Source: Apostichopus japonicus (taxonomy: Eukaryota; Echinodermata; Holothuroidea; Aspidochirotida; Stichopodidae). Taken from it: DNA of 64,000 bases. The notes beneath the pieces are model-generated. The model saw nothing but the letters and a program-made list of their open reading frames with translations. It made no database searches and was not told the DNA's origin. Position 1 is the first letter of the stretch. Each line of letters begins with the position of its first letter. The stretch lies in the NCBI RefSeq assembly GCF_037975245.1, contig NC_092580.1, positions 22,554,501 through 22,618,500 on the forward strand. The letters are read 5' to 3'. Shown piece by piece: positions 1 to 64,000 of this stretch. The position numbers were made by a program, and so were the translations under genes.

Positions 1-420
1 AGGCGCCAGCAGTCCATTTGAGTCCGTCAGGGGGGCATCCGCCCCCCCTGACCATATGGACGCTTCGCCACTGCGCGGCGGGGGTGCAGGCCCTAATTCG
101 CCATTAATAATGTAAAAGAGAGTTTTGACATAATTGGACCTCCATGCTTTTTATACATCTACATGAGACATGTCGTTGTTTACATTAGCATCCCGCGGTA
201 TACTGCGCAATTTGAACGGACCGTACGGTACATGATGGCATGCGATGTAATAACCGATGCTTGCTTATATGATATTGACATGAACACGTTGAACGCGCGT
301 TGAAAATTTTGGGTTATTTTTTCAGGCAAGTCGGACAGTTTTGAGGCTTTTCATCCTGGAACGCCATTTTCATGCTCACTGATATGATGTGATATCTGCT
401 GTTTGCGTTACAAATTCGAA
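1..420. other. Left edge, no gene; short GC hairpin
   Basis: No coding exon is recognised. Positions 26-36 (GTCAGGGGGGC) and 41-52 (GCCCCCCCTGAC) form a near-perfect inverted repeat with a 4-nt loop. The sequence is not paralogous to the spacers of the gene array, so the recognisable array homology starts further right. Confidence 0.5.
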
Positions 421-1123
421 CAGGCGCGTAGCGAGGAATTTGCCAAGGGAGGGGCGAAGCCTGTAGGCAAATTATCTAAGCGTAGCGACACCATAGGTTG
501 GCGCGAAGCGTACGAGAAAATTTTGGCCGAAAATGCCTCCCAGATCGCCGGAAATGACACTTCCCAGGCCTTGTAAGTTGCCTCTAAGCACTTTCTATTT
601 TGAAATTACTTAGCGATATCATTTAAAAAAATGCTGAATGGGGGGTGGCGGGCGGTCGCCATCATCCCAAAATGCGTCATGTTCCCCGACGACACGGTCG
701 AGTTCGAGACCAGCCACAGTTGGTTTCATAGCACAATTCTACACATGCGTTATGATAGACCATTTATAGTATATATATAGATCATTAGTGAGAGAGGAAA
801 ATGGAAACGTCAAAAAATGGAGTTGTCGGTGTAAGGGGTAGGGTGAGTCACACTTTTACGAAATCATTGATCCGTCACTGGCTACCCTTCAGCGCTGTAA
901 TGATGTCACTGTTCCTCTTTCTCTTCCCGGTGTCTTCGCGTTTTGCTTTTACTCCCTCTTTTTCTCCTTTTTCTCTCTTTCTTCTTTTCTTTTCCCTTCC
1001 TTCCTCTCCTCCTCCTCTTTTTTCCCCTCTTTTTTCCTTTTTTCTTCTCTTTTTTTTCTCTTCTCTTTTTCTTACCCGGGGGGCGCGCGCCCCCAACGCC
1101 CCCCCCCCCTGGATACGCACCTG
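421..1123 (+). mobile_element. Non-autonomous DNA transposon, hAT-like termini, with internal polypyrimidine tract
   Basis: The left end reads CAGGCGCGTAGCGAGGAATT and the right end, reverse-complemented, reads CAGGTGCGTATCCAGGGG, giving imperfect terminal inverted repeats. The first 250 bases match the element at 40197-40481, and the last part matches 59113-59595 in reverse orientation. About 950-1075 is an almost pure C/T tract. No clear target-site duplication is visible at this copy, so it may be composite or old. Long open frames here come from the C/T tract and are not credible proteins. Confidence 0.65.
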
Positions 1124-3389
1124 TTACACAATTATAGGCTATTCAGCACAAGTTACCTGTCAGATGCTGCCATTTCATGAAGACGGGCCGCGCTCAATGG
1201 TGACGTAACAGGTCCGCCATCTTGAACTTTGACTTGAAAACGAACTTGGTTTATATTATATAAGCTAACAGGAACAGTACGTCTATGACGGCTATCGGTC
1301 TGGACATATATAGTCATCCATTCCAAGGTCTATCTCCATTGTTCGTATTGGACTTGCAAAATCTTTTTTTTATAATACTCATTTTGCACGCTTGGTCTGA
1401 AAGAAGTCACGGTAATTTGTGTGTAAAAGTAAGTTGGCCTGACGTTTCGATCCTAGCAGGATCTTCTTCAGAGGCTAAGTGACGCAGGGACAAAAACACG
1501 CACAGAATACAGACAGGTTGATGAGCATGGTGAACACAGAGAGATAGTTGTAAGGGGATTAGTAAACAAGGGATTTTTACGTTAAATTTGTATAAGAGAT
1601 TACATCACAACCTATTGTCCGTTACTCATCCTCTCTCTCTCGCTCGCTACATATGTCCATCGCCTTAAAAAGTAAATCTGACTTATGTAGCAAAGAAAAT
1701 GAAAAAAAAAAATGTCAGAATATTTTGACGGGAGATAGTAAGCACCTTGATTGCTTTAGGCAATGCGCATGCAGTTAAAAGTAATAGTCAAGTGCTCACA
1801 TCATTGCGTCATGGAAAACTTGCTGTTATTAATCGACTCGGAAGCTCTTAACTGAAGGTCCGTCGCTTCTTCCAAGCCTGCTTTCATACATAGTAATGGT
1901 ATTTCAGTGCTACATATACAACCGAATGCTCCCCTATAAATACGTGTGTCCAACTGTGTGGAGAAATTACGCTTCTCAAAAAGACGAGCTGGGCAAAGTC
2001 TGTCGCCACCACCTCCCGCCGGTATGCTTACACTAGTCTGCTAAAGCCGGATGATAATATCCTTCCATCCTGTGATCGAAGGCAGGATAGTGTCAACAGC
2101 GCCCAAAACACTACCAACTAGCTCTTTCCCCGCTTTCTTTTCTTTATCTTTTAATAGCATTATGAGAATGGAATTTATCGAAAGTGTAAATTTAAAAAGC
2201 GCTTTTCTGAAATTATATATTTCGGGCAATCTTAAGGTAATGAGAAGTCTTTTGAAATTACCAAAAAGAGGCTAATCTTGTACCCCAATATTCAGCATAG
2301 TGAAGTTTGTGATACCTACCAGTACAATCTGGTAAGTTAAGGGATTGGGGAATTTGTTAACTGTTCTGAAACTATGGTCGCATCAAATTCAGACTGGAAT
2401 TGCTCCCTCTTTCTACTGAATTTATTCATCTTGTTATTTCACGTTATTTATTGCCTATAAATACAGTTTTGTTTCTTGTTTTCTTCAATTTTGAAGAGGC
2501 AAGTTCAGAATGCCACAAACTAAACTGCATGCATGTTACAAATGTATTGCACTCTATAAATTTGTGGCGTTTGAAACCAACCCAAACCAACCACTATCGC
2601 GACGAAAATTGTAAATTTGGATTTTCAAGAATTAACAATATCCGCGTGTCGCTTCTAACCTGCAGTAGGTTTAACAGAGGACTTCGGGTATTTTAGAATT
2701 AAGTGAAAGCTGGTTATTGTAGTATTGAGGGTTTAGCAACGAAACAAACCGGTTGTCTTTGGCGAGTACGTAACCTCGCTCCAAAGAGAATCTCTTTGGT
2801 TAGATATCTTTCCTATCAAACACTGCCTGTATTTGGTATCATCTTTGATAAAAACGACAAAATCTTGCTTTGCAAGATTAATAGTGAAGTTTACATATCC
2901 TCCAAATTTGAATGCGAAAACATAGAAAATGATCGGCTTGACGAATGTAGGCCTAAACGTATACTTTAACGTTCAACTCCGAAAGTTGCCGTTCTGCATA
3001 TCACTTAACACTTTTATTGGTTTTTACAGTAACGTCAACACTGCATAAACTTGCCATGTCCTGTAATGTTTTATTCTATTTCTCAAAACGGTACCGAGAG
3101 TGTTAATTATTATTTTAGATCTTTATCGTTTTGCAGGTTTCTGGCAAGTCTGACAAAATCATCCTTCAGCCAATTAACTCAGTTTGTTATTCTCGTCCTA
3201 ACGGTTAAAATGCAATTAAGCGAGATGTTTTAAGACGTTTTAACATGTGCAAGAAGGTAATTTTCAGCTTTTTGCCGTTTCGCTGCTGGGGTAGTGCATC
3301 TTATTAAATCGGTAATTTCATGCAGATATTATCTGTCAAGAAAATGGTACATCATGATCCTGTTATTTCAGTTTTACATTTGATACTTA
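1124..3389. other. Left flank, no recognised gene
   Basis: Apart from the hammerhead-like motif at 1436-1475, nothing recognisable was found. Several 60-100 codon open frames exist (for example 2400-2696 and 2703-2969), but they match no family I know and show no paired splice structure. I did not find this stretch repeated in the other spacers, so it looks like the boundary of the duplicated region. Confidence 0.4.
1436..1475 (-). ncRNA. Hammerhead-ribozyme-like motif of a retroelement tail
   Basis: Read on the minus strand there is a short stem I (AGCC T ... AGGC), the core CTGAAGA, a six-pair stem II hairpin (GATCCT-GCT-AGGATC), then GAAAC followed by GTC. This is the order of a type I hammerhead: CUGANGA, stem II, GAAA, short stem III, UH. 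Helix III would be only the palindrome ACGT with no loop, as in minimal hammerheads thought to act as dimers in Penelope-like elements. One extra A sits between the core and stem II, so catalytic activity is uncertain. A related copy lies at 30141-30184. Confidence 0.4.
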
Positions 3390-6300
3390 ACCTAATTGTC
3401 GTAATTAACTGGAAGTCCCTTCAACCTACCAAAATTCTGGAATGAGTTTCGTATTGTCAAAGTTTGCAACCTGAATATAGACGCGTGATAGCCTTTGTCA
3501 GATACAACAGTGAATAAACAGTAATTAAATGCCACATCATAGCACATGCAACGAATATGCAGTTTTGTAACCTGCCGAGTCATAGTAAAATGCCCTGCGT
3601 TTTGATCAGTACTATATTGGAGGGCTTCGATTAGTTTACAATTATAACATTTCATCATTTTCTTGGCTCTATTTAATTCAGATCCGTTTTGTATCACCCA
3701 AGTTAACAAATTTCCACAGAGGTTGTTTATTTTGATTTGTTGTATTGCAATGTTTACTTAATGAAGCCTCGATAAATTTGACACGATGTTCAACCAATCA
3801 CGATTACGAACGTAGTCTGACGTCATGTCGAACTGTTTATGACTCTGACCATAGGAATTGGAACTTGAAAATAATCAGAGATAATCAGAGAAAGGCAAGG
3901 GGATTTTTCACTCTCTACAATTATATAGGGCCAGGGAGCCGAAAGACTTCTTCCAGCTCCCTGGTGGGGCTGGATCAGTAATGAATGGATGTATTGGTTG
4001 AGTGGGTTGGATTGGTTGCTCTTAACGCTACACTAACAAAACTTATACCATTTGAAAAAATGCATTAAAAGTAGACAATGGTCGCGCATGCTTTACTAAA
4101 CATGTAACATTGCAGTTTTATTCGAAAGAATGCATTATCTATTACCGTCCATGCATTGCCAATCTGCTCTAGGAAGCTGTATATATAGCTATTGTATTGT
4201 ATTGAAGATATATAGTAGTCTACTCTTATTTCAAGCAATAATCGATAGGGTTGGCGACCAAAAGCTGCTTGAAATACCATGGAGTGGTTGTAGCTCCAAA
4301 CATAAAGGTATAATAACATGGCATAGTTTAAGTAATGGACCCAATAATCCTCTTTGGACCTATCGGTTTAACCGCTGTGAACATCTCACGCAAATGAATA
4401 AGAAATACGGTACTTATTCGGTTTAATTGGTTTTCAATTTTCAATTTAAAGGAAAATTTCGGTGATTGAAATAAATTAGGTCAAATCAACTGCTGGAAAT
4501 ATTTGCATCAATGTGATCAAAATCACATCTTTATCGTAATGGGTATGTCGTAGATATGACATTTTAAAATTTGGTGATATTATGTAAATGCATGTAGCAC
4601 TATAGCAGAGTAAATGATGTTACCACGGCAACTACGCAGAAATGTTTTTCTTGTTTTGCTTATCGCACTTTTTATCACGTATAAGAATATAATATTGCAA
4701 GCAGAATTTGCTTTTGTGATAGTTTTTAAATATATTGAAACACTGAAAGCTAAGCAAATATTACAAATGTATAAATTTTCAAGGATAAAGCAACAAAAAG
4801 ATTGTAGTGGAAAAGTGACATAGCTTCTGAAGAATATTAGCCTTAATGACGTTCCAGACCACGTCACCTACGTTACTTGGAGTAATGGAGGGTGGAAGCC
4901 AGTCAAAACGGGTTAGTTTCAATGATCGTATACCGAGTTAGTAACAAATTACTGAGACTGGTTTTCAACTAACAGAGTGGAAGATTTTCTCTTGAAACTC
5001 TATAATTAAGATAAGAGTTACATTGTGTGCAACCGGCAAAGCTTATCGATTTAGGCCTAACGATAACGTCACCTATCAAACACTGATACCAGAGGTTATG
5101 ATTTTCCTTTATTTATTACTCTGATTCTTTTTTGACAGAGATAACTATCTGTTCTATTTTTAATATTTGTGCGTGTGTGTGTTATAGAATTTCGAACTTC
5201 TGATACAGGCCTGAAAGGAACAACTTCAATTGTTAACAATATAATCGTTATATGATATAGCTGCCTAACACTGAATGTGTTCCATTAACATTTTCTCTAA
5301 TTTGTTCCTTTAGTTCTATTTCAAACGATACACTATAGTCTGCTGTTGCGCAATCGACCGCCGATGACCGATGTGATGTTACTAATATAATCACCCGGGT
5401 TAAACATATAAAATGTGTAGGGCTTCATTTGAGTACAAGAATTTACAACTTTAATTTAAGTGTCTATAAGTGATGATTGGGTTGAACAATTCATCTTAGC
5501 CAAAACCGGTTATTCTATGTTCCAAAACATACGTAGACAGAACAGATATATGTTTCACGGACTGACACCTACGAGGTTGATCGCATCGTGCTGAACTTGT
5601 GGCCTCACTGTCTGAGTGTGTTACTGAGAATTAGTTGTCCATCCACACCCCCCCCCCCCCCATAAAAAACAACAACACATTATTGCTTTGGGCAAAAACA
5701 CACGAAATGAGCAGAACTGAACACACGGTTGTGGCATTTATACATCAAACATTATACAGCCTGTGCGTATTTCTTAGAACTTGTTGTCAAAAAAATACTT
5801 TTACACAACATTGCGTTAGATAGAGTCACACGAAATGAGAAGAACTGAATACAGTATTGTGGTTTTGATACATTTAGAGTACGACAAATCAAACCTAAGT
5901 CAGTGATGGACTGTATAAGCTGCAGTGAGATGCGTGCCGTATTCGTCTATTAGCAGAAACTGTGTAAACAGCTGGAAAGGTGTGGCTATAGGTCAATTAT
6001 CACGTTACATATTATTTAGTCACGATTACCTACGCGATTGCTCTTTACAAACCATTATCTCACCATGACACGTTTTCAAATACTTGTATCATGTAATTGT
6101 TTTACGAAAATTTATATTAAATTTACTCTGTAAACCTCTTTAAATCTCTCATAGATATATCTCCCAGACTTGATGGCATACCTGGGAATTATTTCCTTGA
6201 CCAGTTCAAGATTTTTTCCCCCTATTTTTTAACGTGATCTCAACTTAACCGTTCCAGAACAATGAGTTTTCAGATGTCAGGTTGTCATTCTCGGCGGCCA

Positions 6301-7332
6301 GCATGTAGGCGGAGCTAAGAGAAAACTGCCTGTGATTGGTTACTTGGAGCAATCTGTTTATTAATACCGTAGTAAATTTGTTAAGGGAAGTGATTAATTC
6401 CACTAATTGTGAAAAAATTCCCCTAATAGTATTATCCCTAGCTAAAGATTGAGATTTTTGATGATGAAATAAGGAGCCCTGAACTAATTTGCCGGCATTT
6501 TTATATCATGATGATTCAAACATTAAATTGAGAACATAAAATAGAAGAAATCAGCGAAAAGTACAGTGGAATCGTTCATGTTTTTTCTTGAAGTTATCGA
6601 AGTACCCTTTTGACGGCATTACCCGTCAAACATTTTATCAACCTTATAGAGGAAAGATCCGTATTCCACTTCCACACTCTACCGGAAGACCCACGATCCC
6701 ATATTATGACACTTTATAGTGAGTATAAAGTCACAAACAGGATCACTGTCAGATATTTATTAAAAATGTCGTTACTTGAAATCAATTTAATCTCTTACAA
6801 TAAGTAGAATATAGTATAGAGCTTATTAAAATCAGCACAAAAACTGCTGCAAGGCATATGACTCCAACATAATCGCCCTAAATAAAACCAGTAAAAACAC
6901 AACTTATTCATGTTTCTCATAAATAAAGTATTTGATTAATACACGTACATAGGTATATGTTCTAATGCATAATAAATATTGTCGAGATAGGAAAAACTTT
7001 GCAGTAGTTTAGGTTTATACATTAATAACCAACAGTTCTACAGGTTAACATCATGTTGCACTTTTCAATAGGCTCAATGTGAAACTTGCTCTTGTTTAAC
7101 CAGGAGGCACTTGAAAATTGATGCCACCTGTTGGGCAAGATTTCTTGATGTATATTTAAAGCATCTGACACCTACGAAACAATATGCTATTGTTACAACG
7201 TGGTGAGGAAACACAAAAAATTATGGCACCGTATAGAAGCCATCAAAATTGTATAACATTTTAAAGATTTAAAATAACTGGCTGCCGCTATGAAAGACAA
7301 AAATTCGATTAATGAGAAAGCAGACAGAAGCT
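3390..7332. repeat. Paralogous upstream blocks of gene A
   Basis: This stretch is a copy of sequence found in the other spacers. 3390-3835 matches 21640-22060, 39090-39620 and about 60590-60900. 3845-5600 matches 41936-43440 and 60900-62620 but is missing between genes A and B. 5600-7330 matches 22905-25050, 43440-45100 and 62620-64000. It was duplicated together with the genes. No coding exon is seen; the small open frames are not conserved between the paralogous blocks. Confidence 0.7.
3931..3964. repeat. Conserved hairpin CCAGGGAGC...GCTCCCTGG
   Basis: A nine-pair stem with a 16-nt loop containing GAAAGACTTCTTCC. The paralogue at 42059-42092 has a ten-pair stem, and the one at 61011-61044 has a decayed stem. 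Function unknown; it may be a terminus of an old element. Confidence 0.5.
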
Positions 7333-7338
7333 TATATA
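7333..7338 (+). promoter_or_regulatory. Candidate TATA box of gene A
   Basis: TATATA followed by GACCGAACGAAAC lies about 210 bases before the start codon. TATATA followed by GA recurs at nearly the same distance in gene B (25055), with the same downstream bases, and in gene C (45107). Further down, a TTGGCCTCGGTAGATTT block with TGACGTTT is conserved in all three copies. The transcription start is not shown by the sequence. Confidence 0.35.
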
Positions 7339-7544
7339 GACCGAACGAAACCAGACAGTTACCATGCATGACAACTTTTTGAGTGCTCAACGATTTAAAA
7401 TAAATTAAGTCCCAGGTTGGCCTCGGTAGATTTGTGACGTTTCACTGCGTGGGTTGCTTTCTTACAAGTTATTTCCACCAACAGTGGTACTGTCTGTCAT
7501 TTCCATCTATTGCATCGAGACCATCAAAGTGTATAAAAGTCACA

Positions 7545-7631
7545 ATGGAGGATTTTCATCTCTACAGTATCATTTTAAAAATCACCATTTTTGCATCGAT
7601 AGCTCTAAATGCAGCGAACTCTCAAGAATTG
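7545..7631 (+). CDS. Gene A exon 1: signal peptide
   Basis: Residues 1-29, ending in phase 0 at GAATTG before gtaagt. The core IILKITIFASIALNA is a typical hydrophobic signal, with likely cleavage near ANS/Q. Identical in nucleotide sequence to gene B exon 1. Confidence 0.92.
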
Positions 7632-10600
7632 GTAAGTCCGAAATTTTTCTCCATTTTTCCTTCTTGTGTCAGCTGAAAATTCAATTTTGAACTTTCGTGA
7701 AGTTATGGTACAATTTGTCAATCTTTTTTACCCGCCATCTTATTTCTATATTCTGTTTGTTTCAATCGATAATTTTTTTTGAAACATCAAATGCAGATAA
7801 AGTTCTCTTCTAATTGACAGACTTGCTGATAGATTTCTGCCGCTCATTTAGAAGATTCTTAAGAATTATTTTGTGTTTTATCTTTTCTTTTTCATAAAAA
7901 AGCTCCTCATACTTGCATATTTTTTTAAATAATAATTCTTGTGTATCACCCCTTGCCTTCTTTTCTATTTTGCAAGTACATTTCCAAATTCACGCTGCAT
8001 ATTCACAGTTGTCCTATAGGCTACTATCCTGTTTATCTGTCGCTTACTTGAAACTTTCTAAATTGTTACCAATTTTAATCGGTTCACCTACACCTTTCTT
8101 GTATAAACTCACGTTACTTGATGTAGTTGCAAACACAACATTTGTTTTGCTTTAGGTTCGAGTAATATTCTGTGACTTTATTTTGCTATCGTCAATCAAA
8201 ACTCGTTTCCAGACACTATAGTTAATTTTAGGTTATATTATATTAATGCCAGTTCCTATATTTCTATAAAACCTCTCGCCAACATCAACCGTATCTCCAT
8301 TTCCTTATACTTTTACGGTATTTCAATTATGAAATGTGTTACGTCTATACGTCTTGATAGAAAATAAAGTCAAACGTTTTGCTGTTTACCAAAGCTGTAG
8401 AGTATTTAGTTCTCAAAATATGGTTGCAATTAATCAAACTTTCATGTATTAATTATTTTTCAAACGAAAAATAAATCACAAAACAGCAAATTTATTTTTA
8501 TTTCAATCCTGCTGCATAACTTGAAATCAAAACTGAACAATCGTCTAGCGAATGAACACATCTTTTTTTTTTTGGGGGGGGGGGGGGCTAGGGGTACATA
8601 CTAGTACATATATATTTCTTTATGGTTTGCTCTTTCTAATCTCAATCTATTTAGGAAACTAGTTGCATTCAGTTTATCGGTTTACGTTAACAATAACAAT
8701 TACCTCCTATCACGGAGGATCACATCCTTCAAATTTTTAAAATACTTGATTAATCCACGAACAAAATATTCAATGATATTGTTACTTTTTATTCTATATA
8801 CCTTGTATCGGAATATAGATATTTGTGAAGATAACGATTTCTTCTTTGTGACTTTTAAATATCTTTAGAAAATCACTGTTTTTAGAAAAACCCAAAAGTC
8901 AAAAACATTTGGTAAGAGTGTAAATTCAAAATTATGGTAACATTTTCTCAAAATGAGATTAATTAAGTAGAATTATATTAGCTATCACTGCATCTCCCTT
9001 TCCTGGTTTACTACATATTTAACACAGTCAGTTCTACTTCGAGAATTCATAAAAAAGATTCCTTCTATAAAACGTATAAAAAGTATTTCAAACATGTAAA
9101 TGAATATGTTAATAAAATGCTTGATATTAATGTAACAATTTTTGTTCAAGAAGAAACGACTCCTTTAAGTTATCATGTATAAGTAATTATAGTTTCCTCT
9201 TCAATGTAATGTTTTTACTGATTAAACTAATTATCATTTCTTACTACTATTTCAGGCATATTGAAATTTGCACACAAAATACAGACGTAGTTTTAAAACT
9301 TTATAAACTTATGCTACAAAAAATGTATATATTTAGGGGTGTCTTCATCCATACTTAAGAAGTACAAAAAAGGAAGAGGATAAAAAGAGAGAGGGAGATG
9401 TGAAATAGTTTCGAATTCATTGTTAAAAAATCAACAATCGATTTATTCAAACTTAACTTTAATTTCTATATTACATGAATGAAACGTGACTGACATTACA
9501 GATAGGAAAAAAACTTTGAGACTAGATTCATATCTATATCGTACTTTGAGACTAGATTAATATCTATATTTTACTTTGAGACTAGATTCATATCTAAATC
9601 GTTCATTTTGATGGATATTCGGTGAGTGTTCTTCTACTCACAATATTAACTGTAAAATGTTTTAGAACTTACATATTTGTGTGGGGAAAAATATTTTAGT
9701 AATATTGAGCCTTTTGCAGTACCAAGTTTTACTAACTTGCTGAACTATTTTATACATTTATTGATCTTGATATCGCTTTCCTTGTGAGTTGAGTCTTATC
9801 AGACAAAGTTAAGTGTTTTTTCACCTGTTGAAGTTTGGAACCCTCGTCTAGCATTTAGCATGCAAACAGTTTCTAGGCGTTAGAAGATTAACGAACAGTA
9901 ATGATAAATCTTAATTAAAAAAAAAAGGTTTAAAAAAAACCAACTTAGTTCTAAAAACTGTAAAAACTGTTTGTCTCATTTATAATCTACATTTCCCCAC
10001 ATTCTTTCGTATTTTCGTTAAAGTCGTTCTTTGGTTGTATGCATTTTCATTCAGAGTCCCCATTTTGTTATTTTCTGGGGTACTGTAATCAATTTCTTGT
10101 GTCTGTAGTTCATGAAGAATGACAAGTAGATACAGATTGCTTTACATATTCAGTCCTTTTTACTAATATATTTTGTGGGTGCAGGGGGATAACTTAGAGC
10201 ATATTGACATATTTGAACACCGTGTTAACTTTCTCCCTAGCTGTGAAGTTTTATTAACATCATGATGACGAAAAACGCATGAAAATATTAACATATCAGC
10301 AAACGTACGTTATAACGGCATATGTTATTTTTAATAACTCAAAAATGATAAAAAGATAAATAAAAATAAAAAACATTGCCGTTTTTATTCGAAAGAGTTG
10401 AAAGTGTGTGTCATTCACATTTCTTATTTGATCGAAACACAGCCATACTTTCGATTACCGTATTTCGAAGATGCTTTCCGACATGTTCTTGCAAAATAAT
10501 ATAAATTAAAACAACCTGAATTTCCTGCATCTATTGAAATGAACACAGGACTTCACATATTTTAATTCCTATATTGTATTTTGGCGGTTGAATGCTTCTA

Positions 10601-12098
10601 TTTTGTTAAAAGCGTTATTATTGACAAAGAAAATGTCTGTCCTCCTTTAATGAGCGGATTGTCACTCAGACCAGCAAGTGATTACATCTTTTTCACTACA
10701 CAATGTTTGAACGATGCATATCTACCCATCACCCCCAATTTTCCCTTCAACCCAATCTATCATACCTTCAAAAGAGTATTTCAACGCCGTATGTCATTTT
10801 CGATCCATATCGTTCATTACAGGAGTTTATTATGACTCTATACGAAATATCCGAGTAAACTTACTAGAGCAAATCTTTAATGTAAATGTTAATATTTTAT
10901 CTTCCATTTAATAATTTCAAAGATATCGAAGATTGATACTGAAAATTTTAATTTTTGTAGTTAATTATTTTATATCACTCACTCCATTCACCTAATACTT
11001 ATGAAGAATGTCTTCGCCTCAATGTTACGTCTTTTCTAAGTTTATACTTATTATACTAACAGCAGGCAGTTTCCAACTATACTAGTGTGTATAGACGTTT
11101 GGTTTCAATCCTAAACAGTGACAGAATAGCTTTTTAAGTAGCCGACGTTACCTCCTCCTTCTCAGTATTATCATTCAAACATGATATTTCATTCAGAGGC
11201 ATATCTTTAAAAATATCTTTTCCTTCGATATTAACTGTTCCCGCCTACCTAAATATAGATACATTATTATGCGGTATGCTGAGGTTGGTCACTAGATATA
11301 CTGGCAAATTCTATCCCGATCCTTTAATTTAGTTTTTACGATAACATTACAACTTGTATAAAATGTTTGTAAGTGAGAGAAAAGATGTTAAAAAACTGTA
11401 AAAACAAATTTTAAATTAAAACAATCCAAAAACAAACTAAGAACCAATTAAAATGAAAAAAGTCTCTCGTCAATTGTTTTACAGCGGTTGGTATACAGAG
11501 AAACAGTTTGATGTTCCCACAGGTAATTGTGCCAATAATTGTGGAATAATTCTGGATAAGCTGACGACATGAGAATGACACGTTAACTTATCACGATAAA
11601 ATGAGCTGTATATTTTTTATATGAAAAGGGTCATCTTATCAAAATTTAGCTATAAAACCTTATATCTTAATATATTCTTAATATATATAGCTATGAATAT
11701 TATCATTCGAATATCAACGAAATAATTCGCATCGTACTGGTTGAAATATACTGGTTCAATATTTATCTCATGCTACCCTGCCCGCTTTTATATTTCCAGG
11801 AGTTTATTTGCCTCAAGTTTCCGTCTTTTTGAAAGTTCGAATTTATTTCTTATTCCTACAGAATGCATTCACCGTTACTCGTGTATACATTGAAACAACT
11901 TTATCAAAAGTGCACTTAAAATCTACATAAATGATCATTTTGGATTAAAGAATCGTTATAATACTGACAGACTGAAGAAAAGAAATGTCAGCATTTTTTT
12001 TCTGTTGTCAGTAGTAGCTTAAAAAATGCAAACATTAAATAACATATGTTATGATATTTTTCTTCAATGTAGATTTGTGTCCTTCTATCCTGATAGAT

Positions 12099-12157
<59 letters not shown>

Positions 12158-15100
12158 ATTATGTATTGGTATCAAGCTGAGATATCCAGCTATGTCCTGA
12201 GTATATACTTTCATTTAGCTGGTCCGGTATACCATTACAGAAATCTTAACAGTTTATTGTTTTAAGTGGTCGTTATAGTGTAAAATTTGGCCTTACGCCA
12301 AAACGATTGTTGGCCAGATGGAATCAAATCCGCTAGATATTCTTAAATTGGCAACATGAGAATTACACCATAACTTACTGTGATAAAAGTGAGGTTATAG
12401 TAACAAATTACCTTACAAAACGCTATAAATTGATTTTCTTCTCTTTTGCTGTATATGGTTCAGACTGCCAAGTTCTCACAGTAATTGCAAACGATTATTG
12501 TAAGTCTTTGCAGCTTAAGCACTGAACATCTTAAGGCTGATGTGTTTTATTTCTTTTATATTATTTGTTAACAAAACACAGTAAAAAATCTCTTTCCCTC
12601 TAACACATATTATTGTGATTTATTTCAGTAATATTTTGATAAAATGTTTACTCTATATGCGACAGAGATATTACTCAAATAAATAACAGTAAGTTAGTTT
12701 TTATTGCTTTATATATACAAAGTTTCATATCTATCCAGAGAAAAATTTAAATGTCATATTCATATCAAGCGTTTCGATGCCGGAAGATAATACTAGGATC
12801 CAAACGTCATGTAATATAGGCTGACTTTTATATATTTAACTACACAGGCTTTAGAAGTAAATAAGCAGTTTGTTAACAGCACTTTTTCAAGCAAATATGA
12901 TACTTGATAGTAACGAAACGTGAGTAAAAATTGAAGCTTTCAAGTAATAAAACCTCAAATTAGAGCCAGAGCTTGAATATATAGAGCTAAGAGTAGATAT
13001 ATCAGCGTCTAGTGCATGTTATGTCGTCACCAGACTTTAAAGAGGTTTTTAAAACTTAAAAATGACTTACTGTTTGTAATTAAAACATAGTAAATAGGTA
13101 TCGTACCACCATTACAGTAATGTACATGCTCGTAAGGTTAACCTTAGAACAAAATGACTTAAAACGACCTACTGCAGTGCTTGTTTTGTCATATTTTCAG
13201 TCACCATTATCGCTTTTCTGTTTTTATGTGAAAGAACATAAATCAATGTATAGACCTACTAATGGTTTGAAAATATGGAGAATTGAAGGTGATATCATGA
13301 ATTTTTAGAAATTGTTTTGTTAAATGTGGATATTACTCCGAGTGAGCAAACTAAAATGATTGCGGTTCAGTATGCTGATATTACTCCTCTTCTAGCTCAA
13401 AATCTAAATGGTCATGATTTGGAAATTTGCAGGTGCCATGACAAGCCAAGCCCTCAGCTATCATTTGGTGGGTAGGACATAACGGGTGAAAACTTTTATC
13501 TATGCTTTAGTAAAATCACGAATTTAGTAGGTAAGTCAATGGAGCGATTAATTGTGGCACGACACCTATAGGAAATGCGAATGACATTTTACTACAGTGA
13601 TAGTTTTAGAACTATTACATTTTCCTCTTCCAAACCAAACAGTAAACTTACTTATCAATTCTTTCTGTGAGTGTTTCAAATCTAAACGTTCTCCTCAAAA
13701 TCTCTATAACTATTCCGATGAAGCTCATACACCCACCACGCCCCCCCCCCCCACCATGCGATTACATACTGGTACGCTAATTTTCATTGATCTTTTTTTT
13801 CAACACTGTACAAGAAACAAGTTGAAATACTTCAGTTTTGTTTTATAATTGCATATTATAGTATTATTATATCGATATAATCGCAAATGAAATCTTGTTT
13901 TCCTACTTTGTAGATCAGACATATATTGTGAATAACACAACAATTTACACCTACCTCCAAAATGCTTCCTCCATATCATATTTTGTTTACCGTACATTCC
14001 TTGCATATCCATACCGTATATATTGTCCTTTGGCAATGATGTATTCGTGTACAAATACTATCCAATTAAAAGAAAAATCCTTACACTTCTAGAGATAACC
14101 CGTAAGTCCTGCGATGCTACATTAAATAATATTAAAAAGCAAAATCCATAGATTTCTTTATCTTCGAATCAAGACAAAGGAACAAAGAATTCAAACCAGT
14201 TTTGGCTGCGCATCAAGTAAATTGGCGAAAATAACTGCCAGTTGATACAAATCTGTTAAAAAAGCCAGAACGGTTTGAGGCAAAGTTTGTTTGTCGCTAA
14301 TCGTAAACTCGATAACATTTTATGGCTTGTGGAAACAAGGAAAGGCAGTAACATTGTTATGTAAACTTTTCTATCCACTCTACACATTCTAATAAAAGCA
14401 GCTTTTAGGGAATAATATCTTTGTTTTTTCTCTCTTCAGGGAACTCCAAAAAGTGGAGGAAACAATCAAGGTGAGTGAAGCCATTTGTAAAAATGTTTGT
14501 TCTTTCTTAATATTCGCAATCAAAACTTCCAAACTATGTTAGTAATGTGCTTCGAATCATGATTTTTTTTAAATTTCTCCCCACAACGCTGAAAATGGAG
14601 ACTGAATCTTTACTTATTTCTATGCCAACTTGAATTCATTCAATCCACTCATCTCCTCTGCCCACATAATTTTCACACACCTAAGCATACGATAAAGGCA
14701 CGGGTTGATTTGCTCGGGTTTCCTTCAAATTCAATAATACCGCAGGTCAGTAAGTACGTTTGTTTCGTGTTTCAAGAAAATAACCTTTATGTACTTTCGA
14801 AATATCAGACGAAACCAAGCTTTCAGTAGTTTAAAAAAAAAAAAGAAAGATGAATAATTTTAAGTAATTTTGGCCGAATGTTGTTGACATGATAAATAAA
14901 TAAGATCACCGCAATTTTTTTTGGTGACCTATAAAGCGTAATGTAACTACAATATATATTATTACATAGTAATAAATTAATTACTATATTATGTCATGTT
15001 TGTAGAAGCATCGTACTTTTTCTATCAACGTTCCGAATATCCCCGAGACTGCGCAGAAGTCAAGGCCCAGTGCTCAAACAATAACTCGAGTGGTGTGTTC

Positions 15101-15217
15101 GTAATAAAACCAGAGGGATTTGATGAACCATTTGAAGTATTCTGTGAGAATGACATAGACGGCGGTGGTTGGACAGTAAGATACATTCTAAAAGTTGTTT
15201 TCCATTATTAATCAATC

Positions 15218-15304
<87 letters not shown>

Positions 15305-18300
15305 ACCAGAAACGGGATCTATCGTACGCAATACCAGTAGGACACATTTCCCACACTGCGCCCCACCCCGTACTCCCTCATCTCCTAACATTGGGATATA
15401 AATCCTTTCTTTGCTTTCAGTCCCGTATGCAACCGTGTAAGTATTAGACGAATAAAGTATCTCAGACTAAATGGTCTGCTATAAAGTTTCACATTTATCA
15501 ATAGTTTATCACGCTTTATCCATACTAACATGGCGCTTTTGCTAACTTACTTCCCTTACAAATAGAATATGAATTATTTAATTGAATGGGTGACCTTTGA
15601 ATGTCATCAGTATGGCCCCCAAATATACTAGAAAATCAGATTATTATCACCCATGCAATAATTTCCAAAAATATTAACTGCTACTGCATAAATCTTTATA
15701 CACACTGAGTGACTTAACTGTCTATATAACTAGTTCTCAATGGCTGGAATTTTGAATTATCAGCTCCTCCAGGAATGTACTTTGAAAACATCTAGCAATA
15801 CATTTTATATCATATTTCAGGTGATTCAACGACGTGTGGATGGCTCAATTAACTTTGATCGGAGCTGGTCAGATTACAAGGAAGGCTTTGGTTTTTTGAG
15901 AAGTGAGTTTTGGATCGGAAACCAAAAGCTGAGTTTCCTTACAAATCAAAAGAAATACCAACTTCGAATTGATTTCGAGAATTCTGCAGGGTCTTCGTTT
16001 TTCGCCACCTACGAAGCTTTTCGAATCAGTGATGAGTTTAGCAAGTTTCGTATAGTCAGTGTTGGTAAAAGCACCGGAACAATCGGTAAGTTTGAAATCT
16101 TAAACCAAAGGATATAGGGAGAAACACTTTGAACCTTCGAGTGAAACTGTCAGCACTTGTTAACCTCTCTCTTTGAAAAAGACGCTGCAATGAGTCCATT
16201 CACAGTCAGAAACGTTATTTTCATTTTTTAATTTATGTTCAACACGAACTAACACATGCAGCCTTGTTCTATTTCGTTCTCATTCTAGATTCCTTTATTG
16301 AAACTTGTCCAAGTAATATGGTTTTCAAGAATTGTTCCTGCCAAACGTCATGTGCGAACCCGGATGTCTGCGAGGATACCTGCAGCGCAGAGGATGACGA
16401 GTCTTGTATCTGTCCGGGAGGATATTTTATCAAAGGTGATACATGTGTACTCCCTCAAGCATGCGGTTGCTACTTAACAGGAAGAGGTGTTATTCCGGTA
16501 AGTCATTGTTTAATCGCTTTATATAAGAGATGGGAATGGGGGGTGGGGGGTGGGTGAGGGAAGGTGGGGAGGGGATTGGGCATTGAAATCACAGCAGTCA
16601 GCATGTAAACTAAAATCTTGTTGAAGTACATATATATACACGCTTCATCACATAGTTTAGCGCAACATGTATATTTGGTTGAAATGCCAACGGTAGTTAT
16701 AAATATTGAATCACAAAGTTGACAGTTTTAAAATCCATGACTGTTTTGCATGATGTTCATAGTTTTACTACATTTTTCAATCAGGACGGTAGTAGCTACG
16801 TCAACGATGATTGTACAGAACGTTGTTCATGCGAGGCAGGTACCTTGAGATGCGATTCCAGCTTCAGATGCGATGCCAATGCCGTTTGTGAGGAGCGAAG
16901 CGATACATTTGGATGCCGCTGCCGAGAGGGATTCGAAGGAGACGGAGAAAGTTGTACCCGCAATGAATTTACCGATTGTCATGATGTATATACATCTGGT
17001 TTAAGAAATGATGGCGTGTACAACATCAAACCAGCTGGTTGGCCTGGATCGGAATTTGAAGTTTACTGTGAGATGTCCAACAGAGGCGGTTGGACAGTAA
17101 GACATAATATTGGCTTTTAAAAGTAGAGTTTGAGGAGGGTGGGGCGGGAAGGGAAGAAGGTTATCCCAGCATGCATTTGCAAGTGTTTTCCTTCTTAACC
17201 CGAAGGAGTAAGAAAAAATATAGGTGTCTTATTAGGTGATATAGATATCGAAATGGGCGCACTTTTTCAAATGAAGATTCTTGGCGGCTCTTTATATGCA
17301 TGGCAACATGTGAAACATAGCATCAATGGACTGATTTCATACGTCTTCGTCTGATGAGTGTATGCATCCTGGCTACTTACGGTCAGTCGTAACAGTTTGC
17401 CTTCAAAGAAATCCACAAGTCAAGTTGTTGCGTAACCGGATCATCTGATATGACACATGGCCGATGGACAAAGGTTTATTTTTCATTGTACTATTTCCCT
17501 CTATCAGGTATTTCAGAGACGTCAAGATGGTTCTGTTGATTTTTACCGCACCTGGGACAGCTACAAGACTGGGTTTCCCGATACAGCGACTGGGGAATTA
17601 TGGCTAGGAAATGAAAAACTCTATCACATGACGAATCAAAAAAGCTATAAAATGCGCATTGATTTGGTAAACCGGGATGGCGTGTCGTATAATCTCAACT
17701 ATGACGCATTTCGCATCAGCAACGAAGCGAACAATTACAGATTAGAAACCCTTGGAAGCTTTACCGGTAATACAGGTGAGTGGATGGTTACAACTGCACT
17801 TTAAGTACTGCTGCTGATATCAGTTCCCACAGATGTTGGAAATAACTATGAGTGATGATACATGATATCTATCGATGACTTCTTTTCTTAATGGTTTGCG
17901 TCTTTTAAGTTACTTAGAAGAATTCATTTCATATTCATTATGGATGTTAAAAATTGATAAATTCAACTAATGTCTCAATGATGACCTGTGTCAAATATTA
18001 AACCATAGAAACTTTCCTGCTTAAATGTATTCAAACCTCTAGTTCAGGGGTGGGCAACCTTTTTGAATAAATGGGCCAGATATAAGGAGTGAAAAAAATT
18101 GACTGGGCAGCACCTAACCGACGACCTGCTGTTGATTTCATATCTTTCATTCCGAGGACTTTCAAGCAATATGTTTGTGTACTTAATCTGTATCCACAAA
18201 AATTAATGTTAATACACTACAGTTGGTAATTAATGGGGATAGAAGGCCTACCTGACAGTATCATAAATTCTAAGAAGCTGACTCAATTGTTTGTGATGAT

Positions 18301-19966
18301 GTAAACTAGATTGATTTTTTTCTTTTTCATGAGACATCTCACAGGCCGCAGCAAAATCACTGGCGGGCCGCATGTGGCCCGCAAGCCGTAGGTTGCCCAC
18401 CCCTGCAGTCTAGTTGCTTGAAGACTTTGTTATTATTATTATAATTATTATTATTCTTTCAAGTTTAGCGATTCTGACCAGTTGCGTTACTGTATATATT
18501 ATGAATAGATATATAGTTAGTTAAAGGATCAGCAACCCAACCGCCATCAATAGCCTTTACGTAGAGCTGGATATGAATAACTCTAAACCACTTACAAATA
18601 ATAGTAATAATGTACCTTCCGAAAGATTAGTACCACGTATTCCGTCATACACGAGAATTGACATCAAATATTCATACCTAAAGTTATTCAATCGTTTCAA
18701 AATATTTCAGACTAATTATTAGGGTTATTATGTACGCAGCTCACACGAAGAGCGTTCGTTCAATCTCTCACCATTTTCCCCCGTCCCCCTGTTTTGTACA
18801 TTAACCTTCATGTAGCATATATAGGCCATGTACGATACTCATTATAACGCCATAGTTGTCATTGTTGAAATGTCATAAAAGAGTTACTCGTAGACTCGAC
18901 AGAATGTAAACATTTCTTAATTTTTTCCAGTAACACTACTTTCAGGAACAGATAAATGTACATGAATAAAGGACGAAACTGAAAACATTGTTTAATTTTT
19001 ACGCCAGAGTCCTTCTGAAAAGAAAAAAAATGATTTTTGATATGTGTGATATGAAATGGATACAAAATTATATGAAATTATAAAACTCAAAAAATACCCC
19101 AACTTATTTTTTGAAGAAAGCGGTTCCATTTTCGCATAATAATTTGGAATCGGTCTCACATTGATAATATTCCTTCAAGTTAACTGTAGCTAACCCCTTG
19201 TAGTGACCTAATGATATCGGTGAAATGTAGGCTGGATATGACTTCGATTTACTTTAAAGTTTATACCAGTTTAGTTCGTTACTATATTAACCAAAGTCAG
19301 ACAACTTCATTTAAATCATATAACACATTCAGTTTTAATATTTTGGATACAAGCAATTGATTTCGGAGCATTTTTAAAAGTCCAAAGTTTAGATGGGATA
19401 AATCCCTTTGATATACACGAACGAAATGATGGAATAAATAAAAACATTATTTATGCGTTGGATAGGATATTTTTAACCATGAATATTCAACAGCATATAT
19501 TACAAAATCTGACAAACATAGATTTAAGCACAGTATTTATACAAGAATAATGCGTTGCATTCGCTGCGTGATTGCAAGACCGTGCACTGATTTAACGTGT
19601 GACATAACCACTTTTAAAGATATATATTAGAGATGAAGCAAAATGTCAAACAAAATTTGCGGAAAAACAATGCCGATGTAACATGTAGTCTACCATAACA
19701 AAACTGACGTGACTTTGGTTTCTCCATCTCTAGGGAACGACTACATGGCTTATCACCGAGGGAGAGACTTCTCAACACACGACAGCAGTGGTTATAACTG
19801 TGCATCTTATTATCATGGCGCCTGGTGGTACAATTATTGCTTTGATGCAAACCTCAACGGGGACTACAGCAGCAGCAGTTATACTGGTGTCGCTCTGTAC
19901 AATCGGGGCGCTAATACTTACTCATACAGTCTCAGATTTACGGAGATGAAAATACGACCTGTCTAA
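7545..19966 (+). CDS. FReP gene A: secreted fibrinogen-related protein, half-FBG / TIL / TILa / EGF / FBG
   Basis: Eight exons join to 524 aa: 7545-7631, 14440-14470, 15006-15175, 15821-16085, 16289-16497, 16785-17096, 17508-17775, 19734-19966. All introns are GT-AG. The protein has a signal peptide (1-28), a linker, an N-terminal FBG part (about 50-184, Cys55/Cys86), a TIL module with 11 cysteines (191-251), a TILa-like module (255-283), EGF (277-311, ending GFEGDGESC) and a complete FBG (314-524, Cys319/349 and 470/483, motif HGAWWY at 475-480). FRePs of this type are secreted lectins that bind acetylated sugars on microbes; that role is inferred from the family. Copy A has SSGYN where B and C have an Asp-rich DDDND loop, and Arg354 in the otherwise GGGWT motif. 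The chosen ATG has A at -3, G at +4 and starts the hydrophobic signal. The frame also stays open upstream to an ATG at 7434. Confidence 0.93.
9511..9600 (+). repeat. 30-bp minisatellite, 3 units
   Basis: Three units of the type ACTTTGAGACTAGATTCATA. The paralogous positions have five units in gene B and two in gene C. Confidence 0.85.
12102..12155. repeat. (TA)n microsatellite
   Basis: About 27 TA units in intron 1 of gene A. The paralogue in gene B is short (about 30833-30846) and it is almost absent in gene C. Confidence 0.95.
14440..14470 (+). CDS. Gene A exon 2: 31-nt linker microexon
   Basis: Encodes GTPKSGGNNQ plus the first base of Glu40. Acceptor ctcttcag, donor gtgagt. The length and both splice sites are kept in all three genes, which is the main support for such a small exon. 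Confidence 0.85.
15006..15175 (+). CDS. Gene A exon 3: start of first FBG
   Basis: Residues 40-96, phase 1 in and phase 0 out. Contains DCAEVKAQC, the NSS sequon at Asn66, the FVIKPEG and FEVFC strands and the GGGWT motif cut after Thr, a usual intron position in this exon family since exon 6 is cut at the same place. Confidence 0.94.
15223..15299. repeat. (TA)n microsatellite
   Basis: About 38 TA units in intron 3 of gene A; only a few units remain at the same place in B (33078-33088) and C (54053-54062). It accounts for the longer intron 3 in gene A. Confidence 0.95.
15821..16085 (+). CDS. Gene A exon 4: middle of first FBG
   Basis: Residues 97-184, starting VIQRRVDGSINFDRSW and ending at STGTIG, phase 1 out. 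Includes SEFWIGNQKL. Paralogous to exon 7. The next FBG segment, the calcium/ligand subdomain, is not in the 203-bp intron that follows. Confidence 0.95.
16289..16497 (+). CDS. Gene A exon 5: TIL cysteine-rich module
   Basis: Residues 185-254. The cysteine pattern C-x7-C-x-C-x3-C ... CICPGGYF ... GDTCVLPQACGCYL is that of a trypsin-inhibitor-like (TIL) module. TIL modules act either as protease inhibitors or as structural units in VWF-type proteins; no inhibitor loop can be assigned. An NCS sequon is present. Acceptor cattctag. Confidence 0.93.
16531..16580 (+). repeat. G-run tract in intron 5 (G-quadruplex type)
   Basis: Multiple runs of three to six G separated by short spacers on the coding strand, about 35 bases after the exon 5 donor. 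The position is conserved in B (34317-34365) and C (55291-55345). Confidence 0.7.
16785..17096 (+). CDS. Gene A exon 6: TILa-like + EGF + start of second FBG
   Basis: Residues 255-358, phase 0 at both ends. DDCTERCSCEAGTLRC is the short Cys module that follows TIL in zonadhesin/FCGBP-like proteins. It runs into an EGF module ending CRCREGFEGDGESC and then FTDCHDVYTSGLRNDGVY of the FBG. Arg354 replaces the first Gly of the GGGWT motif seen in B and C. Confidence 0.94.
17508..17775 (+). CDS. Gene A exon 7: middle of second FBG
   Basis: Residues 359-447, VFQRRQDGSVDFYRTW to SFTGNTG, phase 0 in and phase 1 out. A second possible donor (ggtaat) lies ten bases earlier, but the gtgagt donor is in the same place in all copies. 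Confidence 0.94.
17776..19733 (+). other. Gene A intron 7 (2.0 kb)
   Basis: Paralogous to intron 7 of B and C except for the transposon at 18045-18405. An ATT/TAT-rich run follows at 18430-18455. No exon is seen. Confidence 0.7.
18045..18405 (+). mobile_element. hAT-type MITE, 361 bp
   Basis: Ends are CAGGGGTGGGCAACCT and AGGTTGCCCACCCCTG, perfect terminal inverted repeats of the well-known hAT (Charlie/Tip100-like) type, with the GGCCGCATGTGGCCCGC subterminal block. An 8-bp target duplication is visible: CTCTAGTT (18037-18044) and GTCTAGTT (18408-18415), with two extra bases before the right copy. Genes B and C have the uninterrupted site (near 35824 and 56556), so the insertion came after the duplication. 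Confidence 0.9.
19734..19966 (+). CDS. Gene A exon 8: calcium/ligand subdomain and stop
   Basis: Residues 448-524. Contains MAYHRGRDFSTHDSSGYNC, HGAWWYNYC, NLNGDYSSSS and the C-terminus RFTEMKIRPV. The Asp-x-Asp calcium loop expected after FSTHD is missing here. Acceptor catctctag. Confidence 0.95.
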
Positions 19967-22900
19967 CCCTCAAATAGTCTATAGCAAAAAAAGTGTATAG
20001 GTCTATCCGGTATACCATAAAGCTCTGCATTGAAAATATCTAAAACATAACACTAAACAGACGAGTCGATATTGACGTTTAAAGAAAATTGTATTTATCC
20101 ATTATAACCTGACAAAGATGAGCCAAACTTTGACGGCCGGCTGTTTGCAACTTCGTCTCCCCTACAACTTTATCTAAAGATTTAGATGAACACGGCGGAA
20201 AGTAACTACACACAAGCAATGGCTATTGATCTTCACAGAAATTTGGTTTTGGAACTCGACGAGCGAAAAGAACGATTTTGTTATAATATTAATTTTCGTT
20301 ATTTTCCCTATAACAGAAGAACATAGTTAAAACCAAGCTAATTGTGCAAATTAATATTCAAATTTGTTTCCATCTGAATGCAGTTTTGCATTTTAATTCC
20401 AAAGGGCCCGTGGTTTAATCATTGGTAATGTGTAGAAGAATAAATAACGAAAAAAATCATATATTACAATGATTGAATATTGGTGCTTTTGTTTTTCTTT
20501 TTGTTGTGACTACTAAGTCTATTTCTTGCTAGTGATATTAAACATCTTTGACTGAAACTATACTTTCACTTTGAAGAGTGAATGATTGTCTACTGACGGA
20601 TTTTCGCAGAGCTACGCACAGGCTTGAACCGCTTAACACAAAGACGAGAACAGAAAGAAAGCTCTTTCCGATATACTGATGGTCTATAGATGAAGAGCAG
20701 GCTCTATAAAAGCAAAGAATGTACTAGGTTTACAGATCTGTCGGCCACTATCTCTGTGGTCCTATGGATCCCCGAAATCCCATTGCCAAGTCCAATATAA
20801 AACATACTTTAAGAAAATAGCAGGTAGATACACAACTATTTGACTTCCATTCAGACTATAATTATGTTCATCTGATTTTCCAAACATCTGCTTCTTTGAA
20901 GCTGAAATTACGTATGGGAACTAAGAAACCGAAAAGCTTCACCCGATTAGGGGCCATATAGTGGGTTCCTGGGCCCACACGACGATTTGGCATACGTGCC
21001 CTGCGCTCAGACTGGTGCGTGTTGCGTCAACTTTCACTACTCGCAGTTTGTACCCACGCCGATGATGATACTCTCATATTTGTGTGCCCATCCACTACCC
21101 CCCCCCCCTCCCCACCACTTCACAAACACATTTCCAAATTTGACGACGCAAATTGTGCCTTTAACGCAATTGTGCTTAAATGACATCCAATGTGTTTCGA
21201 TTTTATTCCCTGGTGTATGAATTGCATGTTACTGGTGTCAAATAATCCATCCTCATGGAGCAGACAGAAGAACATTAGCCGTAACGACGTCCCAGACGTT
21301 ACATTCTCTGCAACCGGCATACCATATCGCTTTAACGATAACGTCACATATCAAACACGGATACTTGAGGTTATGATTTTCCTTTATTGATTACTCTGAT
21401 TTCGTTGTTGTTGGCAGAGATAGCTATCTGTTCTATTTTTTTTTTGTGATATATAAATTATAACTTTTGATACAGGCCTGAAAGGAACAACTTCAACAAC
21501 AACAACAACAAAACCATTACATTATATTACAGAACTATTACCATAAAAAATAACATTGAAATATGTTTGCAGAAGTATCCTTCAGAAATGGTTATCTGTT
21601 ACGTTATTACATGTTTCTGAAGACCATGGTACGTCGTAATTTTCAGCTATGAACCATTTTATGTTTGATACTAAACCTCATTTCGTGATTACGTTAACTG
21701 CAAATCCCTTCAACTGACCTCAGTATATTAGAATATTGTGGAATGAGTTTAAAAAAAAGTTGTATTGCACATATGCAACCTGAATATAGACTCGTAATAT
21801 GCCAGTGAATATATAGTAAGGTACGTCAAAGCTCTGTAACGACATAGACAGTTGTGTAACCTGTCGAGTCCTAGCAAAATGCTCTGCTATCAAACAGTAG
21901 TTTATTAAAGGGCTTTAATAGACTTGCCTGCAAATAGAGTCCGTCCTATTATATATTATTTTCCCGACTCTGTTTGTAAAATCAGATCCGTTTCGTATCA
22001 CCAAAAGAAGAATTCCACAGACTGGGGTTGTTTATTTTGATTACGATTGTAGTCTGACGTCATGTAACCTTCGTAGCAGGTGTGGAAGGTATCATATTCT
22101 CACACCCAGCGATCAATGACATATTTTAGGAATTGCGATAAATTATACTTTATTCATGAACTTTATTTCTCGACTGTTGATTGGTTCTGATACATGAATA
22201 TACAGTTATACACACTCCCAATATTTAAAATAGGCGTAGATAAATCTCACTACGGTAGTATTAGAAATCCATTAATAATTGACTCGAACAAGACTAGTAT
22301 AAATATTATGGGAATATTCTTTACTTAAACTTCTCTACTATTAGTATATATTACTTTCGAAGTTGTTTAATTAGTTTCTATGAACTAAAAAATGGTTATT
22401 AGCCCCGTCATTTATATATTATGAAGGAAAATATGAGTTACGTTTACCATTGTGTTCGAGAACTTCGATTGCGCAACTGTTGTTATTGTGGTAAATTATG
22501 AAACTAGGCAAGCTTAGGCTAGGTCTCCGTTACACAACAGTATCACTAACTTGACTAAGAACAGGGTCACATATACACCTGTACTAGTTGTATGGATATA
22601 TATGGAATCTCTCTTGACCTCTACACAATGAATGACAATTGACATAAAAAATACATAGGTTATAACCTAAGCTACAGTATACTACGCACACAATAATTGT
22701 ACGTCCATAATACCACCAGCGTTGGCTATCGGTCATCTCTTTAATAGAAAAATTCACTGAATTTTGAAAAGTATATTCAATGCATGTATTACCCTTCGAT
22801 TAGTAAGCGATAATTCTATCGAAGTGGAAGAAAATAAAGACAGTGGCGCAAGACACAGTGGAATATCTTTTGAAATTGTGGCGATTATGATAACAGCCTG

Positions 22901-25054
22901 AGTGTATTTGTGAGAATTTGTTGTCCCCCCCCCCAAAAAAACAACAACAAAACATCATTGCTTTAGGCGAAAACACACGAAATGAGCAGAACTTAACACA
23001 CGATTGTAGTCCGGGAACCTTATATACATCAAACATTATAAATGAAACCCAAGTCAGTTATTGACTGTATAAGCGGAAGTGAGTTGCGTGTATTTGTCTA
23101 TCAGCAGAAATCGTGTATATGTAGGTGTGGCTATAGGCCAATCATATTAAAGACGCAGGAGTTAAATCTTCACGCAACCACGCGTAACTCTAAACAAGAT
23201 TGGTAACAGAAAACATATTCAATCTGTTTATTTATCCTGTCATGTAGTATATAGTTATACGAATACATATTCAAAACATACGCGATTGTTCTCTACCAAC
23301 CATTTTCTCACCATGACACGTCTTCAAATACTAGTATCGTGTAATGTTTTACAAAAATTTGGTTTACTCTGTAAATCTCTTATAAATCCCACATAGTAAT
23401 ACCCTGGATATATCTGCCAGACTTTATGAAATACCTGGGAGATATTTCCTCACCTAGTTCAAAACATATTATTACTATTTTTTAACGTGACCTTAATGTA
23501 ACCGTTCCAGAACAATGGATTTATTTCAGATGTCAGGTTGTCTTTCTCGACGGCCAGCATGTTGGCGGAGCTAAGAGAAAACTGCTTGTGATTGGTTATT
23601 TGGAGCAATTTGCTAATTAATGGTAATATTATAAAGGTCTACGGAAACCTATGAACAACACCGTCCTCATCACTCTTAGGCATTATAAATCATAAACATA
23701 GCTGCAACTTTCATCAAAATATATCAAAGATGTATTTTCTTAATTCTAGTTTTATTTATGAACAAACATGATCTATTTATGCGCATTGATGGTGTAAAGG
23801 GAGTAACCGCCTCATTACTGTTATGTTATCCATTGTTTCTACAACCTTCGTTTCAAGGACACAGAACACAGGTTTGGGCCAAAGGCGATTTTTGAATTTT
23901 TTTATTGTCTTCTTTGAAAAGAGGAACATTCAAATGATATTTGTGGGCTTATGCGGGTCTAAAATAAAAAATTTAGTTTGCACGTATTTAATGAGTTTTT
24001 CAGATTTATCAAAACTTTAAATATGTATATGATGAAAACGAAAAGAATTTGTCGAAAAAGTACTGAATATGGGGCAAATTGGATAGGTGACCGTAGTATT
24101 TTAAATGAAGTGATTAATTCCACTAATTATGAACAATACCCAATAATAATAGTGTCCCTAGGAAAGCTTTAAGGTGAAATCAGAAGCCCTGAATAAAACG
24201 TGCCGGCCTTTGATATCGTGATGATTTATATATTAATTTGAGAACAGAAAAATTCAGAAGGAATCAACAAAAAGCAAGTGGAATCGTTCCTGTTTTTTCT
24301 TGAAGTGATCGAAGAACTAATTTCAAGGCATTACCCGTCAAACATTTTATCAACCTTAGAGGCAAGGTCCGTATGCTGTACCGGCCTCTTCCACACGCTA
24401 CCAGAAGACCCATGATCCCGTATTATAACACTTTATAGTGAGTATTAAGTCACAAATAGGATCACTGTCAGAAATTTCGGAATATTAAAAATTTCATTAA
24501 TTGAAATAAATTTGATCTCTTAAAATAGGTAGTATGGAGAGCTTATCAGTACAAAAACTGTTACAAGGCAGATTACTCTAACTTAATCGTCCTAACAAAG
24601 ACCCGTAAAAACACAACTTATTCATGTTTCTCATAAAATAAAGTATTTTATATACACGTACATGTATGGGTTTATGTTCTAATGCATAATATATATTGTC
24701 GAGATAGAAAAGCTTTGCAGTAGTTTAGGTTTTATTTATTTATAACCAACAGTTCTACAGGGAAGTTAACATCATGTTGCACTTTTCTAAAGACTCAATG
24801 TGAAAGTTGCTCTTGTTATCAGAAGTCACTTAAAAATTAATGCCACCTTTTGGGCAAGATTTCTTGATGTATATTTTAAGCAGCCTTCCCCTTAAAAAAA
24901 CAAGTTGCTATTGTTACATGGTTGTGAGGAAAGCACAATTAATTATGGCACCGTAAAGAAGCGTATAACATTTTGAAAATTTTGAAAATTTAAATGAACT
25001 GGCTGCTGCTTTAAACAAAACTTTTTTCGATTAATGAAAAAGCAGACAGAAACA
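19967..25054. repeat. Spacer between genes A and B (duplicated blocks)
   Basis: 19967-21480 is the gene 3' flank shared with B (37366-39010) and C (58201-60230). 21640-22060 matches 3390-3835. 22065-22903 matches 39627-40605 of the next spacer only. 22905 onward is the upstream block leading to gene B. The block corresponding to 3845-5600 is absent. Short C runs lie at 21101 and 22925. No gene is recognised. Confidence 0.65.
20439..20444 (+). terminator. Candidate polyadenylation signal, gene A
   Basis: AATAAA about 475 bases after the stop codon, in a block (AAGGGCCCGTGGTTTAATCA onward) conserved in the other genes. Same hexamer at 37838 in B; changed to AATATA in C. Confidence 0.4.
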
Positions 25055-25060
25055 TATATA
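25055..25060 (+). promoter_or_regulatory. Candidate TATA box of gene B
   Basis: TATATA with GACCGAACGAAACC downstream, 213 bases before the start codon; same arrangement as gene A. Confidence 0.35.
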
Positions 25061-25272
25061 GACCGAACGAAACCAAACAGTTACCGTACATGACAACATA
25101 TGTGAGTAATCAACGAGTTAAAATAAAATATTGCAAAGTTCCAAGTTGGCCTCGGTAGATTTGTGACGTTTCACTGTGTGGGTTGTTTCTTACAAGTTAT
25201 TTCCACCAACATTGTTACTATCTTTCATTTCCATCTATTGCAACGAGACCATCAAGTGCACAACTAATCGCA

Positions 25273-25359
25273 ATGGAGGATTTTCATCTCTACAGTATCA
25301 TTTTAAAAATCACCATTTTTGCATCGATAGCTCTAAATGCAGCGAACTCTCAAGAATTG
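25273..25359 (+). CDS. Gene B exon 1: signal peptide
   Basis: Same 29 residues and the same nucleotides as gene A. The sequence before the ATG differs (GTGCACAACTAATCGCA), yet keeps the upstream frame open to 25183. Confidence 0.92.
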
Positions 25360-28300
25360 GTAAGTCCGAAATATTTCTCCATTTTTCCTTCTTGTGTTAG
25401 CTGAAAATTCAATGTTGAATTTTCGTGAAGTTATGGTACAATTTTTCAATCTGTTTCACCCGCCATCTTATTTCTATATTCTGTTTGTTTCAATCGATAA
25501 CTTTTTTTTTTTGAAACATCAAATGCAGATAAAGTTCTCTTCTAATTGACAGACTTGCTGATAGATTCTGTCGTTCATTTAGAACAGAAATCTTTATTCC
25601 AGATTCTTAAGAATTATTTTGTCTTTTATCATTTCTTTTTCATAAAAATCTCCTCATACTTGCATATATCTTTAAAATAATAATTCTTGTGTATCACCCC
25701 TTGCCTTCCTTTCTATTTTGCAAGTACATTTCAAAAATTCACGCTGCATATTCATAATTGTCCTATAGGCTTCTACCCTGTTTATCTGTCGCTAACTTGA
25801 AACTTTCTAAATTGTTACCAAACTTGAATCGGTTCACCTACACCTTTCTTGTATACACTCACGTTACTTTATGTAGTTGCAAACACAAAATTTGTTTTGA
25901 TTTAGGTTCGAGTAATATTCTGTGACTTTATTTTGCTATCGTCATTCAAAACTTGTATCCAGACACTATAGTTAATTTTAGGTATATTATATTAATGTCA
26001 GTTCCTTTATTTCTAAGTCCTCTCGCCAACATCAACCGTATCTCACTCTCCTTATACTTTTACGGTATTTCAATTATGAAATGTGGAACGTCTATACGCC
26101 TTGATAGAAAATATAGTCAAACATTTTGCTGTTTACCAAAGCTTTAGAGTATTTACTACTCAAAATATGGATGTAATTAATCAAACTTTTATGCATTAAT
26201 TATTTTTCAAACTGAAAAAAAAAATCACAAACAGCAAATTCCATTTTTCTTCAATCCTGCTGCATAATTTGAATGGTAACTTTACGAATGAACACATCTT
26301 TTTTTTTGGGGGGGGGGCGCGGGGGTGGGAGGGGTAAATACTAGTACATATATATTTCTTTCTGTTTTGCTCTTTCTAATCTCAATCTATTTATGAAACT
26401 ATTTTCATTCAGTATATCGGTTTACGTTGACAATTAAATTTACCTCCTTCACGGAGGATCACATCCTTCAAATTTTTAAAATCCTTGATTAATCCACGAA
26501 AAAAATATTCAATGATATTGCTACTTTTTATTCTATATACCTTGTATCGGAATATAGATATTGGTGAAGAAAACGATTTCTTCTTTGTGACTTTTAAATA
26601 TCTTTAGAAAATCATAGTTTTTAGAATAATCCCAAAGTCAAAAACATTTGGTAAGAATGAGATTCATTAAGTAGAATTATATTAGCTATCACTGCATCTC
26701 CCTTCCGTGGTTTACTACATATTTAACACAGTCAGTTTTACTTCGAGAATTCATAAAAAAGATTCATTCTATAAAACGTATAAAAAGTATTTCAAACATG
26801 TAAATGAATATGTTAATAAAATGCTTGATATTAATGTAAAAATTTCTGTTCAAGAAGAAACGACTCCTTTAAGTTATCATGTATTAGTAATGTATCTTCA
26901 ATGTAATGTTTTTACTGATTAAACTAATTATCATTTCTTACTACTATTTCAGGCATATTGAAATTTTCACACACAAAAAAAGACATAGTTTAAAACTTTA
27001 TAAACTTATGCTACAAAAAATATATATTCAGGGGTGTCTACATCCATACTTAAGAAGTACAAGAAAAAAGAAGAGAAAAAAGAGAGAGGGAGATGTGAAA
27101 TAGTTTCCAATTCATTGTTATAAAATTAACAAACTGATTTATTCAAACTTAACTTTAATTTCTATATTACATGAATGAAACGTGACTGACATTACAGATA
27201 GGAAAAAAACAAAAATTATCCTTTGTCAAATTGCTATACCGTACTTTGAGACTGGATTCATATCTAATTCGTACTTTGAGACTAAATTAATATCTGTTTC
27301 GTACTTTGAGACTATATTCATATCTATATCGTACTTTGAGACTAGATTAATATCTATATTTTACTTTGAGACTAGATTCATATTGATGGATATTCGGTGA
27401 GTGTTCTTCTACTCACAATATTAACTGTAAAATGCTTTAGAACTTACATACTTGTGTGGGGAAAAATATTTTAGTCATATTGAGCCTTTTGCAGTACCAA
27501 GTTTTACTAACTTGTTGAACTATTTCATATATTTAGTGATCTTGATATCGCTTTCCTTGTCAGTTGAGTCTTATCGGACAAAGTTAAGTGTTTTTTTTCA
27601 CCTGTTGAAGTTTGGAACCCTCGTCTAGCATTTAGCATGCAAACTGTTTCTATGCGTTAGAAGATTAACAAACAGTATTGATAAATCTTAATTTAAAAAA
27701 AGCTTTAAAAAACCCCCAACTTAGTTCTAAAAACTGTTTGTCCCGTTCTCATTTACAATCTACATTTCCCCACATTCTTTCGTATTTTCGTTAAAATCGT
27801 TCTTTGGTTGTATGCATTTTCATTCAGAGTCCCCCTTTTGTTATTTTCTGGGGTAATGTAATCAATTTCTTGTGTCTGTAGTTCATGAAGAATGTCAAGT
27901 AGACTACAGATTGCTTTACATATTCAGTCCTTTTTACTAATATATCTTATTGGTGCAGGGGGATAACTTAGAGCATATTGACATATTTTAACACCGTGTT
28001 AACTTCTAATTACTCCCTAGCTGTGCAGTTTTATTAACATCATGATGACATAAAACGCATGAAAATGTTAACTTATCAGCAAACGTTATAACGGCATATA
28101 TTATTTTTAATAACTCAAAAAAGAGAAAAAAAATAAATAACAAAAAACATTGCCGTTTTTATTCGAAAGAGTTGAAAGTGTGTGTCATTCACATTTCTTA
28201 TTTGATCGAAATACAGCCATACTTTCGACTACCGTATTTCGAAGATGCTTTCCGATATGTTTTTGCAATAATATAAATTAAAACAACCTGAATTAATTTT

Positions 28301-31300
28301 CTGCATCTATTGAAATGAACACAGGACTTCACAATATGATGGTTTAATTTAGTTTCTAATGCTTTAAATTGTAATTCCTATATTGTAGTTTGGCGGTTGA
28401 ATGGTTCCATTTTTAAAAAGCGTTATTCTTGACAAATATAATGTATGTCCTCCTTTATATGAGCGGATTATGACTCAAACCAGCAAGTGATTACATATAT
28501 TTCATTAAACCTTGCTTAACGATGCATATCTACCCACCACCTTCAATTTTCTCTTCAACCCATGCTATCATACCTTCAAAAAGTATTTCAACCTCGCATG
28601 TCATTTTTTCTCTCCATATCGTTCATCGCAGGAGTTTAATAATATGACTCTAAAGGAAATATCCGAGTAAACGCTCTCGAGAAAATCTTCATTATAAATG
28701 TTAATATTTATCTTCCTATTTAATAATTGAAAAATCTATCGATGCTTGATAACTCGAGAATTTACTTGTTGTAGTTAATTATTTACATAGCACTCACCCC
28801 ATTCACTTTATACTTCTCCTTCTCAATGTTCCGTCTTTTCTACGTTCATATTTATTTCTAGTTACAGCAGAAATTTTCCAACTGTTCCAGTGTGCATAGA
28901 CGTTTAGTTTCAATCATAAAGAGTGACAGAATAGACTTTTAAATAGCCGGCGCACCCCTCCCCCCCCCCACTTCTCAGTTTTAATACTCATACATTAAAT
29001 TCATTCGAAGGAATATCTTACAAATACTTTTTCCCGTTTTAACTACGACTACCTATATATAGATACATTATCATGCGATATGCTGAGGTTGGTAGATATA
29101 CTGATATACTGGCAAATTCTATCCCGATCATTTAATTTAGTTGCACCGATAACATTACAACTTTTAAAAAGTGTTTGTAAGTGAGAGAAAAGATGTTAAA
29201 AACTGCCTATCTGAACTGTTATATAAATTGTAAATTAAAAGTGAAATTTTGACGTAATATTACTGTGGCACGAAATTTTTTAATGCTAAAATAGCACGAG
29301 AATGTTATATAGCATGTGCATTCGTTGTCATCACGTTCACTACCCGTTCTGTAAACTAAAGTAACTGGAGATTATTGAAGTATATGTACCGTACCGTTAT
29401 ACCGTAAATTATAACATTCACCATAGCAATGAGAATGCCACTTTAATTGCTTAACGTTATTAAAGAATACACGTGGATATAGTGACTCGATGTCCGATGT
29501 TTAACCTCTGTGTGAATTACAATATTACACTTATCCCCGTTTTGTGTCAATTAAAATCGGGGCACTGTCCAATTTACATATTCATAGTGAAGGTGTTACC
29601 AAATATTTGTGGGTTACATTCCCGCTATGATATATCGGTGCCTAATTATGAACATAATGTATTTAATTTACGAAATGATGTTTTTTTGCATGAAAACTGT
29701 ACTTGTTTGTGCTAAAACTAAAGTGACAGTGTTCACTATTACCTTCAATACACAAAATCGTTATATATAGCTGACTTGACTATATGTAACATTTATCATT
29801 TATAAAACAGCTCTTCGTTTAATAACTATGTGTTTCAGGTTGAATAGTATTCATTCATTGGTATTCATGGCCAGTGATGAAGTAAGTACACAATTAGTCA
29901 AAATCATCTGATAACTGCAGGAGGATCGTTTACATAAGAGGAGCTGTTCTTGAACTGAATTCTAACGACGTGATTTTACGGTTCGAAAGTACCCGTTAAA
30001 AAGGGTCGCACCGTTTCCCCCCCCCCCCCCAAAAAAAAATAAGCTGCTGTTAAATTACATCTAGCAGCTAGGTATGCTACCGTCAAAATACAGTTTTAAA
30101 CAATTTTAACAACACTTGTCGGTGAAATATAAAAGTCAGAGGGCCCGACGTTTCGATTCTAGCAGGATCTTTTTCAGAGGCTAATAGGAACCAAAACAAA
30201 CTAAGGAGCAATAAAAATGAAATAAATCTCTCGTCAATTGTTTTACAGTGGTTGGCATACAGAGAAACGATTTTATGTTCCCACAGGTGATTGTGCCAAT
30301 AATTGTGGAATAATTCTGGTTACACTGACGACATGGAAATTACACGTTAACTTATCAGAGTAAAATGAGCTGTATATTTTTTTATATAAAAAGGGTTATC
30401 AAAATTTAGCTATAAAACTTAATAAAATAATTCTTTCTTAATATATAGCTATTAATATTATCATTCGAATATCAATGGAATAATTCGCATCGTACTGGTT
30501 GAAGTTGAATATTTATCTCATGCTACCTCTCCTCGCTTTTATAGTTTTAGAAATTTCTTCGCCTCAAATTTCCGTCTTTTTGCGCATTCGGGTATATTCC
30601 TCTTTCCTACAGAATGCATTCACCAACTTTACTCGTGTATAAATTCAAAAAACCTCATCAAATTTGCACTTGAAATCGATATAAGTGATCATTTTGGAGT
30701 GAAGGATCGTTACTATACTGACAGACTGATTTTTAGTTTTTAGTAACAGCTTTAATATTCAAACATTAAATCACATATGTTATGATATTTTTCTTCCATG
30801 TCGATTCATGTCCTTCTATCCTCATATATACAGTATATATATATATTGATTACGTATTGGTATCATGTTAAAATATCAAGCTCTGTCCTGAGTATATACT
30901 TTCATTTAGCTGTTTACCATTATAGAAATCTTAACACTTTTTTGTGTTAAAGTTTAGGTATGGTACCACAGTTACAGTAAAATGTACATCTGCTCGTAAG
31001 GTTAACCGTAGAACAAAATGACTTAAGCGACCTACTGCAGTGCTTGTTTCGGCATATTTCAGTCACCTTCATTACTTTTCTGTATTTATTTGAAAGAGCA
31101 TAAATCATTGTATAGACCTACAAATGGTGTGAAAATATGGAGGATTGAAGGTGATATCATAAATTTTTAGAAACTATATGGTTAAATGTGGATATTACTT
31201 CGAGTGAGCAAACGAAATGATTGCGGTTCAGAATGCTGAAATTACTCCTCTTCTAGCTCAAAATCTAAATGGTAATGGTATAGAAATTTGCAGATGCCAT

Positions 31301-34300
31301 GACAGACCAAGCCCTTGGCTATCATATGGTGGGTAGGACATACCGGTTGAAAACTTCTATCTATGCTTTAGTAAAATGACGAATTTAGTAGTTAAGTCAA
31401 TGGAACGCTTAATTGTGGTACGACACCTATGCGAATGCCATTTTACGTCAGCAATAGTTTTAGAACTATTACATTTTCCTCTTCCAAACCAAACAGTAAG
31501 CCTTCTGATCAATTCTTTCTGTGAGTGTTCCAAATCCAACCGTTCTCCCCAAAGTCACTATTATAACTATTCCGATAAAGCCTATTCACCCACTACACGT
31601 ACCTCCCGACACCATACGCTTACATACTGGTACGCTAATTTCATTGATTTTTTTCAACACTTTACAAGGACCAAGTTCAAATACTTTAGTTTTGTTTTAT
31701 AATTGCATATTCTAGTAGTATTATTATTTCGATATAATCGCAAATGAAATCTTGTTTTCCTACTTTTTAGATCAGACATATGTAGTGAATCACACAACAA
31801 TTTACACCTACCTCCAAAATGCTTCCTCCATACCATATTTTGTTTACAGTATATTATTTGCATATGCATACCGTATGTATTGTCCTTTGGCAATTATGCA
31901 TTCGTGTACAAATACTATCCAATTATTCCATTTAAAAGAAAATTCCTTACACTTCTAGAGACAACCGGTAAGTCCCGGCTGCGATGCTACATTAAATAAC
32001 ATTAAAAGCAAAATCCATATTTTTCTTTATCTTCGAATCAAGACAAAGGAACAAAGAATTCAAACCAATTTTGGCTGTGCATCAAGTATATTGGCGAAAA
32101 TAACTGCCAGTTGATACAACTCTGTTAAAAAGGCCAGAACGGTTTGAGGAAAAGTTTTTTTGTCGCTAATCGAAAAACCGATAACATTTTATGGCTTGTG
32201 GAAACAAGGAAAGGCAGTTACATTGTTATGTAAACTTTTCTATTCACTCTACACATTCCAACAAAAGAAGCATTTAGGGAATAATATCTTTATTTTCTCT
32301 CTTCAGGGAACTCCAAAAAGTGGCGGAAACATTCAAGGTGAGTGAAGCCATTTGTAAAAATGTTTGTTCTTTCTTAATATTCGCAATCAAAACTTCCAAA
32401 CTATATTAGTAATGTGCTTCGAATCATGATTTTTTTTTTAAATTTCTTCCCACAACGCTGAAAATGGAGACTGAATCTTTATATATTTCTATGCCAACTT
32501 GAATTCATTCAATCCACTCATCTCCTCTACCCACATGATTTTCACACATCTAAGCATACGATATAGGTAGGGGTTGATTTGCTCGGGTTTCCTTCAAATT
32601 CAATAATACCGTCGGTCAGTAAGTACGTTTGTTCCGTGTTTCAAATGATAATCTTTATGTACTTTCGAAATATCAGACGAGACAAAACTTTCAGTAGTTT
32701 TAAGAAAAACCAGATGAATAATTTTAAGTAATTTAGGACGAATGTTGTTGAAATGATAAATAAATAAGATCAACGCAATTTTTTTGTGACCTATAAAGCG
32801 TAATGTAACTACAATGTATATTCATGTAATAAATTAATTACTATATTCTGTCATGTTTGTAGAAGCATCGTACTTTTTCTATCAACGTTCCGAATATCCC
32901 CGAGACTGCGCAGAAGTCAAGGCCCAGTGCTCAAACAATAACTCGAGTGGTGTGTTCGTAATAAAACCAGAGGGATTTGATGAACCATTTGAAGTATTCT
33001 GTGAGAATGACGTAGACGGCGGTGGTTGGACAGTAAGATACATTCTAAAAGTTGTTTTCCATTATTAATCAATCTGTTATATATATATAAATAACTAATA
33101 ACCAGAAACGGGATCTATCGGACGCAATACCAGAAGGACACATTTCCCACACTGCGCCCCACCCCGTACTCCCTCATCTCCTAACATTGGGAGATAAATC
33201 CTTTCTTTCCTTTCAGTCCCGTATGCGACCGTGTAAGTATTAGACGAATGAAGTATCTCAGACTAATTGGTCTGCTTTAAAGTTTCACTTTTATCAATAG
33301 TTTATCACGCTTTATCCATACTAATATGGCACTTTGGCTAACTAACTTCCCTTACAAATTGATTATGAATTATTTAATTGACTGAGTGACCTTTAAATGT
33401 CTAAATGTCATCAGTATGGCCCCCAAATATGCTAGAAAATCAGATTATTATAACCCATGCAATAATTTCCAAAAATTTGAACTGCCACTGCATACTTGGT
33501 TATAAACAATGAGTGACTTTACTGTCTATATAGCTAAGTTCTCAATGGCTGGAGTTTTGAATTATCAGTTCCCCAGGAATGTACTTTGAAAGCATCTAGC
33601 AATACATTTTATATCTCATTTCAGGTGATTCAACGACGTGTGGATGGCTCAATTAACTTTGATCGGAGCTGGTCAGATTACAAGGAAGGCTTTGGTTTTC
33701 TGAGAAGTGAATTTTGGATCGGAAACCAAAAGCTGAGTTTCCTTACAAGTCAAAAGAATTACCAACTTCGAATTGATTTCGAGAATTCTGCAGGGTCTTC
33801 GTTTTTCGCCACCTACGAAGCTTTTCGAATCAGTGATGAGTTCAGCAAGTTTCGTATAGTCAGTGTTGGTCAAAGCACCGGAACAGTCGGTAAGTTTGTA
33901 ATCTTAAACCAAAGGATATATGGATAAACACTTTAAGCCTTCGAGTAAAACTGTCAGCACTTGTTAACCTCTCTCTTTGAAAGACGCTGCAACGAGTCCA
34001 TTCACATTTTCATTTTCTAAATTTATGTTCAACAAGAACTAACACAGCCTTGTTCTATTTCGTTCTCATTTTAGAATCCTTTATTGAAACTTGTCCAAGT
34101 AACATGGTTTTCAAGAATTGTTCCTGCCAAACGTCATGTGCGAACCCGGATGTCTGCGAGGATACCTGCAGCGCAGAGGATGACGAGTCTTGTATCTGTC
34201 CGGAAGGATTTTTTATCAAAGGTGATACATGTGTACCCCCTGAAGCATGCGGCTGCTACTTAACAGGAAGAGGTGTTATTCCGGTAAGTCATTGTTTAAT

Positions 34301-37300
34301 CGCTTTATGTAAGAGGTGGGAATGGGAGGGGGTTGGGGGTGAGGGGAGGTGGGGAGGGGATTGGGTATTGAAATCACAGCAGTCAGCATGTAAACTAAAT
34401 CTTGTTGAAGTACATATATATATATATATATATATACGCTTCATCACATAGTTTAGCGCAACATGTATATTTTGTTGAAATGCCAGCGGTAGTTATAAAT
34501 ATTGAATCACAAAGTTGACAGTATTAAAATCCATGACTGTGTTTTGCATGATGTTCATAGTTTTATTACGTTTTCTAATCAGGACGGTAGTAGCTACGTC
34601 AACGATGATTGTACAGAACGTTGTTCATGCGAGGCAGGTACCTTGAGATGCGATTCCAGCTTCAGATGCGATGCCAATGCTGTTTGTGAGGAGCGAAGCG
34701 ATACATTTGGATGCCACTGCCGAGAGGGATTCGAAGGAGACGGAGAAAGTTGTACCCGCAATGAATTTACCGATTGTCATGATGTATATACATCTGGTTT
34801 AAGAAATGATGGCGTGTACAACATCAAACCAGCTGGTTGGCCTGGATCGGAATTTGAAGTCTACTGTGAGATGTCCAACGGAGGCGGTTGGACAGTAAGA
34901 ACTAATATTGGCTTTTAAAAGAAGAGTTGGAGGAGGGTAGGGCGGGGAGGGAGGATATCCCAGCATGCATTTGCAAGCGTTTTCCTTCTTAACCCGAAGG
35001 AGAAAGAAAAAATATAGGTGTCTTATTAGGTGATATAGATATCGACATGGGCGCACTTTTTCCTAATGAAGGTTCTCGGTGGCTCTTTATATGGCAAAAT
35101 TTGAAACATAGCATAAATGGACTGATTTCATACGTCTTCGTCTAATGAGTGTACTTACGGTCAGTCGTAACACTTTGTCTTTAAAGAAATCCACAAGTAA
35201 AATTGTTGCGTAACCGGATCATCAGATATGACACATGGCCGATGGACAAAGGTTTATTTTTCATTGTATTATTTCCCCCTTTCAGGTATTTCAGAGACGT
35301 CAAGATGGTTCTGTTGATTTTTACCGCACCTGGGACAGCTACAAGACTGGGTTTCCCGATACAGCGACTGGGGAATTATGGCTAGGAAATGAAAAACTCT
35401 ATCACATGACGAATCAAAAGAGCTATAAAATGCGCATTGATTTGGCAAACCGGGATGGCGTGTCGTATAATCTCAACTATGACGCATTTCGCATCAGCGA
35501 CGAAGCGAACAATTACAGATTAGAAACCCTTGGTAGCTTTACCGGTAATATAGGTGAGTAGATGGTAACATTTGCACGCCAAGTGCTGCTGCTGCTGATA
35601 TCAGTTCCAAAAGATGTTGGAAATAACTATTAGTGACGATACATAATATCTATCAATGACTTCTTTTCTCAATTGTTTGCATCTCTTTGTAGCTTATAAA
35701 ATTTCAATTCATATTTCAGCATTGATGGAGGTTAAAAACTTATAAATTTAAATAATGTGTGAATGATGACCTGTTAAAAATATGACACCAAAGAAACTTT
35801 CTTGCTTACACTTATTCAAATCTCTAATTGCTTGAAGACTTCGTTAGTTTGTTTAAAGTAAAGCGATTTTGACCAGTTGCGTAATTGCATAAGTCATGAA
35901 GAGATATAGCTAGTTAAAGGAGCAGCAACCCAACCATCATCAACAGCCTGTACTTATAAAGCTTGATATGAATAGCTCTAAACCACTTACAAATAAAAAT
36001 GTCCTTTCCGAAAGATTAATACCACGCAATGCATCATACACTAGATTTGATATCAAATATTCAGACTTGATGTTGGCGAAAATGTTTCTTTGATTTTTGA
36101 GGTGTTATTTGCAGTTAAACATTACTCAGTTGTTTCAAAGTATCTCAGACAAATTGTTATGGTTATTAATCTACATGTAGTTTATATAGGCCATGTAGGA
36201 CATTCATTACTAAGCCATAGTTGTTATTTTTGAAATGTCATAAAAGAGTTGCTCTTAGACTCGACAGAATGTAAACATTTCTTAATTGCCTCCAGTAACA
36301 CTACTTTCAGGAACAGATAAATATACATGTATAAAGGACGAATACCAACTGATAACATTGCATAACGTTTACACCAGAATACTTCTGATAACATTTTTTT
36401 ATATGTGATATGAAATGGATACAAAATTGTGGAAATTGTAGAATTCCAAAAAAAACCCAACTCACTTTTCAAAGAAAACGGTTCCATTTTCTCATAATAC
36501 TAACCGTACTTACACTGAATAATCCTTCAAGTTAACTGTAGCTAACCCCTTGTATGATATCGGTGAAATGTAGGCCGGATATGACTTGAATTTACGATTT
36601 ACAATTTAGTTCGTGACTATATTAAACCAAAGTCAGACAACCTCATTTAAAGCATATATCACATTCATTTTTAATATTTTGGATAAAAGCAATTGATTTC
36701 GGACCTTTTTCAAAAGGCAAAAGTTTAGATGGAATGAATCACCTTAAGATACACGAAAGAATGATGTAACATATATAAACATGATGTATGCATTAGATAT
36801 GATAACTTAAAGTATGAATATTCAACAGCATAATATTATCATATTACAACTCTGACAAACATAAATTTAAGCACAGCATTCACACAACAATAATGCGTTG
36901 CATTCGGTGCGTGATTGTAGGACTCTTCGGTTTAATAACAAAAAAGAGGGGCTACCGTAGAAAGTCCTGCACTAATTTAACGTAAGACGTAACCATTTTA
37001 AAAGTCTTTGCTATAGATGACGGCAAAATGTCGAAGAGAATTGCGGAGAAACAATGCCGATGTAACATGAAGCCTACCGTAACAAAACTTACGTGAGTTT
37101 GGTTTCTCTTTCTCTAGGTTACGACTTCATGGCTTATCACCGAGGGAGAGACTTCACAACACACGACGACGACAACGATGGTAATTCTAATAACTGTGCA
37201 TCTTATAATCACGGTGCCTGGTGGTACAATTATTGCTATCGTTCAAACCTCAATGGGGACTACAGCAGCAGCAGTCATACTGGTGTCAATCTGTACAATT

Positions 37301-37365
37301 ATGACACTAGTTCTTATACCGAATATAGTCTCAGATTTACAGAGATGAAAATACGACCTGTCTAA
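25273..37365 (+). CDS. FReP gene B: secreted fibrinogen-related protein, half-FBG / TIL / TILa / EGF / FBG
   Basis: Eight exons join to 529 aa: 25273-25359, 32307-32337, 32863-33032, 33625-33889, 34075-34283, 34583-34894, 35286-35553, 37118-37365. Domain order and splice phases are as in gene A. It keeps GGGWT in both FBG parts and has THDDDNDGNSNNC in the last exon, matching the Asp-rich calcium loop of ficolin-like FBG domains. Differences from A in exons 1-7 are few (for example N38I, I90V, TSQKN for TNQKK, VPPEAC for VLPQAC), but the last exon differs at many positions around the ligand pocket. Intron 1 carries an insertion at about 29241-30189 that A and C lack. All cysteines of the TIL, EGF and FBG modules are present. 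Start chosen as in gene A (G at -3, G at +4). Secretion and lectin function are inferred. Confidence 0.93.
27241..27384 (+). repeat. 30-bp minisatellite, 5 units
   Basis: Units begin at 27241, 27271, 27301, 27331 and 27361, each like GTACTTTGAGACTAGATTCA. With a 30-bp period one frame stays open and reads repeated YFETRFIS; this is a by-product of the repeat, not a protein. Confidence 0.9.
29241..30189 (-). mobile_element. B-specific insertion ending in a hammerhead-like motif
   Basis: At this place genes A (11415) and C (50340) read straight through TTTAAATTAAAACAA-type sequence, while B has about 950 extra bases. It includes a C12A9-type run at 30019-30040 and ends with the CTGAAAAAGATCC...GAAACGTCGGGC motif (minus strand). 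Probably a truncated retroelement; no reverse transcriptase frame is visible. Boundaries are approximate. Confidence 0.45.
30141..30184 (-). ncRNA. Hammerhead-like motif, second copy (degenerate)
   Basis: Minus strand: GCCT, CTGAAAA, hairpin GATCCTGCTAGAATC with one mismatch, GAAACGTC, GGGC. Stem I bases differ from the copy at 1436-1475 but can still pair (with one G-U). The core G8 is A, so this copy is likely inactive. Confidence 0.35.
32307..32337 (+). CDS. Gene B exon 2: linker microexon
   Basis: GTPKSGGNIQ plus one base; 31 nt, acceptor ctcttcag and donor gtgagt. Confidence 0.85.
32863..33032 (+). CDS. Gene B exon 3: start of first FBG
   Basis: One base and one residue (I90V) differ from gene A over 170 nt. 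Donor gtaaga after GGGWT. Confidence 0.94.
33625..33889 (+). CDS. Gene B exon 4: middle of first FBG
   Basis: VIQRRVDGS to STGTVG. Differs from A at TSQKNYQ and GQSTGTV. Phase 1 donor gtaagt. Confidence 0.95.
34075..34283 (+). CDS. Gene B exon 5: TIL module
   Basis: The split codon gives Glu instead of Asp at residue 185. All 11 cysteines are kept; CPEGFF and VPPEAC replace CPGGYF and VLPQAC. Confidence 0.93.
34317..34365 (+). repeat. G-run tract in intron 5 of gene B
   Basis: Same place as in gene A, with a different arrangement of G runs. A (TA)n tract follows at 34413-34435. Confidence 0.7.
34583..34894 (+). CDS. Gene B exon 6: TILa-like + EGF + start of second FBG
   Basis: Same length as in A, with CHCREG for CRCREG and the standard SNGGGWT. 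Confidence 0.94.
35286..35553 (+). CDS. Gene B exon 7: middle of second FBG
   Basis: VFQRRQDGS to SFTGNIG, with LANRDG and ISDEANN. The frame ends in the intron at a TAG soon after the donor, as expected. Confidence 0.94.
35554..37117 (+). other. Gene B intron 7 (1.6 kb)
   Basis: Paralogous to intron 7 of A and C, without the MITE of A. Nothing else is recognised. Confidence 0.7.
37118..37365 (+). CDS. Gene B exon 8: calcium/ligand subdomain and stop
   Basis: 77 residues of gene A become 82 here. THDDDNDGNSNNC has the Asp-rich calcium loop; the pocket reads HGAWWYNYCYRSN and VNLYNYDTSSYTEYS. Ends RFTEMKIRPV. Confidence 0.95.
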
Positions 37366-37837
37366 CCCAAAAATAGTCTATAGCAAGAAACAAGTGTATA
37401 TGTTACCCGGTATATACCGTAAAGATCTCCATTGGAACTTTTAGAAACATAACACTAAACAGACTGGTCGATATTGACGTTTAAAGAAAATTGTATTGTA
37501 TCCATTATAACCTGACAAAGATGAGCCAAACATTGACCGCCGGCTGTTTGCAACTTCGTCTCCCTTCCAACTTTATCTAAAGATTTGGATGAAAAATGCG
37601 AAATGTTCAACCACACACAAGCAAGGATATTAGCTTTCAAAGGAATTTGGTTTTGGAACTCTACGAGCGAAAAGAACGATTTTCATATTAATTTTCGTTA
37701 GTTTCCCTATAACAGAAGAACGTAGTTGAAACCAAACTAATTGTTCAAATTAATATTCCAAATTGTTTCCATCTGAATGTAGTTTTGCATTTTAATTCCA
37801 AAGGGCCCGTGGTTTAATCATTGGTAATGTGTAGAAG

Positions 37838-37843
37838 AATAAA
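37838..37843 (+). terminator. Candidate polyadenylation signal, gene B
   Basis: AATAAA 473 bases after the stop, at the position matching gene A. Confidence 0.4.
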
Positions 37844-40196
37844 TAACGAAAAAATCATATATTACAATGATTGAATATTGGTGCTTTTGGTTTTCTTGTT
37901 TGTTGTGACTACTAAGTCTATTTCTTGCTAGTGATATTAAACATCTTTGATTAAAACTATACTTTAACTTTGAAGAGTTAATGAATGTCTACTGACGGAT
38001 TTTCGCAGAGCTACGCACATGCCTGAACCGCTTACCACAAAGACGAGAACAGAAAGACAGCTCTTCCCAATATATTGATGTTCTATAGATGAAGAGCATA
38101 AAACCAAAGAATATACTAGGTTACAGATCTGTCGGCCACTATCTCTGTGGTTCTCTGGATCCCCGAAATCCCATTGCCAAGTCCAATATAAAATATACTT
38201 TACAAAAATAGCAGGTAGATACACAACTATTTGACTTCCATTCAGACTATAATTATGTACATATGATTTTAAAAACATCTACTTCTTTGAAGCTGACATG
38301 ACGTATGGAAACTAAGGAAACCGAAAAGCTTCACATGATAAGGGCACATATAGTGGGTTCCTAGGCCTACACGACGATTTGCCCTGCGCCCAGACTGGTG
38401 CGTGCGGCGCCAACTTTCACTACTCGCATTTTGTACCCACGCCCATGATGATACTCTCATATTTGTGTGCCCATCCACCCCCACCCCCCCCCCCCCACAC
38501 ACACATTTCCAAATTTCTTGCGACGCTAAAATGACAGCCAATGTGCGATTTGATTTCCTGGTGTATGAATTGCATGTTACTGGTGAACAAGTACTCCATC
38601 CTATTGGAGCAGACTTACCAGAAGAATGTTACCATTAATGACGTCACAGACCATCCATTTCTTGGAGTAATGGAGGGTGAAAGTCAGTCAAAATAGTTTC
38701 AATGATCGTATACCGAGTTAGTAACAAAACACTGAGATTGGTTTTCAACTAACAGAGTGGTACACTTTCTCTTGAAATTCTCTAATTAAGATAAAAGTTA
38801 CATTCTCTGCAACCGGCATACCATATCGCTTTAACGATAACGTCGCATATCAAACACGGATACTTGAGGTTATGATTTTCCTTTATTGATAACTCTGATT
38901 TTGTTGTTGTTGACGGAGATAGCTATCTGTTCTAATTTTTTGGGTGATGTATAAATTATAACTTTTGATACAGGCCTGAAAGAAACAACTTCAATTGTTA
39001 ATAACATTACCATTACATAATATTACATAACTATTTCCATATAAAGTACCATTGAGATATGATTGCAGAATTATCCTTCAGAAATGGTTATCTGTTACGT
39101 TATTACATGTTTCTCAAGACCATGGTGCGTCGTGAGCCTTTACCTCTCAGCCGTTTAATGTGTGATACTAAACCTAATTTCGTAATTACGTTCACTGCAA
39201 ATCCCTTCAACTGACCTCAGTATTTTAGAATATTGTGGAATGAGTGTTTAAACAAAGTTGTATTGCACATATGCAACCTGAATATAGACTCGTAATATGC
39301 CAGTGAATATATAGTAAGGTACGTCATAGCTCTGTAACGAAATAGACAGTTGTGTAAGCTGCCGAGTCTTAGCAAAATGCTCTGCTATCGATCAGTAGTT
39401 TATTAAAGGGCTGCAATGGACTTGCCTGCATATACAATCCGTCCTATCATATATTATTTTCCCGACTCTGTTTGTGAATTCAGATCCGTTTCGTATCACC
39501 AAGTTAAAAGAAATTTCCACAGAGGTTGTTTATTTTGATTTGTTGTATTGCAATGTTTACTTCATGGAGCCTCGATAAATTTGACAAGATGTTCCACCAA
39601 ATACCATAACGATTGTAGTCTGACGTCATGTAAACTTTGTAGCCGGTGTGGATATGTATCTAACACTGGCAGATTTTATGAAGTGCGATAAATTATACTA
39701 CATTCATGAACTATATTTCTCGACTGTTGATTGGTTCTGATACATGAATATACACACTCCCAGTATTAAAAATAGGCAGAGCTAAAACTCACTACGGTAG
39801 TATTAGAAATCCATCAATAATTGACTCGAACAAGTATAAATATTATGTGATTATTCTTTGCCTAAACTTCTCTACTATTAATAGTTATATATTACTTTCG
39901 AAGTTATGTAATTAGTTTCTATGAAGTGCAAAATGGTTATTATTCCCGTCATTTATATATTATGAAGGAAAATATGAGTTACGTTTACCACTGTTCGAGA
40001 ACTTCGATTGCGCAACTGTTGTTATTGTTGTAAATTACAATGACAATGACATAAGCAATACATAGGTTAAAGCCTAAGCAGTAGTATACTATATATACGC
40101 ATACAATAATTGTATGTTCATAACATCACCAGAGTTGGCTATCGGTCACATTTTTAATCGAAAAATTCACTGTATTTTGAAAAGTCCTTTCAAGTG

Positions 40197-40481
40197 CAGG
40201 CCCGTAGCGAGGAATTTGCAAAGAGAGGAGCGAACTTGTAGGAACGAAACCTGTAGGCAAACTATCTAAGCGTAGCGCCACCATAAGTTGGCGCTAAGCG
40301 TACCAGAAACTGTTGGCCGAAAATGCCTCCCAGATCGCTTCAAATGACACTTCCCAGGCCTTGTAAGTTGCATCTTAGCATTTTCTATTTTAAAATTACT
40401 AGCGATATCATAAACATATATGCTCAAGAAGGGGTGGGGCGGTCGTGCCTTCGTCCCCCCCCCCCCTTGGCTACGCGCCTG
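40197..40481 (+). mobile_element. MITE, 285 bp, hAT-like, with 8-bp target duplication
   Basis: Ends CAGGCCCGTAGCGAGG and CCTTGGCTACGCGCCTG form terminal inverted repeats. Flanks are TTCAAGTG (40189-40196) and TTCAAATG (40482-40489), an 8-bp duplication with one mismatch. The paralogous empty site is at 22775-22783. The same family as 421-1123 and 59113-59595. Confidence 0.85.
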
Positions 40482-40605
40482 TTCAAATGCATGTAATACC
40501 CTTCGATTAGTAAGCAATAAGTTTCTCGAAGTGGAAGAAAACAAAGACATTGGCGCAAGACACAACGGATTATCTTTTGCAATTGTGGCCATTATGATAA
40601 TTTTC

Positions 40606-41935
40606 CACACACGCTCGACTTCGTCGTAGGTATCATGTTTGTGATGCAAACTGGGTGTGTGGTATGACAGCGATATGAATATTCATATTGTTACGTTGGA
40701 ATGCGAGAGGTCTCGATAATTAATTTTTAACGAGACACAAGCCTGGGTTCGTTTCCGTAAGGAACACAGACAAATTGACGAGTCTAGAGATTTTAAATGA
40801 GAACGTAAACTATATTGAACAATGGATTTCGAACCAACAACAACAAGTGGTAATTACAAATATATAGAAAATTACTCACAAACTTAACAAGATAGGATAC
40901 ACTTTAAAACACGCTGGTCTCTTCCAACGGCGATATCCCTCAGCGGCCACGACCTTGATGACGACGATTCTCGGTCCGTTGTACCGCGAAATTCACTGGT
41001 GCTCGACGAAGTTTCTCGCGATCCCAGAAACAGCAGTCACCTTCTTTCCGGCGATGCTCCAAAATAGAAGACGGACTTCCAGCCACAATAGAGTGAAGCA
41101 CAAGTCGAACTTCTCGCCGACTAAATATTACCAGAGTCAGTCCAAAATCAGCTTTATAGCCACCAACTCCTGGCGTAACGAACTTCCTCAATGGAGACAG
41201 AAATTCTTCACCTTCTCCGAAATAAAGACTGGAAAACTGTATTTTCACAGCAACGTCCTCTTCAAACTTCTGAATGGAAGTGTAGAATCAATCTTGGTAT
41301 CGATATCTCAATCCTTCAGAAACTACTGGTAGTTGAGTACTGACGATATATAGTAGAATGGTATAATAAGTGTCGTCGCTTGTATTCGTTCGGAAACTGA
41401 GAAACTCTCCGATCTGGGCGGGTTTATATACGATTCGCCATGTCAAGAATCATCTAGATCTCTCTCGATACACCTGAGTAACAACGCGACCCGGTTTCTC
41501 TATTCTTGGAAGTCCTTTGCATCGCTCGCGAATATTCCAGAGAATCCACGAAGATGTGTACAGCTTACACGCGATCTCACGTAAACCGACGTCAACCCGA
41601 GACCAGCGCGTCATCATGAGGAATATACTAGAACAATCGTGTATTATAACATTCTGACACGGTAACCCGACCTAATTTCTCAAATACTGATTTATCACGT
41701 AGGCAATTTCAATACTTTGTATATTATAACATTAGGTTCCTTACTAGCAGTGACTAGCGTTAGGCTACAATGGGCCCTCGTAACAATATTGACGTTAGTA
41801 TATATGAGTTTTAATAGCGTACAATCTGCATACAGTTCAAGTTGAAAACCCTGTGAATGATCGCGGACGGTGGTATTACCGATGCAGCTTCCGGTGCAGG
41901 AGTTATACACGTCCGCTGTGAGTGCAAGATGTTAT
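40606..41935 (-). mobile_element. Unique CpG-richer insert, possible solo LTR
   Basis: Not present in any other spacer, and visibly richer in CG dinucleotides than its surroundings. Within it 40689-41651 begins TGTTACG and ends TTATAACA, short inverted ends of LTR type, and a minus-strand TATATAAA (41423-41430) sits next to a GGGCGGG box. Open frames on both strands (40940-41248 minus, 40955-41332 plus) match no family I recognise. No matching target duplication was seen, so the LTR reading is tentative. Confidence 0.3.
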
Positions 41936-42058
41936 TTCGAACTGTGTATATCCACGTTAGTCAAATTTTTATGACACTAATCATGGTAGTTCGAACTTGG
42001 AAGTCACTGCTAGAACAGAGATAGGAAGGGGATTTTTTTTCTCTACAATTAAATCGGG

Positions 42059-42092
42059 CCAGGGAGCCGAAAGACTTCTTCCGGCTCCCTGG
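42059..42092. repeat. Conserved hairpin, best-preserved copy
   Basis: Ten-pair stem CCAGGGAGCC / GGCTCCCTGG around a GAAAGACTTCTTCC loop; paralogue of 3931-3964. Confidence 0.5.
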
Positions 42093-43520
42093 TCGTGCTT
42101 GATCAGTACTGAATAGATGTTTTGGTTGAGTGGGTTGGGGTGGTTGCTCTACACCAACGAAAATTATACAATTTGGAAACTCCATTCAAAGTAGACAATA
42201 GTCGCACATGCTTACAATGCAGGCTTAATCAACATAATGCATATTCTATTACTGTCCATTGCCAATCTGCTCTAGGAAGGCGTATAGAGCTATTCTATTC
42301 TATTGTAGATATACTGTAGTCTACTCTTATTTCAATCAATAATCGATAAGGTTGGCGACCATACGCTGCTTGAAATACCATGGAGTGGTTGTAGCTAGAT
42401 TGTAAAGGTATAATAATATGGCATATTTTAAGAAATGAACCCAATAATCCTCTTTTGACCTTGTGGACAAACGCTGTGAACACCTCACGCAAATGAATAA
42501 GAAATACTTATTCGGTTCGCTTGGTTTTAAGTTTTCAATTTAAAGGAAAAGTCGGCTGGCTGAAATTGATTAGGTAAAGCAACTACTGGAAATGTTTACT
42601 TCAATATGGTCAAATCACATCCTCATCGAAATGGGTATGTCGTAGATATGACAGTATCAAAATTGGTGATATTCGTAAATGCATGTAGCACTATAGCATA
42701 GTCAACTTTGTTATCAAGGCAACTACGCAGAAATGCTTATTGTTTGCTTATAATATTTAAAAGCACTTTTTATGACATAAGAATATAATACTACAAGGAG
42801 AAGTTGCATTGCGATCATTTTAAAATAGCCTACATAAAATATTGAAAGCTAAGCAAGCATTACAAATGTATCATTTTTCAAGGATAAAGCAAAAAAAGAT
42901 TGAAATAACCATTGATCCACTTCGTGGAGTAATGGAGGGTGGAAGTCAGCCAAAATAGGTTAGTTTCAATGAATCGTATACCGACAGAGATAGCTATCTG
43001 TTGTAGTTTGTATTTTTGTGTGTGTCATATAAAAACTAACTTTTGAAAGGAACAACTCCAATTTTAATAATATAACCATTATACGTTATAGCTGAACAAC
43101 ACTGAATGTGTTCTAGTTACATATTTCTAGTTTGTTCGGCTAATTAGGAATCTTTTGCTCGTTTAGTACCATTTCAACCGATACACTATAGTATGATTCG
43201 CAATCCACCGCCAAAGACCGATATGATGTTACTAATATTATCACCCGAGTGAAACATGTAAATTGTGTAAGGACTCATTTTGAGGACATGGCAGTATAAG
43301 AATATACAACTTTAATTTCAGTGAATATAAGTGATGATTGGGTTTAACCTTTCATCTTTGCCCAAACTGGAGATTCTATGTTCCAAAATATTTGTTACAG
43401 AGCAGATCTACGTTTCGCGGACTGACACCTACGAGGTTGATCGGAGAATTTGTTGTCCCCCCACACAAAACAACAACAACACATCATTGCTTTAGGCTAA
43501 AACACACGAAATGAGCAGAA

Positions 43521-43542
43521 CCATGGAGATTTTACCTCCATG
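43521..43542. repeat. 22-bp inverted-repeat micro-insertion
   Basis: CCATGGAG-ATTTTAC-CTCCATG flanked by GCAGAA on both sides (43515-43520 and 43543-43548). The paralogous sites near 22985 and 62715 have GCAGAACT only once, with no insertion. Looks like a footprint or minimal remnant of a foldback element. Confidence 0.65.
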
Positions 43543-43948
43543 GCAGAACTGAATTCACGATTGTGGTTTATATACATCAAACATTATAAATGAAACCGAA
43601 GTCAGTTACGGGCTGATTAAGCAGAAGTAAGTTGCGTGTATTCGTCTATCAGCAGAAATCGTGTATATGTAGGTGTGGCTATAGGTCAATCATCACGTGA
43701 CATATTAAAGACGCAGGAGTTAAATCTTCACGCAAATTCTCGTAACTGTAAACAAGATTGGTAACAGAAAACATATTCAGTCTGTTTATTCATCCTGTCA
43801 CGTAGTATGTAGTTATACGAATACGTATTCAAAACATACGCGATTGTTCTCTACAAACCGATACACGCCATGACACGTTTTCAAATACTAGTATCGTTTA
43901 TTTTACTCTGTAAATCTCTTTTAAATCCCTCTTAGTAATACCCTGGAT

Positions 43949-43984
43949 ATATCTCCCAGACTTTATGAAATACCTGGGAGATAT
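43949..43984. repeat. Inverted repeat ATATCTCCCAG / CTGGGAGATAT
   Basis: Eleven-pair perfect stem with a 14-nt loop. Imperfect versions occur in the other three upstream blocks (near 6158, 23408 and 63150). Confidence 0.5.
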
Positions 43985-45106
43985 TTCCTCACCTAGTTAA
44001 GAACATATTATTATTATTTTTTCACGTGACCTTAATGTAACCGTTCCAGAACAATGGATTTATTTCACATGTCAGGTTGTCTTTCTCGGTGGCAAGCATG
44101 TAGGCGGAGCTAAGAGAAAACTGCTTGTGATTGGTTAGTCGGAGCAATCTGTTTATTAATGGTTATATTTTAAATGTCTACGGAAACCTATGAACAACAC
44201 CGTCCTAATCACTTTTTGGCATTAGAAATCATATGCATAGCTGCAACTTCCATCAAAATCTATCAAAGATGTATTTTCTTAGTTCTGGTTATATTTATGA
44301 ATCAACATGATATATTTATGCGCTTTGATGATGTAAAGGGAGTGACCGTCTAATTACTATTATGTTATTCATTGTTTCTACAACCTACAACCAAGCAAAT
44401 TAGATAGGTGACCGTAGTACTTTAAGGAAATTGATTAATTCCACAAATTGTGAACAATACCCAAAAATCATAGTGTCCCTATAGGAAAGCTTTAGTGTGT
44501 AAAAAGAAGACCTGAATTAACGTGCCGGCATTTGATATCGTGACGATTTATATATTAATTTGAGAACAGAAAAATAGAAGAAATCAACAAAAAATCAAGT
44601 GGAATCGTTCATGTTTTTTTCTTGAAGTGATCGAAGTACCAATTTCAAGTCATTATCAGTCAAAAATTTTATGCAGTACCGGCCTCTTCCATACGCTACC
44701 GGAAGCTCCATGATCCCGTATTATAACACTTTATAGTGAGTATTAAGTCACAAACAGGATCACTGTCAGAAATTTGATCTGTTAAAATAAGTAGTATAGA
44801 GAGCTTTTAATAATCAGTATAAAAACCTGCTGCAAGGCAGAAAATTCAAACTTTAATCGCCCTTACAAAGAGCTGTAAAATAACAACTTATTCATGTTTC
44901 TCATAAAATAAAGTATAGCATATACACAACATACGTGCATGGGTGTATGTTCTAATGCATAATATATATTGTCGAGGCATGGTCGTGAGGAAAGCACAAT
45001 TAACTATGGCACCGTATAAAGCGTACAGCACTTAAAAAATTAAATGAACCGGCTGCTGCCTTAAAAATATATATATTTTCGATTAATGGAAAAGCAGACA
45101 GAAACA

Positions 45107-45112
45107 TATATA
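45107..45112 (+). promoter_or_regulatory. Candidate TATA box of gene C
   Basis: TATATAGAC 198 bases before the start codon. The CGAACGAAACC part downstream, present in A and B, is lost here. Confidence 0.3.
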
Positions 45113-45309
45113 GACAGAAACATACGTGACAATGTATTTGAGTACTCAACGAGTTAAAATAAAATATGTCAAAGTCCCAAGTTGGCCTCGGTAGATTTAT
45201 GACGTTTCTCTGTGTGGGTTGCTTTCTTACAAGTTATTTCCACCAACAGTGGTACTGTCTGTCATTTCCATCTATTGCATCGAGACCATCAAAGTGTACA
45301 GAAGTCACA

Positions 45310-45396
45310 ATGGAGGAGTTTCATCTCTACAGTATCATTTTAAAAATCACCATTTTTGCATCGATAGCTCTAAATGCAGCTAACTCTCAAGAATTG
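45310..45396 (+). CDS. Gene C exon 1: signal peptide
   Basis: As in A with one change, Asp3 to Glu. Donor gtaagt. Confidence 0.92.
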
Positions 45397-48300
45397 GTAA
45401 GTCCGAAATTTTTCTTAATTTTTCCTTCTTCTTTTTACTAACAATTCAACTTTGAAAATTCGTGAAGTTATGGTATAAATTGTCGATCTTTTTGCCGTCC
45501 ATCTTATTTCTATATTCTGTATGTTTCAATCGATGAATTATTTTTAAGGTATCAAAAGAAGAAAAAGTTCTCTTCTAATTGACAGACTTGCTGATAGATT
45601 TCTTGCTTTCATTTAGAACAGAAATCTTTATTCTTAAGAACAAGAACATTATTCTTTTATCTTTTCTTTTTCATAAAAAACCTTATACTTGCAGATATAA
45701 AAAAAATAATAAGTCTTGTATATTACAGCCTTGCCTTCCTTTCTATTTTGCAAGTAATTATCAAAGTTACACGCTGTATATTCATAATTGTCCTATACTA
45801 CTCAGTTTATCTGTTCGTTAACTTCAAACTTTCTAAATTGTTACCAAACTTTAATCGGTTTACCAACACCTTTCTTGTATAAACTCACCTTACTTTATTT
45901 AGTTCCACACACTATTTCTTCTGCCTTAGATTCGAGTAATATTCTGTGACTTTGTTATGCTATCGTCCTTTAAACCTTGTTTCCACGCACTATAGTCTAT
46001 TTGAGATTAGTATATTAATGTCAGTTCCTATATTTCTATAAGTCCTTTCGCCAACATAAACCTTATCTCATTGTTCTTACTTTTATGGTATGTAGTATTT
46101 CAATTATGAAATGTGTTACGTAAATACGCCTTGATACCAAATAAAGTCAAACATTTTTCGGTTTACCAAAGCTGTAGAGTATTTACTCAAAATATGGTTG
46201 CCATTAATCAAACTTTCGTGTATTAAATATTGGTTAAACTGAAAAAAAACATCAATATTTTTCTCCAATCCTGCTTCGTTACTTGAAATGGAACTGAACT
46301 CGTCTAGCGAATGAACTACAATTTTTGCTTTTTTCATAACTTACCACTCAAACTTGCATATGTTTTTTTCAATTAATAATTCTTATCTCTCACCCCCTAG
46401 CCTTCCTTTCTATTTTTCAAGTAGATGTAAAAATTACAAGCTGCATATTCATAATTATCCTATACTACTCAGTTTATCTGTTCGTTAACTTCAAACTTTC
46501 CAAATTGTTACCAAACTGTAATCGGTTTACCTGTACCTTCGTCTATAGACTAACTTTATTCTATATAGTTGCCCACACTATTTTTTCTACTTTAGATTCG
46601 AGTTATATACTGTATCTTTTTTTTTTTCTATTTTCATTCAAAACTTGTATCCATACACTATAGTTTGTTTTAGGTTATATTATATTAATGTCAGTTCCTA
46701 TATTTCTATAAATCTTCTCGTCAACATCAACTTTATCTCACATTCTTACTTTTAGGGTATTTAGTCATTCAAATATAATATGTGTACGCCTTTATAGAAA
46801 ATGACCACAAACATTTTGCGGTTTACCAAAGCTGTATAGTATTTAGTACTCAAAATATGGTCGCAATTAATCAAACTTTCGTGTATTAATTATTTGTTAA
46901 ACTGAACAACAACAAAAACAAACAGCAAATTCAATTTCCCCAATCCTGCTTCGTTACTTGAAAGGAAACTAATATCAAATTTAATAGTATGGTTTATCAT
47001 AATCCCCTCAAAATTCAAAGTACAGTATGTTAGGCACGAAGTAACAAAGTAAATACAAGTACATATACTTTTTTTTCTTGTTTGCTATATCTTTTCTAAT
47101 TTTTCTTAGGACTAGTTTCATTCAGTTTATCGGTTTTTCGTTAACTATTAACTTTACCTCCTAACTCGACGGATCACATCCTTTAATTATTTTTTGAAAA
47201 ATCCTTGATTAATCCACAAAAAACGCTATAATAAATTAACGTAGCAATCTCGTCTATATTGCAACATTTCTTCTTTTAAATATCTTTTGAAAATCATAGT
47301 TTCTAAAATATTAAAAAGTCGAAAAGATTTGTTAAGAGTGTAAATTAAAAATTCTGGTCACATTTTCTCAAAATGAGATCAATTAAATAGAATTATATTA
47401 GCAATTAATGCATCCCCTTAGCTAGTTTACAAAATATTTCACACAATCATTTACATCGAGAATTTATATAAAAGATTCCGTCTATAAAAATCATATATGT
47501 GTATGTTAGTAAAATGCTTGATATTAATTTAACAATTTGTGTCATGAAGATTCGACTTCTTTAAGTTTTCATGTATAAGTAATTATAGTTTCCCCTTCAT
47601 TGAAATGTTCTTACTGATTAAGCTAATTATTATTTCTTACAATTTCAGGCATATTCAAATTTGCACCCAACAAAAATTAAGAGATAGTTTTAAATTTTAT
47701 AAAGTTATGCGCTCCATAACTACCAAAATAAAATATTCATTGTTGTCTAAATCCATACTAAAAAAAGTACAAAAAGAGAGAGAGGAAAATGTGAAATAGT
47801 TTTGACTTCATTGCTATGAAACCAACTAACTGATTTATTTCAAACTTTAATATCTATTTTACATGAACGAAACGTGGCTGCCATTACAGACAGGAAAAAC
47901 AAGAGATGGCAAAACAAAAACTATCCTTTTAAAATTGCTATTCCGTACTTTGAGACTAGATTCATATCTATATTACCCTACTTTGAGACAAGATTCATAT
48001 CTAAATCGTTTATTTTGATGGATATTTTCGGTGAGTGTCCTTCTAATCACAATGTAAAAACTGTAAAATGCTTTAAAATATACCTACTTGTGTGGGAGAA
48101 AACATTTTAGCAATATTAAGCCTTTTGCAGTACCAAGTTTGACTAAGTTTCTGAACTATTTTATTTATATATTTATATATTGATCTTGATAACGCTTTCC
48201 TTGTCAGTGGAGTCTTATCGGATAAAGTTAAGTTTTTTCCCCCCTGTTGATGTTTGGAACCCTCGTCTAGCATATAACATGCATAAAATTTCTAGGCGTT

Positions 48301-51300
48301 ATAAGACGAACAGTAATGATTTATCTTGATTTTTAAAAAAATGTCTAAAGAAAAAATCCTTCGAAATTTCTGAAATCGAAATTTTTAAAATCTGCAGCTG
48401 TTTTTCCATTCTCATTTCCCCACATTCTCTCGCATTCTCGTTAAAGTCTGTTTTGGTCGAATGTATTTTCATTCAGAGTCCCACTTTTGTTATTTTCTGG
48501 GGTAATGTAATCAATTCATTGTATCTGTATCACATAGGGAATTTAGCAATATTAAGCCTTTCGCAGGACAAAATTTGACTAAATTTCTGAACTACTTTAT
48601 TTATTTATTTATTTATTTATTGATCTTGATAACGCTTTCCTTGTCAGTTGAGTCTTATCGGACAAAGTTAAGTTTTTCCCCAGTTGATGTTTGGAACCCT
48701 CGTCTACCATATAACATGCATACAACTTTTAGGCGTTATAAGATAGACGAACAGTAATGATAAATCTTGATTAAGAAAAAAAGTCTAAAGAAAAAACCTT
48801 CGAAATTTCTGGAATCGAAATTAGTTAAAACTTTTTGTCACATTCTCATTTATAATCTACATTTTTCTCTTTTCTGTCGTATTTTCGTTAAAGTCTTTGT
48901 TTGGTCGAATGCATTTTCAATTAGAGTCCCCCTTGTGTTATTTTCTGGGGGTAAAGAAATCAATTCCCGGTATATGTGTTTCATTTAGAATGTCATATAG
49001 ACTACAGAATGCTTTGCATATCCAGTCCTTTCTCGCCACTTCATTCATATACCTTGTTGGTGCAGGGGGATAACTTAGAGCAAATTGACATATTTTAACA
49101 CCGTGTTAACTTCTAAGTACTCCTTAGGTGTGAAGGTTTATTAACATCATGATGACGTAAAAACGCATGAAAATATTAACATATCAGCAAACGTTATACG
49201 GCATATATTATTTTCACTAACTCAAAAAAGATAGAGAAACCATTACCGTTTTTTATTCGAAAAGTTGAAAGTGTGTGGCATTCACATTTCTTCTATTATC
49301 GAAATACCGCCATACTTTCGATTACCGTATTTCGAAGATGCTTTCCGACATTTTCGTGCAGTAAAATAAATTAAAACAACCTGAATTAATTATCTGCATT
49401 CATTACAATTAACACAGGACTTCACAATATGATGGTTTAATGTAGTTACTTTTGCTTTAAATTGTAATTCCAATAATGTATTTTGGCGGTTGAATGCTTC
49501 CATTTTGAAAAAGCGTTACTCTTGACAAAGATAATGTCTGACCTTCTTTAAATGAGCGGATTGTGACTCAGACCAGCAAGTGATTACATCTTTTTCACTT
49601 AACAATGATTAAACGATGCATATCTACCCATCACCCTCAATTTTCTCTTCAATCCAATCTATATCATACCTTTAAAAAGTATTTCAACCTCGCATGTCCA
49701 ATGTTCTCTCCATAATGTTCATCACAGGAGTTTAATATGACTCTATACGAAATATCCGAGTAAACTTACTGGAGCAATCTTAAATGTAAATGTTAATACT
49801 TTATCTTCCATTTAATAATTTCAAAGATATCGATGCTTGATAACTCGAAATTTTAATTGTTGTAGTTAATTATTATATATCACTCACTCCATTTACCTTA
49901 TACTTATGAAGAATGTCTTCGCCTCAATGTTACGTCTTTTCTAAGTTCATACTTATTTCTAGTTACTAACAGCTGACAGTTTCCAACTATACTAGTGTGT
50001 ATAGACGTTTGGTTTCAATCCTAAATAGTGACAGAATAGCTTTTGGAGTCGCCAACGTTACCTCGCCCACCCCCCCCCCCCCCTCAGTATTATCATTCAA
50101 ACATGAAATTTCATTCAGAGGCATATCTTTTAAATATTTTCTTTCGATATTAACTGTTGCCGCCTAACTATATGTAGATACATTATTATGCGGTATGCTG
50201 AGGTTGGTCACTAGATATACTGGCTAATTCTATCCCGATCCTTTAATTTAGTTTTTTCCTATAACATTACAACTTGTAAAAAAATGATTGTAAGTGAGAG
50301 AAGAGATGTTAAAAAACAGTAAAAACTAATTTTAAATTAAAACAAACCAAAAACAAACCAAGGACTAATTAAAATGAAAAAAAAAGTCTCTCGTCAATTG
50401 TTTTACAGATGTTCCCAAAAGTTGTTTTGCCAATAATTCTGGATAAGTTGACGACATGAGAATTACACGTTAACTTATCACGATAAAATGAGCTGTATAT
50501 TTTTTATATGAAAAAGGTTATCTTATCAGAATCTAGCTATAAAACCTTATAAAATAATTCTTTCTTAATATATATAGCTATTAATATTATCATTCGAATA
50601 TCAATGGAATAATTCGCATCGTACTGGTTGAAGTTGAATATTTATCTCATGCTACCCGTCCCCGCTTTTATATTTCCAGGAATTTCTTTGCCTCAAGTTT
50701 CCGTCTATTTGCACGATCGAATTTGTTTCTTATTCCTACAGAATGCATTCATCGCTAATCGTGTATAAATTGAAACAACTTTATCAAAAATGCACCTAAA
50801 ATCTATATCAGTGATCATTTTGGAGTGAAGAAACGTTATAATACTGACAGACTGAAGAAAAGCAATGTTTGTTTCTGTTGTCAGTAATAGCTGAACAAAT
50901 TCAAACAATAAATTACATATGTTATGATATATTTCTTCAATGAAGATTTGTGTCCTTCTATCCTCCTAGATACAGTTTATATATTGATGACGTATTGGTA
51001 TCAAGCTGAGATATCCAGCTATGTCCTGAGTATATACTTTCATTTAGCTGGTCCGGTATACCATTACAGAAATCTTGACAATTTATTGTTTTAAGTGGTC
51101 GTTAAAGCGTAAAATTTGGCAAAACGCCAAAACGATTGTTGCCAGATGGAATCAAATCTGCTAGAAATTCTTAAATTGGCAACATGAGAATAACACCCTA
51201 ACTTATTGGGATAAAAGTGAGGTTAAAGTAACGAATTTCGTTACAAAACGTTATAAATTGATCTTCTTCTCTTTTGCTGTATATGTTTCAAACTGCCAAG

Positions 51301-54300
51301 TTCTCACCGTAATTGCAAACGATTATTGTATGTCTTGAAGTTTTTGCAGCTTAAGCACTGAACATCTTAAGGCTTATGATTTTTATTTCTTTCACATCAA
51401 TTGTTCACAAACACGGTAAAAATCTCTTTCCCTACTAAAACATATTATTGTGATTTATTTGAGTACTATTTTGATAAAATATTTACTCTATAGGCGACAG
51501 AATAAATAGTACTCAAATAAATAATAATAAGTCAGTTTTAATTGCTTTAATGGACAAAAAAATCATACCTATACAGAGAAACGTTTAAATGTCATATTGA
51601 TATAAAGCTAGATGGCCTGACTTTTCGATCCCGGAAGATAATACTAGGATCGAAACGTCATGCAATATAGGCTAACTTTTATATATTAAGCTACACAGGC
51701 TTTAGCAGTAAATGATCAGTTGTTAAAAGCCCTTTACTATCAAAGATAATAGTTGATAGTAATGGAACGTGAGTAAAAATTGAAGCTTGCAAGTAATGAA
51801 CCTGCAAATTAGAGCCAGGGCTTGAATATATAGAGTTAAAAGTAGATATATCAGCGTCTAGTAAATGTTCTGTCGTCACCAGACTTTACAGAGGTGTTTT
51901 AAACTTAAAAGTCACTTACCGTTTGTAATTAAAACATATTAAATAGGTATCGTACCACCATTACATTAATGTACATCTGCTCGTAAGGTTAACCTTAGAA
52001 CAATATGACTTAAAACGACCTACTGCAGTGCTTGTTTTGTCATATCTTCAGTCACCGTTATCGCTTTTCTGTCTTTATTTTAAAGAGCATAAATCAATGT
52101 ATAGACCTACAAATGGTGTAAAAAAGGTGATATCATGAATTTTTAGAAACTATTTAATGGTTAAATGTGGATATTACTCCGAGAGAGAAAACGAAATGAT
52201 TGCAGCTCAGTTTGCTGAAATTACTCCTCTTCTAGCTCACTATCTAAATAGTCATGATATGGAAATGTTCCGGTGCCATGACAGGTGAAGTCCTCAGCTA
52301 TGATTTGGTGGGTAGGACATACCGTTTGATAACTTCTATCTCTGCTTTAGTAAACTGAAGAATTTATTACATAAGTCAATGGAACGATTAATTGTGGTAC
52401 GACACCTATAGGCAATGCGAATGACATTTTACGTCAGCATTAGTCATAAATTATATTTTCCTCTACCAAACCAAACAGTAAACTTACTGATCAATTCTTT
52501 GTGTGAGTGTTCCAAATCTAACCGTTCTCCCCAAAGTCACTACAACTAATCCGACGAAGCCCATACACCCACCACACGTCCCTCCCCTACCATACGCTTA
52601 CATAATGGTACGCTAATTTTCATTGATCTTTTTTTCTTTCAACACTTTACAAGAAACATGTTGAAATACTTCAGTTTATAATTGCATATTCTAGTAGTAG
52701 TAGTATTTCGTTATGATCGCATACGAAATCTTGTTTTCCTACTTTGTAGATCAGACATATGTTGTGAATAGCACAACGATTTACACCTACCTCCAAAATG
52801 CTTCCTCCATACCATATTTTGTGTACTGAATATTCCTTGCATATACATGCCGTATATATTGTCCTTTGGCAATTATGTATTCGTGTACAAATACTATCCA
52901 ATTCTTCCATTTAAAAGAAACATCCTTACACTTCTAGAGACAACCGGTAAGTCCTGCGATGCTACATTTAATAACATTCAAAAACAAAATCCATATTTGT
53001 CTTTATCTTCGAATCAAGACAAAGAAACAAAGAACTCAAACCAGTTTTGGCTGTGATCAAGTAAATTGGCGAAATAACTGCCAGTTGATACAAGTATGTT
53101 TAAAAAGCCAGAACGGTTTGAGGCAAAGTTTGTTTGTCGCTAATCAAAAAAATCGATTACATTTTATGACTTGTGGAAACAAGGAAAAGCAGTCACATTG
53201 TTATGTAAACTTTTCTATCCCCCTACCACCCTCAACAAAGATATTTTTAGGAACAATATCTTATGTTTTTTCTTTCCTCAGGGAACTCCAAAAAGTGGAG
53301 GAAACAATCAAGGTGAGTATACAGCCATTTGTAAATACTTATGTTCTATCTTGTTATACGCAATCCAAACTTCCAAACTATGTTAGTAATGTGCTTCGAA
53401 TAATGAACATTAACAACAAAAAAGGAGACTGAATCTTTGTTTATTTTTTATTTCTTTGCCGACTTGAATCCATTCGATCCACTCATCTCCTCTGCCCACA
53501 TAATTTTCACACCCCTAAGCATACGATATAGGTAGGGGTTGATTTGTTCGGGTTTCCTTCAAATTCAATAATACAGTCGGTCAGGAAGTACGTTTGTTCC
53601 GTGTTTCAAGAGAATAATCTTTATGTACTTTCGAAAAATCACACGAAATCAAACTTCCAGTAGTTTAAAAACAAAAACAGATGAATAATTTTAAGTAATT
53701 TTGGACGAATGTGGTTGAAATGATAAATAAATAAGATCACTTTTTTTGTGACCTATTAAGCGTAATGTAACTACAATGTATATTCATTACATAGTAATAA
53801 ATTAATTACTATATTATATCATGTTTGTAGAAGCATCATACTTTTTCTATCAACGTTCCGAATATCCACGAGACTGCGCAGAAGTCAAGGCCCAGTGCTC
53901 AAACCATAACTCGAGTGGTGTGTTCGTAATAAAACCAGAGGGATTTGATGAGCCATTTGAAGTATTCTGTGATAATGACATAGACGGCGGTGGTTGGACA
54001 GTAAGATGCTTTCTGAAAGTCTTCTTAAGTTTTTTCATCTTTTAATCAATCTTATATATATATAAACATGGAACTAATCTGTACAACCAGAACCGGGATC
54101 GACCGTAAATGATACCATCAGGACACAGTTTCCCACTCCGCCCCACCCCGTACTCCCTCACCTCCTAACATTGGGAGATAAATCCTTTCTTTGCTTTCAG
54201 TCCCGAATGCGACCGTGTCAGTATTAGACGAATAAAGTATCTCAGACAAATCGGTCTGCTTTAAATTTTAAATTTTGTTAATAGTTTATCACGCTTTATC

Positions 54301-57300
54301 CATACTAATATGGCACTTTGGCTAACTAGCTACCCATAAAATAGATTATTGATTATTAATTGATTGACCTTTAAATGTCGTTAGTATGGCTCCCTAATAT
54401 GCTAAAAAATCAGATTATTATCACCCATGCAATAATTTTCAAACATAGTAACTGCCACTGCAAAATTGGTTATACACACTGAGTGACTTAACTGTCTATA
54501 TAAATAGTTCTCAATTGCTGGAATTTTGAATTATCAGTTCCTCCAGGAATGTACTTTGAAAACATCTAGCAATACATTTTCTATCACATTTCAGGTGATT
54601 CAACGACGTGTGGATGGCTCAATCAACTTTGATCGGAGCTGGTCAGATTACAAGGAAGGCTTTGGTTTTCTGAGAAGTGAATTTTGGATCGGAAACCAAA
54701 AGCTGAGTTTCCTTACAAATCAAAAGAAATACCAACTTCGAATTGATTTCGAGAATTCTGTAGGGTCTTCGTTTTTCGCCACCTACGAAGCTTTTCGAAT
54801 CAGTGATGAGTTCAGCAAGTTTCGTATAGTCAGTGTTGGTCAAAGCACCGGAACAGTCGGTAAGTTTGTAATCTTATACCAATGGATATAGGGAGAAACA
54901 CGAGTAAAACTGTCAGCACTTGTTAACCTCTATCTTTGAAAGACGCTGCAATGAGTCCATTCACAGTCAGAAACATTATTTTTATTTTCTAAATTTATGT
55001 TCAACACGAACTAACACAGCCTTGTTCTATTTCGTTCTCATTCTAGATTCCTTTATTGAAACTTGTCCAAGTAACATGGTGTTCAAGAATTGTTCCTGCC
55101 AAACGTCATGTGCGAACCCGGATGTCTGCGAGGATACTTGTAGCGCAGGGGATGACGAGTCTTGTATCTGTCCGGAAGGATTTTTTATCAAAGGTGATAC
55201 ATGTGTACACCCTCAGGCATGCGGCTGCTACTTAACAGGAAGAGGTGTTATTCCGGTAAGTCATTGTTTAATTGCTTCATATAAGAGTTGCGAGGGGGGT
55301 GGGGATGGGTGAGGTGAGGGGAGGTTGAGATGGGAGGGGATTGGGCATTAAAATCACAGCAGTCAGCATGTAAACTAAGTCTTGTTGAAGTACAGCTATA
55401 TACAGGCTCTATCACATAGTTTAGCGCAACATGTATATTTTGTTGATATGCCAGGGGTAGTTATAAAAAATTTAATCACAAAGTTGACAGTTTTAAAAGC
55501 CCTGACTGTGTTTTCATGATGTTATATTTTTACTACGTTTTCTTACCAGGACGGTGGTAGCTACGTCAACGATGACTGTACAGAACGTTGTTCATGCGAG
55601 TCAGGTACCTTGATTTGCGATTCCAGCTTCAGATGCGATGCCAATGCCGTTTGTGAGGAGCGAAACGATACATTTGGATGCCACTGCCGAGAGGGATTCA
55701 AAGGGGACGGAAAAAGTTGTACCCGCAATGAATTTACCGATTGTCATGATGTATATACATCTGGATTAAGAAATAATGGCGTGTACAACATCAAACCAGC
55801 TGGTTGGCCTGGATCGGAATTTGAAGTCTACTGTGAGATGTCCAACGGAGGCGGTTGGACAGTAAGACCTAATATTGGCTTTTTAAGAAGAATTGAAGGA
55901 GGGCGAGGGGTGCGGGGAGGAAGGAAGGAAGAAGAAATTCACAAGTCAAGTTGTTCCGTAACCGGATCATCTGATATGACACATGGCCGATGACAAAGGT
56001 TTATTTATCATTGCATTATTTCCACCTTCAGGTATTTCAGAGACGTCAAGATGGTTCTGTTGATTTTTACCGCACCTGGGACAGCTACAAGACTGGGTTT
56101 CCCGATACAGCGACTGGGGAATTATGGCTAGGAAATGAAAAACTCTATTACATGACAAATCAAAAGAGCTATAAAATGCGCATTGATTTGATAAACCGGG
56201 ATGGCGTGTCATATAATCTCAACTATGACGCATTTCGCATCAACAACGAAGCGAACAATTACAGATTAGAAACCCTTGGTAGCTTTACCGGTAATACAGG
56301 TGAGTGGATGGTAACAACTGCACTTTAAGTACTGCTGCTGCTGATATCAGTTTCAACAACTAACTGTTAAAGATGATACATTATATCTATGATGACTTCT
56401 TTTCTTAATTGTTTGCGTCTCTTCAGTTACTTAGAAGAATTCATTTCATATTCATTGATGGATGTTAAAAATTGATAAATTCAACTAATATCTGAATGAT
56501 GACCTGTATAAAATATTAAACCATTGAAAATTTCTTGCTTAAAATTATTCAAACCTCTAGTTGCTTGAAGACTTCGTTATTCTTATCATTTTTTTTCAAG
56601 TTTAGCGATTCTGACCAGTTGCGTAATTGCATATATTATGAATATATATAGTTAGTTAAAGGATCAGCAACCCAACCGTCATCAATAGCTTATACGTAGA
56701 GCCGGATATGAATAACTCTAAACCACTTACAAATAATAAAAATTGTACTTTCCGAAAGATCAGTACCAAGGATTCCGTCATACACTGGATTTGACATCAA
56801 ATATTTATACTTGAAGATGGCGAAAATGTTTGATATTTGAGATGTTTTATGCAGTTAAAACATTACTCAGTTGTTTCAAACTATTTCAGACTCATTATTA
56901 GGGTTATTGTGTACGCAGCACACACGAAGAGCCTTCGTTCATTCTCTCACCAGTTTTTTCCCGTCCCTCTTGTTTTATACATTAACCTGCATGTAGCCTA
57001 TATTGGCCATGTAGGATACTTATTATAACGCCATAGTTGTCATTGTTGTAATGTCATAAAAGAGTTACTCGTAGACTCGACAGAATGTAAACGTTTCTTG
57101 ATTATTTCCAGTAACACTACTTTCAGAAACAGTTAAACATACGTGTATAAAGAACAAATAACAACTGAAAACATTGCATGACGTTTACACCAGAGTACTT
57201 CTGATAAGAAAAAAAAAGATTTTGCATATATGTGATATGAAATGAATACAAAATTATGAAATTGTAGAACTCAAAATACCCCAACTTACTTTTAAAAGAA

Positions 57301-58200
57301 TGCGGTTCCATTTTCGCATGTTAATTTTGAATCGTTCGTACACTAATAATATTACTCCAAGTTAAATGTTGCTAACTCATTGCAGTGGCCCTATGGTATT
57401 AGTGAAATCTAGGCTGGATATGACTTGAAAGTACATTTTAATTTTATCTATTTAGTTCGTTACTATATTAAGCCAAAGTCACTCGACTTCATTTAAAGCA
57501 CATAACAAATTCATATTTAATATATTGGATACAAACAATTGATTTCGGAGCTTGTTTTTAAAAGGCCAAAATTTAGATAGAGTCAATCACCTTAAGATAC
57601 ACGAACGAATGATGTAACAAATATAAACATCATTTTTGCATTGGATATGATACCATTAAGAATGAATATTCAACAGCATATATTACAAATTCTGAAAAAC
57701 ACAGATAAAGCACAGCATGCACACAAGAACAATGCGTTTCATTCGGTTTAATAACAAAAATGAGGGGCTACCGTAGAAAACCGTGCACTAATTTATCGTT
57801 GGACGTAACCACTTTAAAAGTCATAAATTATAGATGACGGCAAAATGTCGAAAAGAATTGCGGAGAAACAATGCCGATGTAACATGTAGCCTACCGTAAC
57901 ACACCTAACTTGATTTTGGTTTCTCTTTTTCTAGGGTACGACTACATGGCTTATCATCGAGGGAGTGACTTCTCAACACACGACGACGACAATGATGATT
58001 ATGATTATTCCTCTGATTATTATAATGACAACTGCGCATCTTATTATCACGGTGCCTGGTGGTACAATAATTGCGCTACTGCAAACCTCAATGGGGACTA
58101 CAGCAGCAGCAGTTATAGTGGTGTCGCTCTTTTCAATTATGACACTTATACTTATACATACAGTCTCAGATTTACGGAGATGAAAATACGACCTGTCTAA
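45310..58200 (+). CDS. FReP gene C: secreted fibrinogen-related protein, half-FBG / TIL / TILa / EGF / FBG
   Basis: Eight exons join to 535 aa: 45310-45396, 53282-53312, 53831-54000, 54595-54859, 55047-55255, 55550-55861, 56032-56299, 57935-58200. It has the same plan as genes A and B, with all cysteines kept. The EGF module is more basic (GFKGDGKSC for GFEGDGESC). The last exon is the longest: after STHDDDND comes an Asp/Tyr-rich stretch (DYDYSSDYYND) before Cys, 11 residues longer than in A. Intron 1 is the longest (7.9 kb) owing to two internal tandem duplications, and intron 6 is the shortest (170 bp). The candidate AATAAA of the other copies reads AATATA. Start chosen as in A (A at -3, G at +4). 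Secretion and lectin role are inferred from the family. Confidence 0.93.
45662..46985. repeat. Local tandem duplication, two units of about 665 bp
   Basis: Units about 45662-46326 and 46327-46985. Shared landmarks include ACTCAGTTTATCTGTTCGTT (near 45801 and 46468) and CAATCCTGCTTCGTTACTTG. Genes A and B have one unit. Confidence 0.75.
47945..48007 (+). repeat. 30-bp minisatellite, 2 units
   Basis: Two ACTTTGAGAC-A-AGATTCATA units with a slightly longer spacing than in A and B. Confidence 0.75.
48105..48990. repeat. Local tandem duplication, two units of about 436 bp
   Basis: The units share CAATATTAAGCCTTT, TTGATCTTGATAACGCTTTC and GGAACCCTCGTCTA at a spacing of about 436 bases. Genes A and B have one unit. 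Confidence 0.75.
51618..51660. repeat. Inverted pair of the CGAAACGTC motif
   Basis: TGACTTTTCGATCC (51618-51631) and GGATCGAAACGTCA (51647-51660) are inverted copies with one mismatch, 15 bases apart. The core matches the tail motif at 1436-1475. Decayed version in gene A near 12768-12815. Confidence 0.6.
53282..53312 (+). CDS. Gene C exon 2: linker microexon
   Basis: GTPKSGGNNQ plus one base, identical in protein to A. Acceptor tttcctcag, donor gtgagt. Confidence 0.85.
53831..54000 (+). CDS. Gene C exon 3: start of first FBG
   Basis: N65H and E87D relative to A; the NSS sequon stays. Five base changes from A over 170 nt. Confidence 0.94.
54595..54859 (+). CDS. Gene C exon 4: middle of first FBG
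   Basis: VIQRRVDGS to STGTVG, with ENSVGSS for ENSAGSS. Donor gtaagt in phase 1. Confidence 0.95.
55047..55255 (+). CDS. Gene C exon 5: TIL module
   Basis: All 11 cysteines present; CSAGDDES, CPEGFF and VHPQAC are its variants. Confidence 0.93.
55291..55345 (+). repeat. G-run tract in intron 5 of gene C
   Basis: Third copy of the G-rich block after exon 5; the G-run pattern differs from A and B while the position is kept. Confidence 0.65.
55550..55861 (+). CDS. Gene C exon 6: TILa-like + EGF + start of second FBG
   Basis: DGGSY, CESGTLIC, ERNDTFGCHC, GFKGDGKSC and LRNNGVY are specific to this copy, making it the most diverged exon 6. GGGWT is intact. Confidence 0.94.
56032..56299 (+). CDS. 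Gene C exon 7: middle of second FBG
   Basis: VFQRRQDGS to SFTGNTG, with LYYMTNQ, LINRDG and INNEANN. Confidence 0.94.
56300..57934 (+). other. Gene C intron 7 (1.6 kb)
   Basis: Paralogous to introns 7 of A and B, without the MITE of A. No exon is seen. Confidence 0.7.
57935..58200 (+). CDS. Gene C exon 8: calcium/ligand subdomain and stop
   Basis: 88 residues. STHDDDND is followed by the D/Y/S-rich insert; the pocket reads HGAWWYNNCATAN and VALFNYDTYTYTYS. The D/Y run is built from GAT, GAC and TAT codons, consistent with slippage. Confidence 0.95.
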
Positions 58201-59159
58201 CCCTCAAATAGTTTATAGCAAAGAAATTTCCTAGGTCTTTCCGACTTATACTGTAAAGATCTGCATTGGAAATATTAGAAATATAACACTAAACAGACTC
58301 TGGTTGATATTGACGTTTAAAGAAAATTGCATATTTTTTCATTAAAACTTGAAAAAGAGGTGCACACCAGTGACGGCCGGTTCTTTACAACTTCGTCTTC
58401 CTTCCGTCTTTATCAAAAAACAATCCGGAAAATTCAACGATTTTTTATTTAATGTTTTTCCTATAACAGAAGAGCATAGTTGATACCAAATTATTAGTTT
58501 AAATTAATAATGCAATTGGCCTCCATCTGAATGTTGTTTTTAATTTTAATAACAACTTGAAGGGCCCGTTGTTTAATCATTGGTTATGTCAGTGTGGACG
58601 AATATATAACGAAACAAGTATATATTACAATAATTTTCTCTTAGTGCTTTTGTTTTTCTTATTTGTTGTGACTACTAAGTATCTTTAACATTTTTTTTGG
58701 GTAATATTGAACATCTTTGATTAAAACTATTCGTTCGCTTGAAAAGTGAATGATTGCCTACTGAGGGATTCTCGAAAAGCTATGCACAGGCCTGAACCGC
58801 TTAACACAAATACGATTTTAAACAGAAAACTCTTTCCAATAGACTGATGGGCTAGACTTAAAGCGGGGTCTATAAAAACCAAAGAATAGACTAGTTTTTC
58901 AGATCGGTCGGCCATTATCTCTTTGACCCTCTGGATACCCGAAATAACATTGCTAACCCCAACATTAAAGGAAAAAAAAGCAGATCGATACACAACTATT
59001 TTACTTCTACACAGACTATACTTATGTATACATCATTTTCAAAACATTTGCTGCTTTGACGATGAAATAACGTATAGAAGCTACCTTCCCTTTATCCAAT
59101 TAGTGGCCATATCAGGCGCGTATCCAGGGTGGGCCGTTGGGGGCACGCGCCCCGGGTAA

Positions 59160-59300
59160 GAAACTAGGAGAGATAAAAAAGAGAGAAGAAAAAAGGGGGA
59201 AAAAAGGGGGAAAAAAGGGGGAAAAGTGGAGGAAGGAGAGGAAGGATAGGAAAGAAAAAGAAGAAAGAGAGAAAAAGGAGAAAAAGAGGGAGTAGAAGGA
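59160..59300 (+). repeat. Polypurine tract
   Basis: Almost pure A/G over about 140 bases, with three AAAAAAGGGGG units. The reverse-orientation counterpart is the C/T tract at about 950-1075 within the related element. Confidence 0.85.
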
Positions 59301-59445
59301 ACACGCCAAGACACCGGGAAGAGAAAGAGGAACAGTGACATAATTGCCAGTGACGGATCGAGGATTTCGGAAGGGGCGTGCGCATCACTCTACTCCTCAC
59401 ACCGACAACTCCATTTTTGACTTTTCCATTTTTCCTCACTCATTA

Positions 59446-59448
<3 letters not shown>

Positions 59449-59480
<32 letters not shown>
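59449..59480. repeat. (TA)n microsatellite
   Basis: About 16 TA units inside the transposon-derived insert; the related element at 421-1123 has a shorter TATATATA at about 770. Confidence 0.9.
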
Positions 59481-59481
<1 letters not shown>

Positions 59482-62400
59482 TTTATATGGTCTATAACCT
59501 TCAATTGTTCAAAAAAAATTCAAAGAGGAGGGGTTCCCCTCCCCATGTCAATCGCAAAATGTGCTCCCCCCTGCAAATTCCTGGCTACGTCGCTGTACTC
59601 GTGCAATTTTGACCAGTCTGTTTGGGGTTGAAGGAGGTTTTTCTATATTGGGTGTCCATACATGAAATTTTGGGCAACATTATGGGTATGTTTTGAAGTG
59701 AATTTATTCACGAGAAATGTGAATTTTCAAATTCTGAACAAATAATTGGCTTAAAACCTTGGAAAGTGGGGCTGACGGGTATTGTGGGCCGCGACGTAGA
59801 ACCACCTACAAAAGCAATGATCCACATGAGATGCGATGAGGTCGAACACGGTGTGTGACTGGTGACAATCCACAAAAAGGTTATGGATAGAAAGAAAAAA
59901 CTGGTTGGTCATTTTCAAGCCCGAGAAGTGCCATTTCCGTCCTGCATATAGTGGGTTCCTGGACCAACACGACGATACGGCATACATGCCATGCTCTCGG
60001 CTCGTGCATGTGGCGTCATCTGGCATTACTCGCATTTTGTGCCACCCCCAATGATACTCTCTTATTTGATTGCCCATCCCACCCCTCCCACATTTCCAAG
60101 TTTCTCGCAACGCCCTTACCGCAATTGTGCCAAAATAACAACCAGTGTGCTTCGATTTATTTCCTGGTATATGAACTGAATGTTCTTGGTGTTCAAGTAA
60201 TCCAGCCTATTGGAGCAGACTTTACAGAGGAATGTTAGCTGTAATGACGTCCCAAACCACCTACATTGATCCATTTCTTGAAGTAATGAAGGGTGGAAGC
60301 CAGTCAAACTATGGTAGTTTCAATTAATCGTATACCAAGTTATTAACAAAATACTGAGATGGGCTTTCAACCAACAGAGTGAAAGAATTTCTATTTAAGC
60401 TCTCTAAGATAAACCTGCCAAGTCCTAGAAAAATGTTATGCGTTCGATCAGTACTATATTGGAGGTCTTCGACGTACTTACAATTACAATTCACCAATTT
60501 CTTGGCTCTATTTCCTTTTTTTCAAAGTTGTATTACATATATGCAACCTGAATATAGACCCCGTGATATGTCAGATACAACTGTGAATAAAAAGTAAGGT
60601 TACTTCATAGCTCATGCAACGAACAGGCAGTTCTGTAACCTGCCGAGTCATAGTAAAATGCCTTGCGTTTTGATCAGTACTATATTGGAGGGCTTCGACT
60701 AGCTTACAATTATTACAATTCATCATTTTCTTGGCTCAATTTATGAATTCAGATCCGTTTCGTATCACCAAGTTAAAAAAATATCTTCAGAGGTTGTTTA
60801 TTTTGATTTGTTGTATTGCAATGTTTACTTATTGAAGCCTCGATAAATTTGACACGTTGTTCCACCAATCACGATTACGAACGTAGACTGACGTCATGTC
60901 GAACTGTACATCCACGTTCATGAAACGTTTATGACTGTAACCATGGGGGTTGGAACTTTAAGGTGATCAGATATAGGAAGGGTATTGTTTCTCTCTACAA
61001 TTAAATAGGGCCAGGGATCCGAAAGACTTCTTGCAGCTCACTGGTCGGGCTGGATCAGTAATGATAGGATATATTGGTTGAGTAGGTTGGATTGGTTGCT
61101 CTTAACACTACACTAACGAAACGTATACTATTTGAAAAAAATGCATTAAAAGTAGACAATAGTCGCGAATGCCTTACTTAAACATGTAACATGCCATTTT
61201 TAATCAACATAATTCATTTTCTTTTACCGTCATTGACTCATTACTCTTATTTCAATCAACAATCGAGAGGGTCAACTTGGCGATTATAAGCTGCTTGAAA
61301 TACCTTGGAGTGGTTGTAGCTCTAACTATAAAGGTATAATAACATGGCATGTTTTAGAAAAATGAACTCAATAATCCTTTTGGACCTTGCGGTGCAAGCG
61401 ATGTGAACATCTCACGCAAATGAATTAACAATACCTATTCGGTTTGCTTGGTCTGAAATTTTAAATTTAAAGGAAAATTCCGGTGATTGAAATAAATTAG
61501 GTAAAAGCAACTGCTGGAAATGTTTACATCAAAGAGGTCAAAATCAAGTTCTCATCGAAATAGGTATGTCGTAATTATGGCATTTTCAAATTGGGTGATA
61601 TTCTGTAAATGCATGTAGCACTATAGCAGAGTAAATGATGTTACCACGGCAACTACGCAGAAATGTTTTTTTGTTTTGCTTATCGTAATTAAGCACTTTT
61701 TATCACGTATAAGAATATAATATTGCAAGCAGAATTTGCTTTGTGATAGTTTTTTAAATATATTGAAACACTGAAAGCTAAGCAAATATTACAAATGTAT
61801 AAATTTTCAAGGATAAAGCAACAAAAATATTGTAGTGGAAAAGTGACTTAGCTTCTGAAGAATATTAGCCTTAATGACGTCACAGACCACGTCACTTACA
61901 TTACTTGGAGTAATAGACGGTGGAAGTCAGTTAAAATAGGTTAGTTTCAATGAATCATATGCCGAGTTAGTAACAAAATATTGAGATGGATTTTCAACTA
62001 ACAGGGTGGAAGATTTTCTCTTGAAGCTCTCTAATTAAGATAAGATTTACATCCTCTGGAACCGGCAAAGCTTATCGATTTAACGATAACGTCACCTATT
62101 AAACACTGATACTTGAGGTTATGAGTATCCTTTATTCATTACTCTGATTTTTTTGACAGAGATAACTATCTGTTCTATTTTTTAATATTTGTGCGTGTGT
62201 GTTATAGAATTTCGAACTTTTGATACAGGCCTGAAAGGAACAACTTCAATTGTTAACAATATAATCCTTATATGATATAGCTGCTAAAACTGAACGTGTT
62301 CCATTAACATTTTCTCTTATTTGTTCTTTTAGTTCTATTTCCAATGATACACTATAGTCTGCTGTTGCGCAATCGACCACCGAAGACCGATGTGAATATA

Positions 62401-64000
62401 ATCACCGGGTTAAACATATGAAGTGTGTAAGCTTCATTTGAGTACAAGAATTTACAACTTTAATTAAAGTGTCTATAAGTGATGATTGGGTTGAACAATT
62501 CATCTTAGCCAAATCCGGTTATTCTATGTTCCAAAACATATGTAGACAGAACAGATATATGTTTTGCGGACTGACACCAACGAGGTTGATCGCATCGTGC
62601 TGAACTTGTGGCCTCACTGTCTGAGTGTGTTATTGAGAATTTGTTGTCCCTCCACCCCCCTCCCCCCCCAAAAAAAACACTTCATTGCCTTAGGCAAAAA
62701 ACACGAAGTGAGCAGAACTGAACACACGGTTGTGGCATTTATATATCAAACATTATACTGCCTGTGAGTATTTCTGATAACTTTTTGTCAAATTTTTTTT
62801 ACACAACATTGCGTTAGATAGAGTCACGCGAAATGAGAAGAACTGAATACAGTATTGTGGTTTTGATACATTTAGAATACGACAAATCAAACCTAAGTCA
62901 GTGATGGACTGTATAAGCTACAGTGAGATGCGTGCATTCGTCTATCAGCACAAACTGTGTAAACAGCTGGAAAGGTGTGGCTATAGGCCAATTATCACAT
63001 GATATATTATATAGTCACGAATACCTACGCGATTGTTCTCTACAAACCATTTTCTCACCATGAAACGTTTTCAAATACTTGTATCATTGAATTGTTTTAC
63101 GAAAATTTATATTAAATTTACTCTGTAAACCTCTTTAATATCTCTCATAGATATATATCCCAGACTTTATGGCATACCTGGGAATTATTTCCTTGACCAG
63201 TTCAGATTTTTTCCCCTATATTTGAACGTGATCTCAACTTAACCATTCCAGAACAATGAGATTCCAGATGTCAGGTTGTCTTTCTCGGCGGCTAGCATGT
63301 AGGCGGAGCTAAGAGAAAACTGCTTGTGATTGGTTATTTGGAGCAATCTGTTAATTAATACCGTAGTATTTTTTTAAGGGAAGTGATTAATTCCACTAAT
63401 TGTGAACAATATCCAATAATAGTATTATCCCTAGCTAAAGCTTGAGATTTTTGATGATGAAATAAGAAGCCCTGAACTAACTTGCCGGCATATCTATATA
63501 GTGATGATTTAAACATGAAATTGAGAACAGAAAATAGAAGAAATCAGCGAAAAATAAAGTGGAATCGTTCATGTTTTTTCTTAAAGTTATCGAAGTACCC
63601 TTTTGACGGCATTACCCGTCAAATATTTTATCAACATTAGAGGAAAGATCCGTATTTTGTACCGGCCACACTCTACCGGAAGACCCACGCTCCCATATTA
63701 TGACACTTTATAGTGAGTACAGAGTCACAAACAGGATCACTGTCAGATATTTCGGATTATTAAAATTTCGTCACTTAAAAATAAGTAGAATATAGTATAG
63801 AGCTTATTAAAATCAGCACAAAAACTGTTGCAAGGCATATGACTCCAACATAATCGCCCTAAATAAGACCAGTAAAAACACAACTTATTCATGTTTCTCA
63901 TAAAATAAAGTATTTTATATACATTTACATGCATGGGTATATGTTCTAATGCATAATATATATTGTCGAGATAGAAAAAGCTAAACATTTATATCCAACA

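Follow-up and report, generated by a model that had tools for sequence, protein, structure and literature searches.

Why should the copies of a tandemly repeated lectin-like gene differ so strongly in their last exon, exon 8, and so little in exons 1–7? The question is raised by a window of 64,000 nucleotides from the sea cucumber Apostichopus japonicus (the whole stretch analysed), which holds copies A, B and C. An earlier count gave three genes; a genome search gave five, with D and E just beyond the window edge. The five share one gene anatomy, exchange sequence with each other, carry a more diverged 3' block and concentrate their amino-acid changes at a predicted binding pocket, and two further arrays repeat this. 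Our preferred reading, to which we assign a probability of about 0.57, is that the genes share a scaffold on which the exon 8 pocket is allowed, and at a few sites pushed, to differ.

Gene models and domain content

Clean 8-exon models with GT/AG at every intron were obtained for A, B and C, with open frames of 524, 529 and 535 amino acids, respectively. The frames of D and E are open across eight exons as well, the last measuring 263 and 260 nt, respectively. The preliminary description had singled out exon 8 as the variable exon, at 233, 248 and 266 nt in A, B and C; its coordinates are exact and every residue string it quoted is present. The exons in the window are as follows.

7545–7631, + strand: gene A exon 1, hydrophobic N-terminus resembling a signal peptide on inspection
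14440–14470, + strand: gene A exon 2
15006–15175, + strand: gene A exon 3, start of first fibrinogen domain (FReD 1)
15821–16085, + strand: gene A exon 4, central part of FReD 1, without a P subdomain after it
16289–16497, + strand: gene A exon 5, rich in cysteine and TIL-like on inspection; TILa begins here
16785–17096, + strand: gene A exon 6, end of TILa, EGF, start of FReD 2
17508–17775, + strand: gene A exon 7, middle of FReD 2
19734–19966, + strand: gene A exon 8, P subdomain and predicted recognition pocket, both calcium aspartates lost
25273–25359, + strand: gene B exon 1
32307–32337, + strand: gene B exon 2
32863–33032, + strand: gene B exon 3
33625–33889, + strand: gene B exon 4
34075–34283, + strand: gene B exon 5
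34583–34894, + strand: gene B exon 6
35286–35553, + strand: gene B exon 7
37118–37365, + strand: gene B exon 8, variable
45310–45396, + strand: gene C exon 1
53282–53312, + strand: gene C exon 2
53831–54000, + strand: gene C exon 3
54595–54859, + strand: gene C exon 4
55047–55255, + strand: gene C exon 5
55550–55861, + strand: gene C exon 6
56032–56299, + strand: gene C exon 7
57935–58200, + strand: gene C exon 8, variable; its Asp/Tyr loop is the longest

A Pfam scan of protein A found Fibrinogen_C in two stretches (327.5 bits), the best covering residues 317–523 and profile positions 3–220 of 221. The first stretch, encoded by exons 3–4, is truncated, the P subdomain being absent behind it in the translation. 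TILa was also matched, together with two EGF models below cut-off. The same scan returned no match to a collagen-like stalk or an immunoglobulin domain, and no such stalk is visible in the translations. The look of the N-terminus suggests that A–E encode secreted, double fibrinogen-domain proteins. A query built from the second FReD (copy A exons 6–7 with mostly copy-B exon 8) aligned end to end with FIBCD1 (4m7f, E 1.8e-51) and TL5A (1jc9, E 4.4e-36), and over 183–184 residues with ficolin-1 and -2.

Divergence of exon 8 and exchange between copies

Nucleotide identity to A is 97.7–100% in exon 1, 93.5–100% in exon 2 and 95.2–99.4% in exons 3–7, versus 82.4% (B) and 77.1% (C) in exon 8. Pairwise NG86 estimates among A, B and C gave dN of 0.133–0.153 in exon 8 and 0.015–0.025 in exons 1–7. 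Pooled over all 10 A–E pairs, dS, dN and their ratio were 0.165, 0.153 and 0.93 in exon 8, compared to 0.071, 0.022 and 0.31 in exons 1–7. Synonymous divergence was unequal and the exon 8 ratio was not well below 1, so the exon contrast of the preliminary description survives a per-exon check.

Much of the raw exon 8 excess is nevertheless not protein selection, because exon 8 dS and the adjoining noncoding DNA are raised too: in A–E, homogenisation is weaker across intron 7, exon 8 and the 3' flank alike, with synonymous and noncoding divergence both elevated. This 5' versus 3' noncoding contrast is clear in A/B and weak in pairs with C. Introns 1–3 of C are already diverged (K 0.10–0.19), and 5' flank divergence among A, B, C and E is 0.10–0.16. 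Exon 8 differs for two separable reasons, weaker homogenisation of the 3' block and released amino-acid change.

Homogenisation elsewhere, as originally proposed, was borne out. The copies swap sequence, and the nearest relative changes along the unit: B is nearest E and D in intron 3 and nearest A in introns 5–6, where C is nearest D. The PHI test gave p = 0.001 on the coding sequence and 0.003 inside exon 8, where an RGANTY motif is present in A and E and absent from B, C and D. Exchange between copies together with purifying selection would hold the exon 1–7 scaffold alike.

Variation at the pocket in three arrays

Two further arrays, picked for many regularly spaced matches, both lie on another chromosome than A–E and repeat the same pattern. 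For array 2, 33 loci were retrieved, three without a parsed exon 8 (L013, L021, L022); three of the 30 parsed copies carry early stops in exon 8 and were dropped (L016, L034, L036), leaving 27 (21 distinct by exon 7+8 DNA, 20 by exon-8 protein). The pairs L008/L033, L010/L025 and L011/L026 are identical in both exon 7 and exon 8 and in some 600 bases flanking them. For array 3, 19 loci were retrieved, from which L040, L045, L051 and L054 (other subtypes) and L044 (no open exon 8 listed) were left out; exon 8 was compared in 14 loci and exon 7 in 11.

Pocket and calcium columns were defined as the FIBCD1 residues of PMC3908420, each plus or minus 1 (24 columns versus 58 others). Positions were assigned from sequence alignment alone, and the register of FIBCD1 columns 424–441 is uncertain. 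Mean pairwise difference in pocket/calcium versus other exon 8 columns was 0.458 versus 0.191 in A–E, 0.338 versus 0.178 in array 2 (0.311 for the pocket in a rerun) and 0.235 versus 0.103 in array 3 (rerun 0.229). Equally large values arose in 2, 1 and 2 of 81 circular shifts, respectively, unchanged in the rerun. Omitting columns 424–441 gave 0.515 versus 0.130, 0.325 versus 0.171 and 0.275 versus 0.082, with 0, 2 and 1 of 63 shifts as large.

The preliminary description had placed the diversity at the calcium and ligand loops. Ligand-loop residues and the rest of the calcium loop do vary, but the calcium aspartates (FIBCD1 D393 and D395) are kept in 38 of the 39 compared exon 8s (4/5 in A–E, 20/20 distinct array-2 proteins, 14/14 array-3 proteins), both being lost only in A. 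WW and LNG motifs are kept in all 39 proteins. According to passages of PMC3908420, a Cys401–Cys414 disulfide in FIBCD1 links the calcium site to the S1 site, formed by Tyr405, His415, Tyr431 and Ala432. Both cysteines are present in 5/5 A–E and 14/14 array-3 proteins (as residues, the disulfide being predicted), and Cys401 is replaced in 20/20 array-2 proteins. The S1 residues fare differently: His415 is replaced in every A–E copy (F, Y, A, Y, Y in the order A to E), Tyr405 is kept in A, C and D only (N in B, L in E), and the Tyr431/Ala432 region is shorter in A–E, its register uncertain. A conserved acetyl pocket of these four residues was not found in A–E. Acetyl binding, which the preliminary description mentioned for ficolins and tachylectin 5A, is not to be assumed here because His415 is replaced in 5/5 copies.

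A pocket-rim loop is length-variable and Tyr/Asp/Asn-rich in two of the three arrays, a different loop in each. NAY codons make up 78% of the calcium loop versus 30% of the remaining exon 8 in A–E, and 65% of the ligand loop versus 28% of the remainder in array 2 (the calcium loop was unparsed for L029, L031 and L035). NAY codons encode Tyr, Asp, Asn and His, and slippage within runs of them is the probable source of new loop length, probably followed by point changes between one-step neighbour codons. Short conversion patches probably shuffle exon 8 motifs such as RGANTY.

Selection and alternative explanations

Site models were fitted with in-house code that took fixed branch proportions from the M0 fit. 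For A–E exon 8, where internal recombination violates the single-tree assumption of these models, M8 versus M8a gave p = 0.052, M7 versus M8 p = 0.14 (five copies) and M1a versus M2a p = 0.15, so that a two-class model with 57% neutral codons (omega 1) is not rejected. Positive selection in A–E alone is borderline. M8 was favoured over M8a in array 2 (p = 0.00022) and array 3 (p = 0.00038), with sites in or beside the pocket, and dN/dS in the array-2 ligand loop was 1.42 versus 0.29 in other exon 8 codons. Exons 1–7 gave no significance (M8 versus M8a, p = 0.26); their M8 site list is meaningless for that reason. The earlier proposal of diversifying selection is thus upheld in part: the A–E ratios (0.93 versus 0.31), the pocket enrichment and the two significant arrays speak for it, and the A–E test alone and the raised dS hold it back.

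Divergence islands produced by selection against conversion have been proposed for other duplicated genes. Selection might similarly keep exon 8 differences here against homogenisation, copies with a converted exon 8 being lost and an island of divergence, synonymous sites included, being left behind. C and D fit this: across intron 7 and ~900 bases of 3' flank they differ by 0–5% per 150-base bin, save that the last bin before exon 8 stands at 8.7%. In mid exon 8 their difference reaches 11–13%, and the synonymous excess has p = 0.0015. A/B divergence likewise falls from 16% beside exon 8 to 2–8% at 300 to 900 bases downstream. The wider comparison is less kind. Of 416 pairs in the three arrays, 31 had flanks differing by no more than 9%; of these, 6 showed a synonymous and 2 a nonsynonymous excess in exon 8 over their own flanks at uncorrected p < 0.05, the pairs not being independent. 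The other 25 had no synonymous excess, but 12 of the 31 are near-identical, with flanks differing by at most 0.8%, and for the most part carry no information. A general divergence peak centred on exon 8, suggested by C/D, was dropped on these counts. A donor for exon 8 of C was also sought: no genome copy found matches it better than D (90%), so none was identified, and matches outside the A–E (C20) array are pieces of 44–85 bases. We regard this explanation as possible, at clearly less than even odds.

Slightly less probable, in our judgement, is a conversion landscape combined with relaxed constraint, in which exchange extends into exon 7 and rarely passes intron 7, leaving older differences in the 3' block, and the loops are simply tolerant, so that diversifying selection need not be invoked. 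Mean exon-8 dS in array 2 (0.46) does equal K in the neighbouring noncoding DNA (0.47 in the last 250 bases of intron 7, 0.45 in the first 250 of the 3' flank), and the A–E codons fitting omega 1 under M1a would suit tolerance. Array 3, with a short intron 7 of about 0.4 kb, has the smallest ratio of exon 8 to exon 7 dS (0.219/0.16), and array 2 stands at 0.40/0.117; the A–E ratio (0.165/0.109), however, is hardly higher than that of array 3. Against this reading, a site class with omega above 1 is favoured in or beside the pocket in arrays 2 and 3, the variable sites follow a pocket defined in another protein (FIBCD1), and the WW, LNG and calcium aspartate residues are conserved. C/D, L007/L020 and L014/L028, moreover, differ more inside exon 8 than in their own flanks.

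Mosaic copies produced by collapsed or mis-joined haplotypes are very improbable: the identical array-2 pairs are what duplicated haplotigs would give, but A–E frames are intact with consistent splice sites, three arrays show the same pattern, and the assembly described in PMC10344927, probably this one, was built from HiFi reads and Hi-C with 99.94% anchored.

Under the preferred reading of a shared scaffold with differing pockets, exon 8 would encode the face with which the second fibrinogen domain recognises its target, a face free to differ and, at a few positions within or next to the pocket, driven to do so. Selection may additionally oppose its homogenisation. With a common body and different pockets, each protein would likely recognise a different surface glycan or molecule; exon 8 variation would then alter ligand specificity, and the targets may be microbial.

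Relation to known lectins and significance

Like ficolins, FIBCD1 and tachylectin 5A, all five A–E copies have both pocket cysteines. Unlike them, A–E vary in S1 residues from copy to copy and have extra TILa and EGF regions and a truncated first FReD; the collagen match of ficolins is absent in protein A. Biomphalaria FREPs are, as described, also multigene fibrinogen-domain proteins of unusual diversity, but an immunoglobulin match is absent here and A–E diversity is germline and lies in the fibrinogen pocket exon. In snail FREPs the diversity resides chiefly in the Ig part and is to some extent somatic. Sea urchin 185/333 (SpTransformer) genes are described as a further echinoderm family of clustered, highly diverse immune genes; the A–E protein is unrelated, and 185/333 diversity stems from repeats and from element patterns rather than from a lectin pocket.

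As a species check, an arginine kinase exon in the genome proved identical to residues 250–314 of 3ju5, which is from A. japonicus; pieces of two other genes turned out to be a creatine kinase and a paralogue. A PSP94 gene search gave no match in the genome and none in the controls either, and so carries no weight. A–E very probably belong to the expanded A. japonicus FREP family of PMC5638244, in whose FREP passages the genes lie mainly on one linkage group, one cluster being 21 tandem genes, with expression raised in early and middle regeneration. Those passages deal with expansion and regeneration and not with pocket-exon variability or homogenised scaffolds. Our literature search found no report of pocket-exon hypervariability in this species' FREPs, their expansion itself being known. 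A FREP of another sea cucumber is reported to rise in the intestine after LPS (PMC2702171).

With pockets that vary from copy to copy, the A–E array resembles a heritable repertoire of recognition molecules. A bolder proposal, which we find doubtful, is a germline variable-lectin system: arrays of FReD genes with homogenised constant exons and one differing recognition exon, whose Tyr/Asp/Asn/Ser-rich, antibody-paratope-like rim loops would have grown independently in two arrays from slippage-prone NAY runs, giving an anticipatory repertoire without somatic rearrangement. One genome offers three arrays with the same pattern, which makes loop-restricted selection directly testable as a means of germline diversification. 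The arrangement would offer a route for an invertebrate without antibodies to a large inherited set of pockets, with the scaffold fixed by exchange and one exon spared. It also points to recognition as a function of the expanded sea cucumber FREPs, an expansion read as a regeneration trait in the genome paper's passages on these genes (PMC5638244).

Gene models and domain architecture

The 671.58 Mb genome (35 contigs) was searched, and exon coordinates for the three tandem genes A, B and C were rebuilt from sequence. Each gene comprises eight exons with GT/AG introns, giving open frames of 524, 529 and 535 amino acids, and the exon 8 lengths and residue strings quoted in the preliminary description were recovered in these models. 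Two further copies, D and E, were found with full eight-exon frames in the 38.0 kb adjoining the window. Spacing of exon 8 along the A–E array is 17.4–20.9 kb.

Features of the A–E array (window positions; C20 denotes the contig holding the window, which spans C20:22554501–22618500)
A 15006–16497 (exons 3–5), with homologous exons 3–5 of B and C: first fibrinogen domain lacking a P subdomain
A 9513–9602; B 27240–27383; C 47939–48003: intron 1 tandem repeat
C20:22633366–22633626: exon 8 match of copy D or E, downstream of the window
C20:22653954–22654211: exon 8 match of copy D or E, downstream of the window

The intron 1 repeat has a unit of ~30 bases, present 3, about 5 and 2 times in A, B and C, respectively. 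Intron 7 of A carries a miniature element (18045–18405), presumably hAT-like and bounded by the inverted termini CAGGGGTGGGCAACC and its inverse; it is flanked on both sides by TCTAGTT and is absent from the matching place in B and C. Elsewhere on the contig, two 989-codon open frames lie about 31 kb apart (C20:18443595–18446393 and 18474619–18477417). Each has three ATP-guanido phosphotransferase domain matches, and we take them to resemble echinoderm flagellar creatine kinase.

A Pfam-type domain scan of protein A returned two Fibrinogen_C stretches and TILa, together with an EGF-type match of 27 bits, just under the cut-off of 28.5. By eye, the N-terminal stretch resembles a signal peptide. 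The first fibrinogen domain (exons 3–4) ends at the expected start of the P subdomain, which is missing from it in all five copies, and is followed by a cysteine-rich exon 5. Intron phases of exons 3–4 match those of the exon 6–7 half, and the cysteine-rich exon occupies the place of the P exon with an equal entry phase, as though a single exon had been exchanged. The second fibrinogen domain (exons 6–8) is complete and alignable with FIBCD1, ficolins and tachylectin 5A, exon 8 being its P subdomain. In the accessible text of PMC3908420, the FIBCD1 P subdomain holds the calcium and acetyl (S1) sites, with site residues D393, D395, the S397 and N399 carbonyls, the C401–C414 disulfide, Y405, the N413–C414 cis bond, H415, Y431, A432 and W443.

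Sequence exchange between copies

Exon 8 diversity has two sources: the exon has escaped homogenisation more often, and its amino-acid change is focused on the pocket. The preliminary description named the latter and treated the former as background. In data pooled from all 10 A–E pairs, dS was 0.165 in exon 8 versus 0.071 in exons 1–7. Noncoding DNA parallels this rise in part. Mean noncoding divergence (K) was 0.06–0.12 in introns 2–6 and 0.16 in intron 7. Among A/B/C pairs it was 0.16–0.23 in the 500 bases of intron 7 that precede exon 8, and 0.12–0.26 in the 500 bases of 3' flank that follow it; means including E in these regions around exon 8 are inflated by poor alignment. The 5'-to-3' contrast was clear in A/B but weak in pairs with C, in which introns 1–3 already stand at K 0.10–0.19. 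In the 5' flank, K was 0.10–0.16 among A, B, C and E, with D poorly alignable.

The closest relative switches along the unit, from B–E (0.03) and B–D (0.04) in intron 3 to A–B (0.06–0.07) and C–D (0.02–0.03) in introns 5–6. The PHI recombination test on A–E gave p=0.001 for coding sequence and p=0.003 within exon 8. Taken with the raised 3' divergence, these results indicate that the A–E copies swap sequence and that the 3' block escaped exchange more often than the preceding exons. The C/D pair is instructive as an exception. These copies differ by 0–5% per 150-base bin across intron 7 and ~900 bases of 3' flank, with a single higher bin (8.7%) immediately upstream of exon 8, but by 11–13% in the middle of exon 8. 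Such a peak was seen in a minority of 31 close pairs (three arrays, 416 possible pairs).

Amino-acid change at the pocket

Pooled dN/dS for A–E was 0.93 in exon 8 versus 0.31 in exons 1–7. WWY, NLNG and C-terminal EMKIRPV were invariant in all five copies. With a pocket mask of FIBCD1 positions, as available from PMC3908420, pocket columns were 2.4 times as different as other exon 8 columns. This enrichment was equalled by 2 of 81 circular shifts, and by 0 of 63 after removal of 18 columns of uncertain register. Codon site models were run with our own code rather than an established package, with branch proportions fixed from M0. At five copies the exon 8 test for positive selection was borderline (M8 over M8a, p=0.052; M7 versus M8, p=0.14); one codon, adjoining the pocket His position, exceeded 0.8 in M8 (D, R, T, S and D in A–E). 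In exons 1–7, M8 over M8a was unsupported (p=0.26). For A–E taken alone, relaxed constraint is a serious rival to pocket-focused change.

Large FReD arrays are also present on chromosome C9. In array 2 (C9:16.17–16.72 Mb; 33 loci fetched, 30 parsed, 27 intact), 20 distinct copies gave dS 0.117 and dN/dS 0.19 for exon 7, and 0.40 and 0.37 for exon 8. Within exon 8, dN/dS was 1.42 in the WW-to-LNG loop and 0.29 in the remainder. M8 was favoured over M8a (p=0.00022). Three sites exceeded 0.9; the pocket mask contains two of these (near FIBCD1 399 and 413), and the third lies in the C-terminal loop. Array 3 (C9:20.70–21.17 Mb; 19 loci fetched, 14 used) showed a small dN/dS contrast between exon 8 (0.38) and exon 7 (0.34), with M8 over M8a at p=0.00038 and four sites near FIBCD1 398, 399, 403 and 441–443. 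Pocket enrichment recurred in arrays 2 and 3, equalled by 1 and 2 of 81 shifts, respectively (2 and 1 of 63 with uncertain columns out). PHI on exon 8 gave p=0.058 and p=0.57, so recombination is a smaller concern here than in A–E. Exons 7 and 8 are identical within the array 2 locus pairs L008/L033, L010/L025 and L011/L026 (C9:16.2–16.7 Mb), with 0 differences across ~600 flanking bases and pair members about 290–440 kb apart, reflecting either recent block duplication or assembly duplication.

The A–E calcium loop spans 6–17 residues with 78% NAY codons (Tyr, His, Asn, Asp), and the array 2 ligand loop 8–16 residues with 45% Tyr and 65% NAY; the remainder of exon 8 has 30% and 28% NAY, respectively. 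A–E and array 2 therefore extended different rims of one pocket with like codons, and slippage in NAY runs may have been the source of loop length. In array 3, loop lengths are fixed and the ligand loop lacks Tyr/NAY richness. Calcium aspartates are kept in 38 of 39 compared proteins (A–E 4/5, array 2 20/20 distinct, array 3 14/14), A being the sole exception. At Cys401, one partner in the conserved pocket disulfide, all 20 distinct array 2 proteins carry another residue (exon 8 of L008, L014 and L028, for example), and several of them have added cysteines in the Tyr-rich ligand loop.

Biological implications

The host is very likely Apostichopus japonicus. One arginine-kinase exon of the genome is identical in every residue to positions 250–314 of PDB 3ju5, a protein from that sea cucumber; a PSP94 search drew a blank in the genome and in its controls alike and so carries no weight. 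For A. japonicus, expansion of the FREPs, with one tandem cluster of 21 genes, and elevated FREP expression in regeneration are already described in the accessible text of PMC5638244. A Drosophila survey, in the portion available, reports considerable diversity at positions equivalent to the tachylectin 5A P-domain site (PMC2429915). Our search of the FREP selection, conversion and sea cucumber literature, with subscription journals mostly outside its reach, found no report of pocket-exon hypervariability in FReD arrays. A putative immune function is suggested by the family and by the FREP of another sea cucumber, induced by LPS according to the available text of PMC2702171. Most likely, the A–E genes encode, in the germline, a series of secreted lectin-like proteins that share one scaffold and each have their own pocket.
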